Source: a virus
IMG/VR virus record: IMGVR_UViG_3300005618_000005
Location: 1-52,277 of that record
Length of the DNA stretch: 52,277 nt
Strand: one strand, 5' to 3'
This document shows positions 1-52,277 of this stretch, piece by piece. Numbering within the stretch: position 1 is the first letter of the stretch; the number at the start of each line of letters is the position of its first letter. The translations under genes were made by a program, and so were the position numbers. The notes under the pieces were generated by a model. It did no database searches and had not been told where the DNA came from. It was given only the letters and a program-made list of their open reading frames with translations.

Positions 1-100
1 AGACCAAGGGCCGACATCCAAACAGCAGAGCCGAGACTTTGGTCGGCGCCGCGGATCTTTTTGTCGAGGACGTGCCGAATCGTTGACCCGATTTGGGCCA
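1..100. repeat. Left copy of 100-bp terminal direct repeat
   Basis: Bases 1-100 are identical to 52178-52277, and an open reading frame continues in register across the join. This is what a circular assembly, or a circularly permuted headful-packaged genome, looks like when opened at an arbitrary point. Because the repeat lies inside a coding region, a functional terminal repeat is less likely. The unique genome length is then about 52,177 bp. Confidence 0.95.
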
Positions 101-3100
101 CCTCTAAAAGCGGGCTGTGGAGCAGGAAACTCGGAATATTGTGCCCGAGAATCCGTATCGTCCCGAATTTGGCGTCGGTGCGTTTTTGCTTCTCCCCCGT
201 GTAGTAGCCCCCGACGTCATCCGCGAAAGCGTATCCAAGAACCAATGCCGCCGTCCCGATAATTCCTTTCTTTAGGTCGCGCATGATCAAGTCGGCCTGT
301 TCGGGAGGGAGTTTTTCGATACCCCGCCGGAATGCGAGTGCCAGTCGCGTCGAACCACTCACAAGCCCGGTGGCGTACTGGACCGTTTCGGCCACGATAT
401 TAAGCGGCACGCGGACGATAGGGAAAAGCCCCCTGGCCACGCCAGCAGAGACAGTGCCGAATGCGCTCGGTTTTCCGGTCCCCTTATTTGGGCGCTCAAG
501 GCGAGCGATGAACGAATTGACCGCGTCAACGAGAACGTTGTCTTGCAGGAAAATGGAGCGCGCCGCGTCCTTATAGGCCTCCTGTTTAAACGTCTCCAGC
601 ATTGCCTTCATTTGAACCGCGGGGTCGCTCATGTCCGCGTTATTGCGGAGGTAGAACTCAATCCGCTTCTGGAGTGAGCGCTCGAACTCCGCGCGCTTGA
701 CCGGCGCCTTCAGCGCTCCGTGAAGGGAGCCGAAAAAGTCGATCATGGACCGCGGCAGAATATCGCTTTCGCGCACAGCGCCGTCCTTTCCTTTGCCGTA
801 ATTCACTTCGAGGTCGCTCCGCCCTGTTCGCAGTGTTTGCCACGCATCGCGCATACCCTGGGTGAGCGCCGAAGAAATCGCTTTCGATTCAGCTTTTAAA
901 CTGAAGCCGCCCTCGCGTGGCGCGCGGCTCGCAACCGAAGGAACGGCTTTCGATAGAGCCCCGCCAATTCCCTCTTCGGCGGCGCTCACCCCCAAGCGCA
1001 CAAGCGCTGCGGCCTGGAGCTTTGCGAGGGTCACAGCGCCCGAGAGAAGGAAACCCCGTTGCCATTTGACGAAAGTGTCTTTCATCCGCTGGAGCATTGG
1101 ACGATTGGCGAGGCGGTCTTTAAGCAGCGCTGTGTCGAAATCTTGCTTCGCCCGGCTCGCTGCCGCCTGGAGCCTCTCTGCTTCGGCGTCCAACTCAACC
1201 GGCACCCTCTTTTGGCGCGGCCCAAAATCGGAATTAGCGAGACGCTCCTGGAGTTCGGCGATGCGGTTTGTGAGGCGCGTCTTTAGCGCCCCGAGTCGTT
1301 GCTCATTAAGTTGGCCGGGTTGGATACTCTCACGAATATGTTGCCGTTCCTCTTTGAGTGCTTCGATGCGGGCGCGCTTCGCCTCCAGCGCGGCGCTTTT
1401 CAGTTCCTGCGTTTTCCCTTTCGGGAAAACTTCCTGCATTCGAATCTGTCGTTCGAGTTCGACGATTTGCCGGTCCGCCGATTTCTCGGCAAGGCTCAGC
1501 CTTTGCTCGTCCGTCAGGCCCGGCTTTTCAAATATTTGGTCGAACTGTTCCTTTAATGCGTCGCGCTGTTTCGTGAGAGCCTCGGCCTCCGCATCGAGTG
1601 GCGTTTTGGTTTTATCCTTCACGATTCGAGTGCGCGTCTCGATTTGGTGCGTGAGGTCCGCAATCTGATTCGTCAGGCGCGTTTTAATCCCGTCCAGAGC
1701 GCTCTTCAACTGCTTCGCCGGGTCTGTGACGTTGAAGCCGCCTTTGCGCTTCATCTCGTTCACTTGCTTAATAAGTCGGCGCTCTTCATCGCTCGGAGTT
1801 CGACGCTCAATGCCAGTCTTTGAGGGCGCTTGCCCTTTCTGCATGTCTTCGAGTTTCGCGACCTGCTGCATCTGTCCTTTAAGGTCGCGCAGCTGGACCT
1901 TGACCGCGTCCGGGTCGAGCGGCTTGAAATCGCCGTACCCAGAAATCGCATCCATCACCTGACGACGGTCCATTTCCGGAACGATTTCCTTAACCACGCC
2001 GTGAACCGCATCCACTAAAGCATTACGCTCATTGACGCCTCGACGGACAAAGTTTTCAGCGAGCTTGCGAATAAACGCGGTGAGGTCCTCGGGCGGCGCG
2101 TCGTCCTCCACGCGCTTTTTAATATTCTCGATCGCGCGGTCCCGCTCTTTATCGAGGTCGAAGGATTTTGCTTTCTCTGGGTCTTCAGCGGAAACCTCAT
2201 CCTTGAGTTTCTCGACGGCCTCGTCTGCTGCCGTTTCGCTTTCGAGTTCCGTTCCTTTCTCAGTGTGAAGGTCGAGCTCGCGCTGGGCCTCCACGATCTT
2301 TTCGTGAGCGGCTCCGACCTCGGCACGCTCCGCATCAGTCAGCGGCGCTCCGCCTTTATTGGCGCGCTTACGCATGATCATATTGGCGAGAGAGAAATCC
2401 TCCCGCGCCATCATCTTCCGAGCTGCGAGCCCCCGGCCAGACTCGGCGCCTCCGGCCTTATTGGCCTGCTCCAGGTCGTTAAGTTGATCCTCTAGCTGCG
2501 CAATTTTTAAACGGTCCGAGGCGATCGTTACGTCGCTGCCGATTTCGTGCCCCTCAATGAGCCGAGCCGCAACTCGGTCATATTGATTTTTCAGGTCGAT
2601 TCGCCGATGGAGAAGAATGGCTTGCTCGACGTCCGAGAGACTCTCGGGTTTGTCGAGTTGGCGCGCAATAATCTCGTTGGCGGCGTCCTCGCCTTCGTTT
2701 GCGACGTCGTCGATCCGTTTCATCGCCTGGTCCCAGACGCGCCCCCAGCTGCGCCGGGCCGTATCCATGAGAGGAGGCAAACCGCGCTCTGCCCGGTCCG
2801 CATCAATGTCGGCATTTTTGATCCCAGTGACGCTGGGCTTCGGCGTCATCTCCTCACGCGTGGCCGCACCCAAACCAACAGGCGTGTATTCTGCGTCTTG
2901 TTCGGCAACCATTTCCGACTCACGCGGCTCGAATCCACGGACCTGCTCTTCTGAAAAATTGCCCTCTGGGTGATCCTCGTGTGGAATCGGGAGGTCGGGA
3001 TGCTCCTTTTGCCAATCGGCCAGTGAACGCGATTCTGCTATCCTCTGCTCGCCCGGTGTAAAGCGGGTTACGTTGACGATTGGAGCGCGATCCTTCGGCC

Positions 3101-4208
3101 GCCAAATCTCGTAGCGCCACGACGGCGGCGCCATTACGTCCGGCGACGTATCCGGAACAGCTGTATTCGCGTCGAAGTTTAGCTCCGCCTGGTTCTCCGT
3201 GGGCTTCACGTCTTCGCGCTTACCGATGATTTCCTCGAAATTCTTGTGCGCGTCGGCCGCCACTTCCTCGACGGACTTACCGGACGCTTCGGCGAGCGCC
3301 TTCACTGCTTCAGTGGGCCGCATTCCTGCCACGTCAGCGGGCCTTAATCCCTTATAGGCCCCAACACCCGCCAGGCCTGCCATTGACGCGTTTAAAGCGA
3401 TTTCCACACCGGCCTGAATCTTGTCTTGGACGTCGACGTCTGGGTTCGACCATTTGGCGTAGGCGTCTGGGAGACTCTCGGCCAGGCCGCGCGCCATGTC
3501 GGAGGCGAAGATTGCCGCCACCCCGCCCTCAACCTTTCGGAGCAATGGGAGTGTCTCGCCGCCGATTTTCGTAGGCCCAACAAACTCAGGTGCGGCCGTC
3601 GCCAGGCCGGACTTCGGCCCCAGAATCCCCTCCGCCGCCGGACCAAGTGAGGCCGTCATCAGACCCACGGGAGAAGTGAAGGCGTTTATCGTGTGCGCAA
3701 TCGGCGTGTAAAGCGCCTTGGCGATCTTCAGCGAAGTCGGATCGTCTTTTTCCTTTGGGGCGAGAAGCACCTCGGCGAGCGGGTTACCCTTCTCTCGGAC
3801 CGCTTCCCCGTCGTTGACCGCCAAGGCCCACGGCGCCTTGTTGGTCATCATACCGCCCAGGAAGCCTTTTTTCTCGATCTCGCTGCCTCCAGCCGCCTCG
3901 GCCTTGGCCGCGAGTGATGGGAATTGACGCGCGAGGTTTCGCTTCTCTTGTTCGCGCTCTTCGCGCTGCCGCTCCGTTGGACCAACGATGGGCGACAGGG
4001 CCTCGCGTGTCGTCCGGACGATCTTATGAAAAGTTCCTTCTTCGGGAGCCGAACGGATCACCGTATCCGGAATGTCCTCCTTGACTGGCGTGGCCGTGGA
4101 CGGATCAAAGGCCTGGGCCTTAGAAGTGTCGGGCGTTGCTGTCGAAGGGTCGAAGCCTGCCACCTGAGGCTCGGCCTCCAACGTGGCGGTTGAGGCGTCG
4201 AAAGGCAT
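1..4208 (-). CDS. Giant internal virion (polyvalent-type) protein, N-terminal 1402 codons
   Basis: The reading frame starts at ATG 4208-4206, sharing one base with the TAA of the upstream gene (TAATG), and stays open to base 3. It continues in the same frame at 52275 and stops at 51913, giving about 1490 residues. Three FD(A/P)STAT repeats lie in the first 45 residues and a related FDANTAVP near residue 340. A long, highly charged helical middle follows (about residues 500-1050). Toward the C terminus there is an FPIVRVP segment and a hydrophobic GTAALVLGYAFADDVGGYYTG stretch, typical of large phage polyvalent proteins (LPD38-like, recognised by eye). By position among tail and ejection genes and by size it is probably packaged and delivered with the DNA. 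No lysozyme motif was found. An enzymatic domain inside it cannot be excluded. Confidence 0.85.
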   Translation of the reverse strand, partial: MPFDASTATLEAEPQVAGFDPSTATPDTSKAQAFDPSTATPVKEDIPDTVIRSAPEEGTFHKIVRTTREALSPIVGPTERQREEREQEKRNLARQFPSLAAKAEAAGGSEIEKKGFLGGMMTNKAPWALAVNDGEAVREKGNPLAEVLLAPKEKDDPTSLKIAKALYTPIAHTINAFTSPVGLMTASLGPAAEGILGPKSGLATAAPEFVGPTKIGGETLPLLRKVEGGVAAIFASDMARGLAESLPDAYAKWSNPDVDVQDKIQAGVEIALNASMAGLAGVGAYKGLRPADVAGMRPTEAVKALAEASGKSVEEVAADAHKNFEEIIGKREDVKPTENQAELNFDANTAVPDTSPDVMAPPSWRYEIWRPKDRAPIVNVTRFTPGEQRIAESRSLADWQKEHPDLPIPHEDHPEGNFSEEQVRGFEPRESEMVAEQDAEYTPVGLGAATREEMTPKPSVTGIKNADIDADRAERGLPPLMDTARRSWGRVWDQAMKRIDDVANEGEDAANEIIARQLDKPESLSDVEQAILLHRRIDLKNQYDRVAARLIEGHEIGSDVTIASDRLKIAQLEDQLNDLEQANKAGGAESGRGLAARKMMAREDFSLANMIMRKRANKGGAPLTDAERAEVGAAHEKIVEAQRELDLHTEKGTELESETAADEAVEKLKDEVSAEDPEKAKSFDLDKERDRAIENIKKRVEDDAPPEDLTAFIRKLAENFVRRGVNERNALVDAVHGVVKEIVPEMDRRQVMDAISGYGDFKPLDPDAVKVQLRDLKGQMQQVAKLEDMQKGQAPSKTGIERRTPSDEERRLIKQVNEMKRKGGFNVTDPAKQLKSALDGIKTRLTNQIADLTHQIETRTRIVKDKTKTPLDAEAEALTKQRDALKEQFDQIFEKPGLTDEQRLSLAEKSADRQIVELERQIRMQEVFPKGKTQELKSAALEAKRARIEALKEERQHIRESIQPGQLNEQRLGALKTRLTNRIAELQERLANSDFGPRQKRVPVELDAEAERLQAAASRAKQDFDTALLKDRLANRPMLQRMKDTFVKWQRGFLLSGAVTLAKLQAAALVRLGVSAAEEGIGGALSKAVPSVASRAPREGGFSLKAESKAISSALTQGMRDAWQTLRTGRSDLEVNYGKGKDGAVRESDILPRSMIDFFGSLHGALKAPVKRAEFERSLQKRIEFYLRNNADMSDPAVQMKAMLETFKQEAYKDAARSIFLQDNVLVDAVNSFIARLERPNKGTGKPSAFGTVSAGVARGLFPIVRVPLNIVAETVQYATGLVSGSTRLALAFRRGIEKLPPEQADLIMRDLKKGIIGTAALVLGYAFADDVGGYYTGEKQKRTDAKFGTIRILGHNIPSFLLHSPLLEVAQIGSTIRHVLDKKIRGADQSLGSAVWMSALG

Positions 4209-5350
4209 TAGGGGATGGGATAATATTTCCCGTCTTTATGATAAGCGCGGTTGCCCTTGGCGTCCGTGTAAACGGGATAGTCTTTGCCGTCGACCTTCAC
4301 CGTTTTCGTGTTTGGCGGAGCAGCGGGCGGCGCTGGCGCTGGAATTGGTTCGGAGCTTAAAAGACCGGAGACTTTTTCCTTCACCCCAGTAAATGCGCGC
4401 TGGAGCATATTGGGCGGCGCTGGCGGCGGCTCCGGATCGTAAGTGTTGGCCATGTCTGCCCGTGTGGCGAGGTAGCGGTTTCGCGCACTGAGCTGGCGGT
4501 ACGTCGTTTCATCGCCCTCCGCCTGGGCTTTTTTCATCGCGTCGATATTCTGCAGAAACTCCTTTTTCGAGTCCTCCTTGAAGTGTCCGTCTTTGGCTAG
4601 CACGTCGATTAAGAGGCTCGTGATTTTCGGATCCGCTTTCGGATCGAGTTGCCGCTTCGTGATCTCGTTCGCCAATGAAATAGCCGTGCCCTCACCCTTT
4701 CCGCTACGCTTAACCGTGCGCAGAAAATTGGCGGTTTCAGTATCGCCAGCTGCTTCGGCGTCGACCGCGGCCTGGGCGTCTTTCATCTCGGGGGTTTGCT
4801 TCTCCGCGTTGGTCCGTCGCGTCTCGTCACCCTTCGCCTCAATCTCGGCGAGTCTTCCCTCTGCCCGTAATTTTTCGCGCTCCAAAGCCTGCTGTCCTTT
4901 CGAATTCAAAATCGCACTGTTATGCTGTTGGAGCTGCATATTCTGAACTGTCGAAATAAACGGCTTCCCCTCCGGGATGAGTTCAAAATATGAATACTTC
5001 TGAGCGATCTGCGAAAGGGCTGACGCCTGTTCCTCGTAGGTCGGCAGCTGCATTGCCTTTTGGTATTCGTCGCCCGCCTCTTTCGACTGAGCGCCAAACT
5101 GAGTGCGTAGCTGTTGAACGAGCCGCGCATTATAGAGCGTGCCCTGGGCAACCGCCAAATCGGCCTGAGCCTTTGCCTCCATCACGGGCTTTCCGACCTC
5201 GTAAATCTCGCGTTGCCGGTCCGCCATTTCTTGGCGCTGACGCATCATTTGCCCGCGGTCCATGATGGACTGCATTTGATTCGCGCCCGAGAAAGCGGCG
5301 TCGACGATGCCACCGGGAGGAAGGTAAGGAGTGAAGGTTGCTTCGGCCAT
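4208..5350 (-). CDS. Probable internal virion/ejection protein, coiled-coil (380 aa)
   Basis: This soluble protein is rich in Ala, Gln, Glu and Lys. Predicted long helices cover about residues 25-210, including a run of charged heptads around LEREKLRAEGRLAEIEAKGDE. A Pro/Ala-rich linker follows at about 300-345. The C terminus is a compact Tyr/Lys segment (KDYPVYTDAKGNRAYHKDG). It is coupled by TAATG to the giant virion gene downstream and lies 2 bp after another probable ejection gene. Position and composition match internal core proteins of podovirus-like phages. No catalytic motif is visible, so the assignment rests on context. Confidence 0.7.
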   Translation of the reverse strand: MAEATFTPYLPPGGIVDAAFSGANQMQSIMDRGQMMRQRQEMADRQREIYEVGKPVMEAKAQADLAVAQGTLYNARLVQQLRTQFGAQSKEAGDEYQKAMQLPTYEEQASALSQIAQKYSYFELIPEGKPFISTVQNMQLQQHNSAILNSKGQQALEREKLRAEGRLAEIEAKGDETRRTNAEKQTPEMKDAQAAVDAEAAGDTETANFLRTVKRSGKGEGTAISLANEITKRQLDPKADPKITSLLIDVLAKDGHFKEDSKKEFLQNIDAMKKAQAEGDETTYRQLSARNRYLATRADMANTYDPEPPPAPPNMLQRAFTGVKEKVSGLLSSEPIPAPAPPAAPPNTKTVKVDGKDYPVYTDAKGNRAYHKDGKYYPIP

Positions 5351-5352
5351 GG

Positions 5353-6312
5353 CTAGCGTTTCTTGAGTTCGTCCATGAGGTGCCGGATGAAGCCCTTTGT
5401 CTTTTCGTCGCCCGAAATCCTATCGGCGATCTCCGGACCGTGCTGATGATAGAACGTCAGGAAGTCCGCGGACGCGTTGCGGAGCATCCAGGAGCGAAAC
5501 TCAATCCAGTCCATACCCTCGCCGTAAACCTCGCGCGCCACCCAACAGAAGGCGCCGTAGTTGCCGACCGAGCTAGCCGTTGAACTAGACGAAGGCAGAC
5601 TCGCACCGGCACCGCCGCTATTATAACTTGAGCCGTACGTCGCTGCCGCCCCCGCGAGTTTCGAAATTCCGGCCCACGTGCTATCTGTCGCGTATTGGCT
5701 CGCCGCGTTCTGCGCATTTATCGAGGCCTGGTTGGCACTCATGTTTGTGGCGCTGGCTCCCAAGGCCTGCCCAGGAGTCGAGTAAAACGACAGAGGCGAA
5801 AGAGGACTGACCTTGCCGAGGCCCGCGAGTGTTCCGAGAATGGATTGAGTGTTGGCGATATTCTGTTGCCCGTAGGCCAACTCGTTTACGCCGAAGTCGC
5901 GGAGTAAGGAATAGTCGGCGGCTTGCCCGCGCACACCCGTAGAAATTCCGCGCTCCGCCGCGAGACGGGTGAGATTATCGGCAACGCCCTGGGGTAACGC
6001 GTAGGGGTCGGCTGAAGCGTTTTGCGCCAAGGTGGCGAGGTTACCTTGGATTTTGCTGTAGCCGGGAATAGCTTTTTCAAGGAGGGAAAGATTTTCCTTC
6101 GCGTTAAACTTGTTCGCAGAGTGGAGAAGAGCCTCGATGTCCGGCTCAGCCTGGACGTTCGCCACAGCGGAGTCTCGAGTAACCGCGTTTATATCGAGGC
6201 CGGGCGCCTGGCGATTCGCGGCAGCTTTAGCATTTTGACCGGATTGATATGTGCCATAAGCGGACGCTCCGGCGGCGACCACAGCGGCGGCGGCTGCCCA
6301 TACTTCTGCCAT
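5353..6312 (-). CDS. Probable internal virion protein with C-terminal CWVAREVYG domain (319 aa)
   Basis: I chose the ATG at 6312 because the protein then begins with an Ala-rich hydrophobic stretch (AAAAAVVAAGASAYG) followed by TYQSGQNAKAA, common in phage ejection proteins. An upstream in-frame extension would overlap the preceding gene. The middle is Ala/Asn/Ser-rich and low in charge. A Ser/Gly linker near residue 255 leads to a compact C-terminal domain, CWVAREVYG...W..FR.W.L..A...F..FY. I know this motif from the C termini of other phage structural proteins with no defined activity. It may span or perturb the host envelope during DNA entry (inference). Confidence 0.72.
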   Translation of the reverse strand: MAEVWAAAAAVVAAGASAYGTYQSGQNAKAAANRQAPGLDINAVTRDSAVANVQAEPDIEALLHSANKFNAKENLSLLEKAIPGYSKIQGNLATLAQNASADPYALPQGVADNLTRLAAERGISTGVRGQAADYSLLRDFGVNELAYGQQNIANTQSILGTLAGLGKVSPLSPLSFYSTPGQALGASATNMSANQASINAQNAASQYATDSTWAGISKLAGAAATYGSSYNSGGAGASLPSSSSTASSVGNYGAFCWVAREVYGEGMDWIEFRSWMLRNASADFLTFYHQHGPEIADRISGDEKTKGFIRHLMDELKKR

Positions 6313-6313
6313 G

Positions 6314-6931
6314 TTAGTAAAGCCCTCCCGAGGCGTTGAGTTTAAAATAATGCGTGGCCCATACCAGGCGATCCTCACCAGCAGAGGTCGAACCAAACCC
6401 CTCCAGTGGCCACCTGCTGTGGAATAGTGGAGCTTGAAAAAGTAGTGCTCGATTGAATACGGCCCTCACATAGTCGAGCTGCTCCCATTTGTCTGGATCG
6501 GTACTGACCATATCCGCCTTTAGTTCCTCGAAGATACCCTGATCTTTTTGGACGTCGAAAGGCGGCATATAGGTAAGCCCGGTCCGGCGATGGCGCCAGA
6601 ACGCGGTGCCAGTATTTTCTTCGTGTTTCGATAGGTACGCGATGCACGTGTGATTGCCGCTGTGGCGGTCGGAGTGGATGTAGGCCTTTTCGGTTTCTTT
6701 GTTCGTATTCCTGAAAAACATCGCGTTGGGGAAAACGGCGCTGGCGGTCGCCGCGGCGAGGGCCTGTAGCATTAGCGCGTGGTCACCCCAAAAATTCATC
6801 CCGTCATATTTCGAACTCCCCACGAGTCCCTGATTTGGGTTCCACTTTCCAAAACCGGAATTAAGACACGATTTGACGACCTGCTCGATCTGGTCGCAAA
6901 ACCCGTCGATAACTTGGAAAGAGGCGATCAT
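6314..6931 (-). CDS. 2-oxoglutarate/Fe(II) oxygenase-like protein (DUF6445-type), 205 aa
   Basis: The start at ATG 6931 shares one base with the TGA of the upstream gene (TGATG). The protein has an HSDRHSGNHTCIAYLS segment (an H-x-D iron-ligand pattern followed by a beta strand). Further on is APLFHSRWPLEGFG...RLVWATHYF, which supplies a distal His and a basic residue that could bind 2-oxoglutarate. This spacing fits the double-stranded beta-helix oxygenases grouped as DUF6445, often found in phages near structural genes. The substrate is unknown. Hydroxylation of a virion protein or host surface sugar is possible. It sits between a small fibre-like protein and ejection proteins. Confidence 0.7.
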   Translation of the reverse strand: MIASFQVIDGFCDQIEQVVKSCLNSGFGKWNPNQGLVGSSKYDGMNFWGDHALMLQALAAATASAVFPNAMFFRNTNKETEKAYIHSDRHSGNHTCIAYLSKHEENTGTAFWRHRRTGLTYMPPFDVQKDQGIFEELKADMVSTDPDKWEQLDYVRAVFNRALLFQAPLFHSRWPLEGFGSTSAGEDRLVWATHYFKLNASGGLY

Positions 6932-7743
6932 CAGTAAAGGAAGCCCATGAGCCAAACCGTTCCAGTCGTGCCTGAGGCAGTGGAGGACGCCGAATAGTAA
7001 ATGCTATTCGTCGGCAGCGGGAGCACGCCGGAATTTTGCGCGGCGGCACTTGTCCGGGAGTCATCGCGAGTCCCCTGAGCCAGGGCTTTGAGAAGCGCGT
7101 TGCTCGAGGTCGAAACCGTGTTGTCTTGAGTGACTCGAAGGGCAACCGTGTAGGTCTGCGGTCCGCCGAAACCTTGATCCGGGAAGGCAACCTCCACGGC
7201 AATATAAGCGCCCTTTACTGTGGTGAGTCCGGCATCTGCAATGAAGTCCGTCAGGTCGACCTCGGTCCACGAACTCACCGAGCCACTGATGCTCGCGAGC
7301 TGCTGATAGGATTCGAAAAAGAAGCTCTTGTCGTAGCTCGCTCCAGGAACCGGTGCCGGAGCGGCGGCCTGCCATTCGGCCTCGGATTCCACCCATGCAT
7401 AAAGGCCGGTGCCGATAAGGTGGAATAGCTGGCCGTCTTGTGGAGTGAGGATCGCGTCGCGGGCCGCCAGGTTGCCCACGGTTGCCTTCGCTGGCAGGAC
7501 GACCCAAGCGGTGCCGTTCCACGTGTACCAGCCCAGCGGCGTGCCGCTGCCGTCCGTTTTAAACCAAGCCTTGTCACGGTCTTCGGCGGCTGGCTCGGTC
7601 GCGCCGTAGTTCACGCCATTGAAGTCCTCCAGCCCCGTGATCTCCATGTACTGGGCGATCAGGTCCAGAAAATCTTGGACGGTGCCCGGGAATTCTGTTC
7701 CATCCGGAACAAGAAGGGCCTGGAGATTAACGTTTAGAGCCAT
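6931..7743 (-). CDS. Small tail fibre/appendage-like protein (270 aa)
   Basis: The start is ATG 7743 (MALNVNLQALLVPDGTEFPGT), 9 bp inside the end of the upstream glycosyltransferase gene. The first 70 residues resemble N-terminal attachment regions of phage fibres (VQDFLDLIAQYMEITG...YGATEP). Next come beta-rich WYTWNGTAWVVLP and DGQLFHLIGTGLYAWVESEAEWQ segments, typical of fibre shafts. The last 110 residues are Ser/Thr-rich and hydrophobic and could form a trimeric beta tip. No enzymatic motif is seen. Host-receptor binding is inferred from composition and from neighbouring tail genes. Confidence 0.65.
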   Translation of the reverse strand: MALNVNLQALLVPDGTEFPGTVQDFLDLIAQYMEITGLEDFNGVNYGATEPAAEDRDKAWFKTDGSGTPLGWYTWNGTAWVVLPAKATVGNLAARDAILTPQDGQLFHLIGTGLYAWVESEAEWQAAAPAPVPGASYDKSFFFESYQQLASISGSVSSWTEVDLTDFIADAGLTTVKGAYIAVEVAFPDQGFGGPQTYTVALRVTQDNTVSTSSNALLKALAQGTRDDSRTSAAAQNSGVLPLPTNSIYYSASSTASGTTGTVWLMGFLY

Positions 7744-8417
7744 GACGTGTGTGTCTGGCAATACCTCAAGGGTGTACCGTTGAGCAATCCTAAAGGGGCA
7801 TCAAACACCCTAGGGCCTTTAAATTCAGGTTCCCACGGTCGACGATGGCGAAACGTGGGATTTGCGCACTGACCTAAAAGACCGCACGAAAAGTCCGGGC
7901 GGTCGTGAATAGAGATTCCACGCTCTCGCGCGACATGCAGGACCATTTTGTCGTCAACGGTCTTGAAGGCCGAGTTAATAAACTCGGGGCTAAGCATCCA
8001 CCCGTTAGCGACAAATTCTTCGGCGGTGGCGCGGGTAAAGCCTAGCGCTGCCCCATGTAGAAACATAGCCGGATACTCCGGGGTGCCTATATTCCGGTAG
8101 CACCCAAAGAGCCCTTCACTAAAGGCGGGCCTATCCATCCGTCGAAGGCACTCCGTGTCTGGGTCGACTCGCATCACGAAGGGTTGCCTGGATCTCGAAA
8201 GGCAGACGGTCAGGTAGCGGTGCGTCCAGAGGCCGCCAAACCTATCTTCCTTTGCGTGGCTAAACGCGATCTCTTCAGCGCCCTGAACGCCGTAGGGAGT
8301 ACCTCCGTCATACCCAAGGAACACGTCGGCGTCCGGGTAGACTTCTCGCAATCGGGCGACCGTCGCTAAAACCTGGTGCGGCGGCTCGCGGAAAACATAC
8401 ATGAAGAAACTTATCAC
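7734..8417 (-). CDS. GT-A-fold glycosyltransferase-like protein (227 aa)
   Basis: The GTG start at 8417 overlaps the TGA of the tail-nozzle gene (GTGA). The sequence has a nucleotide-sugar-transferase look: an early beta-alpha unit (DVFLGYDGG), RYLTVCLSRSRQPFVMRVDPDTECLRR with a D-x-D (DPD) metal-binding motif near residue 100, and a later acceptor-side region with HGAALGF and DDKMVLHVARERG. It is separate from the main modification cassette at 20.7-25.2 kb and sits among tail genes, so it may modify a tail or host surface glycan (inference). The sugar specificity cannot be read. Confidence 0.65.
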   Translation of the reverse strand: MISFFMYVFREPPHQVLATVARLREVYPDADVFLGYDGGTPYGVQGAEEIAFSHAKEDRFGGLWTHRYLTVCLSRSRQPFVMRVDPDTECLRRMDRPAFSEGLFGCYRNIGTPEYPAMFLHGAALGFTRATAEEFVANGWMLSPEFINSAFKTVDDKMVLHVARERGISIHDRPDFSCGLLGQCANPTFRHRRPWEPEFKGPRVFDAPLGLLNGTPLRYCQTHTSWL

Positions 8418-10735
8418 GGCGGCTCCATCGCTGGAATATTAAGGCCGAGGGTGACCGTCCCGCCAGCGGCGGGCGCGTTCGTCATATAGATGCCCCCGAG
8501 GTTGTTCTCGTAGGCCAGAAGCGTGAAGCCAGGCCCTCGCAACTCCACCCAGTGATAGGTGATAGGGCTCGTGGCGTTCGGGGTGTTCAGAAAATCGATC
8601 GCCTCCATTTCCGACTCGTCCGACAAATCGGCGGCGAGCGCGATTTCGATCGTGTAGTCATAAAACCCTATTGCGGTAAAGAATAGGGACACCGGACTCG
8701 TGAGGGCGTGGACGATGTCGGTAATATCAATAATGCCAGCGTTGTCGGCCTTGGCGGCGATGATGTCACTATAGCTAATCGAAGTCAGAAGAGTGCGACC
8801 TGTGGGCGCATCCGCCGGGCCGAGGTTTTGCCAAATAGCCAGACCACCGAAAGGAAAGGCGCCATTGAGGAGAACATCGCTCGATCGCGGGTTGTAGAAT
8901 TTCCCGTCCGGACCCATGTAACCGTAATCCAGGCCAGCCGGGAAGACGTTGACGTCGAGTAGCACAATAGGCGGGCAAGTCGTGGGCTGCAGGGCATAAA
9001 CGATTTCGTTCCCCGTAACATCATTTTCGATACACTCCGAGAATGTGCTGTCGCGGTCCGCGAACTGTTCCTCGTCGAGCATCGAGGCATAAACTACCGT
9101 GCGAAAGATTTGGCCCTTCCCGCGGAGGACGATCCGGATTTGGAATTGAAACCCCACGTGCAAGGCACGCTCGGTCATCTGATTCATGCCGTCTGGAATG
9201 GAGAAGGTCTTCGTCTGGGGGCGCTCTTGCTTACGGAGATTTTTCCAGGCGTGCGGGCTATTTACCGCCGCGTCGGTCGTCTTCGCACAGGCCGAAACGT
9301 CGTCCCACTGGCTCCATTTTTGGTAGTTGTCCGCGCGCCAATAGACCGTGAGCTCGCTCTGGCCATCGAGCCCGGCGAGGTAGACGTCGCAGCGCTCCAG
9401 TCGCTTGCGCCGCTTCGGATCCCCAAAGGCGCGGGCTGGATACTCCAGAACCATGGGCACCGCGGAATTCACTGGAACGGCCTCTCCGTTATCACAAACC
9501 TCGTATAGATCCGCTTGACCTGAGTCCGTAATTTCCCACAGGCGATTGAGTCCGTCGTCGTCTGTAGTGATGGCGAAGGCCCGGCGGATGTTCTGAAACT
9601 TGCCCTGGACTAAACGAACGAAGTTCAGCCCCTCCCATTGCCCGTCGTAAGCTGGAGGCGCCTTACCGGCCAGACTGGACATAGGCGCAAAGTCCAAGGA
9701 GATGAGGTTTTTGTAGGAAGTCGTTCCGTAAATATTGATGAACGGGGACGCCGTCATCAGGAGCCGATTATTAAAGTTGATCGAAGAGCATTGGCTTAGC
9801 CGGTGGACCGACTCGAAGTCGGTGATCCTCGCAACCTCTCGCGAAATGGGCGTGTTACCTGGTCCGGAAACCTCGGCCGTGGCGGTGCTCCGAATCGAGC
9901 GGATGCCCCCGTTGCCGTCCCGCCAGAAAAGATCTTGGTTTTCCTCGACGATCGAAAAGTGGCTGATGGCCCCGTTGGACAAAAGGACCGGCTGAATAAA
10001 GCCTGGGAAGTCGGGCCACAGGTTGCGAGAGGCGATGTCCGCGCGCACCCCTTGGGTTTGCGATTGGCCAAAGACCATGAGGGCGCCGTAGCCTGCCGCT
10101 CCCGAGGCGGGAATGAAGGCAAGTCCCACTTGCTTAAAGGGAAAGTAGAAGGCTCCTCCCCCGCTGAAATATTGCCCCTCGGTGAATTTAAGTTCGCTCT
10201 GAAATACCTTGGTTTTGATGTCCCCGGCCACCAGTTCGTTATCGTTGATCGCAACCCAGAGGCGCCCGTTCCCGAATGCCATCATTCGACCGATAGGAAC
10301 CTCTTCGCCAGGAACATTGGAGCGTCGAGCCGTCGAGCCGTCGTAAATAATAGGGTAGGACTGGCCGTCTTGGATGACGATCGAGCCCACGGTTTCTTGC
10401 ATCCACACCTCAGGGATGGCGGCCGAGTTGAGGAAGGAGAGCGGGATTTCTTCATAAGAAAAACTCTTGTTGGAGATTCTCACTCGATACTCATGTCCGG
10501 CGATTTGCATGATGAGCATGCCACTCTGTATCGAAAAATAAGATACACCCTGAACGACCCCGGTCGGCAGTATCAGCCGTTGCTTAAGGAAGGGACGAGT
10601 GGAGGCTTTGCCGCCACGCGCCACACCGTTTTTCATCCAGGCGAGCTGGTTGTCCGGGATGAGCTCCGGCTCAAACGCACTCGAAACACCGAGTTCACAG
10701 GTGGAAAAGATTTGGGGAATCCAGCCGGGTTGCAT
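8414..10735 (-). CDS. Tail nozzle/stabilisation protein (T7 gp12- or P22 gp10-like role), 773 aa
   Basis: The N terminus (ELIPDNQLAWMKNGVARGGKASTRPFLKQR) matches the opening of podovirus nozzle or stabilisation proteins, where a conserved pair of Gly is followed by R-P. Many short beta strands with aromatic-Gly turns follow (AFGNGRLWVAI, FFGGGAFYFPF-type), suggesting a beta-propeller core over about residues 80-420. A C-terminal half of about 300 residues is Ser/Pro/Asp-rich. It lies two genes after the probable adaptor gene, as in podovirus tails. It probably forms the distal tube through which DNA leaves. Role assignment is by analogy of N-terminal motif and position. Confidence 0.72.
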   Translation of the reverse strand: MQPGWIPQIFSTCELGVSSAFEPELIPDNQLAWMKNGVARGGKASTRPFLKQRLILPTGVVQGVSYFSIQSGMLIMQIAGHEYRVRISNKSFSYEEIPLSFLNSAAIPEVWMQETVGSIVIQDGQSYPIIYDGSTARRSNVPGEEVPIGRMMAFGNGRLWVAINDNELVAGDIKTKVFQSELKFTEGQYFSGGGAFYFPFKQVGLAFIPASGAAGYGALMVFGQSQTQGVRADIASRNLWPDFPGFIQPVLLSNGAISHFSIVEENQDLFWRDGNGGIRSIRSTATAEVSGPGNTPISREVARITDFESVHRLSQCSSINFNNRLLMTASPFINIYGTTSYKNLISLDFAPMSSLAGKAPPAYDGQWEGLNFVRLVQGKFQNIRRAFAITTDDDGLNRLWEITDSGQADLYEVCDNGEAVPVNSAVPMVLEYPARAFGDPKRRKRLERCDVYLAGLDGQSELTVYWRADNYQKWSQWDDVSACAKTTDAAVNSPHAWKNLRKQERPQTKTFSIPDGMNQMTERALHVGFQFQIRIVLRGKGQIFRTVVYASMLDEEQFADRDSTFSECIENDVTGNEIVYALQPTTCPPIVLLDVNVFPAGLDYGYMGPDGKFYNPRSSDVLLNGAFPFGGLAIWQNLGPADAPTGRTLLTSISYSDIIAAKADNAGIIDITDIVHALTSPVSLFFTAIGFYDYTIEIALAADLSDESEMEAIDFLNTPNATSPITYHWVELRGPGFTLLAYENNLGGIYMTNAPAAGGTVTLGLNIPAMEPP

Positions 10736-10742
10736 AAAAGGT

Positions 10743-12038
10743 TTAGTTGAAGATCCGCATTTTCCAGTTGCCTACAGGCAGGTCGATTTGCGCCGTCCCG
10801 AGGTTAAAAAGCGTCGCCCGAACCGAGTCGGCGGCGATGACGCGAATATCAGACGACACGCCCTCGTAAAATGAGTAAGGCGCCCCGAGGATACATTGGT
10901 CCCCAAGGGCCGCGCCCGGGACGAGGAAATCCTCATAAAACCCGTAGCCAGGCGCGACCGTGCCGGGACCCCAGCCAAAAACCGTGTACAGCTCCTTGCG
11001 GTCGTCAAAACGGGTGTCGACGTTGCCGCCAATCCCGAAAAGTTCATTCACGTAGTTACTCGTCCCCGTGTCACTCACGGCCAGTGCTCCAAGGATGGCG
11101 CCAAAAGTGATGTCATGTATCCGAGACTCCGTTACGCTAGTACCGACAAAAATCGCCTCCTCTTCGCAGTTAGAAATATAGAGATCGTGAAAGGCCGCGT
11201 TGAGCCCTTCCTCGAGAGAGACCCCTCTAAACCACGGTTCGCCGGAGCCCAAGATTTCGGAGTCTGAAAAGTCGATCGCGTCCCCAAAGGCCCGCACCGC
11301 AATGGCCGACGTCCCGGCACTCAGGAAATGGGCGTCGGTGATATTGGCCCCACTGACCGGAGATGAGGCCGAGCCGAGACTAAGCCCCACCTCCGTGCAG
11401 TTTATGGTGACCGAACTAACCCGCGCTTTCCCCGAGAGGAAAGACAGTGCTGTCCCCACCTGTTCGACGGCGAACCCTTCGGCGCCGTTCCAACCGTCCG
11501 AGGCGGGGTCGAAAGTAAAGCCGTTGCCCCCTTCGAAAATAAGTGTCGTGACGTCGAGTCCATCGCCCTTCACCAGGGCAAAGCCGGTGATCCTGTCCGG
11601 CGGCGCGGAGCAGGCGTAGCGGCCCGCCGGGAAATACAACATCCCCATTCCGGCCAGGTTGAGGTCGAAAATCGCCGCATTGATGGCCGCGAGGTCATCC
11701 ACGCCCGTACCTGTGGCGCCGTAAAGCCTCACGTTGAAGCAATACCTGGCCCAGATGTTTTCGAACTCGCCGTAAGGGTTCCCTGGGGGTCGGCGGCGCA
11801 CCGCAAGCGCGGGTTGGTCGCCGTCTAAGATCTTCGTTCCGCCGCCCCCGGGGCCTATGGCGACTGTCGTCGAGAGAAACCTGACGCCATTCCAATAAAC
11901 AAACCCGGGCGGTTGCCCCTGCCAGGTTACTCCCGAAAGATCAACGAGGGGACCGGCCGTGCCAACCCAAGAGGGCTTGCCAAAGATCCCGTCCCATGGC
12001 GCCTGTGCGGCCCAGTCTGCTATAGGAATGCGGTTCAT
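10743..12038 (-). CDS. Pectate-lyase-fold tailspike protein (431 aa)
   Basis: The start at 12038 overlaps the adaptor gene stop by ATGA. Residues about 1-120 are a Gly/Pro/Trp-rich attachment region. At about 125 the classic right-handed beta-helix entry appears: VRLYGATGTGVDDLAAINAAI, then LYFPAGRYACS. This matches the pectate-lyase superfamily N-terminal motif of phage tailspikes. The helix continues with short Asn/Ser/Val repeats to about 340, followed by a beta-rich C terminus. Such spikes bind and often cleave capsule or O-antigen. No catalytic Asp/Glu pair can be assigned by eye, so depolymerase activity is not claimed. Confidence 0.82.
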   Translation of the reverse strand: MNRIPIADWAAQAPWDGIFGKPSWVGTAGPLVDLSGVTWQGQPPGFVYWNGVRFLSTTVAIGPGGGGTKILDGDQPALAVRRRPPGNPYGEFENIWARYCFNVRLYGATGTGVDDLAAINAAIFDLNLAGMGMLYFPAGRYACSAPPDRITGFALVKGDGLDVTTLIFEGGNGFTFDPASDGWNGAEGFAVEQVGTALSFLSGKARVSSVTINCTEVGLSLGSASSPVSGANITDAHFLSAGTSAIAVRAFGDAIDFSDSEILGSGEPWFRGVSLEEGLNAAFHDLYISNCEEEAIFVGTSVTESRIHDITFGAILGALAVSDTGTSNYVNELFGIGGNVDTRFDDRKELYTVFGWGPGTVAPGYGFYEDFLVPGAALGDQCILGAPYSFYEGVSSDIRVIAADSVRATLFNLGTAQIDLPVGNWKMRIFN

Positions 12039-13063
12039 CGCACATAAATCATGTCACCCATGGAGGCACCTGGGTCGAAAGTGATAGCCGGGTTGCGAGC
12101 CTTGCCGCGGTAACTGAAGGCCTCTTTGCGCAAAATATCCACGGCGGCGCCTTTATATTGGCCGTAGCCCTCGATGTCCGAGATCTCACGCTTTTGAATG
12201 GCCATAATCATACTCATGAGTGCTGGGAGGTTCGAGATGATGAGTATGTCGTTGTCGTTTTCGACGGGCACAAACCGCCGCCTCCCGCGCACCAAAATCT
12301 GCATGTTGGTGAAATTCTGGTAGCAGGGCGGACAAACGGAACGTCCGAGCCACTCGCCCTTGAGTGCGGGAATAAAGTAAGCGTGGTAGCTTGGCGTCGT
12401 CTCCTGCGGGGCGTAGCTTGCAAGAAGCACGTCTTGCGACGGAAAGCCGTTCGTGGCCCAGAGTTCAACGTAGCCGTTGGTCTCCGGCTTCACCACACCT
12501 GTAATTTCACTGAACTGAGCCGTGCCGTAAAACTGGGTTGAAAGGTCAAGCTGCTCGCCCGTGATATAGCCGGTGCCAAAGAAAGAGCGGACCTCTCGGC
12601 GGCTATTATACAGGAATCCCTGAACAAGCATCGTTGGCGTGATGCCGTCCACGTCTTCATCGAGCTCGCATTTCGTATAGAGGGAGTAAGGGCCGCCCGT
12701 CCCAGGGAAGGCGAATTGGAGCGGGGTCTCGTCCCGGTCAATTACTGTGTCGATCCAGTTGCAGCCACCCTGCGGGCCAGGGCCGTATTCAACAAACTCA
12801 TACCACGGCGACCGCATTGAGTAAGGAATATTGTTGAGCGCCACCCCCATAATCCGGTCAAGGAATGACGGCAAAATAATGTCGCCTGTATTCGAGGAGA
12901 AGAGGTAACGGTCGACGACGCCGGGCCAATCGCCCTCGTTCATCAGTTCTTCGGTCGCGTCGTTAATCCGGTCCACAATGCGCGGATCGTTCATCTTGAA
13001 ACCACTCGTTCCGGCGATGCGGGCGAGTTTGGCGCGGGCTTGTCCTAGGGTGCGACGGATCAT
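12035..13063 (-). CDS. Head-tail adaptor / tubular protein A-like (342 aa)
   Basis: The N terminus (RIVDRINDATEELMNEGDWPGVVDRYLF) matches the helical opening of gp11-type adaptors that dock on the portal ring. A beta-rich middle follows. The C-terminal helical segment (MSMIMAIQKREISDIEGYGQYKGAAVDILRKEA) is characteristic of the group, and the family name here is by eye. It starts by ATGA-type overlap with the 105-aa gene upstream and overlaps the tailspike gene downstream. The order adaptor, spike, nozzle suggests an assembly unit. Confidence 0.72.
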   Translation of the reverse strand: MIRRTLGQARAKLARIAGTSGFKMNDPRIVDRINDATEELMNEGDWPGVVDRYLFSSNTGDIILPSFLDRIMGVALNNIPYSMRSPWYEFVEYGPGPQGGCNWIDTVIDRDETPLQFAFPGTGGPYSLYTKCELDEDVDGITPTMLVQGFLYNSRREVRSFFGTGYITGEQLDLSTQFYGTAQFSEITGVVKPETNGYVELWATNGFPSQDVLLASYAPQETTPSYHAYFIPALKGEWLGRSVCPPCYQNFTNMQILVRGRRRFVPVENDNDILIISNLPALMSMIMAIQKREISDIEGYGQYKGAAVDILRKEAFSYRGKARNPAITFDPGASMGDMIYVR

Positions 13064-13377
13064 AGTCTTTCAATTCCGAGGGCCATCATGATTGCGAAAT
13101 GTTCCTGGGTGGGCGGAGCGGCTCGCGCGATGTAATGGCGAAGCGCTTTCTCGATGACCCCTTTTGCTTTGTCGCTCACCTCGAACTCGTGGACCGTTTC
13201 ACCAAGCCTTGCGAACTCCTCGGGGCGGGCCGTTGAAGGGAGGTATTTCTCCTTCGGCCACTCAGAGAGTGCTTTTCCCGCGTCGTAGAAGTCGCCGAAA
13301 TCCTTTGCCCAGCCTTCTTGACCGAGAAGTGAGCGGAGGGCGTTTACCTGGGGTTGTGTGAATTTTTGAAGCGCCAT
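13060..13377 (-). CDS. Conserved-looking small virion-region protein (105 aa), unknown
   Basis: I do not recognise this protein. It is mixed alpha/charged, with FTQPQVNALRSLLGQEGWAKDFGDFYDAG near the N terminus and a Lys-rich middle. It lies 4 bp after the fibre gene and overlaps the adaptor gene by 4 bp, so it is translationally coupled to head-tail genes. It could be a fibre chaperone or a head-completion protein. Neither is supported by a motif. Confidence 0.65.
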   Translation of the reverse strand: MALQKFTQPQVNALRSLLGQEGWAKDFGDFYDAGKALSEWPKEKYLPSTARPEEFARLGETVHEFEVSDKAKGVIEKALRHYIARAAPPTQEHFAIMMALGIERL

Positions 13378-13381
13378 GATT

Positions 13382-15463
13382 TTAAGTGGTCAGGAGGTCG
13401 ACCGCGGCCCCGTTAATCTCAACCCGTACGGTGCCTCCCTGGACGGCGGCGCCAGCCGTGCGGTTTCCAAGTCGCCAGGTTTGGGCGGTCCCTCCTGTGG
13501 GCGCAGCCGTCTGGAGATAGGTGCCGACCGTAAGGCCTCCGGCCATCGTCCAATTAGTGGCATCGAACTGCGCCTTAATGGCGCCACCCGTACCAATCGC
13601 GAGAATGATATTGTCCGTGAGGCCAGCTGCGAGTCCCGTCACATTAGCGCCGAGAATCGTGTTGCCCGTGCCGGTCGTGATACCCAATCCGGTTGAATAG
13701 CCGACCGCGGTGTTAAGCCCGTCTCCCGCGGTCGTGAGGTTATGGTTTTGTAGGGCGGTGGTTCCAACAGCGGTGTTTTTACTGCTCTTCGTATTGGACT
13801 GCATGCAGGCCCTGCCGATGGCCATGTTGTCGCTGCCTTCGGTGTTGCTATTGAGGGCCTGGCGGCCGAGCGCCACGTTCTGGACGCCGGTCGTATTTGA
13901 TGTGAGTGCCGCGACACCCAAACCGGTGTTACTCGCGCCCGTCGTATTCGCGTTGAGCACATTTAGCCCAACGGCCGTGTTGGTTGAAGCGTTCCCTGCC
14001 CCGCGCCCCACCTTAACGCCGTTGAAATTGGAGTCCGAAGTCGTGGTTACGCTAACCCACGTGGGCGACGCACTCGTCTGAATATCCTGAACTGTATTCA
14101 GAGAACCAGTACTAAGCGTGAGCGAGGCCCCGGCGGTCAGTTCCTCGACAGCGCCGGTTGAGGCGGTTGTGCGGCCCAGAATGCGAGCCGTCGCCATTGT
14201 GAATGTGGTTGCGGGGATGCTCGCGAAGTCGGCCGCCACGAGTGCGCGAAAAGTCGGTGCCGCCGCTGAGCCAGTCGTCGGCCCAGCGAAAACCGTGTTC
14301 GCCGATTGCGTGCCGAGCGTCACCGCAAGAGTTCCGCTTGTCGTTACCGGAGAACCCGCGACAGAAAGAAAGCTTGGGACGGTGAGCCCGACGCTTGTCA
14401 CGGTGCCTGTTCCCGGCCCTGAGCCCGCGACCGAGATGTTTCCGCTCGCATCAGAAACAAGCGTTCCCGCACCGAGAGTCGAAAGCTGAAGAGCCGTTTC
14501 TATCTTGAATAGGCTTGCGGTCCCTCGGAAGTATTCGGTGTAGCTTGCACCCCTGAAAATGAGCGGCGTCGCGTCGATATTGAGCTCGTTTGGAGTACTG
14601 GCGTTGAGCGATTGAAAATACCCAAGTCCCCCACTCACGCCGTAATTCACTCCGAGCCCACTAAAACTCGAGTAGCCGGTAGCTATCAAGGACCCGCCGG
14701 ATTGGATTTTCCCAGCGGAGACAACCGAGCCAGCAGTGTCGATCGAAAGAAAAGTGTGGTCAGTCCCGTCGTAGTAATTAACGACAAACTGATTTCCGGA
14801 ACCATCTGGAGTTGCGGCAGTGTAGGGCGTCCCCATATACCACTCGTCCGTGGTGCCCCGAATAAATTCCATGATTGCACTCTTGGAATTATCCGGGCGA
14901 ATCATTCGCATCCGGGCGTCCTGGCCCGTGGACGCCATCGTTAAAATCGAGTGGCCCGAGCGCTCGATATAAAAGGCCGTGGAGCCAGGGAGGGCGCCTC
15001 CACTCGAGATGTTGCCCGAGTCGTCGACAATGAGGAGCGAGTTTTGCCCCAGCTTGCCGGTCGTCCCATCAAACCTAACAACGGCGTTATCGGTAGCCGA
15101 GGAAGGGCCGACGAAGTCGCCCCCACTGGGCGTCGTGTAGCTAAATACTCCGCTCCCATCATTGGTTAAAACCCCCGCGGCGTTGGCCAGGGCCGAGATG
15201 GAGGTGAGTTTCGCATTTAGCGGCTGATAAACCCCCGAAAGATCCGGGATGTCGGCGACTACCAGGGCGCGAAAAGTCGGGTCGGCTGGCCCACCCGCGG
15301 CTGGCCCCATCCAGGCCGTATTGGCCGCCTGAGCTACAAGAGCCAGCGCAAGCACCCCCGCCGTCGTCACAGGGCTTCCTGTAACGGCGAAGATCGACGA
15401 CGGGGCCGTGAGGCCCACGCTCGTCACTGTGCCAGTGGCACCTGCCAATTTGAAGAGCGGCAT
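13382..15463 (-). CDS. Trimeric tail fibre with beta-roll repeats (693 aa)
   Basis: An N-terminal collagen/adhesin-like module occurs twice (about residues 10-75 and 355-420). Both copies share TVTSVGLT.PS, GSPVTT.G.LA, QSANT/QAANT, and PTFRALV.AD, implying internal duplication. Residues about 480-640 carry tandem beta-roll repeats of the YadA-head/fibre type: NTAVGLNVL, NTGLGVAAL, NVALGRQAL, NMAIGRACM, NTAVGTTAL, each about 14-16 residues apart. The gene sits between the major capsid gene and the adaptor block, an unusual location for a fibre. A terminator lies just upstream, so its expression may be uncoupled from capsid expression. Receptor binding is inferred. Confidence 0.8.
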   Translation of the reverse strand: MPLFKLAGATGTVTSVGLTAPSSIFAVTGSPVTTAGVLALALVAQAANTAWMGPAAGGPADPTFRALVVADIPDLSGVYQPLNAKLTSISALANAAGVLTNDGSGVFSYTTPSGGDFVGPSSATDNAVVRFDGTTGKLGQNSLLIVDDSGNISSGGALPGSTAFYIERSGHSILTMASTGQDARMRMIRPDNSKSAIMEFIRGTTDEWYMGTPYTAATPDGSGNQFVVNYYDGTDHTFLSIDTAGSVVSAGKIQSGGSLIATGYSSFSGLGVNYGVSGGLGYFQSLNASTPNELNIDATPLIFRGASYTEYFRGTASLFKIETALQLSTLGAGTLVSDASGNISVAGSGPGTGTVTSVGLTVPSFLSVAGSPVTTSGTLAVTLGTQSANTVFAGPTTGSAAAPTFRALVAADFASIPATTFTMATARILGRTTASTGAVEELTAGASLTLSTGSLNTVQDIQTSASPTWVSVTTTSDSNFNGVKVGRGAGNASTNTAVGLNVLNANTTGASNTGLGVAALTSNTTGVQNVALGRQALNSNTEGSDNMAIGRACMQSNTKSSKNTAVGTTALQNHNLTTAGDGLNTAVGYSTGLGITTGTGNTILGANVTGLAAGLTDNIILAIGTGGAIKAQFDATNWTMAGGLTVGTYLQTAAPTGGTAQTWRLGNRTAGAAVQGGTVRVEINGAAVDLLTT

Positions 15464-15466
15464 TTA

Positions 15467-15502
15467 GAAAAAAGCCCTACACTCTTTTGAGGAATGTAGG
15501 GC
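15467..15502 (-). terminator. Rho-independent terminator after the major capsid gene
   Basis: Read on the minus strand, an 8-bp stem GCCCTACA / TGTAGGGC (15502-15474) with a 13-nt loop is followed by a run of six T. It sits between the capsid stop (15528) and the fibre start (15463). It should stop most leftward transcription leaving the capsid gene. Confidence 0.85.
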
Positions 15503-15527
15503 CAGAGCAGGCAGACGGAGACAAACC

Positions 15528-16709
15528 TTAATCCAGGGCGAGCGTGATGATGGAGAAGCCGTTGTCCGGGAAGATGGGCTTGGCTGCGACCTGGATGTCG
15601 AAGCGGAAAAAGCCCATGTTACCGAGCTTGTTGTAGCACATATCCGGATTGTTGATCCATCGGACGTCGCCCGCGTAGGTGACGGGGTCAAAGCGCGCCT
15701 TCGCGAAACTAGTCGGCGAAGTCGGACGGACCCGCACCTCGTAAATGTTGCGCGCGGTAACCGAGACGACCTCGTACACCGCTGCCCCACCCGGCGAGGC
15801 CGTGGTGCGGTATGCGGGATTCGGGATAGCCTTGCGGCCCTTGGTCGCGTCCACGTTGAGGAACGGAGGAATCCAGCGCATGGCACCGTCGTAGCGGTAC
15901 GGATACAGCTCCACGTTCGGGATGTAACCATAGACGGCCATATTGATACCGCGAGGCGTGAAGTTCTCGAATGCGTCGCCCCAGTTCACCGTGTCGCGTA
16001 CACCCTGATCGACCTGCCACAGCTTGCGCTTGTAGCCGGGACCGACGTTGAGGGCGTAGGCTGGCATGCCACCGGCCTGACCGACCGCGTATTCGACACC
16101 GCCGACGCGGGCAAGGCGATCGTAAAGAGGATCCAAGTGATCCCACTCGAGTTCGACCGTGGGGGCCGTGAGGCCTGCAAACGGATCGTATCCGGCGTTC
16201 ACTTCTTCGTCGAAGGAGCCGTTAGCCAGGGTCGACAGCTTCGTGTCGATCATGCCGATGTTCTGAGCCATGTACCACGAAGCCCACCAGCGGGTCGTGA
16301 ACTCGGAAAGACCGCGCTGCTTATTGGCAATCTGCTGTTCGGCCTGGTAGCTGAACTGGAGATCGGTCAAGCAAATGACCTCGGACTCAAACGCCTTAGT
16401 CATCAGACTGTAGTCGCGAGTCGTGTATCCAGACTTAACTACGGTCGCATCGACCAAACAGGCGTTACCGGTGCCGCCCGAAAGAGTGATTGAGCCCATG
16501 GCCGTGCCAATGGGTTCTTCGGTGGGCATTTCATAGGTCGTGGAGATGACCGAAGGGGTTTGGCCTTCAGAAAGATCGTACTCCAACCGTGGGAACATCG
16601 ACGTGTAGATGTTTTCTTGCCAAAACTTGGCGTACATCTGTTTGTCGAACTGATTCTTGGTCTTAACCATCAAGGAGTTAAGATCCTGTAGCGAAGGGCA
16701 ATATGCCAT
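15528..16709 (-). CDS. Major capsid protein (393 aa from the favoured start)
   Basis: By position (directly after the scaffold) and composition this is the major head protein, with the long beta/alpha mixed sequence of an HK97-type coat. Examples are QDLNSLMVKTKNQFDKQMYAKFWQ near the N terminus and FFRFDIQVAAKPIFPDNGFSIITLALD at the C terminus. The frame is open back to a TTG at 16877. That TTG lies on the T-tract of a terminator, so I prefer the ATG at 16709 (MAYCPSLQDLN). No Shine-Dalgarno is visible before either. Terminators on both sides and a palindrome at 16849-16866 suggest it is its own transcription unit. Confidence 0.85.
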   Translation of the reverse strand: MAYCPSLQDLNSLMVKTKNQFDKQMYAKFWQENIYTSMFPRLEYDLSEGQTPSVISTTYEMPTEEPIGTAMGSITLSGGTGNACLVDATVVKSGYTTRDYSLMTKAFESEVICLTDLQFSYQAEQQIANKQRGLSEFTTRWWASWYMAQNIGMIDTKLSTLANGSFDEEVNAGYDPFAGLTAPTVELEWDHLDPLYDRLARVGGVEYAVGQAGGMPAYALNVGPGYKRKLWQVDQGVRDTVNWGDAFENFTPRGINMAVYGYIPNVELYPYRYDGAMRWIPPFLNVDATKGRKAIPNPAYRTTASPGGAAVYEVVSVTARNIYEVRVRPTSPTSFAKARFDPVTYAGDVRWINNPDMCYNKLGNMGFFRFDIQVAAKPIFPDNGFSIITLALD

Positions 16710-16848
16710 GACGGGAAAGCTAACGCAGTGAAAGATTGCTAACGTGGAATCCGACTGAGTTGGCGCTAAGCGCTCTTCCTCGGTCACAAGGGTGCTACCC
16801 CTGCCATGATGCGTTTTTCGGGCGGCTATTTCCGTTTGAGCCACCCTC

Positions 16849-16866
16849 CCAATGGTATACCCTTTG
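16849..16866 (-). promoter_or_regulatory. GGTATACC palindrome variant upstream of the capsid gene
   Basis: Minus strand reads CAAAGGGTATACCATT. The centre GGTATACC is palindromic, and one arm (CAAAGGG) matches the stronger copies at 26644 and 28547. It lies just downstream of a terminator and upstream of the capsid start. A TTGTTT sits 16 bp upstream of TATACC on the minus strand, a possible -35 partner. Confidence 0.5.
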
Positions 16867-16875
16867 CCTTTAGGC

Positions 16876-16909
16876 AAACAAAAAAGGGGTCACCCTTTGG
16901 CGACCCCTT
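16876..16909 (-). terminator. Rho-independent terminator after the scaffold gene
   Basis: On the minus strand, AAGGGGTC and GACCCCTT form the stem, extended by a further G/C pair region around a short loop, and are followed by T6. It lies between the scaffold stop (16936) and the capsid gene. It would uncouple capsid transcription from upstream head genes. Confidence 0.85.
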
Positions 16910-16935
16910 TGTCTTCATGAAATGTCCAACCCAAA

Positions 16936-18204
16936 CTAAGTACGAAATACCTTCTTGATTTGGTCTTTGATTGGCAAGTCTTCCTCTGCGACCTCCTTTG
17001 GTCCGGAGCCGCCCGCGAAATCAGTGCCTGGCCTATGTGCCGCGAGCTCCTGGAGCTTGGTGGTTTGTGCTCGGTAGAGATCCTGCAGTTTCTTATAATC
17101 CGCCTGCATGCTTGGGAACGCGTGGCCGACCACGAAATCATAATTCGCGGCTTTGATCGCGACGTCTGCCGCCTGATGTTCGTCGCCCAACGCAAAGGCG
17201 TACTTCTCGGCCGTACTGCGAATCCCGTCGATCCCAGCATTGAGCGCCTCGATACGGGCCACATCCTCGGGGCTGGAGCCCTCCGGGGGCGCGAGCTTTT
17301 GAGCAAAGGTCGCAAGGGAGGTGGTTTTCCATTTCCCTTCAAAGGCGGTCCGCTGTTTCGCCTGGTTACGCTGCGCCAAGGTTGCGAGCGCCTCTTTATG
17401 CGTGCCGAGTGCGGCCTGCTCGGCGGCAGAGAGCTTTTGATACTCACGGAGCTGCATCCGGAATTCGCCTTTGTCGAAATCGTTCATTTTCTCCATCACT
17501 GCGGAGAGCTCTTTCGCCTGCTCGGCGCGCGGTAGACTCAAGACGCGCTGGAGGTCGAATCCTTCCACGCCGTTATCGGAGAGGATCGTTTTGATTTCCG
17601 CGTTTAGCTTTTGCTTCGGCTCAACGAACTGCTTTTGAAATTCAGGATGATTCTGATAATCCAGGAGCGCCACCCTCTCAGAAAACGCTTTATGCTCGGC
17701 GCGAAGCTTTTCGATTTCGGCGGTGTCTGGGGCGACTTGGTGATAGGTCGCGAGCTCTTGCTCCATCTTCTTTAGCCGCTCCTCTTTCGCGGAAAGATCT
17801 TGCTGGAGACGCTTGCGCGACTCGTTTGCCGCCTTCCAATTCTCCGAGGTCCATTTGGTCTCCGGGACGTCGTCCGGAATCGTTGGTTTCACCTCCGGCT
17901 TCACGTCGGCCTCGGGAGTATCGAAAATACTCGTGCGCTTTTGCTCTTTCGCCTCGGGCTTAACCTCCGGCTTCACTTCGGGTTTAACGTCGGGCTTCTT
18001 CTCCGGCGGTTTCTGTTCGGCCTTCTTGGGCTTCGGCGGAGCGGGTTTAGGGTCTACTTTAAAGACGCTAGAAATCGCGTCACTCATCGACATCTCGGAG
18101 AGGTCGGGCTCGCCGCCCCCTTGAGTTGGCGGTGGCGCATCGACGACACCAGTGCTGCCGCCCCCGCTGCCTTCGCCTTCGGGACTGTATAGGAATGTTT
18201 TCAT
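16936..18204 (-). CDS. Capsid scaffolding protein (422 aa)
   Basis: Residues 1-60 are Gly/Ser/Pro-rich and disordered. At about 62-95 there are tandem KPEVKPEVKPE repeats, with more PEVKP at about 105. From about 120 to 300 the protein is strongly helical and charged (coiled-coil: QQDLSAKEERLKKMEQELATY). The C terminus is basic and ends IKDQIKKVFRT, like the coat-binding ends of scaffold proteins. It lies between the portal-proximal gene and the major capsid gene, the canonical place for a scaffold. No protease motif is seen. Confidence 0.82.
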   Translation of the reverse strand: MKTFLYSPEGEGSGGGSTGVVDAPPPTQGGGEPDLSEMSMSDAISSVFKVDPKPAPPKPKKAEQKPPEKKPDVKPEVKPEVKPEAKEQKRTSIFDTPEADVKPEVKPTIPDDVPETKWTSENWKAANESRKRLQQDLSAKEERLKKMEQELATYHQVAPDTAEIEKLRAEHKAFSERVALLDYQNHPEFQKQFVEPKQKLNAEIKTILSDNGVEGFDLQRVLSLPRAEQAKELSAVMEKMNDFDKGEFRMQLREYQKLSAAEQAALGTHKEALATLAQRNQAKQRTAFEGKWKTTSLATFAQKLAPPEGSSPEDVARIEALNAGIDGIRSTAEKYAFALGDEHQAADVAIKAANYDFVVGHAFPSMQADYKKLQDLYRAQTTKLQELAAHRPGTDFAGGSGPKEVAEEDLPIKDQIKKVFRT

Positions 18205-18207
18205 GGG

Positions 18208-18552
18208 TTATTCGGTAGGATACGTTTCTTTCAGTGGCATAAAGGTGCGTGGCGCGGCTTCTTCGGCCTGCGCAAAAAGGGCGGCCTCAAACATCTCCCA
18301 CCCCTGGAGCTGATGAAGTCGGTTGCTCGCGATCGTCGCGCAATCGCCGTTCGGCGCAACGCCCGTCCCGCTTGGGTTTACGCCCGGTTTTTTCGAATGG
18401 GCGTTGCGTATCGCTTTTTGAAATACAGGGTCACTGATGATGCCCCGGAGTTTCTCCCGCTCATTATAATCAAGGGGCGAATAGACGTAAACCGGGAAGG
18501 CGAGAGGCCGCTGATAAACGGGCGCCTTCGCCGGGGCTTTCTTTTTGGTCAT
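18208..18552 (-). CDS. Small head-region protein, unknown (114 aa)
   Basis: I do not recognise a family. The N terminus is very basic (MTKKKAPAKAPVYQRPLAFPVYVY), and a Leu/Gln-rich helical patch follows (SNRLHQLQGWEMFEAALFAQAEEAA). It sits 3 bp after the portal gene and 3 bp before the scaffold gene, so it is co-translated with head genes. It may be a minor head protein. No motif supports more. Confidence 0.68.
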   Translation of the reverse strand: MTKKKAPAKAPVYQRPLAFPVYVYSPLDYNEREKLRGIISDPVFQKAIRNAHSKKPGVNPSGTGVAPNGDCATIASNRLHQLQGWEMFEAALFAQAEEAAPRTFMPLKETYPTE

Positions 18553-18555
18553 AGA

Positions 18556-20619
18556 TTATCGAGCCTGCATCGCCGGGTTGGCGTAAGGCAGGATGTTAGG
18601 CGGTCCGCCCATTTGGCCGTTTTGCTGCTGCGCCTGTTGCTCTTTTTGCAGACGGGTCAGAATACCCGTCACCATGGATTTAACTTGGCTGAAGCGCGGC
18701 CATAGCTGTTGGTAGGCGGCTTTCTGGGTTTCGTCGTTCACGAGGAAACTGAAGTGCTGCCCCGTGTGCTCCATCGTAATAACCATCGCAGGCACCTTCT
18801 CTTTATCAATTTGCCCGCCGTTTTGCTGGTATTGCTGAAGGATCGCCTCCAGGGGCTTCAGGTGTTCGTCGATGTGCTCGGCGTGTGCGTCGGACGGATC
18901 GACCGGCAATGGCATGCCCTGGCTAAAGTCGCCGTTCTCCATCATCGCTTGGCGTCGTTGCATCGGTTTACTTTCTTGCCCCTCAGGCAGAAGCGCCTTG
19001 CTGACCGCGTTGGCGCCGAACTCATTTGCGATAAATTGCTCATCGAACCAGCGCGTATTCCAACCGGCTCGGCTCGTCATCCCCATGACCTGCTGGAATT
19101 TCATCGCACGCGCGGCCGGGTTACTCATCCCTGCCGATGTACCGGTGCGGGTAACAATATCTCCGTCGTGAATAATTTCCTTGGGCACCCCGCGGTCAAT
19201 TAATCGCTTCACGAACTTTTTTGCGTCCTCGTTCGTATTGCCCCTACGGCGCAGCCGGGCAAAACACTGCGAAAAGATGTTCTCTCCCACCTGGGCCAAA
19301 TAGATCGCCATCGAGCTCTCGGTAACGTCGCCCTGCATAGCGGAGAGGATCTTCGCTTGGGTTGCCGTATCCGTTTCCTCGATCTGCTTTTGCTGTTCGC
19401 GGTAAAGGGCGTTATTACCCGCCTGGTTTTGCTCGAGCATCTCTATGATAGAGAGCCCCTGACTAAACTGGGGATAGGTCTGCATCTGCGTCAGGCCCTG
19501 CGGAAAGACGTTCACCGGCCCGTAATTCTCGATTGGGGGCGACTCGTCCGGCATGTCCGGAGTCCGGGTGAAATTCATCGACATGGCCATTGAGGCACCG
19601 TCGCACACCCGCGACTTCATCCGATTCACCAAGACCGAAAAGTGATAGTTCTTAATCCCAAAACCCTTGATCGAGTGGACCATCGCGTCGGTTCCAGTGT
19701 CGTACCAAACCACCCCGAGGAACTCTTTAAAGTTTTCGGCGTATTCCTCCTTTCGATACAAGAACTCGTTGCCGGTCCCGGTCACCGTGAAAACGTAGCA
19801 GCCGATTTTCCCGTTGAACTGCTTTACGTAGAGGTAAACGACCTCAAGGGGCTGGAATTTTGACGACACCGAAATATCGTTATTAACCAGCATGTCCTGG
19901 TACTTCGTGAAATCGCGGCCGTCCCAAGAGGTGCCATCTTTGCCGTAGACTAAAGCGGCCTTCACTGCCTGGGAGTTCCAGCCGAGATACTCCGCGTTCT
20001 TCTGATTCTTTGGCGTCCGGATTTTGTTATAGAGCTCCGCCCCACTCATGTCTCTCACCACGGCCACGCACTCCCATTTATCTTGGTCCATGTGGCAATT
20101 TTTCGGGAAGTAAACCCGCTGGACATTGATCGCTTCGAAACGGGGATTATCCGGATCAGGCCACGCCACCATGCCCGGCCCAAAGTCCACGAAGTTTTTC
20201 GCGAACCGCATATAGTTCACGAAGTAGCTTTGCCCGTAGTCTGCGATCCATTGGTCAAAGCACTCCGCCAACGCCACCTCCCACCGCGAAGAGTCCGGAG
20301 CACGTGAGTCAATCGCAAAACTTGCCGCGTGGGGGGCACCGTGGACCGCCCGCCAGTAGGGCAAGAGTGTCCGGTCACGCGCTGCCTGAGCGTCACCAAA
20401 ATTGACGTTGGTTTGCCAGTTGTTGCCCTGCTTTTCCCAGTCGTGCTGACTAAACGGCCGACCGCCTTCTAATTGATTGCGGGTCTGGACGTAGGTCGCT
20501 GCCCGCTGGGAGTTATAGTAAACAAAGGTCTCGTAGAGAGAGCGGGCGGATTCGACATCTTTGATTCGCCGTTCCTCCGCGACATCGTCGAATTTTTGGG
20601 AGTCGATGAGAGTATCCAT
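18556..20619 (-). CDS. Portal protein (687 aa)
   Basis: The length and features fit podovirus-type portals. The N-terminal region is helical with aromatic-rich segments (RTLLPYWRAVHGAPHAASFAIDSRAPDSSRWEVAL) and FVDFGPGMVAWPDPDN. The wing/stem region contains YPQFSQGLSIIEMLEQNQAGNNALYREQQKQIEETDTATQAKIL, typical of the helical portal core. The C terminus is Gln-rich and helical (QKEQQAQQQNGQMGG). It forms the dodecameric DNA entry channel at one capsid vertex. The gene starts 10 bp after a GGGTATGCCCC element and begins the tight portal-114 aa-scaffold cluster. Confidence 0.85.
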   Translation of the reverse strand: MDTLIDSQKFDDVAEERRIKDVESARSLYETFVYYNSQRAATYVQTRNQLEGGRPFSQHDWEKQGNNWQTNVNFGDAQAARDRTLLPYWRAVHGAPHAASFAIDSRAPDSSRWEVALAECFDQWIADYGQSYFVNYMRFAKNFVDFGPGMVAWPDPDNPRFEAINVQRVYFPKNCHMDQDKWECVAVVRDMSGAELYNKIRTPKNQKNAEYLGWNSQAVKAALVYGKDGTSWDGRDFTKYQDMLVNNDISVSSKFQPLEVVYLYVKQFNGKIGCYVFTVTGTGNEFLYRKEEYAENFKEFLGVVWYDTGTDAMVHSIKGFGIKNYHFSVLVNRMKSRVCDGASMAMSMNFTRTPDMPDESPPIENYGPVNVFPQGLTQMQTYPQFSQGLSIIEMLEQNQAGNNALYREQQKQIEETDTATQAKILSAMQGDVTESSMAIYLAQVGENIFSQCFARLRRRGNTNEDAKKFVKRLIDRGVPKEIIHDGDIVTRTGTSAGMSNPAARAMKFQQVMGMTSRAGWNTRWFDEQFIANEFGANAVSKALLPEGQESKPMQRRQAMMENGDFSQGMPLPVDPSDAHAEHIDEHLKPLEAILQQYQQNGGQIDKEKVPAMVITMEHTGQHFSFLVNDETQKAAYQQLWPRFSQVKSMVTGILTRLQKEQQAQQQNGQMGGPPNILPYANPAMQAR

Positions 20620-20623
20620 ATTA

Positions 20624-20641
20624 CAGGGGCATACCCTTTAG
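20624..20641 (-). promoter_or_regulatory. GGGTATGCCCC palindrome variant upstream of portal
   Basis: On the minus strand AAAGGGTATGCCCCTG ends a few bases before the portal ATG. It is a one-mismatch relative of AAGGGTATACCCTT. Between it and the next gene upstream, the minus strand carries a cluster of TAGGGT/TAGGGC words (about 20655-20697). Confidence 0.45.
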
Positions 20642-20689
20642 AATCTCAAAGGCCCTACTGCAAACCCTATCCAACACCCCTCCAAGACC

Positions 20690-21262
20690 CTATCGCACCC
20701 GGCGTGCGACAAAAAGGATTGTGTAGTCCTCCGGGACCACGTCGGTGAACTCGTCTTTTAGGATCTCGTAGTGTCCAAAATACTGGGCAAACACGGCTGA
20801 AAGTTCCCCCACGTAAGCTTCATGCCGGTGCTCACAGTTAGGCGGCTGCCCCTTCTGGATCGCTGCGTACCACCGCTCTTTGTCGGGCACCAAAATAATC
20901 ATGTGGCCGCCGACTTTAAGCACTCGGTTCCATTCTTTTAAGACCGGTATCCAGTCAAAGACGTCCTCCAGGAAGTGGGACGAGTAGACGAAATCAAGGG
21001 ACTGCGACTCGAAGGGGAGTTTGTCCGCGAACCCGCGGAGATGGAGCGGTCCTTTGGGCGGTCGCCCGTTCGAATACTTGGAAAACTCCGGCTCCGGGAG
21101 GTCGTAACTGATAGCCCAGGGCACCACGGGTACCCCCTGCGAAGCAACGTCCACCCCTACCCCGGCGCAATAGGGTGCGGTCGCATAGCGGTAGCGCTCC
21201 GTTTCTGAATCACACGCCGCGAAGCCGCGGGCGGTCGGCTTATAGAATTCTTTGTAGCTCAT
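20690..21262 (-). CDS. Class I SAM-dependent methyltransferase (type 11-like), 190 aa
   Basis: ATG 21262 overlaps the stop of the upstream methyltransferase (ATGA). Motif order fits Methyltransf_11: an early GVGVDVAS (SAM-binding loop, G-x-G-x-D), then GFADKLPFESQSLDFVYSSHFLEDVFDW (motif II/III with the acidic and aromatic residues), then EWNRVLKVGGHMIILVPD. An acceptor-side tail follows. It is the last gene of the sugar-modifying cassette before the portal, so a sugar O- or N-methyltransferase is a reasonable inference. The acceptor is unknown. Confidence 0.82.
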   Translation of the reverse strand: MSYKEFYKPTARGFAACDSETERYRYATAPYCAGVGVDVASQGVPVVPWAISYDLPEPEFSKYSNGRPPKGPLHLRGFADKLPFESQSLDFVYSSHFLEDVFDWIPVLKEWNRVLKVGGHMIILVPDKERWYAAIQKGQPPNCEHRHEAYVGELSAVFAQYFGHYEILKDEFTDVVPEDYTILFVARRVR

Positions 21263-21873
21263 GCGTATTTCTCCGGGGTTGTGCAAAGCATCATCGTTCC
21301 AAAACTCGCCAAGGGGATGAGGTTCGCATCCTTGATCGCGGGCAAAACTCCCGGCCCCCAGTGCGGATAGAAATCGTCGAAGAGGAAATTCTGGATGCGG
21401 AGTTTAAGCCCAAGGTCGATGTCGGCCTGGACTCCGTCGAGGTTGTGGTTGCCGTCCACGTACATCAAATCGAAGCGGTGACCCTTGAGGTGGAGGCGGA
21501 GCGGCTCGGGGTCCTTCACGGTGTCGCCAGAAATAAATTCGAAAGCGTCTTTATGCGTCGCCTTCACGATTGCCGCGGCCTGCTTAGTCTGGAGGCGCGT
21601 GGAATTGTCGATCGAGACGACATGATCCACGCCGAGCCCAAAGAAAATGCGGGCAGAGTGGCCGAGGCAAAAGCCTACTTCGAGGACGTTAAACCCATTC
21701 GTGCGGCCCAAAACCGCCATCGCGCCCCGGAATTGGCGAATCGAGTGCGGGCCGCTGTGAAAAGGCGTTGTCTCCGCGCGGAGAGGAAGGTCGCTCGTCC
21801 ACTTGCGAAAGAGTTCGTCGTCCGAAGGCTGGCGCAGGAACACGCGATCAATCATCCACTGTTCCGGCGTCAT
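21259..21873 (-). CDS. Class I SAM-dependent methyltransferase (Methyltransf_24-like), 204 aa
   Basis: The start at 21873 gives an ATGA overlap with the glycosyltransferase upstream. The motif NVLEVGFCLGHSARIFFGLG (motif I, E-x-G-x-x-x-G) is followed by HVVSIDNS (acidic end of beta 2) and RFDLMYVDGNHNLDGVQADIDLGL (motif IV/V, with DGNH shared with the cephalosporin-hydroxylase/Methyltransf_24 group). The product would be a cytosolic enzyme of the modification cassette. O-methylation of a glycan is the likeliest class of reaction but is not proven. Confidence 0.8.
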   Translation of the reverse strand: MTPEQWMIDRVFLRQPSDDELFRKWTSDLPLRAETTPFHSGPHSIRQFRGAMAVLGRTNGFNVLEVGFCLGHSARIFFGLGVDHVVSIDNSTRLQTKQAAAIVKATHKDAFEFISGDTVKDPEPLRLHLKGHRFDLMYVDGNHNLDGVQADIDLGLKLRIQNFLFDDFYPHWGPGVLPAIKDANLIPLASFGTMMLCTTPEKYA

Positions 21874-22631
21874 AATTGGTATCCTCGGTCTTTTAACCAT
21901 GGGTGGACGATTTCGGGGTGCTTCCCGGCGAAATCACGAAGTGGAGCACCGTCGAAAAAGTCGTAGTCGTCCCAACGGGCGTATTTCTCTTGGGCCGTGT
22001 GGATGCGCGGGTCCACGCTCCCAAAAAAGCAGTTTTGAACCACCCTACTTTTGGCCACGAAGGCATCGGGCAAACGGATCATCCCATAGTGATAAATATG
22101 CAGCCCCGAGTAGACCTCGGCCCGGTCGCGAATATTTGGATGCACCGCGGGCTCGGGTTCGTCGGAAGGCAAATAGAGTTTCGTTGGACCAAGTCGCGCC
22201 ACCATTTCCCCGCAGCATTTGTTCCAGGGCACAAGGTGCTGCGCATCGCGCCAAAACGTATAGCGGCGAAACATCCCGGCCGTTTCGTCCTGCATCGCCA
22301 GTTTGATCGAGGAGTAGCTTTCAGGCCCGAGGACCTCGTCAGCGTCCAACTGCAAAAGCCACGCCTCGGGGTCCAGGCGCTCGCGCGCGTAATTAAGCGC
22401 CTTCACCCACCATTGCGGGTCGTTGTGCGGTTTTTCCCAGGGCTGGCGCCGCAGCCTCACCTTGTGCTCAGACCCCAACTTTTGCTCGAGGTCCTCCCAT
22501 GAGCCGTCGTCGGACTGCATGTCACTTACTACGACGGTGTCGCAAATAGGCATAAGGGAACGCGCCGCCTCAACCGTCATATAGTCGAGGGAGCGGTGAT
22601 TGCGGGAGACGACCAATCCAACAAGGTTCAT
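21870..22631 (-). CDS. GT2 family glycosyltransferase (253 aa)
   Basis: The GT-A fold is seen in LVGLVVSRNHRSLDYMTVEAARSL and TVVVSDMQSDDGSWEDL, followed by WLLQLDADEVLGPESY with the D-A-D-E metal and nucleotide-sugar motif near residue 95. Trp-rich acceptor elements follow (FWRDAQHLVPWNKC). The family transfers sugars from nucleotide donors, usually inverting. ATGA overlaps on both sides place it in one translational chain with the GT2-GT9 fusion and the methyltransferases. Confidence 0.85.
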   Translation of the reverse strand: MNLVGLVVSRNHRSLDYMTVEAARSLMPICDTVVVSDMQSDDGSWEDLEQKLGSEHKVRLRRQPWEKPHNDPQWWVKALNYARERLDPEAWLLQLDADEVLGPESYSSIKLAMQDETAGMFRRYTFWRDAQHLVPWNKCCGEMVARLGPTKLYLPSDEPEPAVHPNIRDRAEVYSGLHIYHYGMIRLPDAFVAKSRVVQNCFFGSVDPRIHTAQEKYARWDDYDFFDGAPLRDFAGKHPEIVHPWLKDRGYQL

Positions 22632-24151
22632 TTTACGGTCGCTCCTTCGAGAAGAGTGTCGACATTGGCGGTCACGTATTCGGGTTTGATCGAGAGCATG
22701 GATTCGCCGGTCGTAGGAATGGAGACTTGCGCGGCCGTGAAGTGGCGGGCGCCGGACTCCGCGATTCTCGGGTCACCCTGGACGAAGGCCTTTGGACTAC
22801 CGTCCGTCATTATATACTCGGGCAGCGTGCATCCAAAAAGCCCCAGGCTCGGCGTCCCCATCGCCTGGGCCACATGGAGCGGAAAACTGTCCAGGCCGAT
22901 AAAGAGCTGGCACCTGGCGAGCACGGCCGCCAATTGGAGCGTGTCTGTTAGCCCGCGCAAATCCCGGTCGCTAATGATGGGCGTCAAGTCCGAGTGGCCC
23001 ACCAAAACCACTTTCATGTCGTGCTCTTTTTTCACGTGAGCGATGACGTCATTCCACCGCTCCTTCGGCCAATTTTTCCCGGGCCAGGTCGTGGGTCCCG
23101 CGTGGATCGCGCACCAATCGCCTTTCTTAAGCAGTGAATCCGCGTACTTTTTGTGGAGCTCGTTTGGATAGAGCCGCGTCACGAACTTATCGATTGAGAG
23201 TTCTGCCGCGGCGGCGTAGGCCGCGCAGATGTGAGTGCGGATTTTACTCTCGTAACTCATGTCGAGATTAATGACGCGCATCTCGTGGTTGCGGTCGATC
23301 TTCGTCGCGGCCCGGCTCACGTGCGGGTTACCCGCGAAGGTCTCCGGAAAGGCCGTCTCAATGAGAATTGGCGAAAGGGGATTTTCCCGGGCGAGTCGCT
23401 CCAAGATCGCCGTCACGAGGACCACGTCACCGCGAGCCGCCCAGCGCCGAATGAGAATAGGGAAATCAAACTTCCGAATCCTAAGATAGTGGTTCCACTT
23501 CTTGCGGAGAACAGCGTGGTTTTTCGCCTGGATTTGATTGATGTTCGGGATGTGGGCCGAAGTCGCGGCTCTTTGATGGCGAAGCGGCAAATCCACCTTG
23601 TGAAGGGTGTAGCCCAGTTTGCGCAGGCGAAGCGAAAGGTCGGAGTCCTCTCCGTATGCGAATTCCAAATACGGAGCGAAGAGGCCTTCGCGTTTTACGA
23701 TTTCGGTTTTGCACATGAGGCAACTGCCCTCCAGGTACTCGAAATTCCCACCCTGGCGCCCGTGAAAATCATTGGTGAGCATTTGGCAGCCACCGGAGAG
23801 CCCCGCCAAGGCCGCCTTCGGGAACTCGCGGAACGGTTTCTCCATCGCCTCCAGCCAACCCGGCGGCACTTGCGTGTCGTCGTTTAGCATGACGAAAAAC
23901 TCGCTATCGGTGAGCGCCAAGGCCCGCCGGTTGGGTTCAATAAAGCCCTCGTTTTTCGGGTTGTGAATCACCGTCACCCGGCCGGGATGCTCCGCGGCCA
24001 CTTGGTCAAAGAAGACGCCGACGTCGTGCGGCGACCCGTTGTCGGTTAAAATCAGGTACGTGTCGGCCGGTGAATAATCGAGGACGGAGCGAATGCAGCC
24101 TCGCGCCAAATGCAGCGCTTTATAGCAAAGAATGGAGACCGTGAATTTCAT
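22628..24151 (-). CDS. Two-domain glycosyltransferase: GT2 fused to GT9/heptosyltransferase-like (507 aa)
   Basis: Residues about 1-230 are a GT2 domain: FTVSILCYKALHLARGCIRSVLDY, LILTDNGSPHD, FFVMLNDDTQVPPGWLEAM (N-D-D metal motif) and FAYGEDSDLSLRLRKLGY (acceptor-side E-D). From about 235 on, the sequence becomes GT-B GT9-like: GDVVLVTAILERLARENP, CAIHAGPTTWPGKNWPKERW, MKVVLVGHSD, LFIGLDSFPLHVAQAMGTPSLGLFG. The latter is the nucleotide-binding signature of heptosyltransferases. One polypeptide thus carries two different folds that could add consecutive sugars. It overlaps its neighbours by 4 bp at both ends. Confidence 0.85.
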   Translation of the reverse strand: MKFTVSILCYKALHLARGCIRSVLDYSPADTYLILTDNGSPHDVGVFFDQVAAEHPGRVTVIHNPKNEGFIEPNRRALALTDSEFFVMLNDDTQVPPGWLEAMEKPFREFPKAALAGLSGGCQMLTNDFHGRQGGNFEYLEGSCLMCKTEIVKREGLFAPYLEFAYGEDSDLSLRLRKLGYTLHKVDLPLRHQRAATSAHIPNINQIQAKNHAVLRKKWNHYLRIRKFDFPILIRRWAARGDVVLVTAILERLARENPLSPILIETAFPETFAGNPHVSRAATKIDRNHEMRVINLDMSYESKIRTHICAAYAAAAELSIDKFVTRLYPNELHKKYADSLLKKGDWCAIHAGPTTWPGKNWPKERWNDVIAHVKKEHDMKVVLVGHSDLTPIISDRDLRGLTDTLQLAAVLARCQLFIGLDSFPLHVAQAMGTPSLGLFGCTLPEYIMTDGSPKAFVQGDPRIAESGARHFTAAQVSIPTTGESMLSIKPEYVTANVDTLLEGATVK

Positions 24152-25230
24152 AGGGTGGCGAGCATTCGGTCGAGGGTCGCAATGATCCTCTCGGGCTGGA
24201 TCCGAGCCATCGGTTCACAGCGCTGGCTTTTGTTACAGGGGCCGTTGAAAGGGAAGTTGGGCGCCAACTGGCTCCCGTGGTAGAAACAGGGCGCCAAGTC
24301 GCAGCCTCCGTGCCCCTGGATCGCTTGCACCGTGGGGGCGTAGGCCGTTCGCAGAGTCCAGGGGAACGCGGCGTAAAGCCCCAGGGCGGGCATCTGAAGA
24401 GCGCCCGCAATGTGAACCATCACCGAGTCGGGGCCGAGGACCACGTCGCATGCGGTCATGGCGGCAACCGACTGCCTAAACGAGAGGTTCTCGATCATCA
24501 GGTTTCGCACAAGCGGCGTTGAGCGAGTCTTCACCTTGTAGGGTGTTCCAAGGAGGTAAACCTCCCGGCTCTTTTGAGCCAGGCGGATAATCACCTCGGT
24601 CATCAAGTTGCCGGGATAGGTGCGCGCCCTGCCACTGGCCTCTACCTGGATTGCGATCCGCTTGGCGTTGGTGCGAGGGAACTTGTCCAAGGCCCAAAGC
24701 TTTTCCTCCTCGGTCAATTCGTAGCGCATCGCCTTCTCGTCCAGGTGGGTGAGCCCGATACGTTTTGCCACCACGTCGACGGCATGGAGTTTCTCTGCCT
24801 CGGGGTTACCCTCGATCACGTTCTCTAAGAAAATCCACGCGTGGTATTCCTCGGCGTCGTCCAAGGAAATCGGATACGATACGATCTTATCCACCTCGGG
24901 GTTAGCGAAGAGGATGTCTTGAAACATTGAATACACGCACACGTGAACTTCCGCCGTGGGCCAGCGGCGCTTAATCTCGTGAATCGAGGGCGTGCAAAAG
25001 AGGAGGTCGCCAAATCCGCCGGGGCGAATAATGAGGATCTTCTTCCCGTTCCAGTCCTCCTTTTCGTCGAAGGGCCGCGGGTTGCCATCCAGGTAATTCA
25101 TGGTCGTGGCGCCGCGGTGCCCCACCTGGATATAGGTGGCCCCCGCCATGTCCTCCACCAAGTATTTCCCAGCGGGCCAGCCGCCTCTGGCTCCGAGGTC
25201 AATCCCGTCCCGACTCGTTAGAATATGCAC
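24148..25230 (-). CDS. GT9 heptosyltransferase-like glycosyltransferase (360 aa)
   Basis: This is a GT-B fold. Residues 1-60 are an unusual N-terminal extension (LTSRDGIDLGARGGWPAGKYLVEDM). The core begins KKILIIRPGGFGDLLFCTPSIHEIKRRWP, the hallmark of ADP-heptose:LPS heptosyltransferases. The donor-side motif is CDVVLGPDSVMVHIAGALQMPALGLYAAFPW. A Cys-containing tail (GGCDLAPCFYHG...CNKSQRCEP) is seen in GT9 relatives from phages. The actual donor need not be heptose. It heads the ATGA-linked cassette and is separated by 5 bp from the Cys-rich gene upstream. Confidence 0.87.
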   Translation of the reverse strand: MHILTSRDGIDLGARGGWPAGKYLVEDMAGATYIQVGHRGATTMNYLDGNPRPFDEKEDWNGKKILIIRPGGFGDLLFCTPSIHEIKRRWPTAEVHVCVYSMFQDILFANPEVDKIVSYPISLDDAEEYHAWIFLENVIEGNPEAEKLHAVDVVAKRIGLTHLDEKAMRYELTEEEKLWALDKFPRTNAKRIAIQVEASGRARTYPGNLMTEVIIRLAQKSREVYLLGTPYKVKTRSTPLVRNLMIENLSFRQSVAAMTACDVVLGPDSVMVHIAGALQMPALGLYAAFPWTLRTAYAPTVQAIQGHGGCDLAPCFYHGSQLAPNFPFNGPCNKSQRCEPMARIQPERIIATLDRMLATL

Positions 25231-25235
25231 GGAGT

Positions 25236-25868
25236 TTAAAAGGGCAAATACGCTTCGCTTGCCGGGTTATTCCAACACCACAAGGGGTAAACTAAATCGC
25301 GGCCCTCGTCTGCTTTCTCGATCACGACCCGCGGCATGTTTACCTTTGCTTTCAGCCCACAGCCACAGGCCGCGCAGATTTCCAGGCCGCCCACCTGGCG
25401 GCGCGCCGGGATGGCCGCGTTGATCAGGTGGTAGAGCGTGGTGCAACCGGCGCAGCCCTCGGCCTTCATATTGAGCGGGCACGACAGACAAATATTCGCA
25501 CGCCGCGTCACCTCAGGCTCGGCCACCATTTCGCCGTGGCCCTTCACAAACTCGAGAAACCCCTTCGTGAACCCAACCGCCATTTCGGAATCCAAGTTGC
25601 GGGTGTAGTCGCGGCGGATAGGCCGCCAGTCCTCACCCTTATTCGGGCGGCAGTGCTCGGGGCCAATGCGGTTGCAGATTTGCTCGTGAATATCCTCCAG
25701 GGCTTCGTCGGGCGTCGCGCGCGGGAGCTCGCGGTAACGGCGATGCTCGGCGATTTCCTCGGCCATCTCTTTTAGGCCTTGGTCGCCCGTGAACCATTTG
25801 CGCGTCTCCTTCTGGAAATAAATCCAACCTCCCGGGGGCTGCTGACTGGGGATCTTAAGATACGCCAT
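25236..25868 (-). CDS. Cys-rich, probably metal-binding protein of the modification cassette (210 aa)
   Basis: Cysteines are arranged as CLSCPLN, CAGCTTLYH, CAACGCGLKAKVNMP and LWCWN over residues about 125-200. This implies two zinc (or iron-sulfur) sites. The N-terminal half is helical and charged. I have seen this Cys pattern beside GT9-type genes in phages but cannot give a function. It overlaps the XRE-like gene upstream by 14 bp and lies 5 bp before the GT9 gene. It could be a cassette scaffold or an accessory to an enzyme. The assignment is structural only. Confidence 0.72.
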   Translation of the reverse strand: MAYLKIPSQQPPGGWIYFQKETRKWFTGDQGLKEMAEEIAEHRRYRELPRATPDEALEDIHEQICNRIGPEHCRPNKGEDWRPIRRDYTRNLDSEMAVGFTKGFLEFVKGHGEMVAEPEVTRRANICLSCPLNMKAEGCAGCTTLYHLINAAIPARRQVGGLEICAACGCGLKAKVNMPRVVIEKADEGRDLVYPLWCWNNPASEAYLPF

Positions 25869-26136
25869 TGAGGAGACGGGTTTTGTGGTCGACGATTTCG
25901 AGGTACACCTTTGCGAGTTGCGGGGTCCAGCGACGCTTTCCGTTTTCGTAGTCGCAAAGGCCGGAGGGCGCTAGGTCCAGGAGGATCGCCATGGAACGAA
26001 TACTTAGGCCGCTGGCCACGCGTTGAGCGCGCATGAGGCAGCCGAACTCCCGGTGCCACTCAAGCTCCTGGGTCTCGATGTCCGCCCGCCCTTTAAAGTG
26101 GCGGTCGATTCGTTCTTGGAGGTCGTCCTTTACCAC
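25855..26136 (-). CDS. XRE/Cro-C1-type HTH protein (93 aa)
   Basis: Residues about 33-85 form a typical HTH_3 domain (MRAQRVASGLSIRSMAILLDLAPSGLCDYENGKRRWTPQLAKVYLEIV), with the recognition helix at SGLCDYENGKRRW. The start is GTG at 26136, overlapping the upstream TAA. The regulator is embedded in the late strand between the terminase and the modification cassette, so it could autoregulate or tune late genes. The palindromes at 26644 and 28547 are candidate operators (inference). It is similar in type to the protein at 43154-43402. Confidence 0.78.
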   Translation of the reverse strand: MVKDDLQERIDRHFKGRADIETQELEWHREFGCLMRAQRVASGLSIRSMAILLDLAPSGLCDYENGKRRWTPQLAKVYLEIVDHKTRLLNGVS

Positions 26137-26633
26137 GTTTCGAGAACCAAGACCGTCATGGTGAGGTCGCGGATTTTCGCGGGCTCTAGCATCACGTCCT
26201 TATTACTGCGCTTCGTGGCTGCCTTATCCAGGAGCGTTGCGCGCAGGGCGTTGTGCTTCGTGAGAAGCTCCTGGACGGGGATTTCGAAAAAGAGCTCTTG
26301 GTCGGTGAGGTCGGTCAATTTCTCATCGGACTTGTAGAGCATCGAGGAGTCGAGCGGAACGCTTTCGTTGGGGTCGACGAGGAAAACACGGACGAGACGT
26401 TTGGTGGGCATAGATTTGGTCAGGATGGAGATTCCGGCATTTGGGTTCACGGGCTCGTAACCTTGCGCGAGCCTCATGAGGTGCGACGACGCTTGATTGC
26501 GTTGGTGGGCCGCGTTCGTGATGAGGCCCGGTTGGTCCCACTCTTTCGGTTTGGCGGCGAGAAGGTTTGTCCCAGCCCCGTACTTATTCGCCAGCCCGCA
26601 AGCGGCGACAGACATGGCAGCCATTTCGCTCAT
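26130..26633 (-). CDS. Unknown late-region protein (167 aa)
   Basis: I do not recognise a family. The sequence is mixed alpha/beta: AAGTNLLAAKPKEWDQPG near the start, RLVRVFLVDPNESVPLDSSMLYKS in the middle, and a helical, basic C-terminal half (VQELLTKHNALRATLLDKAATKRSNKD). The start lies 11 bp after a perfect 20-bp palindrome and about 80 bp after the large terminase gene. It is the first gene after that palindrome, so it may open a new transcript. Confidence 0.65.
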   Translation of the reverse strand: MSEMAAMSVAACGLANKYGAGTNLLAAKPKEWDQPGLITNAAHQRNQASSHLMRLAQGYEPVNPNAGISILTKSMPTKRLVRVFLVDPNESVPLDSSMLYKSDEKLTDLTDQELFFEIPVQELLTKHNALRATLLDKAATKRSNKDVMLEPAKIRDLTMTVLVLETW

Positions 26634-26643
26634 GGCTCTAACT

Positions 26644-26663
26644 CACAAGGGTATACCCTTGTG
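26644..26663. promoter_or_regulatory. Perfect 20-bp palindrome CACAAGGGTATACCCTTGTG
   Basis: Sequence 26644-26663 equals its own reverse complement. It sits in the 83-bp gap between the terminase stop and the 26633 start. Its centre contains TATACC on both strands. It is either an operator for a dimeric regulator or a late promoter core. With no spacer it would not form a good RNA hairpin. Confidence 0.75.
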
Positions 26664-26716
26664 TTCAAGAAAAAACAGAACAAAGACCGTGCCCTTTGGC
26701 GGGTCTTGTGTGGGCC

Positions 26717-28504
26717 TTACCAGACCTCGACGTCGACGTATTCTCGCTCGTAGAGGCGCGCCGCTTTCTGGGCACGAAGCCGCTGAGCGTGCCATTTCTG
26801 GCTGACCGGCAAACGCTCGTCTTTGCTGGCCTGCAGCGCGAAATCCAGCACCAGGAGTTCCGAGAACTGGCAATACGCGTCGCCGTTGTCGGGCGAGCGG
26901 CCGAGCCGCTTCTTGAGTTCATCCTTCGTTTCGACCTGGGAGAGTTTGCCCTTGGTGAACTGTTTGTTCTCATAGCGGCGCACGTGAAGATCATCGAGCG
27001 TCTTTTTGTTCAGCCGGTCCAGACCGCCGAGAAGGCCGTCGTACGCCAAGTAGGAGGCTCGGAACCAGAGTTCCGATACGAAATAGCGCACGACGTCGCA
27101 CGCTTTATCGACCTGGCCTGCCCGCAAGGGCCGCTCCGTCGCCTCCCCGCCGTAGTTTATTCCCACTACGTCCGGCGACCACTCCTTTTGCAAAATCGCG
27201 TAGACGCCGCGCGCGTTGCCCGTCTTGTCCTGGATGAAATTCCGTGGTGAAACACCCCAGAGAGCACATAGGCGCATTACCTCATGGGCGACTTGGTAGT
27301 CCTCAGGCTCAAGGCCCTGACCTTGCTTCACCTGGATTTTCACCGACTCAACGCCATTGATCGCCATCCGGCCGTCGCGGAGTTTTCCTTTTTCGCCGCG
27401 GTGAAGAACGCAATCGTCGTAACTGAAGGCCGGGTCCAGTGCGGCGCAGGCCTCGGGCGCAAAGTCGAACTGTAAGATTTGGCGGGCTCTCTCGATCGCG
27501 GCCGTGGGCCAGACGCGCGAGACAATGCCATCCGGCGGGAAAAATCCGCGGACGTAACTCCACCACTCTTTGGAATGCTCGCCGAACTGTTTCCGGATCT
27601 CCTCGATCTCGGTCGGCCCGAGCATATAGGCGTAACGCTTCTTCCCGTCGATCAGCCCCGTTTTCATGTTCGGGTTTTGAAGCCCGTCCAGGTGAATGCA
27701 GATGCCGCCCTGTTTCGTTTTCCAAAAGAGGTCCGTGTCGTGGATGGATGTCCAGCCTCCTATCGGCTCACAGGCCTTGCCGAAATCGGTGTACCGGTCG
27801 ATGGCGTTCGACATGTCCACGATCTTCACGTCCGGGTCGGTGCGCACGTTGGCGAAGGTCTCGTAAATCACGGTCGGCATGTCGTCGGCCTCGTCCAGAA
27901 TGAGGCGGCGCCTGGGCGCGTGCTTACCACGAATCCGGCCTGAGGCGTCCGCGGTGCGGCTCGTGGCCATGCCCTCGATAATATATTTATCGAACTCGTG
28001 GGTCTTCATTCCTCCGGCGGCCTCGACGTCGAACATGACGTTCATCCGGTTACTGCTCGAGTAAACCTTGAGCATCTGCCGAACCTCGGGCGCCACCGAC
28101 TCGTGAGCGCGCATGAGGTCGCCCCACATGCGAAGGCGAAGGCCGTCCGCCGTGACCGTCGTAAGGGACGTCATCGTCGTGAAGGGCTCGGCTAACCAGT
28201 CGAGGTAGGCGCAAAACGCCAGGTTGTAGGTCTTGCCCGCCGCACCGTGGCCCATGATCGAAATCCGCGAGTACTCACACCACGCCTCGCAGATAATTTT
28301 ACTCCAGTCGTTCCAATCGAAATGCGGCCAAACGATCCGCCAGGCGTTCCGGAAATGCTTATAGGCTCCGAGTCCGCCGTCCTCGGGCTTGCGGTTCTCG
28401 CGGTAGCAGGCGAGTTCGAGCGGGAGGAGCGATGCGCCCTTTGGCCAGAAAGACCCATAAATGAGATCATGCCCTGGGGGCGGTTTTTTCCAGCCGTCAC
28501 TCAT
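26717..28504 (-). CDS. terL: Terminase large subunit (595 aa)
   Basis: Residues about 80-95 contain RISIMGHGAAGKTYNLAFC, a Walker A (GHGAAGKT). Walker B is RRRLILDEADDMP, followed by a motif III-like SNAID. The C-terminal nuclease half has ACAALDPAFSYDDCVLHRG (first acidic cluster), NFIQDKTGNARGVY (second) and GRSPDNGDAYCQFSELL (third), as in RNase H-fold headful nucleases. Length is normal for the family. It cuts and pumps concatemeric DNA through the portal. Its small-subunit partner lies 5.5 kb away at 34010, an uncommon separation. Two palindromes and a hairpin precede the gene. Confidence 0.92.
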   Translation of the reverse strand: MSDGWKKPPPGHDLIYGSFWPKGASLLPLELACYRENRKPEDGGLGAYKHFRNAWRIVWPHFDWNDWSKIICEAWCEYSRISIMGHGAAGKTYNLAFCAYLDWLAEPFTTMTSLTTVTADGLRLRMWGDLMRAHESVAPEVRQMLKVYSSSNRMNVMFDVEAAGGMKTHEFDKYIIEGMATSRTADASGRIRGKHAPRRRLILDEADDMPTVIYETFANVRTDPDVKIVDMSNAIDRYTDFGKACEPIGGWTSIHDTDLFWKTKQGGICIHLDGLQNPNMKTGLIDGKKRYAYMLGPTEIEEIRKQFGEHSKEWWSYVRGFFPPDGIVSRVWPTAAIERARQILQFDFAPEACAALDPAFSYDDCVLHRGEKGKLRDGRMAINGVESVKIQVKQGQGLEPEDYQVAHEVMRLCALWGVSPRNFIQDKTGNARGVYAILQKEWSPDVVGINYGGEATERPLRAGQVDKACDVVRYFVSELWFRASYLAYDGLLGGLDRLNKKTLDDLHVRRYENKQFTKGKLSQVETKDELKKRLGRSPDNGDAYCQFSELLVLDFALQASKDERLPVSQKWHAQRLRAQKAARLYEREYVDVEVW

Positions 28505-28521
28505 CGTCAGAAGTAACGCCT

Positions 28522-28540
28522 ATAAGAATGGCATTCTTAT
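28522..28540. promoter_or_regulatory. 19-bp palindrome ATAAGAATG-G-CATTCTTAT
   Basis: A perfect 9-bp inverted repeat surrounds one central base, 18 bp upstream of the terminase start. A half-site (CATTCTTAG) recurs at 28637-28645. This looks like an operator in the divergent control region between the late (left) and early (right) genes. Confidence 0.7.
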
Positions 28541-28546
28541 GGCAAT

Positions 28547-28566
28547 CCAAAGGGTATACCCTTGTG
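28547..28566. promoter_or_regulatory. Second AAGGGTATACCCTT palindrome
   Basis: The core AAGGGTATACCCTT (28550-28563) is identical to the centre of the 20-bp palindrome at 26644. The flanks match on one side only. On the minus strand a TTGTTC lies 18 bp upstream of TATACC, a plausible sigma-70-like spacing for a terminase promoter. Confidence 0.7.
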
Positions 28567-28585
28567 GCTCCACGTGGAACAACGT

Positions 28586-28615
28586 CTCCCCAGAGGGGAA
28601 TTTACCTCTGGGGAG
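28586..28615. promoter_or_regulatory. 11-bp hairpin with GGAATTTA loop
   Basis: CTCCCCAGAGG and CCTCTGGGGAG pair perfectly around GGAATTTA. No T-run follows on either strand, so it is not a standard terminator. The core (CAGAGG...ATTTA...CCTCTG) recurs upstream of the integrase gene at 46448-46475 with different outer pairs. Confidence 0.7.
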
Positions 28616-28741
28616 CACCAACTCCACCTATAAAACCATTCTTAGAACCCAGTTAAACGGCGCACCAAGACCCTACCTTAAATCACCCTTTGAATAAAAA
28701 GGGACTAGACAAATGCGAGACATTGCACACATGTTTGGCAT

Positions 28742-28942
28742 ATGGTGGACCCAGGAAGAGACGAAGAGCCCAAGTCAGTGGAGAGCGCAGACTTGGCGGA
28801 AGAAAATTTTCGATTGCGCACCGCTTTAGAGTTCTACGCGCGCGCGACGACTAACGAATTCTCGTTCGAGAAGGGCTCACTCGCCCGCAAAACTTTGGAG
28901 CAAAAATGTCGCACGCCTCGAAACTCGTCCTCGGCGACGTAA
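28742..28942 (+). CDS. Small early protein, unknown (66 aa)
   Basis: This is the first gene of the rightward early array, directly after the divergent control region. It is acidic at the N terminus, with LAEENFRLRTALEFYARA, a helix common in small phage proteins, and GSLARKTLEQK. No Shine-Dalgarno is visible; the ATG lies in CATATGG. The last 12 codons overlap the next gene. The function is unknown. Confidence 0.55.
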   Translation: MVDPGRDEEPKSVESADLAEENFRLRTALEFYARATTNEFSFEKGSLARKTLEQKCRTPRNSSSAT

Positions 28943-29103
28943 AGGAAACCCTGGACCGGATCGAAAGAGAAATGGACCAAGCCTTCGACCACAAGACCGG
29001 CAAGGTGACTCTGCGATATGCCGACGCGGCGACCATGCTGCGGACTCTCAACCTCTTGATCTATTATTTCGAGGAGCAACAAAGAAAGGCGCCCGACCCG
29101 TGA
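28906..29103 (+). CDS. Small early protein, unknown (65 aa)
   Basis: It is mostly alpha-helical and charged (DVKETLDRIEREMDQAF), then TLRYADAATMLRTLNLLIYYFEEQQ. It overlaps the end of the previous gene in another frame and the next gene start by GTGA. Its acidic and hydrophobic heptads suggest a dimeric helical protein. No family was recognised. Confidence 0.6.
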   Translation: MSHASKLVLGDVKETLDRIEREMDQAFDHKTGKVTLRYADAATMLRTLNLLIYYFEEQQRKAPDP

Positions 29104-29339
29104 GCGATTTCCATAACCTGCCCGGCCGCGTGCAAGTGAAGCTCCTGAAAGACGCTCTCGACATGCTTTCCGAGTCTCTGGCGAATTCTCCGCCACCAGG
29201 CCCCTTGGTGAAAGTCGAGGTCAACGGCGTGGCTCTGTGTATCGTTCTTGCCTCGATGACTGGCGCTGACCTCGTGGAGGGAGCGGCGCGCGCCTCTAAA
29301 TATTTTGCCGACGACGAAGACGGATCGGCCGTGGAATAA
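29100..29339 (+). CDS. Small early protein, unknown (79 aa)
   Basis: The GTG start at 29100 overlaps the preceding TGA, with AAAGG about 12 bp upstream. An N-terminal helix (VQVKLLKDALDMLSESLA) is followed by a beta-like VKVEVNGVALCIVL and a final acidic helix. No motif identifies a role. Overlap with its neighbour implies coupled translation. Confidence 0.58.
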   Translation: MSDFHNLPGRVQVKLLKDALDMLSESLANSPPPGPLVKVEVNGVALCIVLASMTGADLVEGAARASKYFADDEDGSAVE

Positions 29340-29344
29340 CTTTT

Positions 29345-29614
29345 ATGGCCACCAAACCCCTCTGGAAGACAAAGAAAACCCCTCTGACCCTGGAGCAACT
29401 GGAGGCACTCTCGAATCTTTGGCCGGAATTGAAAATCATGTACGCAATCGCAGAGCTGGCCCCCGATTCCACGATCACCATTCAAATCACCTCGAATAAA
29501 CGTGAGCCCTATGAAACTAAAAGCCCGCATCAAAAACCAGCTCTACCTGACCGGCCAAGACAAAGGCATCAAAGTCGAGCAGTTCCACACCGTCGAAGTT
29601 CTCCTAAATCGTAA
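29345..29614 (+). CDS. Small early protein, unknown (89 aa, C-terminal part uncertain)
   Basis: The first 50 residues look genuine (TKKTPLTLEQLEALSNLWPELKIMYAIAEL...TITIQITSN). The last 35 residues are Pro/Arg/Gln-rich and run inside the next gene in another frame, with the look of a shadow reading. Either the overlap is real or a frame error moves the true stop. It begins 5 bp after the previous gene. Confidence 0.45.
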   Translation: MATKPLWKTKKTPLTLEQLEALSNLWPELKIMYAIAELAPDSTITIQITSNKREPYETKSPHQKPALPDRPRQRHQSRAVPHRRSSPKS

Positions 29615-29738
29615 GTGGCGTATTGGTGGAGATGATACAGGCCCTTGGAAATTCAAGACCGCAGGCGAGGCGGAAGCAAAGAAGGCCGCGGTAGAGGGAC
29701 TCGAAGTCCAGACGGCAACCCATGAGACAACTCCGTGA
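29511..29738 (+). CDS. Small early protein, unknown (75 aa)
   Basis: The start at ATG 29511 gives MKLKARIKNQLYLTGQDKG; an upstream GTG in frame adds three residues. It is beta-rich and basic in the first half (VEQFHTVEVLLNRKWRIGG), then has an Ala/Glu/Lys helix. It overlaps both neighbours in other frames. The function is unknown. Confidence 0.55.
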   Translation: MKLKARIKNQLYLTGQDKGIKVEQFHTVEVLLNRKWRIGGDDTGPWKFKTAGEAEAKKAAVEGLEVQTATHETTP

Positions 29739-29940
29739 GTTCACTGCGACGATCTCGCTTTTCCACATGACCGGTGCGCTTCGCCGCACTGTCCAAGGAT
29801 GGATCGAACGTGCCCAGGCGCAAGGCTGGCAAACCCGAGCGGAGACAACCAAGGAGCAAAACCCTTTTGGAGAATTTCGCATCACCTTCACCCCGCCAGC
29901 TCGGCGGATCGAGAACAGTGAGCCGCGCAAAGTAAACTAA
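29722..29940 (+). CDS. Small basic early protein, unknown (72 aa)
   Basis: The protein opens REFTATISLFHMTGALRRTVQGWIERAQAQGWQTRAE, an alpha-beta pattern, and ends with a basic tail. It starts 17 bp before the previous stop. Net charge is strongly positive, so nucleic-acid or ribosome contact is possible but not shown. Confidence 0.55.
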   Translation: MRQLREFTATISLFHMTGALRRTVQGWIERAQAQGWQTRAETTKEQNPFGEFRITFTPPARRIENSEPRKVN

Positions 29941-29941
29941 T

Positions 29942-30661
29942 ATGGGTAAAATGGATCCATGCCCCGAGTGCGGCGGAGAACTCAAGGCCACGCTGGCGCC
30001 CCTTTTTGGCTGGCAGTGCCCAACGTGTCACTACGTTTGGCTCGCAAAACCCAAGGAGGAGCTTGACGCCGAAGAGCTTCGCGCACTACTGGCCCTCGCA
30101 GAGGAGAATATTGAATTCGAGGGTGAGCGCGCCGACAAAGCCGAGACCAAGGTGGCCGAACTGGAAAAAGCCTACAAGGATCGCGGGGATTGGCTCGCCA
30201 TGTCCGAGGATCGGGTGGTTAAGGCACTGGGCCGCGTCGCCTTTTACGAGGTGTTTGTGCTCAAACTGGCGGACGAAATCGGTCTCGAGATTAAGGCGCC
30301 GTCGAACGAACGGAGGGCGCAATTAGAGGAGCTTCGCAAAGGGGTGCTGGAACTGAAAGCCAAGGTCGAAAGAGTGACGACAGAAAACACCCATCTACGC
30401 GCCGCCCTAGCCACCTCCAAAGACCCGTGCATTTATTGCCAACTCCCCGCGGAGGAAATGGGTAAGTGCAAACGCGGCTTTCCTGGCTGCGCGCGGGCGG
30501 ACGATTTAAGCGGGTGCCCTGAATTCGGGGCGGCGATGGAGCTCCACGACACGCAAAGGGAGCGAGACGCACTTCGCTCCGCGCTGCGCAAAGTTTGGTA
30601 CGCGACGGGACCAAAGGAATTCGAGGCGCTCGTGGAGCCGCTACTGGAGGAAAAGCCATGA
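29942..30661 (+). CDS. Zinc-ribbon plus coiled-coil protein (239 aa)
   Basis: The N-terminal ribbon is CPECGGELKATLAPLFGWQCPTCHYVW (CxxC...CxxC). A long coiled coil runs from about residue 40 to 165 (EGERADKAETKVAELEKAYKD; AQLEELRKGVLELKAKVERV). A second Cys-rich patch follows (CIYCQLPAEEMGKCKRGFPGC). It is the longest protein of the first early block. It begins 1 bp after its upstream neighbour and overlaps the next start. A zinc-dependent DNA or protein adaptor is plausible. No enzymatic residues were found. Confidence 0.72.
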   Translation: MGKMDPCPECGGELKATLAPLFGWQCPTCHYVWLAKPKEELDAEELRALLALAEENIEFEGERADKAETKVAELEKAYKDRGDWLAMSEDRVVKALGRVAFYEVFVLKLADEIGLEIKAPSNERRAQLEELRKGVLELKAKVERVTTENTHLRAALATSKDPCIYCQLPAEEMGKCKRGFPGCARADDLSGCPEFGAAMELHDTQRERDALRSALRKVWYATGPKEFEALVEPLLEEKP

Positions 30662-30876
30662 ACACCGATTTCTCCAAACCTGAACTCGTGGAGCTGATTT
30701 TCGCAGCGGACGAAAAACGATCGCAGCTAATTGCCGCCGACCCACGGGTTCACCACGACCGTATCCTAAATCTCAGTACTGCAATCAACGAATTAAAGGC
30801 GCGGCTTAAACACTCTGTACTCCAGGAAATCAGGGAGGAAAAGCCCGACGAAGACCCTTGGTATAAGGACGTGTGA
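30658..30876 (+). CDS. Small early protein, unknown (72 aa)
   Basis: ATG 30658 overlaps the previous TGA (ATGA) and has a GAGGA Shine-Dalgarno 9 bp upstream. It is all-helical: KPELVELIFAADEKRSQLIAA, then LNLSTAINELKARLKHSVLQEIREE, with an acidic C terminus. A helical-hairpin protein with no recognised family. Confidence 0.62.
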   Translation: MNTDFSKPELVELIFAADEKRSQLIAADPRVHHDRILNLSTAINELKARLKHSVLQEIREEKPDEDPWYKDV

Positions 30877-30878
30877 CT

Positions 30879-31163
30879 ATGGACCTCGAAACCGCAGCCG
30901 ACCAACTGGCAGACGCCCTTCAAAACTGGATGGACGACCCTCAGAACCGAGACCCCGACGCATTCAACGTCTGGGTGGCGCTCAAGGCGTACCGTGAAGC
31001 AAGGGCCGAAGCCGCGAAAGTTAAGCCACAGGACTGGGCTTACGTCGCGCGTTGTCTTGAGTCCGAGTTCGTGATCCAGCATCGAGCGGGATGCAATGAC
31101 GCGTCAGAGGAATACGTGGCAGACTTTCTGCGGAGATGGGTGCGGTGGGCACCGAAACCATGA
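30879..31163 (+). CDS. Small early protein, unknown (94 aa)
   Basis: I chose ATG 30879, 2 bp after the preceding TGA, because AAGGAC stands 8 bp upstream. The protein is helical and acidic (ETAADQLADALQNWMDDPQNRDPDAFNVWVALKAYREA), with Trp-rich segments at the C terminus. It overlaps the next gene by ATGA. The function is unknown. Confidence 0.62.
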   Translation: MDLETAADQLADALQNWMDDPQNRDPDAFNVWVALKAYREARAEAAKVKPQDWAYVARCLESEFVIQHRAGCNDASEEYVADFLRRWVRWAPKP

Positions 31164-31381
31164 GCTACACCAACCACTGGCCAATCAGTTTCACCCGGGA
31201 ACAACTGCTTCTCGGACTCGCCGAATTAACAGACGGAGAGATGCGCTTCCTTTTCGCGCGGGCGCTGCAAAACTTAGACGACCGAAATCTCCAGGAGGAA
31301 AAGGCCGCGAAAAAGGCGAACGAAAAGGAGCTGGAGATGGCTTTGAAAGTGAAGGCGGCCTTCAACAAAGAACTGCGGTGA
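31160..31381 (+). CDS. Small early protein, unknown (73 aa)
   Basis: ATG 31160 overlaps the previous stop. The sequence (HWPISFTREQLLLGLAELTDGEMRFLFARAL) is followed by a Lys/Glu-rich helix that could be a coiled coil. An upstream in-frame ATG would add eight residues but lies deep in the previous gene. No family was recognised. Confidence 0.6.
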   Translation: MSYTNHWPISFTREQLLLGLAELTDGEMRFLFARALQNLDDRNLQEEKAAKKANEKELEMALKVKAAFNKELR

Positions 31382-31407
31382 AATTTCAAATCTCAAAGGA
31401 CTGGACC

Positions 31408-31620
31408 ATGAAGAAAGCCAAACTCGAAAAGGGACAGAGTATCGAGGCCGGATGGCCGACCGTGGCCGAGCTCGGCTACTCCGACTACGAAATCGCCCAC
31501 ATCTCACTCCTCATTAAAATGGGCGACCGCGAGCCCATAGAGTGGAAGGACGACGACTACTATTTCCACGAGGCGGTTAAGCTCCTACTAAAAGCCAGAG
31601 AGTTCAGGATGAAATCATGA
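31408..31620 (+). CDS. Small early protein, unknown (70 aa)
   Basis: ATG 31408 has AAGGAC at a good distance. A GTG at 31378 overlapping the previous TGA would add ten residues. The protein is basic then acidic, with VAELGYSDYEIAHISLLIKMGD and a Tyr/Asp-rich KDDDYYFHEAVKLLLKA helix. Its stop overlaps the next ATG. Confidence 0.58.
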   Translation: MKKAKLEKGQSIEAGWPTVAELGYSDYEIAHISLLIKMGDREPIEWKDDDYYFHEAVKLLLKAREFRMKS

Positions 31621-31796
31621 GCGAAAACCCTGATGAGAATCCAACGATCGCGCCCCCTCGACGCCTCACGAAAGTCATCATGTGGGACACCCAGGTCACC
31701 GTGGTTCTCACCCCAGCGCAAGAGGCGCAACTGCTCCGCGTGGTTCTGGGCATGGCGAGTGAAAACGCGGTGGAGCGCGCCGTTTCCCATGAGTGA
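31617..31796 (+). CDS. Very small early protein (59 aa)
   Basis: ATG 31617 overlaps the preceding TGA, with AGGA nearby. The translation opens MSENPDENPTIAPPRRLTKVIMW, then has a beta segment (DTQVTVVLTP) and a helix (AQEAQLLRVVLGMASENAVERA). It ends at TGA 31794-31796, overlapping the next start by 8 bp. The overlap chain and ordinary composition argue that it is real. The function is unknown. Confidence 0.55.
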   Translation: MSENPDENPTIAPPRRLTKVIMWDTQVTVVLTPAQEAQLLRVVLGMASENAVERAVSHE

Positions 31797-31977
31797 ACCA
31801 CCGGCACCCTACCCCGGCATCACCTTGCGCGAATACTACGCGGGGCTCGCCATGGCGGCGATCATGGTTTCCCCAAACACGTTTAACGGCGGTATCAAGG
31901 GGCTCGACCAAGAAGAGGTGGCAAACCTGGCTGTGTGGATGGCCGAGGCTCTGATCGCGAGGCTGAACAAAAAATGA
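31789..31977 (+). CDS. Small early protein with REYYAGLAMAAI motif (62 aa)
   Basis: The start is ATG 31789. The sequence PGITLREYYAGLAMAAIMV resembles a short conserved phage helix often seen in 60-90 residue hypothetical proteins, followed by EEVANLAVWMAEALIARLNKK. It is probably a small helical-bundle protein. It overlaps both neighbours by a few bases. The role is unknown. Confidence 0.66.
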   Translation: MSEPPAPYPGITLREYYAGLAMAAIMVSPNTFNGGIKGLDQEEVANLAVWMAEALIARLNKK

Positions 31978-32273
31978 GCCTCACAATCGAAAACCGCCTC
32001 CCCTCCCTGGACGAAGTCCGCGCCGCGATTCAGCCGCCTTTAACCGAAAGCTACTGGTGGTTCGAGGGCTGGAATTTCAACCGGCCAGTGATTGCGGAGG
32101 TGGGCGTAGGAGTGAGACACAGAAAGATCGACCTCAAAAACGAGAACGGCCCCTACGTGTGGTGTCGCTTTTTCGAGGAAGGGTTTGATCGTTATATGGA
32201 CGCGGGCGAGTCTGCAGAGCTGGTGAAAATGGGGGCGAAGTTGAAATTCACGGGGCCGATTTTGTACCCATGA
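31974..32273 (+). CDS. Small early protein, unknown (99 aa)
   Basis: ATG 31974 overlaps the previous TGA. The N terminus MSLTIENRLPSL shares its first six residues with the next gene (MSLTIE). A Trp/Phe-rich middle (SYWWFEGWNFNRPVIAEVGVGVRHRKIDL) suggests a beta barrel or small fold. No enzymatic motif is visible. Confidence 0.6.
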   Translation: MSLTIENRLPSLDEVRAAIQPPLTESYWWFEGWNFNRPVIAEVGVGVRHRKIDLKNENGPYVWCRFFEEGFDRYMDAGESAELVKMGAKLKFTGPILYP

Positions 32274-32476
32274 GCCTCACAATCGAAACCATCCTTGGCT
32301 GCGACGGCCCTTGCGGAAAAACCTATAGTGATGGCGACGCCAAGCACCAGCCCGGCAAACTCCAACGTGAGAGTGCCCGAAAGTGCGAGGGCTGGATACA
32401 CCGACGATCAAAAGACTACTGCAAGGCGTGCGCTGAAAAACTGGGGATCCGGAAACGCGTCACGTACGGCCGATGA
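32270..32476 (+). CDS. Small Cys-rich zinc-binding-like protein (68 aa)
   Basis: Four cysteines (CDGPCGKTY and CEGWIHRRSKDYCKAC) can form one zinc site in a basic protein. It starts at ATG 32270 inside the previous stop, with the same MSLTIE opening as that gene, which may reflect a local duplication of the start region. Nucleic-acid binding is a guess. Confidence 0.6.
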   Translation: MSLTIETILGCDGPCGKTYSDGDAKHQPGKLQRESARKCEGWIHRRSKDYCKACAEKLGIRKRVTYGR

Positions 32477-32630
32477 AAGCCGACCCAATGCAAACAATCG
32501 TAGACCAAATCCAGGAGGCAAATTCCGCGATTACATGGACCGTGAGCACCATTGGGTCGTGGTGGCATCCGACCACTACGCCTTCTATGGCGCCGAGATC
32601 GTAGAATCCAACACCCCAGGAATCCAAATC

Positions 32631-32645
32631 GGGGGCTAGGCCCCC
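32631..32645. other. GC hairpin GGGGGC-TAG-GCCCCC
   Basis: A six-pair GC stem with a three-base loop lies in the gap before 32679. It has no T-run, so it is a weak terminator candidate at best. Confidence 0.4.
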
Positions 32646-32649
32646 TAAG

Positions 32650-32670
32650 AGGGACCCTTGTAGGGACCCT
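32650..32670 (+). repeat. Two AGGGACCCT boxes 12 bp apart
   Basis: AGGGACCCT at 32650-32658 and 32662-32670 is separated by TGT. The same box, near-palindromic and with the same 12-bp phasing, occurs three times at 49719-49751 inside the initiator-like gene. See the findings. Confidence 0.7.
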
Positions 32671-32678
32671 AGAATACG

Positions 32679-32906
32679 ATGAACGAACGACACACCCAGG
32701 CCTGCTACCAGCGCCTCGCCGACCGGATCAATTCACACAGGCCGGAGGGCGAGAATTATGACATCACGATCGACGCCCGCGACCTCTACTGGGTCTTAAA
32801 GGCGATGGAGGCCAAAAGTTTTGAGCCGACAGCCCGGTTTGTTGAGACCAAAGGCATGCCCGAAAGGGCGCCCCGCCAGCCAGGAAAAGAGGCGATCCAG
32901 AAATAG
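32679..32906 (+). CDS. Small early protein, unknown (75 aa)
   Basis: It begins 9 bp after a pair of AGGGACCCT boxes. The sequence has YQRLADRINSHRPEGENYDITIDARDLYWVLKAMEAKSFEP, a helix-strand-helix, and a basic tail. It ends with TAG and is the last gene of the first early block. The function is unknown. Confidence 0.6.
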   Translation: MNERHTQACYQRLADRINSHRPEGENYDITIDARDLYWVLKAMEAKSFEPTARFVETKGMPERAPRQPGKEAIQK

Positions 32907-33335
32907 GGGCATAGATCGAAAGGGACCGCTTCGTTCAACCGGCTCAAAATTTTTGGCCCGCACATGCGAGGAGAAGTGTGGGAAGGGCTGGAGTCGGCAG
33001 GCCGGGGCTATTCCGACGTTGGCCGAGAGCGTCCTCTCGATGCGATGGGCTTGCAGACCCACCGACGTAGGACACCAGCCTACGCACACTGCCGACAGAA
33101 GAGGGCACTAGAAAATAAAAAGCTTGATTTCGCAAATGCCCGCAAAAGTCCGCGATTGTATGTAATTGGTATCATGTGCATTTGGGTGCCGGTGTGTGCC
33201 GCTAGGTGCCGGTGGCCCAGCTAAATTGATGATGTCGGGTGTCGTCCCATGTCGTCCGCTGACGTCCACCGCACCCCATTACAAAAAAAGATATTTTGCC
33301 GGACCCCGCGGCGCCGCCCTAGCAGTTGCGGCATT
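32907..33335. other. 429-bp gap with direct repeats, no convincing gene
   Basis: No gene could be supported here. An 86-codon frame at 32964-33224 has an unnatural, Arg/Cys-rich translation. The stretch contains AT-rich GAAAATAAAAAGC and direct repeats: GGTGCCGGTG twice (33186-33195 and 33205-33214, with TGTGCCGC between) and TGTCG words near 33233-33258. An attachment, regulatory or recombination site is possible. Confidence 0.4.
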
Positions 33336-33662
33336 ATGACATTCCAAGAAATGATAGAGCACCCGGAGTGGCAAAAGAAACGTCTCCGCATCATGAACCG
33401 CGAGCACTTCACCTGCCAGGCCTGCGGGGCGAATCAAATCCAACTCCACGTCCACCACCTGCGCTACCCGATCCGCGGCGGCTTCCTTTGGGATGTTCCC
33501 GACGAGCAACTCGAATGCCTCTGTAAGATCTGCCACCAAATGCGCACCGAGTGGAATAGAGTCGCGAAAACCGCAATCGAATCCACACCCACGCGCGGGC
33601 TTTTTGACGAGGCTTACCGGGTCGATTATATCGACTACAACGGGCAGGAAAAGGCGGCCTAG
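33336..33662 (+). CDS. HNH endonuclease (108 aa)
   Basis: ATG 33336 gives MTFQEMIEHPEWQKKRLRIMNREHFTCQACG. The HNH signature is complete: CQACGANQIQLHVHHLRYP, then LWDVPDEQLECLCKICHQ. Two CxxC-type pairs hold zinc and HVHH supplies the catalytic His. HNH proteins of this size are often encoded beside terminase genes and are needed for cutting during packaging in several phages. Here it lies between the early array and the small terminase gene, about 350 bp from the latter, on the opposite strand. It ends in TAG. An alternative is a homing-type nuclease. Confidence 0.85.
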   Translation: MTFQEMIEHPEWQKKRLRIMNREHFTCQACGANQIQLHVHHLRYPIRGGFLWDVPDEQLECLCKICHQMRTEWNRVAKTAIESTPTRGLFDEAYRVDYIDYNGQEKAA

Positions 33663-33708
33663 GTGGGCCCGTACGCGAACCCGAGCAGTGTGGAAGGGGG
33701 AGCAAATC

Positions 33709-33817
33709 TCTGCTCGGTGGGACTTGAACCCACTTGCCAACAGGCTCGCGAAGAAAGTGGCTTTCAGGATCAGGTCCGTCCTCTAGAATAGACGGCTCCT
33801 CGTTTCGATCCGAGCAG
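33709..33817 (-). tRNA. tRNA-like element, atypical (anticodon unresolved)
   Basis: On the minus strand a perfect 7-bp acceptor (CTGCTCG with CGAGCAG, extendable to 9) encloses a perfect T arm (GTGGG-TTCAAGT-CCCAC) followed by an A discriminator. A CCGTC/GACGG hairpin in the anticodon position has a 10-nt loop TATTCTAGAG that would present TCT or CTA depending on pairing. The D arm is not canonical, and about 42 nt separate the anticodon and T arms. No CCA is encoded. It could be a degenerate or unusual tRNA. Confidence 0.45.
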
Positions 33818-33926
33818 AGGATGGGAGGAGATTCGGCCCGTGCCCGAGAGTCAACAGTGTGGAAGGGGCTTATGCGGAGAAGCCGGGGGCTCGTGGCGCG
33901 GGGGGTGGCCCCCTCCCCCGGAGGGT

Positions 33927-34016
33927 CTACGCGTCACACGACACGCTACGCGTCACGACACACAGCGCACTACGCAAGGCCTACGCAAAACGGCACAGCG
34001 CGGCACACGCTACGTG
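33927..34016. repeat. CTACG repeat array next to the small terminase gene (candidate packaging site)
   Basis: CTACG begins at 33927, 33946, 33970, 33981 and 34010 (spacing 19, 24, 11, 29). The longest exact copy is CTACGCGTCAC at 33927-33937 and 33946-33956. GGCACA also occurs twice 10 bp apart (about 33992 and 34002). The array lies at the 3' end of the small terminase gene, where pac or cos recognition repeats are common. Confidence 0.55.
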
Positions 34017-34543
34017 CTTCCCTCGGAAAGCTGGACCTTCCCTAGGTCCAAAGCGGGCTTTGCTTCTCTCTGAAGCGGAGCGTTATTGACATAAACCGAG
34101 CCGATATTGACCACGGAATTCCCGCCGTTCTTTCCGTCCAGTCCCTTCGCTTTAAAGTAGATGTCGACAACGTTTTTCACGCCTTGCGTTGCGCTTTGGA
34201 AGTTGCGCGCAGCGAAATCGGACGCGCTTTTTACATGATCACGAGCGAGTTGCATGCCGTCCTCTGCTAGCTCTTCCGCTTGGGTTGCCATCGACTCAAG
34301 GAAGGCCGCGTTTTCGTCGGTGGCGCGTGCAACCGCGTTTTTCTCCAATCTCGCCAGCCTTGCTTTCCTTTCCGCCACCCATTGCCCTCGCGTCGTCCAA
34401 TTGCGCATCGTGTCGCTCGGTATATCCAGAGCTTTGCAAATCTCACTTGGTCCCAGTCCTTTGACTACGTAGAGCGCTTTCGCTTTGGCCATTTGGGCCG
34501 GTGAGTACGTGGTCCTTTTTCGGCGTGGTTTAACGGCAATCAT
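34010..34543 (-). CDS. terS: Terminase small subunit-like DNA-binding protein (177 aa)
   Basis: The N terminus is basic with an HTH: YSPAQMAKAKALYVVKGLGPSEICKALDIPSDTMRNWTTRGQWVAERKARL. A helical oligomerisation region follows (about residues 70-120), then a Gly/Asn-rich C terminus (NGGNSVVNIGSVYVNNAPLQ). HTH plus helical core plus variable tail is the usual layout of small terminases. The sequence ends at the repeat array 33927-34016. It lies alone on the minus strand between two plus-strand blocks, far from the large subunit. Confidence 0.75.
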   Translation of the reverse strand: MIAVKPRRKRTTYSPAQMAKAKALYVVKGLGPSEICKALDIPSDTMRNWTTRGQWVAERKARLARLEKNAVARATDENAAFLESMATQAEELAEDGMQLARDHVKSASDFAARNFQSATQGVKNVVDIYFKAKGLDGKNGGNSVVNIGSVYVNNAPLQREAKPALDLGKVQLSEGST

Positions 34544-34652
34544 CGGTAAGACGCTTTAGCGCGTCTATTTGCGCAGTCAAACACCTCTGTAAACCCCTCG
34601 GAAGGAGATGGGGACCCCCTTCCCCAATTTTAAAGAGTCACGTCAAGATAAT

Positions 34653-34671
34653 TTCAAGCCTATACCCTTGG
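34653..34671 (-). promoter_or_regulatory. Variant GGGTATAGG element
   Basis: Minus strand CCAAGGGTATAGGCTTG matches one arm of the AAGGGTATACCCTT palindrome. It lies 110-130 bp upstream of the small terminase start. The other arm is degenerate. It is the weakest member of the family. Confidence 0.35.
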
Positions 34672-34711
34672 ATGTGCGTTAATAGGGTCTTTGGTGGAAA
34701 TACTTGATGAC

Positions 34712-34731
34712 AACCTAAGCGCGCTTGGGTT
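34712..34731. promoter_or_regulatory. 20-bp near-perfect palindrome before 34746
   Basis: AACCTAAGCG followed by CGCTTGGGTT is an inverted repeat with one mismatch, 14 bp upstream of the ATG at 34746. A TAGGGTCTTTGG word lies 20-30 bp further upstream. It is an operator candidate for the middle plus-strand block. Confidence 0.6.
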
Positions 34732-34745
34732 ATTCTGTGGTCCTC

Positions 34746-34988
34746 ATGAAACCACTTCTCTCTGTCACTGACCCGCTCTATTTGCGCCGACTGGTGCGCG
34801 AGCTCAACAGCCTGCCTGATGGCTTTTACCTGGTAGGAAGCTACCGGTGCACTTCGGCGCGCTTTAGCAAAGGGTTCTTGCACGTTCGACCCTGCGGAAA
34901 TCTCGGGTTTCGCGCAATTCCCTCCGAGTCTAAGTTCATGGATGCTTACGGCCGGTCTGTCGTTGCGTCACGGAGGGCGAGCAAATGA
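34746..34988 (+). CDS. Small protein, unknown (80 aa)
   Basis: The start is ATG 34746 (MKPLLSVTDPLYLRRLVRELNSL), preceded by GTGGTCCTC rather than a purine-rich site. The sequence is Leu/Arg-rich and beta in the middle (FYLVGSYRCTSARFSKGFLHVRPCG). It overlaps the next gene by 4 bp. The function is unknown. Confidence 0.6.
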   Translation: MKPLLSVTDPLYLRRLVRELNSLPDGFYLVGSYRCTSARFSKGFLHVRPCGNLGFRAIPSESKFMDAYGRSVVASRRASK

Positions 34989-35374
34989 GCGCACGTCGCA
35001 AGTCTCTCGTTTTGCAGCAAACTGAGCTCAACCTTGAGCGAGTCACACGCGAGCGGGACGCGGCCGCACTCGCTTTGTCTGATCTGGTTGCCGGTCGTGT
35101 CACCTGGTTTAAAAACGAATTCCGAGAAATCGGAGTTTCGCGCGAGACTGGCGCCCATGGCGGTCTCGTTATTATTCGCGACATCTCTAAAGACGGCTGG
35201 GGTTCTGATTACGCTAGCGCCTACTATTTCGAGTATTGGTTTTCCTATTACCGCAATTACGCTCCGCCATCCAACGACGCGGAACTCTGCGCGGTTCGCG
35301 ATCTCGCGTTTGAGGTCGCAAACCACGTTCGCGAGAAACAAGAGACGCTTTTGCGTAGTAAGGAGGTCTCGTGA
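34985..35374 (+). CDS. Helical plus Tyr-rich protein, unknown (129 aa)
   Basis: ATG 34985 overlaps the preceding TGA. An N-terminal helix (QQTELNLERVTRERDAAALALSDLV) is followed by a Tyr/Trp-rich beta region (SDYASAYYFEYWFSYYRNYAPP) and another helix. The aromatic-rich middle is unusual among its neighbours. No enzymatic motif or transmembrane segment was seen. Confidence 0.6.
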   Translation: MSARRKSLVLQQTELNLERVTRERDAAALALSDLVAGRVTWFKNEFREIGVSRETGAHGGLVIIRDISKDGWGSDYASAYYFEYWFSYYRNYAPPSNDAELCAVRDLAFEVANHVREKQETLLRSKEVS

Positions 35375-35619
35375 ACTATCTCGTCATTTCGCCCTTCAAC
35401 GGTGCAAGCGTGGCTTCCTTCGCCTCTCGCGCTTCCGCTGAGCAATTCGCGGCAGAACTAAACGCGTGCGAATGCGCTGACATCGCACGCCACAACGCGG
35501 AGCAAAAAGCCTTTTGCGAGGCATTCCGCGCACCGTTCGTGCCGCAAGCCTACTCGGTTTGTGAGCCATCGGAAGAGCACGACGCGGACGCGTTCTTCCT
35601 CCGTACCTACTCCCTTTGA
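35371..35619 (+). CDS. Small Cys-containing protein, unknown (82 aa)
   Basis: The GTG start at 35371 overlaps the previous TGA and follows AGGAGG (SD-like: AAGGAGGTC) at a short distance. The sequence includes CECADIARHNAEQKAFCEAF with three Cys, then Asp/Glu-rich EPSEEHDADAFF. No family was recognised. Confidence 0.58.
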   Translation: MNYLVISPFNGASVASFASRASAEQFAAELNACECADIARHNAEQKAFCEAFRAPFVPQAYSVCEPSEEHDADAFFLRTYSL

Positions 35620-35673
35620 TTTCCAGCACCGAGCCCGATTAGCCCGGGCTCCATGCTGCAAAGCAATCTTCTC

Positions 35674-36063
35674 ATGAAAACAACTGAATCCGATTTCCGC
35701 CAGTTCTTCACTGGCTTTCTCACCTGTGCACTTTGGTCCTCTCACGACGAATCCACCGAGAGTGGAGGCGAACCGTTTGACGCGAACTATTCTCGCGAGG
35801 ATATAGCGCTTTCCTCCGCCCTTTCCATGGCTCGCGAGTGTCGCGACTTCATGCACGAGAATTACGACGATTTAAGCGCCTACGCGTTCGAGTTGTCCAT
35901 GGATTCGGCTGGGCATGACTTCTGGCTGACGAAAAACCGTCACGGTGCGGGTTTCTGGGATCGTGGCTTAGGCGACCTCGGCAAGCGCCTTTCTGACGCG
36001 TCCAAGGCCTACGGCTCGACTGATCTTTACCTAGGCGACGATGGCAAGATTTACGCGTCCTAA
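35674..36063 (+). CDS. Conserved-looking protein with Asp/His-rich C-terminal half (129 aa)
   Basis: ATG 35674 (MKTTESDFRQFFTGFLTCALWSS) is preceded by CAATCTTCTC. The C-terminal half reads AGHDFWLTKNRHGAGFWDRG and LSDASKAYGSTDLYLGDDGKI, a compact pattern that recurs in phage hypothetical proteins. The His/Asp residues could bind metal, but no enzyme family can be named. Confidence 0.66.
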   Translation: MKTTESDFRQFFTGFLTCALWSSHDESTESGGEPFDANYSREDIALSSALSMARECRDFMHENYDDLSAYAFELSMDSAGHDFWLTKNRHGAGFWDRGLGDLGKRLSDASKAYGSTDLYLGDDGKIYAS

Positions 36064-36092
36064 CCTGTATTCACTTTCTCACTTCAATTTAT

Positions 36093-36368
36093 ATGCCTAA
36101 TCAATACTCTTTCGACGGTCACGGAATTAACGACAAGGGGAGCGAATTCACCCCGCGTCTCGCCACGCTCACCAAGGAGGGCCACGAGCGCAAAGTCGGC
36201 CCTTTGTTCGCTGCTGCGCCTGACATGCTCACCGCGCTCGAATTCGTCGTTGGCCTCACCAACGGCAAAAACCGTTTCGCGCCTAAACTCTCCATGCAAG
36301 ACGCCAATCGGGAATGGGCAAAATTCGTCAAGATGGCTCGCAAGGTCATCAGCGAAGCCAGGGCGTAA
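36093..36368 (+). CDS. Small protein with LFAAAPDMLTALE motif (91 aa)
   Basis: The sequence includes LFAAAPDMLTALEFVVGL, a helix that marks a widespread but uncharacterised small phage protein type, and a basic C-terminal helix. The leader is CTTTCTCACTTCAATTTAT with no Shine-Dalgarno. It is separated by 29 bp from its upstream neighbour. Confidence 0.66.
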   Translation: MPNQYSFDGHGINDKGSEFTPRLATLTKEGHERKVGPLFAAAPDMLTALEFVVGLTNGKNRFAPKLSMQDANREWAKFVKMARKVISEARA

Positions 36369-36399
36369 CCACTCTTTCACTACAGCCTTTCCAGCTCTT

Positions 36400-36861
36400 A
36401 TGAAGCAATACGAAATCAAACTCCAGTACCTTTGCGTTTCCGAGTCCGAACACGGCAAAGCTCCCCACGTGGGCCGCGCTGACCAAGTGCCCGGCTATAT
36501 GAAGGGCGCTTTCGACGAACGCCCCGAGCAAGAAAGTTTTTGGGTTATTTGCCTCAATCGCAAAAACCGCGCTCGCGCTCGCCATTGCGTCACCCTCGGG
36601 ACGCAAACCAACTCGCTTGTTCACCCTCGCGAAGTCTTCCGCCCGGCAATCCTCAGTAACGCGTGCGCTATCATTTGCGTGCATAACCATCCCTCAGGCG
36701 ATCCAACACCCTCGCAAGCTGACATTCAGGTTACGCGCCAACTTCGCGACGCTGCAAAAACCGTGGGCATAGACCTGGTTGACCACGTCATCATTGGCGA
36801 GAAGAGCGAGGACCCGCAAGGCCTCGGCTATTACTCCTTTCGCTCCGCTGGGCTCATCTAA
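36400..36861 (+). CDS. radC-like: RadC/JAB-domain protein (153 aa)
   Basis: The JAMM metalloprotease-type motif is present: an upstream acidic residue in ESFWVICLNRKNRARARHCV and the core ICVHNHPSGDPTPSQADIQVTRQL (H-x-H-P-S-G...S-x-x-D), then VDHVIIG and YSFRSAGLI. This is the RadC (DUF2466) fold common in mobile elements, of unproven biochemical role despite its name. The N terminus (about 30 residues) is unlike full RadC. The leader is pyrimidine-rich (CCTTTCCAGCTCTT). A terminator follows. Confidence 0.88.
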   Translation: MKQYEIKLQYLCVSESEHGKAPHVGRADQVPGYMKGAFDERPEQESFWVICLNRKNRARARHCVTLGTQTNSLVHPREVFRPAILSNACAIICVHNHPSGDPTPSQADIQVTRQLRDAAKTVGIDLVDHVIIGEKSEDPQGLGYYSFRSAGLI

Positions 36862-36887
36862 AGCAAGCCGCCCCGCATCCGCTTTTC

Positions 36888-36920
36888 GCCCCGCGACTCC
36901 GGAGAGTTCGCGGGGCTTTT
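36888..36920 (+). terminator. Rho-independent terminator after the RadC gene
   Basis: GCCCCGCGA (36888-36896) pairs with TCGCGGGGC (36908-36916), a 9-bp stem with an 11-nt loop, followed by TTTT. It separates the RadC gene from the gene starting at 36940. Confidence 0.8.
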
Positions 36921-36939
36921 GGCTGAACACTTCTCTCTC

Positions 36940-37260
36940 ATGAATAATACTACTCAACCCAAACACACGCCCGGCCCCTATTCGGTCAGCGACGAAACCC
37001 CAATGTCTTGCGAAGGCCTCAAAGGTTTCCTTGCTATCGAAGACAACGGCCCGGAATGCGCCTGCTTCGTCGCGTTCGTTCCACCCAACTTCGTCGACGG
37101 CGTCAATTGCCAGGATGCAAACGCACGCCTCTTTGCCGGTTCTCCCGAGCTCCTGGCCGCCGCTAGCGCATTATCTGCCGCCTACCTAGACGCGGAGCCC
37201 ACCAAAGCGAAAGCTGACGCCTGGATTCGTTTACGGGCCGCTATCCGTGCCGCCTCTTGA
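36940..37260 (+). CDS. Protein with HTPGPYSV and ANARLFAGSPELLAA motifs (106 aa)
   Basis: ATG 36940 follows ACTTCTCTCTC. The N-terminal HTPGPYSV and the ANARLFAGSPELLAAASALSAAYLD stretch are signatures of a small phage protein group of unknown function (HTPGPW-type N terminus). Two Cys (ECAC) may be structural. It is a soluble alpha/beta protein. Confidence 0.68.
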   Translation: MNNTTQPKHTPGPYSVSDETPMSCEGLKGFLAIEDNGPECACFVAFVPPNFVDGVNCQDANARLFAGSPELLAAASALSAAYLDAEPTKAKADAWIRLRAAIRAAS

Positions 37261-37305
37261 TTGCCATTGCCAACCAAACCCAAGCAAGCTTAGCCTTTCC
37301 TCCTC

Positions 37306-37566
37306 ATGACTCCAGACCATAACATGCATTCCAAGATTGAAGCGCTCGCGAGCGTGCAATCGCTTCTAGCGGCGGAGCCTTTCCGGCCGTTCGAAATCGC
37401 CACGACGGGCGGCAAAACTTTCACCGTCCCGCACCCAGAATACCTCCACGTCTCTGTGATGGGTTCGCGGGTTTACATCGACGGCGCGGACGGTAGCCTT
37501 GCGATTGTTCACGCGAGCCAAATCTCGCACGTCGCCACCAAGACCCGCAAACGCAAAGCCGCATGA
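37306..37566 (+). CDS. Small beta-rich protein, unknown (86 aa)
   Basis: The sequence FRPFEIATTGGKTFTVPHPEYLHVS...VYIDGADGSLAIVHASQISHV looks like a compact beta fold and closely resembles hypothetical proteins found in bacterial genomes near integrated elements. It ends KTRKRKAA. The leader is TTTCCTCCTC. It overlaps the next start by ATGA. Confidence 0.66.
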   Translation: MTPDHNMHSKIEALASVQSLLAAEPFRPFEIATTGGKTFTVPHPEYLHVSVMGSRVYIDGADGSLAIVHASQISHVATKTRKRKAA

Positions 37567-37745
37567 ACTCCGACGACGCCCAGAAAAAAGCGAAGGAAAT
37601 CCTCTCGATCTTTCGCACACCCGAAGCGCGAGCGCACTTTTCGCGCATTGGCTCCCTGGGTGGCTCGGCCTCGTCCAAAGCCAAGGCGCAAAGCGCCAAA
37701 GCCAACGGGAAGAAGGGCGGACGGCCGCCCGGTAAGCGCAAGTAA
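37563..37745 (+). CDS. Small Lys-rich protein (60 aa)
   Basis: The sequence KKAKEILSIFRTPEARAHFSRIGSLGGSASSKAKAQSAKANGKKGGRPPGKRK is basic and ends in a histone-like, DNA-binding tail. The GRPPGKRK end recalls AT-hook-like segments. It overlaps the preceding gene by 4 bp and is followed by a strong terminator. Confidence 0.6.
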   Translation: MNSDDAQKKAKEILSIFRTPEARAHFSRIGSLGGSASSKAKAQSAKANGKKGGRPPGKRK

Positions 37746-37761
37746 GACCCTCCAAAGTGCC

Positions 37762-37791
37762 GCCCCGGTTTTCCAAGACCGGGGCTTTTTT
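37762..37791 (+). terminator. Strong rho-independent terminator
   Basis: GCCCCGGT and ACCGGGGC pair around TTTCCAAG and are followed by T6. It ends the 34.7-37.7 kb block. Confidence 0.9.
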
Positions 37792-37829
37792 GTGCCTATT
37801 TGGTAAATAGTTATTGATCTCCGCTCTGT

Positions 37830-37921
37830 TCCGCCTAAACCGGAACACCAATGAGAGGGACCACCCTTGAGCGAATAAGACCCCACCGCGCTTTAGCGGA
37901 CTTAACGGGGCCTAGTCTTTA
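37830..37921 (+). promoter_or_regulatory. Structured leader: TGTTCCG inverted repeat and nested hairpins
   Basis: TGTTCCG-CCTAAAC-CGGAACA is a 7-bp inverted repeat. It is followed by AAGAC, CCCC, CCGC, GCTTTA, GCGG, CGGGG and GTCTT, which pair in nested order (AAGAC/GTCTT, CCCC/GGGG, CCGC/GCGG). They precede the gene at 37936. A leader RNA or operator is plausible. Confidence 0.5.
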
Positions 37922-37935
37922 AAGGGGTCCCATGA

Positions 37936-39153
37936 ATGGCGGAACGCGTAACCAAAACTTGCATACCTATGGTCTCTGAAACTCTGGCGGAAACGAAAGC
38001 GGGTTGGAAGATATGGAACCCCGAGGAACAAATCGCCGTTGCCCACAAGGCCGTCGAACGAATGCTGGCCCTAAAATGCACGAAGTTTCCCAGCTACGGC
38101 GCCCACAGCACCACGCGGTGCGTGGATTGGGCGCAAAGGCAGGTCTTACCGAAGGCGCGTCACCGCTGGATTTCTGAATTCTTGCACGTTCAGAAAGCGG
38201 GAATCGTCCCAGTGATGGAAGAGCGGTGGAAGGAACTCACAGGCGAAGGGGCGCTAAAGGCCCCTCCAATACCCGAAAAAGAGGACGTTCCCGAGGAAGT
38301 GAAGGTCGAGGAGCCGACCCAGGTTTCCCTTCCACTCCACACGCGCAAAGCCCGCGTTTGCTGGACCATTAACGAAACAGAAAACGTGATGGCGTTAGCC
38401 GTGAACCGAATGAAGGCGCGAGGGATGGGACAAATCCCGATGCCAGGAGACCGAATAGGGCGAGCGATCCTGATCGAGGAAGTTCGGTCAGCACAAAACC
38501 AACTCTTACCGCGGGAACGCCACCGAAAGTTAGCGGGGAGCGCACTCCTCAACGATCGCGACGAACTTCTCTTAGAAAAGTTCATGAAGAACCCGAGGGA
38601 AGAGCCAAAGATAGAAGCCCCGCCGCCTCCCATAACGATCACCCCGACCGCTGAAGCCGTCCCGAGAGTAGAGTTACCCCCAGCCCCGCCGATAGCCCCG
38701 ACAGAAACCCCAGGTGACACCCTAACCGGCTTTTTAAGTTACCTCCGAAATATAGAAACGACGGTTCGCGAGACTAAGGAGCTAAACCAAATGCTCATGG
38801 AGGATATTGAGAAGCTTAACGAACGTATTTCGACGCTGGAAAAGCAGCGCGTAACGATCCCAGCGCTACCAAAAGAAAAACTTCCGACTGTTGCCCTCCT
38901 CGGCATGCGTAAAGACGAGTTCGATATAATCAAAGAAGCCTGCGACTCAAAAAACCTGGCGCTCGACTTGCGGCTATTCGAGCAGGACACCAAGCCGCGC
39001 CCGGTGAATTGCGAGTGGGCCGTCGCGATGCACTTCATGAGCCACGCGTGGAACGACCAAGTGAAGGACTCCGTTCCGAGCGGCCAATACACGTTCCTGC
39101 GGGGCGGAGTTTGGCAAGTGGTCCAGCAACTAGAGCTGTGGTTCAACCGGTAA
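37936..39153 (+). CDS. Possible DUF2325-like protein with duplicated N-terminal module (405 aa)
   Basis: Two copies of a Trp-anchored helical module occur at about residues 22-78 and 145-200: WNPEEQIAVAHKAVERMLALK...AQRQVLPKARHRWI and WTINETENVMALAVNRMKARG...AQNQLLPRERHRKL. They resemble Myb/SANT-like helices. Then come a Pro-rich linker, a coiled coil (about 265-305) and a C-terminal domain VALLGMRKDEFDIIKEAC...WAVAMHFMSHAWNDQVKDSVP...GGVWQVVQQLELW, similar to DUF2325. DNA binding by the duplicated module is inferred. The DUF2325 call is by eye. Confidence 0.7.
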   Translation: MAERVTKTCIPMVSETLAETKAGWKIWNPEEQIAVAHKAVERMLALKCTKFPSYGAHSTTRCVDWAQRQVLPKARHRWISEFLHVQKAGIVPVMEERWKELTGEGALKAPPIPEKEDVPEEVKVEEPTQVSLPLHTRKARVCWTINETENVMALAVNRMKARGMGQIPMPGDRIGRAILIEEVRSAQNQLLPRERHRKLAGSALLNDRDELLLEKFMKNPREEPKIEAPPPPITITPTAEAVPRVELPPAPPIAPTETPGDTLTGFLSYLRNIETTVRETKELNQMLMEDIEKLNERISTLEKQRVTIPALPKEKLPTVALLGMRKDEFDIIKEACDSKNLALDLRLFEQDTKPRPVNCEWAVAMHFMSHAWNDQVKDSVPSGQYTFLRGGVWQVVQQLELWFNR

Positions 39154-39161
39154 TTTCTCCC

Positions 39162-39680
39162 ATGAATAACCAACTAAATCCAATGACGGGGCCAAACTTT
39201 TGCCCCAACTGTGGCTGTAATATCAAGGCAATCGCGCTTTCGATGGCCTTCGCTGCCGGGCAATTCAACGAACCGGAAGCGCCCAAACAACTGGCAACGC
39301 CGCCGGTTCAATCCCTCGCAAGGGGTATCGAGAAATCAAAAGAAGTCGCACGCCTATGGGAGGAGGCCAAAGCCAAAGGGAAGAACATGACCGAACTTAG
39401 CATGGAGCTAAAAATGTCGACGGGGACCATTTGGTACCATGTCGACAAGGTCGCGAGCGCCAATAAGCCCAAAGTGAAAGCGGCCTCAAAACCACCGACG
39501 CCCACCTTCCGGCCGGTCATCTCGAAAGAAATGAAAGACGACATCTTCCGGCGTTATAAGGCCGGGGAAGCGCCCATTGCCATCGCGAAATCGCTAGGCT
39601 TAAAGCATACCACGGTCGGCTCAATCATCTATAAGCGCAACCACGCTGAGCGTGAGCGTGCGCTGGAGGTCGCCGTATGA
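39162..39680 (+). CDS. Zinc-ribbon/double-HTH protein (172 aa)
   Basis: ATG 39162 follows TTTCTCCC. A ribbon-like FCPNCGCNIKAIA near residue 12 is followed by helical DNA-binding stretches: ARLWEEAKAKGKNMTELSMELKMSTGTIWYHVDKV and DIFRRYKAGEAPIAIAKSLGLKHTTVGSIIYKRN. Each is a helix-turn-helix with a Ser/Thr-rich recognition helix (resolvase/HTH_38-like). It is probably a regulator or recombinase-type DNA-binding protein. Confidence 0.74.
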   Translation: MNNQLNPMTGPNFCPNCGCNIKAIALSMAFAAGQFNEPEAPKQLATPPVQSLARGIEKSKEVARLWEEAKAKGKNMTELSMELKMSTGTIWYHVDKVASANKPKVKAASKPPTPTFRPVISKEMKDDIFRRYKAGEAPIAIAKSLGLKHTTVGSIIYKRNHAERERALEVAV

Positions 39681-39994
39681 GTGTTTCGGATACAAAGGAA
39701 GAGGCGCCACCTAAACGACTCGGTAAACCGGTAAACTTCCTCGCAAACCGAGACGACCACGCTTGCGTCCTTTTGGCCTCCATGGGCTTTTCGACGGCCT
39801 ATATTTGCCAGCGAACGAAGCTCTCCCATTCCCAGGTGAGTTACCGGATTCAAAAGGCCGGGCTCACCATTGCAAATCACATGAGCCGCTCGGATTTTCG
39901 TAACGGCACCTCGCCATTTTCGGATTTAATCCTAGGCGCCGCCCGCCAGGTGGTTGACGTGCATTTGATCCGTCACCTGAAAGCGAACCTGTGA
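39677..39994 (+). CDS. Small HTH protein (105 aa)
   Basis: GGAGGT stands upstream and ATG 39677 overlaps the previous stop. The sequence ACVLLASMGFSTAYICQRTKLSHSQVSYRIQKAGLTI is a helix-turn-helix with SHSQVSYRIQ as recognition helix. It resembles the second HTH of the preceding protein. It is probably a DNA-binding partner encoded in tandem. Confidence 0.7.
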   Translation: MSVSDTKEEAPPKRLGKPVNFLANRDDHACVLLASMGFSTAYICQRTKLSHSQVSYRIQKAGLTIANHMSRSDFRNGTSPFSDLILGAARQVVDVHLIRHLKANL

Positions 39995-40212
39995 CCACCC
40001 AGCGTGAAAACCTGGACGTGTGGGTGATCTACGAGAACCCGCTCGATGCACCAGGGAAGTTCGTTGTTCGTCGGCACACGCTGGACGGCCCAACAGAAGA
40101 GGCCTACCAGGTCGACACGCTGGACGGCGCCCGCGAAGTGGTTCCTATCGGCTTGGTCCGCATACCGCGTGAAACGTGGGACGAACCGCAAATCGTGGAG
40201 ACATGGATATGA
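39991..40212 (+). CDS. Small protein, unknown (73 aa)
   Basis: The GTG start at 39991 overlaps the preceding TGA. The sequence is acidic and beta-rich (LDVWVIYENPLDAPGKFVVRRHTLDGP...REVVPIGLVRIPRE). It resembles short conserved phage proteins beginning with NLDVWVIY. The function is unknown. Confidence 0.68.
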   Translation: MTTQRENLDVWVIYENPLDAPGKFVVRRHTLDGPTEEAYQVDTLDGAREVVPIGLVRIPRETWDEPQIVETWI

Positions 40213-40484
40213 CCTGGAAAGAAGTCGACACCTACGAGGACGGCACGCCCGCTGGGACTTCCTGGCTTGAATGCGAATGCAAAAACGGGCGCATCTTTCT
40301 CGAAAAGCGGCCCGGCTACTGCGACCGCGGGCACTATTACGCAAAACCCGATATTCGTTTCGACGAGAAAATTCCCGGCACCTACATCGACGGCGCGGAC
40401 GGCTGGCCTCGCTATTATTTCGACCTCGAACGCGCAAAACTGGAGCTTGAAGCATGGATACGCAAACGTGGGCTGGCGCTTTAA
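40209..40484 (+). CDS. Small protein with Cys pair, unknown (91 aa)
   Basis: ATG 40209 overlaps the previous stop; an ATG six bases upstream is equally possible. The sequence contains WLECECKNGRIFLEKRPGYCDRGHYYAKPDIRF and AWIRKRGLAL. Three Cys and one His may bind zinc. It is rich in Tyr and Trp. No family was recognised. Confidence 0.65.
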   Translation: MTWKEVDTYEDGTPAGTSWLECECKNGRIFLEKRPGYCDRGHYYAKPDIRFDEKIPGTYIDGADGWPRYYFDLERAKLELEAWIRKRGLAL

Positions 40485-40840
40485 AGCAGGTTCGGGGCAC
40501 GTTCTATCGCTGGCCCGTCCTTTTTTCTCCCCTGTGTCTTATTCCGCCACTTTTTCCGCAGCCATGGCGCGACCTCTTAGCGCTCAGTATATTCGGTCTT
40601 GCCGTGCATGGAGCAACGCGCGACTGGATCGAGGCGCGGCGCAAAATCGCGGCGAAAAAATTGGAGCTAAAATACCGCCTGGAGCTACATGCCCTCACCC
40701 TTGAAAGTTTTTCCGTGATGCATCGCTATCTAACAGACGTTTCAGCCAACAGGCCCGGCGCGGAAGAACAGGCCCGTATTGAGCTCGAAAGAATCCACGC
40801 GGCGCAAGACGCCATTTTAGAGAAATGGAAAGTAGAATGA
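40454..40840 (+). CDS. Small membrane protein with two hydrophobic segments (128 aa)
   Basis: Residues about 20-55 are hydrophobic (WPVLFSPLCLIPPLFP and DLLALSIFGLAVHGA), then a positively charged helix. The C-terminal half is a soluble coiled coil (LELHALTLESFSVMHRYLT; QARIELERIHAAQDAILEK). The layout suits a holin-like or membrane-anchored early protein, though its early position argues against lysis. It starts 31 bp inside the preceding gene. Confidence 0.66.
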   Translation: MDTQTWAGALKQVRGTFYRWPVLFSPLCLIPPLFPQPWRDLLALSIFGLAVHGATRDWIEARRKIAAKKLELKYRLELHALTLESFSVMHRYLTDVSANRPGAEEQARIELERIHAAQDAILEKWKVE

Positions 40841-41094
40841 GCGCCCCCTTTAAAATCACTGAGCTCTGGGCCTTCGTCTCCCAAGACAAAGACGGCGAGG
40901 AGGGCGTTTGCGGGTTTCATGACCGGAGCGGAGTCTTCTGGCCTATGGTCTGCGCCGACGTGGCGCGCCTCCGGAATTACATTCCCATCGCCGAGGAGAT
41001 TTCGAAAGAGAGCGGCATGAAGATCGAGGTGCGGCGCTTTACCACGATGGAAACTATCAGCCTCATCACGCCCGAAGGCATCACCCATTTATGA
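40837..41094 (+). CDS. Small protein ITELWAFVSQD family (85 aa)
   Basis: The sequence KITELWAFVSQDKDGEEGVCGFHDRSGVFWPMVCADVARL matches a very common phage hypothetical protein pattern (start TELWAFV...EG...PMV). It is beta-rich and soluble. ATG 40837 overlaps the previous stop. The role is unknown. Confidence 0.72.
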   Translation: MSAPFKITELWAFVSQDKDGEEGVCGFHDRSGVFWPMVCADVARLRNYIPIAEEISKESGMKIEVRRFTTMETISLITPEGITHL

Positions 41095-41435
41095 TCAAGT
41101 GCCCACAATGCGGGCGCGTCAGCCATCACCCAAAAGACGAGGAGCACCGCTACTGCGGAGCCTGTCACCAATTCCACGATACAATGAAAGAAACTGAAGC
41201 CACTGATACGCCCCCCCTTTCCAGCCGACGCGAGCAAACCCTGATAATGCTCATGAAGTGGCGCGACGATGAGCTGCAAAGCGCGGGTGTCTACAAACTC
41301 ACGGAGATGATTTTCGCGGCGGTGGAAAAGCACCCTGAGGCCGCCCAGCTTTGTCGTGATATGGTCGCGCAAGCGGAGTCTAACGCGAAGCGCCTAGAGA
41401 AAATCATCATTAACTACAACGCGCCAAAACAATGA
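41091..41435 (+). CDS. Zinc-ribbon protein with helical C terminus (114 aa)
   Basis: The N terminus is MIKCPQCGRVSHHPKDEEHRYCGACHQFHD (CxxC...CxxC plus His), a zinc ribbon typical of small phage proteins. The rest is helical and charged (REQTLIMLMKWRDDELQ; AQAESNAKRLEKII). It overlaps both neighbours by 4 bp. Confidence 0.74.
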   Translation: MIKCPQCGRVSHHPKDEEHRYCGACHQFHDTMKETEATDTPPLSSRREQTLIMLMKWRDDELQSAGVYKLTEMIFAAVEKHPEAAQLCRDMVAQAESNAKRLEKIIINYNAPKQ

Positions 41436-41863
41436 GTAAAGACGACCCTGCAGCGGGCTTTGATATTTGCCCCGGAAAATACTTTGACCGGATGGTTTTC
41501 ACCGCCGTAGACGAACGCGCCATGCCGCCGCATGGAGGTGATTGTAATTCCGTTATCTGGCGCCCGGATGGCACCGACGATTGGCGAATGGCCTACCGCA
41601 CGCGGCACTACGCGGGGCCGAACACGGACCCGTTCACAGGCGGAGACAAGAAACACTTTTCTGAATTCAAGGGAGACCTCCACCAGCTCCGAATAGTGGC
41701 CGACCAAGCTTCGCGGGCCTTGGCTGAAGCGCTTGGCGGAAAAGTCTTGATCCACGAAACGTTCAAAATCGAAGGCGATTGCGAAGTGTTCGAGGAGAAG
41801 CTAACGAAGAATCCGCCGTCCTGGATCCACATGAAAAAGATCAAGGGAGAACCAAACCAATGA
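41432..41863 (+). CDS. Early protein, unknown (143 aa)
   Basis: The sequence is mixed alpha/beta: CPGKYFDRMVFTAVDERAMPPHGGDCNSVIWRPDGTDDWRMAYRTRHY, then a helix and a C-terminal acidic region. The Trp/Asp-rich middle with GGDCNSVIWRPDG is distinctive but not a motif I know. It overlaps its neighbours by 4 bp. Confidence 0.65.
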   Translation: MSKDDPAAGFDICPGKYFDRMVFTAVDERAMPPHGGDCNSVIWRPDGTDDWRMAYRTRHYAGPNTDPFTGGDKKHFSEFKGDLHQLRIVADQASRALAEALGGKVLIHETFKIEGDCEVFEEKLTKNPPSWIHMKKIKGEPNQ

Positions 41864-42132
41864 GAGACAATACCGCGAAAGACGATCGTCACACGGTCAT
41901 AACGAATGAAAAAATCCAATCGTTCGGGGTAACCTGCAAGGTGATGGTCGACGCGGTAACAGAGCAGCTGTCGCCACAAACGCGCGTCCTCGTGACCTTC
42001 ATTCAGAAGGATGGGGAAACCATCACCCACGAGCTCGACATTGGCGAGCTGCTGGAATTTCAGGTCGTAATTCACCGATGCCTCTCGGAACTCAACGACA
42101 TCGCGAAAAAGCAGGGAGAAAAGAAACCATGA
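41860..42132 (+). CDS. Early protein, unknown; possible paralogue of the next gene (90 aa)
   Basis: ATG 41860 has AAGGGAGA upstream. The sequence begins MRDNTAKDDRHTVI and reads VMVDAVTEQLSPQTRVLVTFIQKDGETITHELDIGELLEFQVVIHRCLSELNDIA. The next protein opens MRDETKEE and has a similar length and order of elements, which suggests a divergent duplication. Confidence 0.63.
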   Translation: MRDNTAKDDRHTVITNEKIQSFGVTCKVMVDAVTEQLSPQTRVLVTFIQKDGETITHELDIGELLEFQVVIHRCLSELNDIAKKQGEKKP

Positions 42133-42410
42133 GAGACGAAACCAAAGAAGAGCCCATGGAAGTTATCGTGGAGGCGGGCGCTCTCATCGCGAGCGGAGTC
42201 TCCATAAAGATCGCCGAGCACGAAGGGCAAAAATGTGTCGGCTGTAGCGAGTTCACCGTGCACTTTCTGACAGACTCACAAGACTCGTTCGCCTTTAAGA
42301 TGAAGGGCCGCGAGTTCGAGTCTTACTACAACGCCATCACGACGGCGCTGGAAAAATTGGCCGAGGCGGTGGGGAAAAAGGATGAAGACGACGCACACCC
42401 CAAAGAATAA
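42129..42410 (+). CDS. Early protein, unknown; possible paralogue of the previous gene (93 aa)
   Basis: ATG 42129 overlaps the previous stop and has AGGGAGA upstream. The sequence VIVEAGALIASGVSIKIAEHEGQKCVGCSEFTVHFLTDSQDSFAFKMKGREFE has two Cys (CVGC), a beta-rich middle and a C-terminal helix. The shared MRD start and layout with the preceding gene is the evidence for paralogy. No function is known. Confidence 0.63.
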   Translation: MRDETKEEPMEVIVEAGALIASGVSIKIAEHEGQKCVGCSEFTVHFLTDSQDSFAFKMKGREFESYYNAITTALEKLAEAVGKKDEDDAHPKE

Positions 42411-42663
42411 GTGCTTAACGTGTGGATACGTCACAGACGCGGCCAGCCACATGCGCGACGAAAAAGCGGTGCCGAAACAGGGCGACATTTCCATGTGTAT
42501 GAAATGCGGGGAACTCCACGTGTTCACGAAGGCCTTGACCTATAAGAAAATCTCACCGCGGAAGCTTCTGGAGCTGAAGGCCTCGAAAACGTGGCTGGAG
42601 GTCATGAGGCTCCGCCACGCCATTAAGGAAGTTCAGAAGACGCACCTCATTCCAGACCGATGA
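42382..42663 (+). CDS. Zinc-finger-like protein (93 aa)
   Basis: A four-Cys pattern lies in the first 45 residues (KCLTCGYVTDAASHM...GDISMCMKCGELHVF), enough for a zinc ribbon. The C terminus is a basic helix (RKLLELKASKTWLEVMRLRHAIKEVQK). It starts 29 bp before the preceding stop and overlaps the next gene by 4 bp. Nucleic-acid binding is plausible. Confidence 0.68.
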   Translation: MKTTHTPKNKCLTCGYVTDAASHMRDEKAVPKQGDISMCMKCGELHVFTKALTYKKISPRKLLELKASKTWLEVMRLRHAIKEVQKTHLIPDR

Positions 42664-43052
42664 TCCGTTTCCCTATCGACCTACGCGTGACCCTGATGAA
42701 AAAGGGCCTTCGCCTTTCGCCGTGGGAGACGGTAATTTTTAAACGTCCCGAGCCGGGAGTAGATGAACCGGAAATCCTGCGATACCGTTTCGAAACGATG
42801 CACGGCATTCTCTGTTTTAGCCCCACTCTGCATGGGCTTGCCGTTATCGCGGTCTGTAACGATATGCCTGGAAATGGCAGTTTCACCGTCCTCATGGACG
42901 CCCTGGAAAACACGGCTTACCAAGCGGACTACCCCATGATCGTTGGGAGCATTTGGAACCTCGCTTTGCGGCGCCACCTCATCGTAAAGCGCGGCTATAA
43001 AGACTGCAAGGAGCCTGGCTGCGAGGACTCGGTGATCAAACCGCTTGCTTGA
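42660..43052 (+). CDS. Last gene of the second early block, unknown (130 aa)
   Basis: The sequence is alpha/beta, with DLRVTLMKKGLRLSPWETVIFKRP and LHGLAVIAVCNDMPGNGSFTVLMDALENTAYQADYPMIVGSIWNLAL. A Cys/Lys tail (KDCKEPGCEDS) may bind metal. The block ends here; a hairpin (AGTGTA-GAAAA-TACACT, 43054-43070) lies just after. The function is unknown. Confidence 0.62.
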   Translation: MIRFPIDLRVTLMKKGLRLSPWETVIFKRPEPGVDEPEILRYRFETMHGILCFSPTLHGLAVIAVCNDMPGNGSFTVLMDALENTAYQADYPMIVGSIWNLALRRHLIVKRGYKDCKEPGCEDSVIKPLA

Positions 43053-43153
43053 CAGTGTAGAAAATACACTAAGTGTGCCCACCATTCGAATACGGGTTCG
43101 GGCGCTTCGTGTAGTGGTCCCGCGTTTCGGTGGAAACCTGCGAGGCGCCTGGA

Positions 43154-43402
43154 TTAACGCTTTTCCTCTATGCACTTTGCTAGCGCGACTTCGAAGCGGT
43201 GAATCAGCTCTTCGGACCACCGGCGCCGTCCTAATTCGAGATCCGAAATGTAAGGGGCAGACAAGCCGATAGCCTTGGCGAAAGTGCGTAAGCTGATGCC
43301 GTAGGCCTCGCGATGACGGCGTCTGTTGGCGCCGATCGCGACGTCATCAAGCTCCCATTTCTCAACCCTGCGGATATAGGGCTTCCACCAGGGAGTTTTC
43401 AT
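43154..43402 (-). CDS. XRE-family regulator (82 aa)
   Basis: The HTH_3 domain covers residues about 25-75: RRHREAYGISLRTFAKAIGLSAPYISDLELGRRRW, with the recognition helix APYISDLELGRR. ATG 43402 overlaps the stop of the tiny membrane gene (ATGA). It is the last gene of a four-gene minus cluster and is convergent with the early block. Length and fold suit a Cro- or C1-type regulator. It is the best candidate for the early or lysogeny switch, though the larger C1 effector domain is absent. Confidence 0.82.
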   Translation of the reverse strand: MKTPWWKPYIRRVEKWELDDVAIGANRRRHREAYGISLRTFAKAIGLSAPYISDLELGRRRWSEELIHRFEVALAKCIEEKR

Positions 43403-43548
43403 CGCCAAAGAACCACGTCCACGAAGTGCGTGATAAACGCCGTATCGTTAAGCGTGGGATTTCTGAACTGGAACGCCTTCCATGAAATGGCGACGTAAAG
43501 GGTCACGGCCGACAAAAGAAGGATGAAGAGCGGAGGGGCTTTTTTCAC
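43399..43548 (-). CDS. Tiny one-span membrane protein (49 aa)
   Basis: GTG 43548 overlaps the previous TGA (GTGA). The product is VKKAPPLFILLLSAVTLYVAISW plus a polar tail: two Lys then about 18 hydrophobic residues, the profile of a single-pass inner-membrane protein with N-in orientation. It overlaps the XRE gene by 4 bp. The role is unknown; small phage toxins, inhibitors and pinholins share this look. Confidence 0.58.
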   Translation of the reverse strand: MKKAPPLFILLLSAVTLYVAISWKAFQFRNPTLNDTAFITHFVDVVLWR

Positions 43549-44186
43549 GACTTCGGAAACCAGCGCTCGGCGCGGGCAACGTATTCCGCCAACGCGCTGC
43601 GGTCGTCCTCCGTGTAACAATGCTCCCATAGAAGCGGGAGGCCACTTGCCACGGATTCGGCCACCTCTTCGCGCGTCGCGGTGCGGCCTTCTTTCCACCA
43701 AGACACACCGAGCGGTTCGCCTAGGGAGAAGAGAATGCCATCTCCGCCGTCGCGGGTCAGCTTGTACTCGCTACAGATATACAAAGCCAGGACACCCGGG
43801 TTGCGCTTGATCGCGATCCCAGCGGGCTCCGTAACGCCAGGGGGAAGGCTGTTCTCTCGCCGCACCATGTTTGGATTGAGGATGAAAGGGCAGGCCTGGA
43901 CGCTCCACTCGGCGCAATCGAGATGGCAAGGAGGCTCGGCCGTGTTGCGGTTGACTACGCACATGGGGCCAATCGGGAAACACTTGTATTTGCCGGTGCG
44001 CTGCCCGCAGACCCAGCAAAGATTTTCGCGAATGCAGTCGTGCTTTTTCCGCGCGTCGGCGATGCGGAATTCTGGCTTGCCGTCGACGTAAGCCACAAAG
44101 AACGGAACGGGGTAACCGCGCTCGCTCATCGGCAAAGCGGCGATTCGGTCGGGCATCGGTGGAAGTCCTGCTTTTAGGGCGTGCAT
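43545..44186 (-). CDS. Zinc-binding conserved phage protein (213 aa)
   Basis: Cys/His groups are conserved in form: NLCWVCGQRTGKYKCFPIGPMCVVNRNTAEPPCHLDCAEWSVQACPF. This resembles a widespread phage protein of unknown role with two structural zinc sites. The start is uncertain: ATG 44186 is preferred, and a TTG at 44201 would add five residues. It overlaps the tiny membrane gene by 4 bp and its upstream neighbour by few bases. Confidence 0.74.
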   Translation of the reverse strand: MHALKAGLPPMPDRIAALPMSERGYPVPFFVAYVDGKPEFRIADARKKHDCIRENLCWVCGQRTGKYKCFPIGPMCVVNRNTAEPPCHLDCAEWSVQACPFILNPNMVRRENSLPPGVTEPAGIAIKRNPGVLALYICSEYKLTRDGGDGILFSLGEPLGVSWWKEGRTATREEVAESVASGLPLLWEHCYTEDDRSALAEYVARAERWFPKS

Positions 44187-44190
44187 GAAA

Positions 44191-44364
44191 TTAGGCGTCA
44201 ATGATCGCGATCAATTTGAATTCGTCGCGCGGGTAGTCTTTGCGCAGCTCGGTCAAAAGCTCGCGGGCTTTTTTGTAGTCGGCTGGAAGTCCGTAGAAAT
44301 CCAGGTCCCGGTCAGTCCAGCAGCGTATCTCTAATTCGACGATTGGAATGGTTTGATAGGTCAT
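44191..44364 (-). CDS. Small protein, unknown (57 aa)
   Basis: ATG 44364 (MTYQTIPIVELEIRCWTDRDLDFYGLPADYKKARELLTELRKDYPRD) is preferred; the frame extends upstream but into Pro/Arg-rich sequence. The product is alpha/beta with a helix at the end. It heads the four-gene minus cluster that ends in the XRE regulator. Confidence 0.58.
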   Translation of the reverse strand: MTYQTIPIVELEIRCWTDRDLDFYGLPADYKKARELLTELRKDYPRDEFKLIAIIDA

Positions 44365-44755
44365 CGTTTGCCTTCCCGAGTGAGCAAGGGACTGCATGGG
44401 CGGAGGCCGACCATGTTTCGCTTTCCCTTCGGCGAGCCGTTTCACGGGCCACGTTCAGCAGAGCCGTTGCCTTTCCCTTCGTTTCGCAATTTTCAGCATA
44501 CCTCCGTTATTCAGTCCCAACAGCTTCGCGGAGGAATTTTTTGCTCTGCCTAGCCTCTGATGAGAGTCGCGCCTAACGCTGTGGGCGTACGTCTTTGTGA
44601 TCCGGGCACAAAAAAACCCGGCTCCCTGGGCTAGCAGGGGCCGGGTTTAGTTTGGCGGAGCGTTTTTTTAGGACGCCCCAAAAGTCTTTACCCAGCTTAC
44701 TCGTCTAGCCACGGGAAGCAAGACCCACCAAAGGGTAGGGCTTTTGGTAGGGCAA
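44365..44755. other. 391-bp gap holding the terminator; no gene seen
   Basis: Besides the terminator at 44610-44647, the minus strand shows GGGTAGGGC- and GCCCTACC-type words (44733-44755). The minus strand also has AACGGAGGTATG near 44500, giving a 14-codon frame with the SD too close. I see no credible gene. Confidence 0.4.
44610..44647 (-). terminator. Terminator of the integrase unit (A/T-tract, possibly bidirectional)
   Basis: AAACCCGGC and GCCGGGTTT pair with an inner CCCTG/CAGGG stem around GGCTAG. On the minus strand T7 follows directly. It lies downstream of the winged-helix gene, ending the integrase transcript. Confidence 0.88.
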
Positions 44756-45163
44756 TCATTTTTTCTTGGCTAGGGCGAAAAAGACGAATTCTCGGTCATG
44801 CTTGGTCTGCAGTTGCCCGGCCTTGGCCAGCCGGGCGATGGTCTTTCGCAGCCGGTGGTTATCGACCAGGAAGGGATATTTAAGCGCCTGAAGGGCGGCT
44901 CGCACGTCTGCGTTCGATAGCCACTTTCCATCGGCAAAAACCTTCTTTAGAAGGGTGTCCTCCATGAAGTATTTCGGCGCCCTTTTCTTGTCCGCGCCGA
45001 GGTCCACAGGGAGCACTAGGCGGCTGGTCGAGGTGGGGAAATTCGTTAATTCCTCGAGGGCTTTCTCGGTTCTTCTAAGACGGGCGAGCCGAGCTTCCAT
45101 CTCGGCAATCTCCCGCCGGGTTTCTGCGAGCGTTGTCTGATAGGTAGTGGTTGTTTCATTCAT
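44756..45163 (-). CDS. Coiled-coil plus winged-helix-like protein (135 aa)
   Basis: Residues 1-40 form a coiled coil (TLAETRREIAEMEARLARLRRTEKALEEL). The C-terminal half, ADGKWLSNADVRAALQALKYPFLVDNHRLRKTIARLAKAGQL, has the helix-strand arrangement of a winged helix. ATG 45163 overlaps the integrase TGA (ATGA). Co-expression with the integrase suggests a regulator or accessory factor. It is not a typical small excisionase. Confidence 0.68.
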   Translation of the reverse strand: MNETTTTYQTTLAETRREIAEMEARLARLRRTEKALEELTNFPTSTSRLVLPVDLGADKKRAPKYFMEDTLLKKVFADGKWLSNADVRAALQALKYPFLVDNHRLRKTIARLAKAGQLQTKHDREFVFFALAKKK

Positions 45164-46416
45164 GAGGTGATGAACTGTTCAAACGAGCCGCTTGTGACGG
45201 CCTTCGGAGTTAGTTTTGCCCAGAGCTTGCCGTCCTTTTCGGTGGCAACCCCCTCGTACTCTTCGGTCATGGTTAGACTGGAGTGCTGGGCGAGGTAGCT
45301 GGTACGAGACACATCTTTTGTCGATGCGAGATTGTAGCTGATGCAAGAGTGGCGGAGGATGTTATGGAACGCCCTTTTTTTGAGCTTAAAGCCCGCGCGA
45401 ATAAAGGCCTGGGCTTTACGGACGGCGTACATCTTTTCGTCGAGAGCCCAAGTTTCCTCGGTCGCGAGCGAAAGCCAATCCCAAAGGACTTCGGCATGTC
45501 CTTGGCGGAACTTCCACTTGCCGCCCTTATGCTGTTTACCGGGCATCTTGAGGCCCTTCTCCTCAAAGTTCACGTGCTCCTTGAGGATTCGGGCCGCACT
45601 GGAGGCACGCATAAAACCCCACATCTCAAGGGCAATCCGCGGGACGACCGGCTCGTGAATGTTGGTCTGGAGGAAGTGGAACGCCTTCTCGATCGAGAAA
45701 AGCTCCTTGTCCTTGGCGATCACCTTGGGCGGCACAACTTCGGCACAAGGATTAACTTCGAGCCATTTTTCGGCACAAGCCCTGTTAAAGAACGTGTTCC
45801 AATTCTTTCGGTAGCTCTTTTTGGTGATCGCGGCGGCCGGTTTTTTGCCGTCCCGGTCCTTCACGGTCGCCAGTAGGTCGCGCAAATCCGCTGCGGTGAC
45901 ATCGACGAGTAACCGGTCGCCATAGGCTTTTGCCAGGAAGTCTACGAGGTGGCGCTTCATCTGCCGGTAAGTGGTCGACTTTTCGGCGATGTCTTCGGAG
46001 CGCCGGAGGGCGAGATACTTCCCAACCGTCTCGGAGACCGTCAAAGTCAGCGTCAGCTGGCCCTTGTATTTCTTCCACGCCTGCCAAACCTCGGCCATGG
46101 TAGCGTTAGTCTGCGCCTTAAAGAGCGACCATTCAGTGAGTTCGTTGTCCTTGACCTGAAGGGACGACGAACCAAGCCGCGCCGCTTGGTCGATCAGGTC
46201 TTGCGCCCTTTCGTTGCGCGCCGTCTCGTCCTCGAACGATTCAACCGTTCGCTGGGTGCCGTAGCGAACGAAGTGAGGCTTGGACCTGCCGTCTGTCCAG
46301 AAGCCGATTTTGATCCCTTTGGGGAGGAGTTTGCGCAGTTGTTTTGTCGCCTTGCTTTCGCTCTGTGCCACGTTGTGCCGGGGTAGTTCTGAATCTTGTG
46401 CCGTTTTTTGGCTCAT
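45160..46416 (-). CDS. int: Tyrosine recombinase / phage integrase (418 aa)
   Basis: The C-terminal catalytic domain has R in LEMWGFMRASSAARILKEHVNF, a Lys-containing beta turn (KHKGGKWKFRQGH), HNILRHSCISY (H-x-x-R-H-type), and the Tyr in AQHSSLTMTEEYEGVA. An N-terminal core-binding region (about residues 90-190) contains the SAM-like helices (TVSETVGKYLALRRSEDIAEKSTTYRQMKRHLVDFL). Its length is typical of temperate-phage integrases. I chose ATG 46416 rather than the upstream TTG. It shows that the phage can integrate. A hairpin and GTGCC/GGCAC repeats lie just upstream. Confidence 0.9.
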   Translation of the reverse strand: MSQKTAQDSELPRHNVAQSESKATKQLRKLLPKGIKIGFWTDGRSKPHFVRYGTQRTVESFEDETARNERAQDLIDQAARLGSSSLQVKDNELTEWSLFKAQTNATMAEVWQAWKKYKGQLTLTLTVSETVGKYLALRRSEDIAEKSTTYRQMKRHLVDFLAKAYGDRLLVDVTAADLRDLLATVKDRDGKKPAAAITKKSYRKNWNTFFNRACAEKWLEVNPCAEVVPPKVIAKDKELFSIEKAFHFLQTNIHEPVVPRIALEMWGFMRASSAARILKEHVNFEEKGLKMPGKQHKGGKWKFRQGHAEVLWDWLSLATEETWALDEKMYAVRKAQAFIRAGFKLKKRAFHNILRHSCISYNLASTKDVSRTSYLAQHSSLTMTEEYEGVATEKDGKLWAKLTPKAVTSGSFEQFITS

Positions 46417-46447
46417 ATACCCCCCTTTTTCCAACTTTTTCTTCCAA

Positions 46448-46475
46448 AGCTACAGAGGGATTTACCTCTGTAGCT
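46448..46475. promoter_or_regulatory. 11-bp hairpin with GATTTA loop
   Basis: AGCTACAGAGG and CCTCTGTAGCT pair perfectly around GATTTA, 32 bp upstream of the integrase start. The inner CAGAGG/CCTCTG core and ATTTA loop equal those of the hairpin at 28586-28615. The outer pairs differ but still match. Confidence 0.7.
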
Positions 46476-46526
46476 GGTAAAAGAATGGACCCTAGGAGAG
46501 TCCGACTTTCCCAGGTAAACTGGTCC

Positions 46527-46590
46527 CTTTGTGCCACTTTCGTGCCGTTTCGGTTGGCACAAGAGGGGTCTTGAAAAAACCGGCACAAAG
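46527..46590. repeat. GTGCC/GGCAC repeats upstream of int (candidate attP or control region)
   Basis: CTTTGTGCC (46527), CGTGCC (46541), GGCACAAG (46556) and GGCACAAAG (46582) are direct and inverted copies of one short word. An additional inverted repeat, CTCCGAAA/TTTCGGAG, lies at 46611-46630. They occupy the 414-bp gap between int and the next operon. Integrase arm sites or a repressor operator are equally possible. Confidence 0.5.
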
Positions 46591-46732
46591 GTGCGGGACG
46601 GAAAAAGCTCCTCCGAAACTTTTTTCGGAGAGCGTGTTAATCGAGCGGCTGGATTACTCATATTGGTGCCCAAGGGGATAGGGTGTTATTCACGTTCTTA
46701 TGTTTCAAATGCGTGACATGCGAGAAATAAGT

Positions 46733-46830
46733 TTTTGACGCCGCTTTGCCATATGGGGCACATTATTGACCTGTAAAACATTACGCGTCTTTTAAAAAGA
46801 TCGCGGTTCACGAAAGCGAAGGGAGTTTTA
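46733..46830 (+). promoter_or_regulatory. Putative promoter region for the replication operon
   Basis: TTGACG (about 46734) and TTGACC (about 46769) lie ahead of AT-rich CATTAT and TTTTAAAA tracts, so one or two sigma-70-like promoters could read rightward. Spacing is imperfect in each case. GGGAG precedes the ATG at 46831. Confidence 0.4.
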
Positions 46831-47064
46831 ATGAAACCACTGCTCGATGCCCCAGAAGCAACGGCTTCCCCATCTGTCCGGAATCATCGGCGGAAAGACC
46901 GCAGTACGATCCCGAGAGAAGATGTGTTAAAGCCTGCATCCACCGCACTTACGCAACAAGTACTCGATATAATCGAGGCGGAAGCGGCCCTTGAATACAT
47001 CACCCCCGCCCAGGTCATGCGGCGGATCATCCTAAAGCACTACAAACCCCTCCTAAAGGGGTGA
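46831..47064 (+). CDS. Small basic protein, unknown (77 aa)
   Basis: ATG 46831 is preceded by GGGAG at a good distance. The protein has a basic, disordered N terminus (NHRRKDRSTIPREDV) and a helical C terminus (QQVLDIIEAEAALEYITPAQVMRRIILKHYKP), a pattern seen in small DNA-binding proteins such as ribbon-helix-helix types. It is the first gene of the rightward replication operon. Confidence 0.64.
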   Translation: MKPLLDAPEATASPSVRNHRRKDRSTIPREDVLKPASTALTQQVLDIIEAEAALEYITPAQVMRRIILKHYKPLLKG

Positions 47065-47070
47065 CCCCTT

Positions 47071-47301
47071 ATGAGTGACGAAGCCCTAGCTCGCCTCTCT
47101 GCCCTGGAGGCTAAGGTCGACGCCCTTCTTCGCCTGCAGGAAGCGGCCCACGAGGCTCGCAGGCCCAACCTTACCATCACGGAGTTTGCCAAACTGGCAG
47201 GCAAATCCCGATGGACGATTCAACAATACGTCCGCCAGGGGAAAATCCGCCGCATCGGCATGCGCATTCCCCGCGACCAACTTCGAACTTACATTTCATG
47301 A
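47071..47301 (+). CDS. Excisionase-type HTH protein (76 aa)
   Basis: A coiled-coil N terminus (SALEAKVDALLRLQEAAHEA) precedes an HTH_17/AlpA-like domain: LTITEFAKLAGKSRWTIQQYVRQGKIRRIGMRIPRDQL. This fold directs DNA bending in excisionases and other small regulators. It lies across the regulatory gap from int and is transcribed away from it. An excisionase role is plausible but unproven. Confidence 0.78.
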   Translation: MSDEALARLSALEAKVDALLRLQEAAHEARRPNLTITEFAKLAGKSRWTIQQYVRQGKIRRIGMRIPRDQLRTYIS

Positions 47302-47540
47302 GAAGACCCACTTGCCCCGGGGAACACGCCGCCTTTATGGCCGGTGTTGAAGCCCCTATTTGCTGGCTCTGCGATGAACCCATCCCCGACTTAAACGAAA
47401 TGTCTCACACCACGCGCGGCGCCCCCCTGTGCCGTCCATGTGCCCAGGAGATCGACGAACGAGTGGCACGGCGTGCCGCTGGCTGTTCTGAGGCCCTCCC
47501 AGCGATTATTAACCACGGGAGGCGCTATGTTGACCTATAG
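47298..47540 (+). CDS. Small Cys-rich protein (80 aa)
   Basis: ATG 47298 overlaps the preceding stop. Cysteines are CPGEHAAF, CWLCDEPIPD and CRPCAQEIDE, giving a zinc-finger-like pattern (C-x-x-C twice). The C terminus is helical and basic. It overlaps the next start by 14 bp. A nucleic-acid-binding or adaptor role is possible. Confidence 0.65.
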   Translation: MRRPTCPGEHAAFMAGVEAPICWLCDEPIPDLNEMSHTTRGAPLCRPCAQEIDERVARRAAGCSEALPAIINHGRRYVDL

Positions 47541-47877
47541 AATGCTTCTTTCGTCTAAAGAGCGCGTGGAGGTCAAAGGCCTCGATGCCTCCGACGCCAT
47601 GCAAAAATGTCTCGAGCGCTACCCGGGAACCACGATCAAGGAATGTTATTCCGGCTACAAAGAGACCCACTACTGCCACACGGGCCAGGGAACGATCGAG
47701 ATGGCGCCCGCCTGGATCGACTACGAAGTGCCCCCTCATTTCCCCTACCTGCCCGAGGACAAGGGTGTTCCTGAGATGTCCGCCTATTTCGACTTTATGG
47801 TCCAGGTTCCGGCCGCCCAGGAGCCAGCCAAACCCCGCAAGCGCCTTGTTGGCGCCAAAGAGAGGACCCACGCATGA
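47527..47877 (+). CDS. Unknown protein preceding the recombination genes (116 aa)
   Basis: ATG 47527 gives MLTYRMLLSSKERVEVKGLDASDAMQKCLERYPG, an alpha/beta pattern, then a Tyr/Pro-rich segment (YEVPPHFPYLPEDKGVPEMSAYFDF) and a basic tail. It overlaps the RecT-like gene by ATGA. No family was recognised. Confidence 0.64.
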   Translation: MLTYRMLLSSKERVEVKGLDASDAMQKCLERYPGTTIKECYSGYKETHYCHTGQGTIEMAPAWIDYEVPPHFPYLPEDKGVPEMSAYFDFMVQVPAAQEPAKPRKRLVGAKERTHA

Positions 47878-48542
47878 GCGAGCACGCAATAGACGTTCAG
47901 ACGACCCCAGCGCCCGAAAAGCCGCCCATCGCCGCGCCCAGTAAATCCAGTTTAATGAAGGTGGGCGAAAAGGGCATCCAATTGTCCACGGTTGAGGAGA
48001 TGCTCGTCTTTGCCGGGGCGGTGATCGACTCGGGCCTGGCACCCGCCAGTTTCAAAAACAAACAGGCGGTCTTGGTCGCCATTCAATACGGGGCTGAGCT
48101 CGGGCTGCCGCCCATGTCGGCACTCCAAAATATCGCCGTGATTAACGGGCGGCCTACCGTCTGGGGTGACGCGGTGCCGGGAATTGCCAACGCCTCCGGC
48201 CTGATCGAGGACTACTCTCAAGAGCAATTCGGCGAGGGTGACGGCTATGGCTGGAGAGTGACAATTCACCGCAAGGGTCGGTCAAAGCCCATCGTCAGCG
48301 AATACACCATTGCCGATGCGAAAGAGGCGAAACTGTGGGGGAAGGCCGGTCCATGGACTCAATTTCCCGACCGCATGCTTCTGAGTCGTGCCAGGACCTT
48401 CGGCTACCGCGACGCCGTGCCAGAGAAGATGCGCGGGCTAGTCACCGCCGAAGAGGCGCGCGACCTGCCCATGAAGAACGTAACCCGCTCCCTGGACGAC
48501 ATCGACACCCCACCCGATGAATTACGGCAAGATACTCAATGA
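47874..48542 (+). CDS. recT-like: RecT-like single-strand annealing protein (222 aa)
   Basis: The sequence VAIQYGAELGLPPMSALQNIAVINGRPTVWGDAVPGIANASG and AKLWGKAGPWTQFPDRMLLSRARTFGYRDAVPE matches the core of phage RecT annealases. The family binds ssDNA and anneals complementary strands, working with an exonuclease encoded beside it. It is followed with a 26-bp overlap by such a nuclease. The N terminus (about 30 residues) is disordered and acidic, the C terminus acidic too. Confidence 0.87.
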   Translation: MSEHAIDVQTTPAPEKPPIAAPSKSSLMKVGEKGIQLSTVEEMLVFAGAVIDSGLAPASFKNKQAVLVAIQYGAELGLPPMSALQNIAVINGRPTVWGDAVPGIANASGLIEDYSQEQFGEGDGYGWRVTIHRKGRSKPIVSEYTIADAKEAKLWGKAGPWTQFPDRMLLSRARTFGYRDAVPEKMRGLVTAEEARDLPMKNVTRSLDDIDTPPDELRQDTQ

Positions 48543-49386
48543 ACCGTTCGGCGACTATCGCGCAACCGATTGCGTGGGGTCGCATCGCCTTGATGACCTC
48601 ACACCCTTTCCGATTCGCTATAAGCTGCGGTATATAACGAAGGAGCTCCCGGAGCGGGCCGACACCCCCGCGTTCCGCTTCGGGAGGTTCTTTCACACCT
48701 TCGCCCTGGAGGGCGAGAAGGCCGTGAGCGAGCGATATGTCATGGTGCCAAACTGGGCGCCGAGCCGTCCAACGTCCCGCATGTTGGAGGCGGAAAAGCC
48801 CTCCATAAAAACGAAGGCCATGATCAAGTGGTGGGAGGAGTTCGACGCCGCGGCAAATGGGCGCGAAGAGATCGACGAAAACGACTGGGAAAAGGCTGCC
48901 AAAATGGTCGAGTCAGTGCGGACAAAGCCCTGTGTCGCGGACCTCTTCAAAGCCGGTTGCCCCGAGGTCACCTTTCGCCACAAAATGGCGAGCTTCGGGA
49001 TTCAAAGCCGCGTCGATTGGTTTGATGGCTCGGCGGAGGCGGCCCCCCTCATCGTCGACGTGAAGACGATCGAATCCCTGGAGGCCTTCGACAACCAATT
49101 CGAGAAGTACGGCTATTACCGCCAGGCGGCCTTTTACCGGCTTGTTGTTTCGAAGGTCCTGGGCATCCCGGCGGCTTTTATCCAATTCGCCTTTGCAGTG
49201 GTCGAAACGAAACCCCCTTACCTCTGCGCCCGGCGTGATCCTGACTTGGAGTCGCTGGACATCGGCGCGACCGAGGTCCTGGAGGACCTTAAGCTCCTCA
49301 AAACGTGCTACGATTCGGGCAACTGGCCGGGTTCGAGCGAATACGGCGTACCCGTCTCTCTGCCGGAATGGAAGACCCGCTCATGA
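48517..49386 (+). CDS. recE-like: RecE/Exo VIII-like PD-(D/E)XK exonuclease (289 aa)
   Basis: The nuclease core is FGIQSRVDWFDG...LIVDVKTIESLEAFDNQFEKYGYYRQAAFY, with acidic D in VDWF, D-V-K in IVDVKT and the Q/Y of motif IV. This is the PD-(D/E)XK arrangement of RecE C-terminal and Exo VIII-type phage nucleases. It pairs with the RecT-like annealase for recombination and possibly concatemer formation. It overlaps its neighbours, so expression is coupled. Confidence 0.87.
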   Translation: MNYGKILNEPFGDYRATDCVGSHRLDDLTPFPIRYKLRYITKELPERADTPAFRFGRFFHTFALEGEKAVSERYVMVPNWAPSRPTSRMLEAEKPSIKTKAMIKWWEEFDAAANGREEIDENDWEKAAKMVESVRTKPCVADLFKAGCPEVTFRHKMASFGIQSRVDWFDGSAEAAPLIVDVKTIESLEAFDNQFEKYGYYRQAAFYRLVVSKVLGIPAAFIQFAFAVVETKPPYLCARRDPDLESLDIGATEVLEDLKLLKTCYDSGNWPGSSEYGVPVSLPEWKTRS

Positions 49387-50012
49387 AAATTACCCTAGAC
49401 CCAAAACTGACCGGCGCCCCAGAGTATATCGCGACTAATGCGACTGGGCGCGGCGTGTGGCTCAATCTCCTCCTCTGGTGCGCGGAACAGGAAAACGCGG
49501 GCGTAATTCAAGGCGCGGCCTCGTGGTCCAGTGAGGCCTGGGGAATGCTCGGCGTTGTGAAGGAGTCGCTCCCCTTCGCAGGTCGGCTCCTGCTCGTGAC
49601 GGCGCAAGACGTTCACGTTTGGGGTTACCCCGTCGAGCAGGAGGACTATTTAAGGCGAGCGCGGGCACTTGGGCGTCAAGGGGGTCTTGCGAAATCAAAG
49701 ACCCGTGTGAATAACTCTAGGGACCCTATAAGGGTCCCTACAAGGGACCCTAGCAACTACGAACCCGAGATGCCCGAGAACCTTAAAACCGAAATCTTCA
49801 TACAGACCTGGGGCGAGTGGCTTAGCTACCGCCGCATGCGAAAACTGGCGGCCTATAAACCACAGACGCTCGATAAGCAGTTAGCCGAACTTTCGGACTG
49901 GGGCCACGACGAAGCGATCCGTGCGATCAATGACAGCATCCGGCAAAATTGGCAGGGCCTATTCCCGCCGAAGAATTCCTCGGCTGGCGGTCGGAAAGCG
50001 AGTTTCGCATGA
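49383..50012 (+). CDS. Replication initiator-like protein with internal repeats (209 aa)
   Basis: ATG 49383 overlaps the exonuclease stop (ATGA). The N-terminal half has a winged-helix look (AGVIQGAASWSSEAWGMLGVVKESLPFAGRLLLVTAQDVHVWGYP). The C-terminal helical tail WLSYRRMRKLAAYKPQTLDKQLAELSDWGHDEAIRAINDSIRQNWQGLF is typical of phage replication proteins that partner a helicase loader. Three AGGGWCCCT boxes lie inside the gene at 49719-49751, in the linker between the two halves, as in lambda O. The next gene is a DnaC-like loader. Confidence 0.77.
   Translation: MKITLDPKLTGAPEYIATNATGRGVWLNLLLWCAEQENAGVIQGAASWSSEAWGMLGVVKESLPFAGRLLLVTAQDVHVWGYPVEQEDYLRRARALGRQGGLAKSKTRVNNSRDPIRVPTRDPSNYEPEMPENLKTEIFIQTWGEWLSYRRMRKLAAYKPQTLDKQLAELSDWGHDEAIRAINDSIRQNWQGLFPPKNSSAGGRKASFA
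49719..49751 (+). repeat. Three phased AGGGWCCCT boxes inside the initiator-like gene (candidate ori)
   Basis: AGGGACCCT (49719-49727), AGGGTCCCT (49731-49739) and AGGGACCCT (49743-49751) are spaced 12 bp apart, near one helical turn. Two more copies at the same spacing lie at 32650-32670. Iterons inside the initiator gene form the origin in lambda-like phages. Confidence 0.6.
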
Positions 50013-50620
50013 TCCAGGGCGAAGACTGGCGCAACGCCTTCCTGGCCGCGTGCGAACATTTACCAGAAAAAGTAGAAGTGCCTTACGAGCTCACCGCGGA
50101 GGGTGAGCGTGCGGGGCGGTTCAAGCGGGTCCTGCCGCGGGAGTTTCATTCTCTGATCGACCGGAACCTTCTCACGAATAAACCCGCCTTTGATAAAGTG
50201 GTGGCCTGGGATGGCACCTACCCAGGCCCGTGCCTTTACGGCCGAACCGACACGGCAAAGACGCGCGCGGCGTGGGCGCTCCTCCACGAGCTCTTCGTCA
50301 AACAGAATAAACCTTTCGCGTGGTTCCCGGTGAAGCGGCTCATCGGCGAGTTCGAGCTCTACGACTCAAAGAGCATGGCCGATGAGTTTTTCCGCCAATA
50401 CGACTTCTTTAAAGTCCTTTTCATCGACGACGTCGACAAAATCAACTGGCAGTGGGAAGGCCAGGCCGCGACCCTGTTCTCCTTCTACGATTGGGTTTAT
50501 CGAATGAATAAACCCTGCATCACAACCACCAATAAAGACCGGAAGTGGTGGACGGACAAAATGGGCGAAGCGTTCGCGCGTCGGCTTTTCGAGGACGCGC
50601 ACTTCGCGGTTCTCTTTTGA
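50009..50620 (+). CDS. DnaC-like helicase loader ATPase with altered P-loop (203 aa)
   Basis: ATG 50009 overlaps the preceding stop. The Walker A region reads GPCLYGRTDTAKTRAAWALL, in which the Gly normally before Lys is Ala (GRTDTAKT). Walker B is FKVLFIDDVDKINW, with TTNKDRKWW as a sensor-like segment and FARRLFEDAHFAVLF near the C terminus (Arg finger-like). It belongs to the IstB/DnaC AAA+ loaders. It would recruit host DnaB to the origin with the initiator. Confidence 0.85.
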   Translation: MIQGEDWRNAFLAACEHLPEKVEVPYELTAEGERAGRFKRVLPREFHSLIDRNLLTNKPAFDKVVAWDGTYPGPCLYGRTDTAKTRAAWALLHELFVKQNKPFAWFPVKRLIGEFELYDSKSMADEFFRQYDFFKVLFIDDVDKINWQWEGQAATLFSFYDWVYRMNKPCITTTNKDRKWWTDKMGEAFARRLFEDAHFAVLF

Positions 50621-50624
50621 ATTT

Positions 50625-51077
50625 ATGAGCGACCAAAAAGACCTGGAGGAAGTATTCCGCGTGGCGACAGAAGCACGCGAGCGAGATTTCGAGCGCGGAC
50701 AAAAAGCGCTTTTGCATCGAGCGATAGTTGCGGAGACCGAATTAGCGGCCTACAAGAAGCGGCTAGAAATGAGACCCGCTTTTATCCTGGCGATAAGCCG
50801 CTCGCAGCAAATGGCCCTCGTGTCATTGATTGGTGAATACATGCGGATGAAAGATGTCCCGCAAGAGTTCGTCGACTGCTCCACGAACCCACCCACGCCG
50901 ACGAATACCGGGAACCTCCTCACCCTTGTTATGACAGCTCCCACGAGCGTGGGCGTCCTCGTGGATGAATTGGTTTACTCTCTGGAAAAGGAAACTCTGG
51001 TCGTGAACCTGGTTCAGGCGCAGCGCGATCAAGCCTGGGAGCAACTGAAGGCGGCGGGCATCACGCCCAAACTCTAA
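50625..51077 (+). CDS. Last gene of the replication operon, unknown (150 aa)
   Basis: The N terminus is helical (DLEEVFRVATEARERDFERGQKALLHRAIVAETELAAYKKRLEM). A Pro/Thr-rich centre follows, then a second helical part. It begins 4 bp after the loader gene and converges with the RusA-like gene on the other strand with a 4-bp overlap of stops. No catalytic motif is seen. Confidence 0.66.
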   Translation: MSDQKDLEEVFRVATEARERDFERGQKALLHRAIVAETELAAYKKRLEMRPAFILAISRSQQMALVSLIGEYMRMKDVPQEFVDCSTNPPTPTNTGNLLTLVMTAPTSVGVLVDELVYSLEKETLVVNLVQAQRDQAWEQLKAAGITPKL

Positions 51078-51467
51078 AGGCGCCGGATCACAATATCCAC
51101 GCCCTCGTGGCCTTTGTCGCAGTCAACGCTGGTTACCGTGATAACCGGTATCCATTGCCGCGAGTCGTCCTCGGGCAGTAACGAGGCAATCGAGGATAGT
51201 TGAGAGGAGCCCGTCGAGGTCTCGTGGCCGGTTGTCTGAGACGCGGAAACAAACAGTGAGAGCAAATCGCGGATGATCCCCTCCATCTGCTTTTTTGTCG
51301 GCCCGTCTGTCACGAGGAGCGGCGGCTTTCCGTTTCGGGCTGGGATGAGCCGCTTTTTGTTCTTGAATGATCGCATGTTGCCGTGCCCGTAGAGAGACGC
51401 CTTCACTTTCGACGGCGTATCCACTACGAGCGAGGATTTGGGCGAGGTGCTCACGAGTGATGCTCAT
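51074..51467 (-). CDS. rusA-like: RusA-like Holliday-junction resolvase, split over two frames (frameshifted)
   Basis: From ATG 51467 (ATGA-coupled to the membrane gene) the protein reads NRPRDLDGLLSTILDCLV, the RusA core with acidic D-L-D, but then diverges and stops at 51123. The other half, PEDDSRQWIPVITVTSVDCDKGHEGVDIVIRRL, which is the RusA C-terminal pattern, lies one nucleotide out (51185-51074). A +1 shift near 51165-51185 would join them into about 130 residues. It may be a sequencing indel, a decayed gene or programmed frameshifting. The intact family cleaves Holliday junctions and would resolve branched DNA before packaging. Confidence 0.68.
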
Positions 51468-51763
51468 TCGTGCGGGGGTCGCGTACCCTCTTTGCGGTAG
51501 TCGGCGTCTCGGGTGACGAGATCCGGATCCGGAACCACGAGCTCTTTATTGGCTTTGTCGATCAGGCGCGCCCATGCGCGCATATCAGCCAGACTCCACG
51601 TCTCCGTTTGACGGCGCTCAAGGCGGTCAAAGCGTTGCTCAAGACCGTGGAGAAGGGCGGAGATACGCCAGACGCCCAGGGCGACCGTCACCGCCATGCC
51701 AACGAAGGCTGAGATGGTTAGGTTGACGCCAGTGTTCGGGGTGAGTGCGTCGGCGATGATCAT
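51464..51763 (-). CDS. Small one-span membrane protein (99 aa)
   Basis: Residues about 10-35 form a hydrophobic span (NLTISAFVGMAVTVALGVWRISALLHGL), followed by a basic coiled-coil-like region (EQRFDRLERRQTETWSLADMRAWARLIDKANK). N-out/C-in topology is suggested. Phage proteins with SLADMRAW-type sequences near late genes are usually of unknown function. A holin or virion membrane protein is possible. It overlaps the resolvase start. Confidence 0.7.
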   Translation of the reverse strand: MIIADALTPNTGVNLTISAFVGMAVTVALGVWRISALLHGLEQRFDRLERRQTETWSLADMRAWARLIDKANKELVVPDPDLVTRDADYRKEGTRPPHE

Positions 51764-51767
51764 TGGA

Positions 51768-51905
51768 TTATTTTTGCTTACACTTAATCAGGCACATCGG
51801 ATCCGTGTTTTTCGCTCGGAGGGCCTTGGACTTGGCGGTGCTGCGAACGAGGGCCGCGGGCTTTTTGCCCTTACCCGTGTATAATGGCTGTAGGTTCTTG
51901 CTCAT
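51768..51905 (-). CDS. Very small basic protein (45 aa)
   Basis: ATG 51905 to TAA 51768-51770 encodes a Lys-rich peptide (MSKNLQPLYTGKGKKPAALV...NTDPMCLIKCKQK). Spacing is tight: 7 bp after the giant virion gene and 4 bp before the next ATG. The amino-acid use looks natural. I cannot name a function. Confidence 0.6.
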   Translation of the reverse strand: MSKNLQPLYTGKGKKPAALVRSTAKSKALRAKNTDPMCLIKCKQK

Positions 51906-51912
51906 AGGGAAA

Positions 51913-52277
51913 TTATTGTCGGCGGTTCGCTTTGCGTTGGTCGATAGGGAGCGTTTCGCGTAAGCCTGGAATGCCGGATTCGATGGCGCTCACCGGCCCC
52001 TCGGTCTTCCGTGGAATGACACCTTTCGAATCGCGGTCCAAGCCTTCGGCGACATTAGAAACAAGTTGCGGCACCAGAGTCGACTTCGCAATTTCCCCAC
52101 CCGCCTTGCTCGTTTCGCGAGGATCGAGGAGGCGCGCCACGGTCGAAGCGGAGTGCGCAAATGGCGTTTCATCGGCCAGACCAAGGGCCGACATCCAAAC
52201 AGCAGAGCCGAGACTTTGGTCGGCGCCGCGGATCTTTTTGTCGAGGACGTGCCGAATCGTTGACCCGATTTGGGCCA
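51913..52277 (-). CDS. Giant internal virion protein, C-terminal 120 codons
   Basis: This is the same reading frame as 1-4208, continued across the circular join (in frame at 52275, stop TGA/TAA at 51913). The segment includes SLGSAVWMSALGLADETPFAHSAS and ends IDQRKANRRQ. It holds the second copy of the terminal repeat. See the entry at 1-4208 for the whole protein. Confidence 0.85.
   Translation of the reverse strand, partial: AQIGSTIRHVLDKKIRGADQSLGSAVWMSALGLADETPFAHSASTVARLLDPRETSKAGGEIAKSTLVPQLVSNVAEGLDRDSKGVIPRKTEGPVSAIESGIPGLRETLPIDQRKANRRQ
52178..52277. repeat. Right copy of 100-bp terminal direct repeat
   Basis: Identical to bases 1-100; both copies lie in the same reading frame of the giant virion gene. 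This supports a circular map. Confidence 0.95.

Follow-up and report, generated by a model that had tools for sequence, protein, structure and literature searches.

Predicted glycosyltransferase and methyltransferase genes in the head operon of an uncultivated phage may form a virion-glycosylation module

Cluster O mycobacteriophages carry an O-methyltransferase and three glycosyltransferases (GTs) between the portal and the protease, and the authors who described them suggested a role in capsid modification (PMC4351075). Glycosylation of capsid and tail tube has been reported for Corndog, Che8 and Myrna (Freeman et al. 2023, as cited in PMC11600133, PMC12363180 and PMC12619734). Protein A064R of PBCV-1 combines two GTs and a methyltransferase on one polypeptide, which serves the capsid N-glycan, and this glycan is made in the cytoplasm (PMC7019647).

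The stretch of DNA analyzed here, referred to as the window, is a 52,277-base virus record from IMG/VR. Its head operon lies on the minus strand and begins with the gene for the large terminase subunit (TerL, 595 aa; 26717..28504). Reading down from position 28504, TerL is followed by a 167-aa protein, an HTH protein, a Cys-rich protein, a GT9-family glycosyltransferase, a GT2-GT9 fusion, a standalone GT2-like protein, two SAM methyltransferases (MT1 and MT2) and a protein of 687 aa in the position of the portal (18556..20619, minus strand). The initial annotation had placed a set of sugar- and methyl-transferring enzymes between TerL and the portal, and all of these genes were found there on the minus strand. 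It had also described the genes as translationally coupled; this was borne out by four ATGA overlaps of stop and start codons (24151/24148, 22631/22628, 21873/21870 and 21262/21259), which join the genes from GT9 to MT2 inside the head operon. The open reading frame listed for MT1 begins at 21900 and overlaps the GT2 gene; the coupled ATG is at 21873.

This arrangement resembles that of the Cluster O phages Corndog and Firecracker, in which overlapping methyltransferase and GT genes for soluble enzymes adjoin the portal in the virion operon. The window likewise holds at least one methyltransferase and at least two GTs, co-oriented and next to the portal in the virion operon, the portal label in the window being positional. 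The two systems differ in that the genes follow the portal in Cluster O and precede it in the window. Furthermore, Cluster O has neither a GT9 nor a GT-GT fusion and only one methyltransferase, whereas the window has two. Virion glycosylation is reported for Cluster O, whereas we infer it for the window. Searches for homology to Firecracker gp33-36 using BLAST, hmmsearch and hhalign were negative (probability 1.6% or less). Because no Firecracker enzyme is homologous to one from the window, the relation to Cluster O is one of functional analogy and not of membership. A064R of PBCV-1, likened here by description, is similar in being a virus-encoded, cytoplasmic enzyme that unites several GT domains in one polypeptide together with methyl capping. 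It differs in that it comes from a eukaryotic virus, its GTs are rhamnosyltransferases and its methyltransferase is part of the same protein.

A profile search of the cassette proteins, which had been proposed as a check, placed the GT9, both halves of the fusion, MT1 and MT2 above the curated Pfam cut-offs and the standalone GT2 below. The GT9 (360 aa, GTG start; 24148..25230, minus strand) matches PF01075 with 51.6 bits against a cut-off of 22. Its nearest solved relative is LPS heptosyltransferase II (1psw, 1.2e-12), and its conserved residues include GD75, D268 and four C-terminal cysteines. It shares the GT9 fold and a catalytic-type Asp with the LPS heptosyltransferases WaaC and WaaF; unlike them, it has a conserved N-terminal leader of about 60 aa, which is common to the phage GT9s. 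A Pfam search with this leader returned no match, and its identity with a known phage domain is unsupported. The four cysteines had raised the idea of a TibC-like protein heptosyltransferase; this found no support, as the profile matched only WaaF/WaaC-type entries and one GT9, and no TibC. GT9 kin use ADP-heptose, and this would imply a host of the Gram-negative type. A host could not be named: the one match, in a Verrucomicrobia MAG contig with 35% portal identity and no cassette match in the stretch read, was too weak.

The fusion protein (507 aa; 22628..24151, minus strand) matches PF00535 over residues 5-131 (57.4 bits) and PF01075 over residues 338-447 (59.4 bits). From the alignment, the GT2 domain spans about aa 1-229 (24151-23465) and the GT9 domain about aa 232-501 (23458-22649). 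The motifs NDD and GEDSD of the GT2 half are invariant in the relatives, GD242 and D421 are conserved in the GT9 half, and the GD and D..H motifs of both GT9 domains in the window are invariant across relatives. Judged from these sequences, the earlier description of a two-fold enzyme is sound: the protein appears to be two complete GTs joined together, each with its catalytic-type residues conserved. The standalone GT2-like protein (253 aa; 21870..22631, minus strand) reaches only 20.7 bits with PF13704, under the cut-off of 27.5, and carries a DXD motif (LDADE, within QLDADE) that is invariant in four relatives.

Both methyltransferases score above the cut-off for the class I SAM methyltransferase family. 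MT1 (204 aa; 21259..21873, minus strand) matches PF13578 with 30.3 bits against a cut-off of 26.3 and has conserved VLEVGFCLGHS and FDDFY motifs. MT2 (190 aa; 20690..21262, minus strand) matches PF08241 with 39.8 bits against 21.2, is 72-90% identical in the relatives and has a solved relative, 1vlm (2.9e-6). The glycine loop of MT2 is atypical; the four relatives all carry either DVASQG or DIASQG there, and because of this unusual loop its activity is less certain. No transmembrane segments were found in the cassette enzymes, all of which are soluble by prediction. Searches for relatives in cultured phages found none for the GT9, the fusion or the Cys-rich protein, and only weak, partial matches for the methyltransferases.

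A protein of 227 aa encoded in the tail module (7734..8417, minus strand) is in all likelihood a sixth enzyme, a GT-A-fold glycosyltransferase, as judged from its structural model. It has no Pfam match. The AF2 model is of moderate quality (pLDDT 68, core about 70-90) and gave 264 PDB matches at E<=0.001; among the matches listed, all are GT-A glycosyltransferases. A DPDT motif is conserved. The protein evolves fast, since its counterpart in relative L003 shows 32% identity, against 78% for the neighbouring gene and 95% for the portal.

We then considered the head genes that surround the enzymes. The window's own TerL has no match in PHROG; its identification comes from its relatives, three out of six of which match phrog_2, the terminase large subunit (best 2.5e-17). 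TerL is 27% identical to terminases of Streptomyces phages. Searches of PHROG, Pfam and PDB with the portal-position protein were all without a match, so that a homology-based portal label failed and the label is by position only in the window's clade: the gene comes after TerL and the Cys-rich protein and before the scaffold-like p422 and a capsid-like gene (15528-16709). A search with the portal found 206 relatives in IMG/VR, and 80 loci of these were returned. TerL, the Cys-rich protein and the portal are co-oriented and usually touching in 80/81 loci that have both of the latter two. In distant members (portal 25%) the Cys-rich gene adjoins the portal directly, with no enzymes between. The Cys-rich protein (210 aa; 25236..25868, minus strand) had been counted as the first member of the cassette. 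This assignment does not stand; the protein belongs to a core trio with TerL and the portal, and the enzymes are cargo placed between it and the portal. It has 10 invariant cysteines in an alignment of 32 sequences and a confident AF2 model (pLDDT 89), for which fold searches against PDB and viral structures gave nothing at E<=0.001. The protein appears to be a packaging or head factor that is as yet uncharacterised; across a broad clade of uncultivated phages, its gene almost always occupies the middle position between TerL and the portal.

The same genes are found in the same place in three relatives, L003, L004 and L005, whose portals are 95%, 94% and 62% identical to that of the window; L005 lacks MT1. 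In L003 an open reading frame for an HNH/AP2-like endonuclease (4934-5422) sits between the Cys-rich protein and the GT9. In the window and these three relatives the set lies between the Cys-rich gene and the portal. A second group (L026, L029, L030, L031 and L034) carries a GT9 immediately upstream of TerL and on the opposite strand, accompanied by GT2-type genes wherever the sequence extends far enough. In the portal tree the two sister clades together form a monophyletic group (100/100). The relatives are metagenomic contigs only, many of them incomplete, and the collection searches catch close pattern matches, so that the distribution given here is a lower bound.

Next we analyzed the relationship of the phage GT9s in a tree that was built from phage sequences only, with no bacterial GT9s included. 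In this tree the window's GT9 falls among those of other phages (97/95). In seven loci of the same group (L009, L010, L103, L104, L107, L108 and L109) the GT9 follows directly after the portal. They include the near-identical pairs L107/L108, L104/L109 and L009/L010, and amount to about four independent cases. The portals of these loci match phrog_1216 in 5/5 proteins (best 6.1e-12), and a profile comparison of this portal type with the window's portal-position gene gave a probability of 0.4%, meaning that they are unrelated. The fact that the window's GT9 groups with GT9s located after an unrelated portal indicates, on the evidence of the sequences, that this gene has moved between phage lineages, in either direction, and is next to the portal in both. 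The portal-adjacent location therefore recurs, as the GT9s of the same group follow a bona fide portal of another type. A simple inversion of the sister clade's set as the origin of the window's cassette is ruled out for the GT9, which groups with those of unrelated phages (97/95) while the portals are monophyletic (100/100).

In our judgement the enzymes probably constitute a phage-encoded, cytoplasmic module for glycosylation of the virion, with a glycan that is capped by methylation. The operon that encodes the head proteins would also supply these soluble enzymes, which would build a short glycan during late expression. A virion protein, namely the capsid, the portal or tail, or a tail fibre, would be the acceptor. 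The first sugar might be transferred by the GT9 or a GT2 from nucleotide sugars of the host, and the GT2-GT9 fusion could add two further sugars in tandem. The GT2, and possibly also the GT-A protein at 7734-8417, would extend or branch the glycan, MT1 and MT2 would O-methylate it, probably at its end, and the product may protect the particle or alter its binding. The timing, the donor sugars, the order of the steps, the acceptor and the benefit in this scheme are those that we infer. Late timing had been suggested before from the place of the genes. That the set sits in the head operon is correct, and it would probably be expressed late; the location does not provide a general rule, however, since the sets of the sister phages lie beside TerL on the opposite strand. 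Because L026-L034 carry comparable sets in this orientation, co-expression with the capsid is not a strict requirement.

One point against action on the virion is that the closest solved relatives of the GT9 are heptosyltransferases of the LPS core. The main rival reading has the enzymes modifying the LPS core, or some other glycan on the surface of the infected cell or lysogen, and so blocking the adsorption of other phages or the loss of progeny on debris. WaaF and WaaC, to which the GT9 is nearest among solved proteins, are soluble and act on the inner side of the membrane. In the sister clade the sets form a separate, moron-like unit on the opposite strand beside TerL, one of them with an SDR and an NAD-epimerase, and the window has a weak integrase-like (tyrosine-recombinase-like) gene at 45160-46434. 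However, the window genes are translationally coupled within the head operon, portal adjacency recurs in two lineages, and the integrase profile PF00589 was not found in L026-L034. The Gtr serotype-conversion operons of temperate phages are similar in that the phage carries sugar transferases. Unlike them, the window has no GtrA flippase and no proteins with transmembrane segments; as neither the flippase nor a membrane GT was found, seroconversion of the Gtr type was rejected. Together, these results make host-surface modification rather unlikely, and superinfection exclusion or a change of the LPS, as raised in the initial annotation, is less likely than decoration of the virion.

Decoration of the virion also has to be weighed against the idea that the genes are passenger cargo at a spot that tolerates insertions, with separate functions or none in the virion. 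The gap between the Cys-rich gene and the portal holds unrelated inserts, collagen-like and Gly-rich, in L029-L031, the HNH-like frame is present in L003, and MT1 has been lost in L005. In L029 (3883-9720) the inserted genes code for collagen-like proteins with GXY repeats and Gly-rich proteins, which indicates that this spot accepts varied cargo. Against the passenger explanation, GT2 and GT9 matches are present in 9/9 records of one portal clade (support 100/100, one change on the tree), while 13/14 outgroup records have no GT2 match and the remaining one has a weak match. In addition, purifying selection is strong, with dN/dS values of 0.03-0.17 for the cassette genes and 0.03 for the portal in comparison with L003/L004, where synonymous sites are near saturation. 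These values and the recurrence of the same gene order indicate that the cassette consists of maintained protein genes and not of chance reading frames. We consider the passenger explanation improbable.

Glycosylation of modified bases of the phage genome as a defence against restriction, which phage GTs are known to carry out (Pyle et al. 2024, as cited in PMC12619734), is very improbable here, given that no thymidylate-synthase-type base hydroxymethylase was found in the window or its relatives with positive controls and that two methyltransferases with a GT9 are unlike the usual set; a search for Tet/JBP dioxygenases gave no match, and its control likewise gave none.

Residues 1-229 of the fusion, which make up its GT2 domain, share 39-46% identity with the standalone GT2s of L030 and L034 and with an L026 protein over its N-terminal half. 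The C-terminal domain of this L026 GT2 protein is joined to GT2_4 in L034 and to Methyltransf_24 in L030; among the other genes of L034 are an NAD-epimerase, an SDR and one that is GT32-like. Because the GT2 domain occurs alone, fused to a GT9 or fused to a third domain, the sets seem to assemble domains from one shared pool in varying combinations. Such reshuffling would be expected if the structure of the glycan were under diversifying selection. Tentatively, we propose a virion-glycan system that is mobile and modular and centres on a phage GT9 family with an N-terminal leader of its own; it would be exchanged among lineages with unrelated portals and would repeatedly end beside the portal. 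Swapping of GT and methyltransferase domains in fused proteins could then create variable methylated sugar coats, that is, phage serotypes; this broader scenario is possible, yet we would not bet on it. If the enzymes act on virions, sugar coats made by phages would be more widespread and diverse than is known, and the portal-adjacent GT9 family would provide a sequence handle for finding them. The uncultivated clade, which is unrelated to the mycobacteriophages, has non-homologous enzymes in a place analogous to theirs, with relatives that vary the set by domain swaps.

A palindrome, (A)CAAGGGTATACCCTTG(T), occurs in the window with 11 strand-matches, where 0.24 would be expected. Copies of it (also given as AAGGGTATACCCTT) recur just upstream of TerL, p167, the portal and the capsid-like gene. 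The copy of CAAGGGTATACCCTTG at 26646..26661 precedes the cassette-bearing transcript segment and another, on the minus strand, lies between MT2 and the portal (20624..20639); further copies are at 28549-28564 and 16850-16865, with weaker ones at 7767 and 34655. The palindrome was searched for and not found in L005 and the sister clade; it is present at the same places in L003 and L004. From its distribution it looks like an operator or promoter element of a late regulon. Elsewhere the window encodes a RadC-like JAB protein (36250-36861) and a pair of RecT and a PDDEXK exonuclease (47874-49386).

Follow-up and report, generated by a model that had tools for sequence, protein, structure and literature searches.

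A gene coding for a 405-residue orphan protein (P0001; positions 37936-39153, plus strand) was delineated in the genome of a temperate phage, where it would represent a lineage-specific accessory gene, probably gained at the head of a small regulatory operon, between its first gene and the conserved operator and leader that precede it. The protein appears to be modular, and we tentatively propose that it works as an oligomeric DNA-binding regulator or DNA-organising protein.

Genomic context of the 405-residue protein gene

The window, i.e., the whole stretch of DNA analysed here, is a virus record of 52,277 bases from a temperate phage. It carries genes for a tyrosine integrase (45160-46434), RecT (47874-48542), a DUF3799/PD-(D/E)XK nuclease (48517-49386) and RadC (36250-36861), the best match of RecT among the genomes being planctomycetal. 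Three related contigs were found in IMG/VR, hereafter G001 (42.7 kb), G002 (53 kb) and G003 (12 kb). In G001, the two window ends (1-4208 and about 51932-52277) adjoin each other (at 11091-15383 and 10843-11181, respectively), so that the window probably represents a genome that is circular or circularly permuted and was opened at an arbitrary position. Elsewhere in this genome, a 507-residue protein of the structural gene block (22628-24151), 89% identical in G001, was weakly matched to a glycosyltransferase (PHROG 3692, E 5e-4). A 595-residue protein (26717-28504) is 93% identical in the relatives and shows a weak resemblance, of about 27%, to Streptomyces phage terminases, with no PHROG or Pfam match. 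An 86-residue protein (37306-37566), of a small "FRPFxI...G....VPHPE" type, is conserved in G002 with 91% identity. A weak relative of it occurs in a Planctomycetota genome, and its gene is possibly host-derived.

The coordinates given for the open reading frame in the initial annotation were right. Its mean codon score is positive in its own frame and negative in the other five, its codon usage is close to that of the phage, and a GGGG-containing stretch located a few bases 5' of it could be a ribosome site. By codon usage and ribosome-site context, the frame thus looks like a real gene. It is followed on the plus strand by a gene for a zinc-ribbon-like and HTH protein (39162-39680) and by a gene for a 105-residue HTH-like protein (39677-39994), conserved in G002 and G003; these are the two HTH-type genes of the operon.

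Searches for homologues of the protein were negative in phages and plasmids (tblastn, the rows listed having E values of 3 to 9) and, using peptide patterns, in IMG/VR and the genome collection. Scans of this kind detect only close relatives and the genomes are a sample, "orphan" being meant here within the searched sets. Among 387 Verrucomicrobiota and 334 Planctomycetota genomes no convincing homologue was found: the matches fell mostly on the linkers of the protein, and five from Planctomycetota, read residue by residue, were unconvincing. A two-row profile of the duplicated module described below returned five rows from 329 Pseudomonadota genomes, all in unrelated reading frames, and no NCBIfam or PADLOC model matched the protein. 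Weak tblastn matches in L021, L022, L028 and G001 turned out on checking to be due to chance or antisense, and a match in a Bacillus plasmid (E 9), next to yonO in an SPbeta-like region, was taken as chance. A consensus written for a putative proteobacterial family, in which a similar N-terminal motif would be joined to a short DUF2325-like end, yielded nothing convincing in phages, PHROGs and 299 genomes, and this family is therefore not used here.

An empty site in related phages

The gene is present in the window and absent at the syntenic site in G002 and G003, as is typical of an accessory gene. In both relatives, the leader runs straight into the zinc-ribbon/HTH gene, while the small genes before the site and the 105-residue protein gene after it keep the same order as in the window. 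The G001 alignment stops on either side of the 30.7-41.1 kb region, and this contig is therefore uninformative on the gene.

In the window, the gene is flanked by an exact 10-bp direct repeat, TCCCATGAAT, with a left copy at 37928-37937 and a right copy at 39158-39167 that overlaps the zinc-ribbon/HTH start codon; no third copy exists on the plus strand of the window. Among about 3000 random pairs of 35-base stretches, 3 showed a ten-base match, as did none of 325 pairs of start sites; the chance of such a flanking repeat is on the order of 1 in 1000. The exact repeat favours an insertion at the start codon that its right copy overlaps. The repeat search retrieved no inverted repeat at the two gene ends, and the gene matched no transposase family.

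The distribution of the gene may reflect either its acquisition in the window or its disappearance from the relatives. In the second case, the gene would be old in this phage group and would have been lost from G002 and G003, the 10-bp repeat being then a coincidence. This scenario, which we regard as rather unlikely, draws on a codon usage near that of the phage itself and on the fact that only three genomes are informative; against it stand the empty arrangement common to two relatives and the rarity of a 10-bp identity at such a place. It would take two independent losses, or a single one in an ancestor shared by G002 and G003, and the data allow for both. Gain is probably the better reading.

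The leader belongs to the operon

The initial annotation had assigned to the gene a structured leader of its own. Structured elements do exist upstream of it. Scanning detected an intrinsic terminator that belongs to the upstream gene and consists of a stem-loop (37762-37785, plus strand; fold z -3.3) followed by TTTTTT; G002 and G003 have a similar terminator in the corresponding position. It is followed by a 21-bp palindrome, TGTTCCG-N7-CGGAACA (37827-37847), the sole exact copy in the window, whose half sites are identical and identically placed in G002 and G003. Across three related phages (the window, 37827-37847; L091, 3143-3163; L093, 1854-1874), the half sites are invariant and the spacer between them is AT-richer. 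This palindrome is probably the operator that serves the HTH operon. Folding and a three-sequence comparison then indicated a leader hairpin, GACCCC...GGGGCC (37879-37912, plus strand), with counterparts GACCC/GGGTT in G002 and GGCCC/GGGCT in G003, a comparison that is limited to three sequences. The small hairpin beside the palindrome covaries among the three related phages. A CCCTTGA...CCC...GGG..TTAA.GGG stretch is likewise found in the leader of both relatives, in the corresponding position. The terminator and inverted repeats are thus real, but they are not specific to the gene: since the leader is conserved in two relatives that have no 405-residue protein gene, it belongs to the operon.

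Modular architecture of the protein

Alignment, shared residues and composition delimited two copies of a basic module in the N-terminal part, at residues 23-105 (38002-38250, plus strand; pI 9.4) and 139-222 (38350-38601, plus strand; pI 10.0). The motifs W..E....A..AV.RM.A and AQ..LP..RHR, on which an internal duplication had been proposed, are indeed carried by both copies, and the residues in common include W, E, V, AV, RM, A, P, G, V, AQ, LP and RHR. The local alignment of residues 1-115 with residues 116-230 scored 57, a value reached by none of 5000 shuffles (mean 26.9, sd 4.6, maximum 55; Gumbel p = 1.3e-4), and the best score among 243 other segments of open reading frames in the window was 41. 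Because the repeat score exceeds chance, the duplication is statistically supported, the modules being two diverged copies of 75-85 residues. As to the HTH-like character proposed at first, neither copy matched an HTH family in Pfam searches on the segments holding each module, and family profile searches gave no match of the modules to DNA-binding families. The N-terminal half remained below pLDDT 50 in the single-sequence AlphaFold model.

The linkers between the modules and the coiled coil are acidic and proline-rich, as in residues 223-262 (38602-38721, plus strand), recognised by composition. A helix at residues 259-303 is the sole part of the model with a pLDDT of about 70, and this region displays a heptad hydrophobic phase. 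Hence, the coiled coil noted at first is likely, and the model and the heptad phase place it probably at residues 263-306 (38722-38853, plus strand).

The C-terminal region and DUF2325

The last 99 residues (307-405; 38854-39150, plus strand) had been described as DUF2325-like, a claim for which profile and alignment searches brought no support. PF10087 had no match in the window at E values up to 10, and none in the protein. A DUF2325 profile was built in-house from 25 real segments, the proteins coming from Verrucomicrobiota, Pseudomonadota and other genomes; against the C-terminus it scored -2 bits with HMMER. A PSSM alignment to DUF2325 equalled the shuffle mean when local and fell below it end to end. 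The suggested HMM-HMM comparison, run with hhalign, aligned 11 unrelated columns with a score reached by 10 of 200 shuffles. All four tests are therefore at chance level, and the HHDGG motif of DUF2325 is missing. The single-sequence AlphaFold model of the C-terminal 102 residues (mean pLDDT 44) was too poor for a fold to be read.

A strongly diverged DUF2325 protein, in which a coiled coil and a C-terminal DUF2325 follow a new N-terminus, could nevertheless be imagined. By eye, the C-terminus has a VALLG start, an SH pair with a K seven positions on, and a V before the SH, all as in DUF2325, whose second conserved motif reads aD.vv...SH....K. Besides, the coarse layout is that of the long members of the family, which are of about 400 residues and in which a coiled coil connects the N-terminal part to a small domain at the C-terminus. 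The protein differs from them by its lack of profile similarity and of HHDGG and by its other N-terminus, DUF2325 proteins showing no duplication of such kind. Given the searches above, this origin is improbable, and membership in DUF2325 (PF10087) is not supported by the sequence. Nor would the domain order be new in itself, as had been believed, because true DUF2325 proteins commonly have the same layout (their coiled coils being assessed by eye). In the literature, DUF2325 is still without a settled function; the DUF2325 protein Cj1384 was linked to oxidative stress (PMC9426514), and the domain was found in an inovirus ORF (PMC10534721).

Possible function

The protein would consist of two basic modules and proline-rich linkers, followed by a coiled coil and by a small domain at the C-terminus. 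The coiled coil may lead to a dimer or a higher oligomer, in which several basic modules could act together and provide several contact points on DNA. Expressed with its HTH neighbours, such a protein might serve as a phage regulator or as a DNA-organising protein. This role appears the most likely because tandem basic modules on flexible acidic linkers, together with a coiled coil, occur next to HTH genes and an operator-like palindrome. The alternation of basic modules with acidic linkers, the coiled-coil helix, a duplication beyond chance, an operon with two HTH-type genes and a conserved palindrome in the leader all point in this direction. On the other hand, the modules matched no DNA-binding family and both AlphaFold models are of low confidence. 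More specifically, the W..E...AV.RM...AQ..LP..RHR module might be a new small DNA-binding fold, used in tandem by a protein that modulates the operator-controlled operon in which its gene was inserted, which we consider very improbable.

The main rival to a DNA-binding role is an action on host proteins through the linkers and the coiled coil, with no binding to DNA, for instance in counter-defence, in superinfection exclusion or as a scaffold. The accessory genes that temperate phages carry in variable slots often target the host, and proline-rich linkers with a coiled coil would suit a scaffold. However, the modules are basic, the neighbours are DNA-binding genes, and no PADLOC model matched, in a library that covers defence more than counter-defence. 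An action on host proteins thus seems unlikely, and a DNA-binding regulator or organiser remains our tentative preference.

Among known kinds of genes, the moron-type accessory genes include pid of P22, which is likewise a single extra gene in a variable slot, described as an ORFan (PMC3573128). Pid reportedly acts on a named host operon, whereas the gene of the 405-residue protein sits behind the conserved leader of an operon.

As it stands, the gene simply adds to the orphan accessory genes of uncultured phages. It nonetheless offers a clean case, in which a gene with a duplicated module lies behind a conserved operator, at the position of a start codon, with a 10-bp flanking repeat and two relatives showing the empty site. 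If the module binds DNA, it would constitute a new binding domain.
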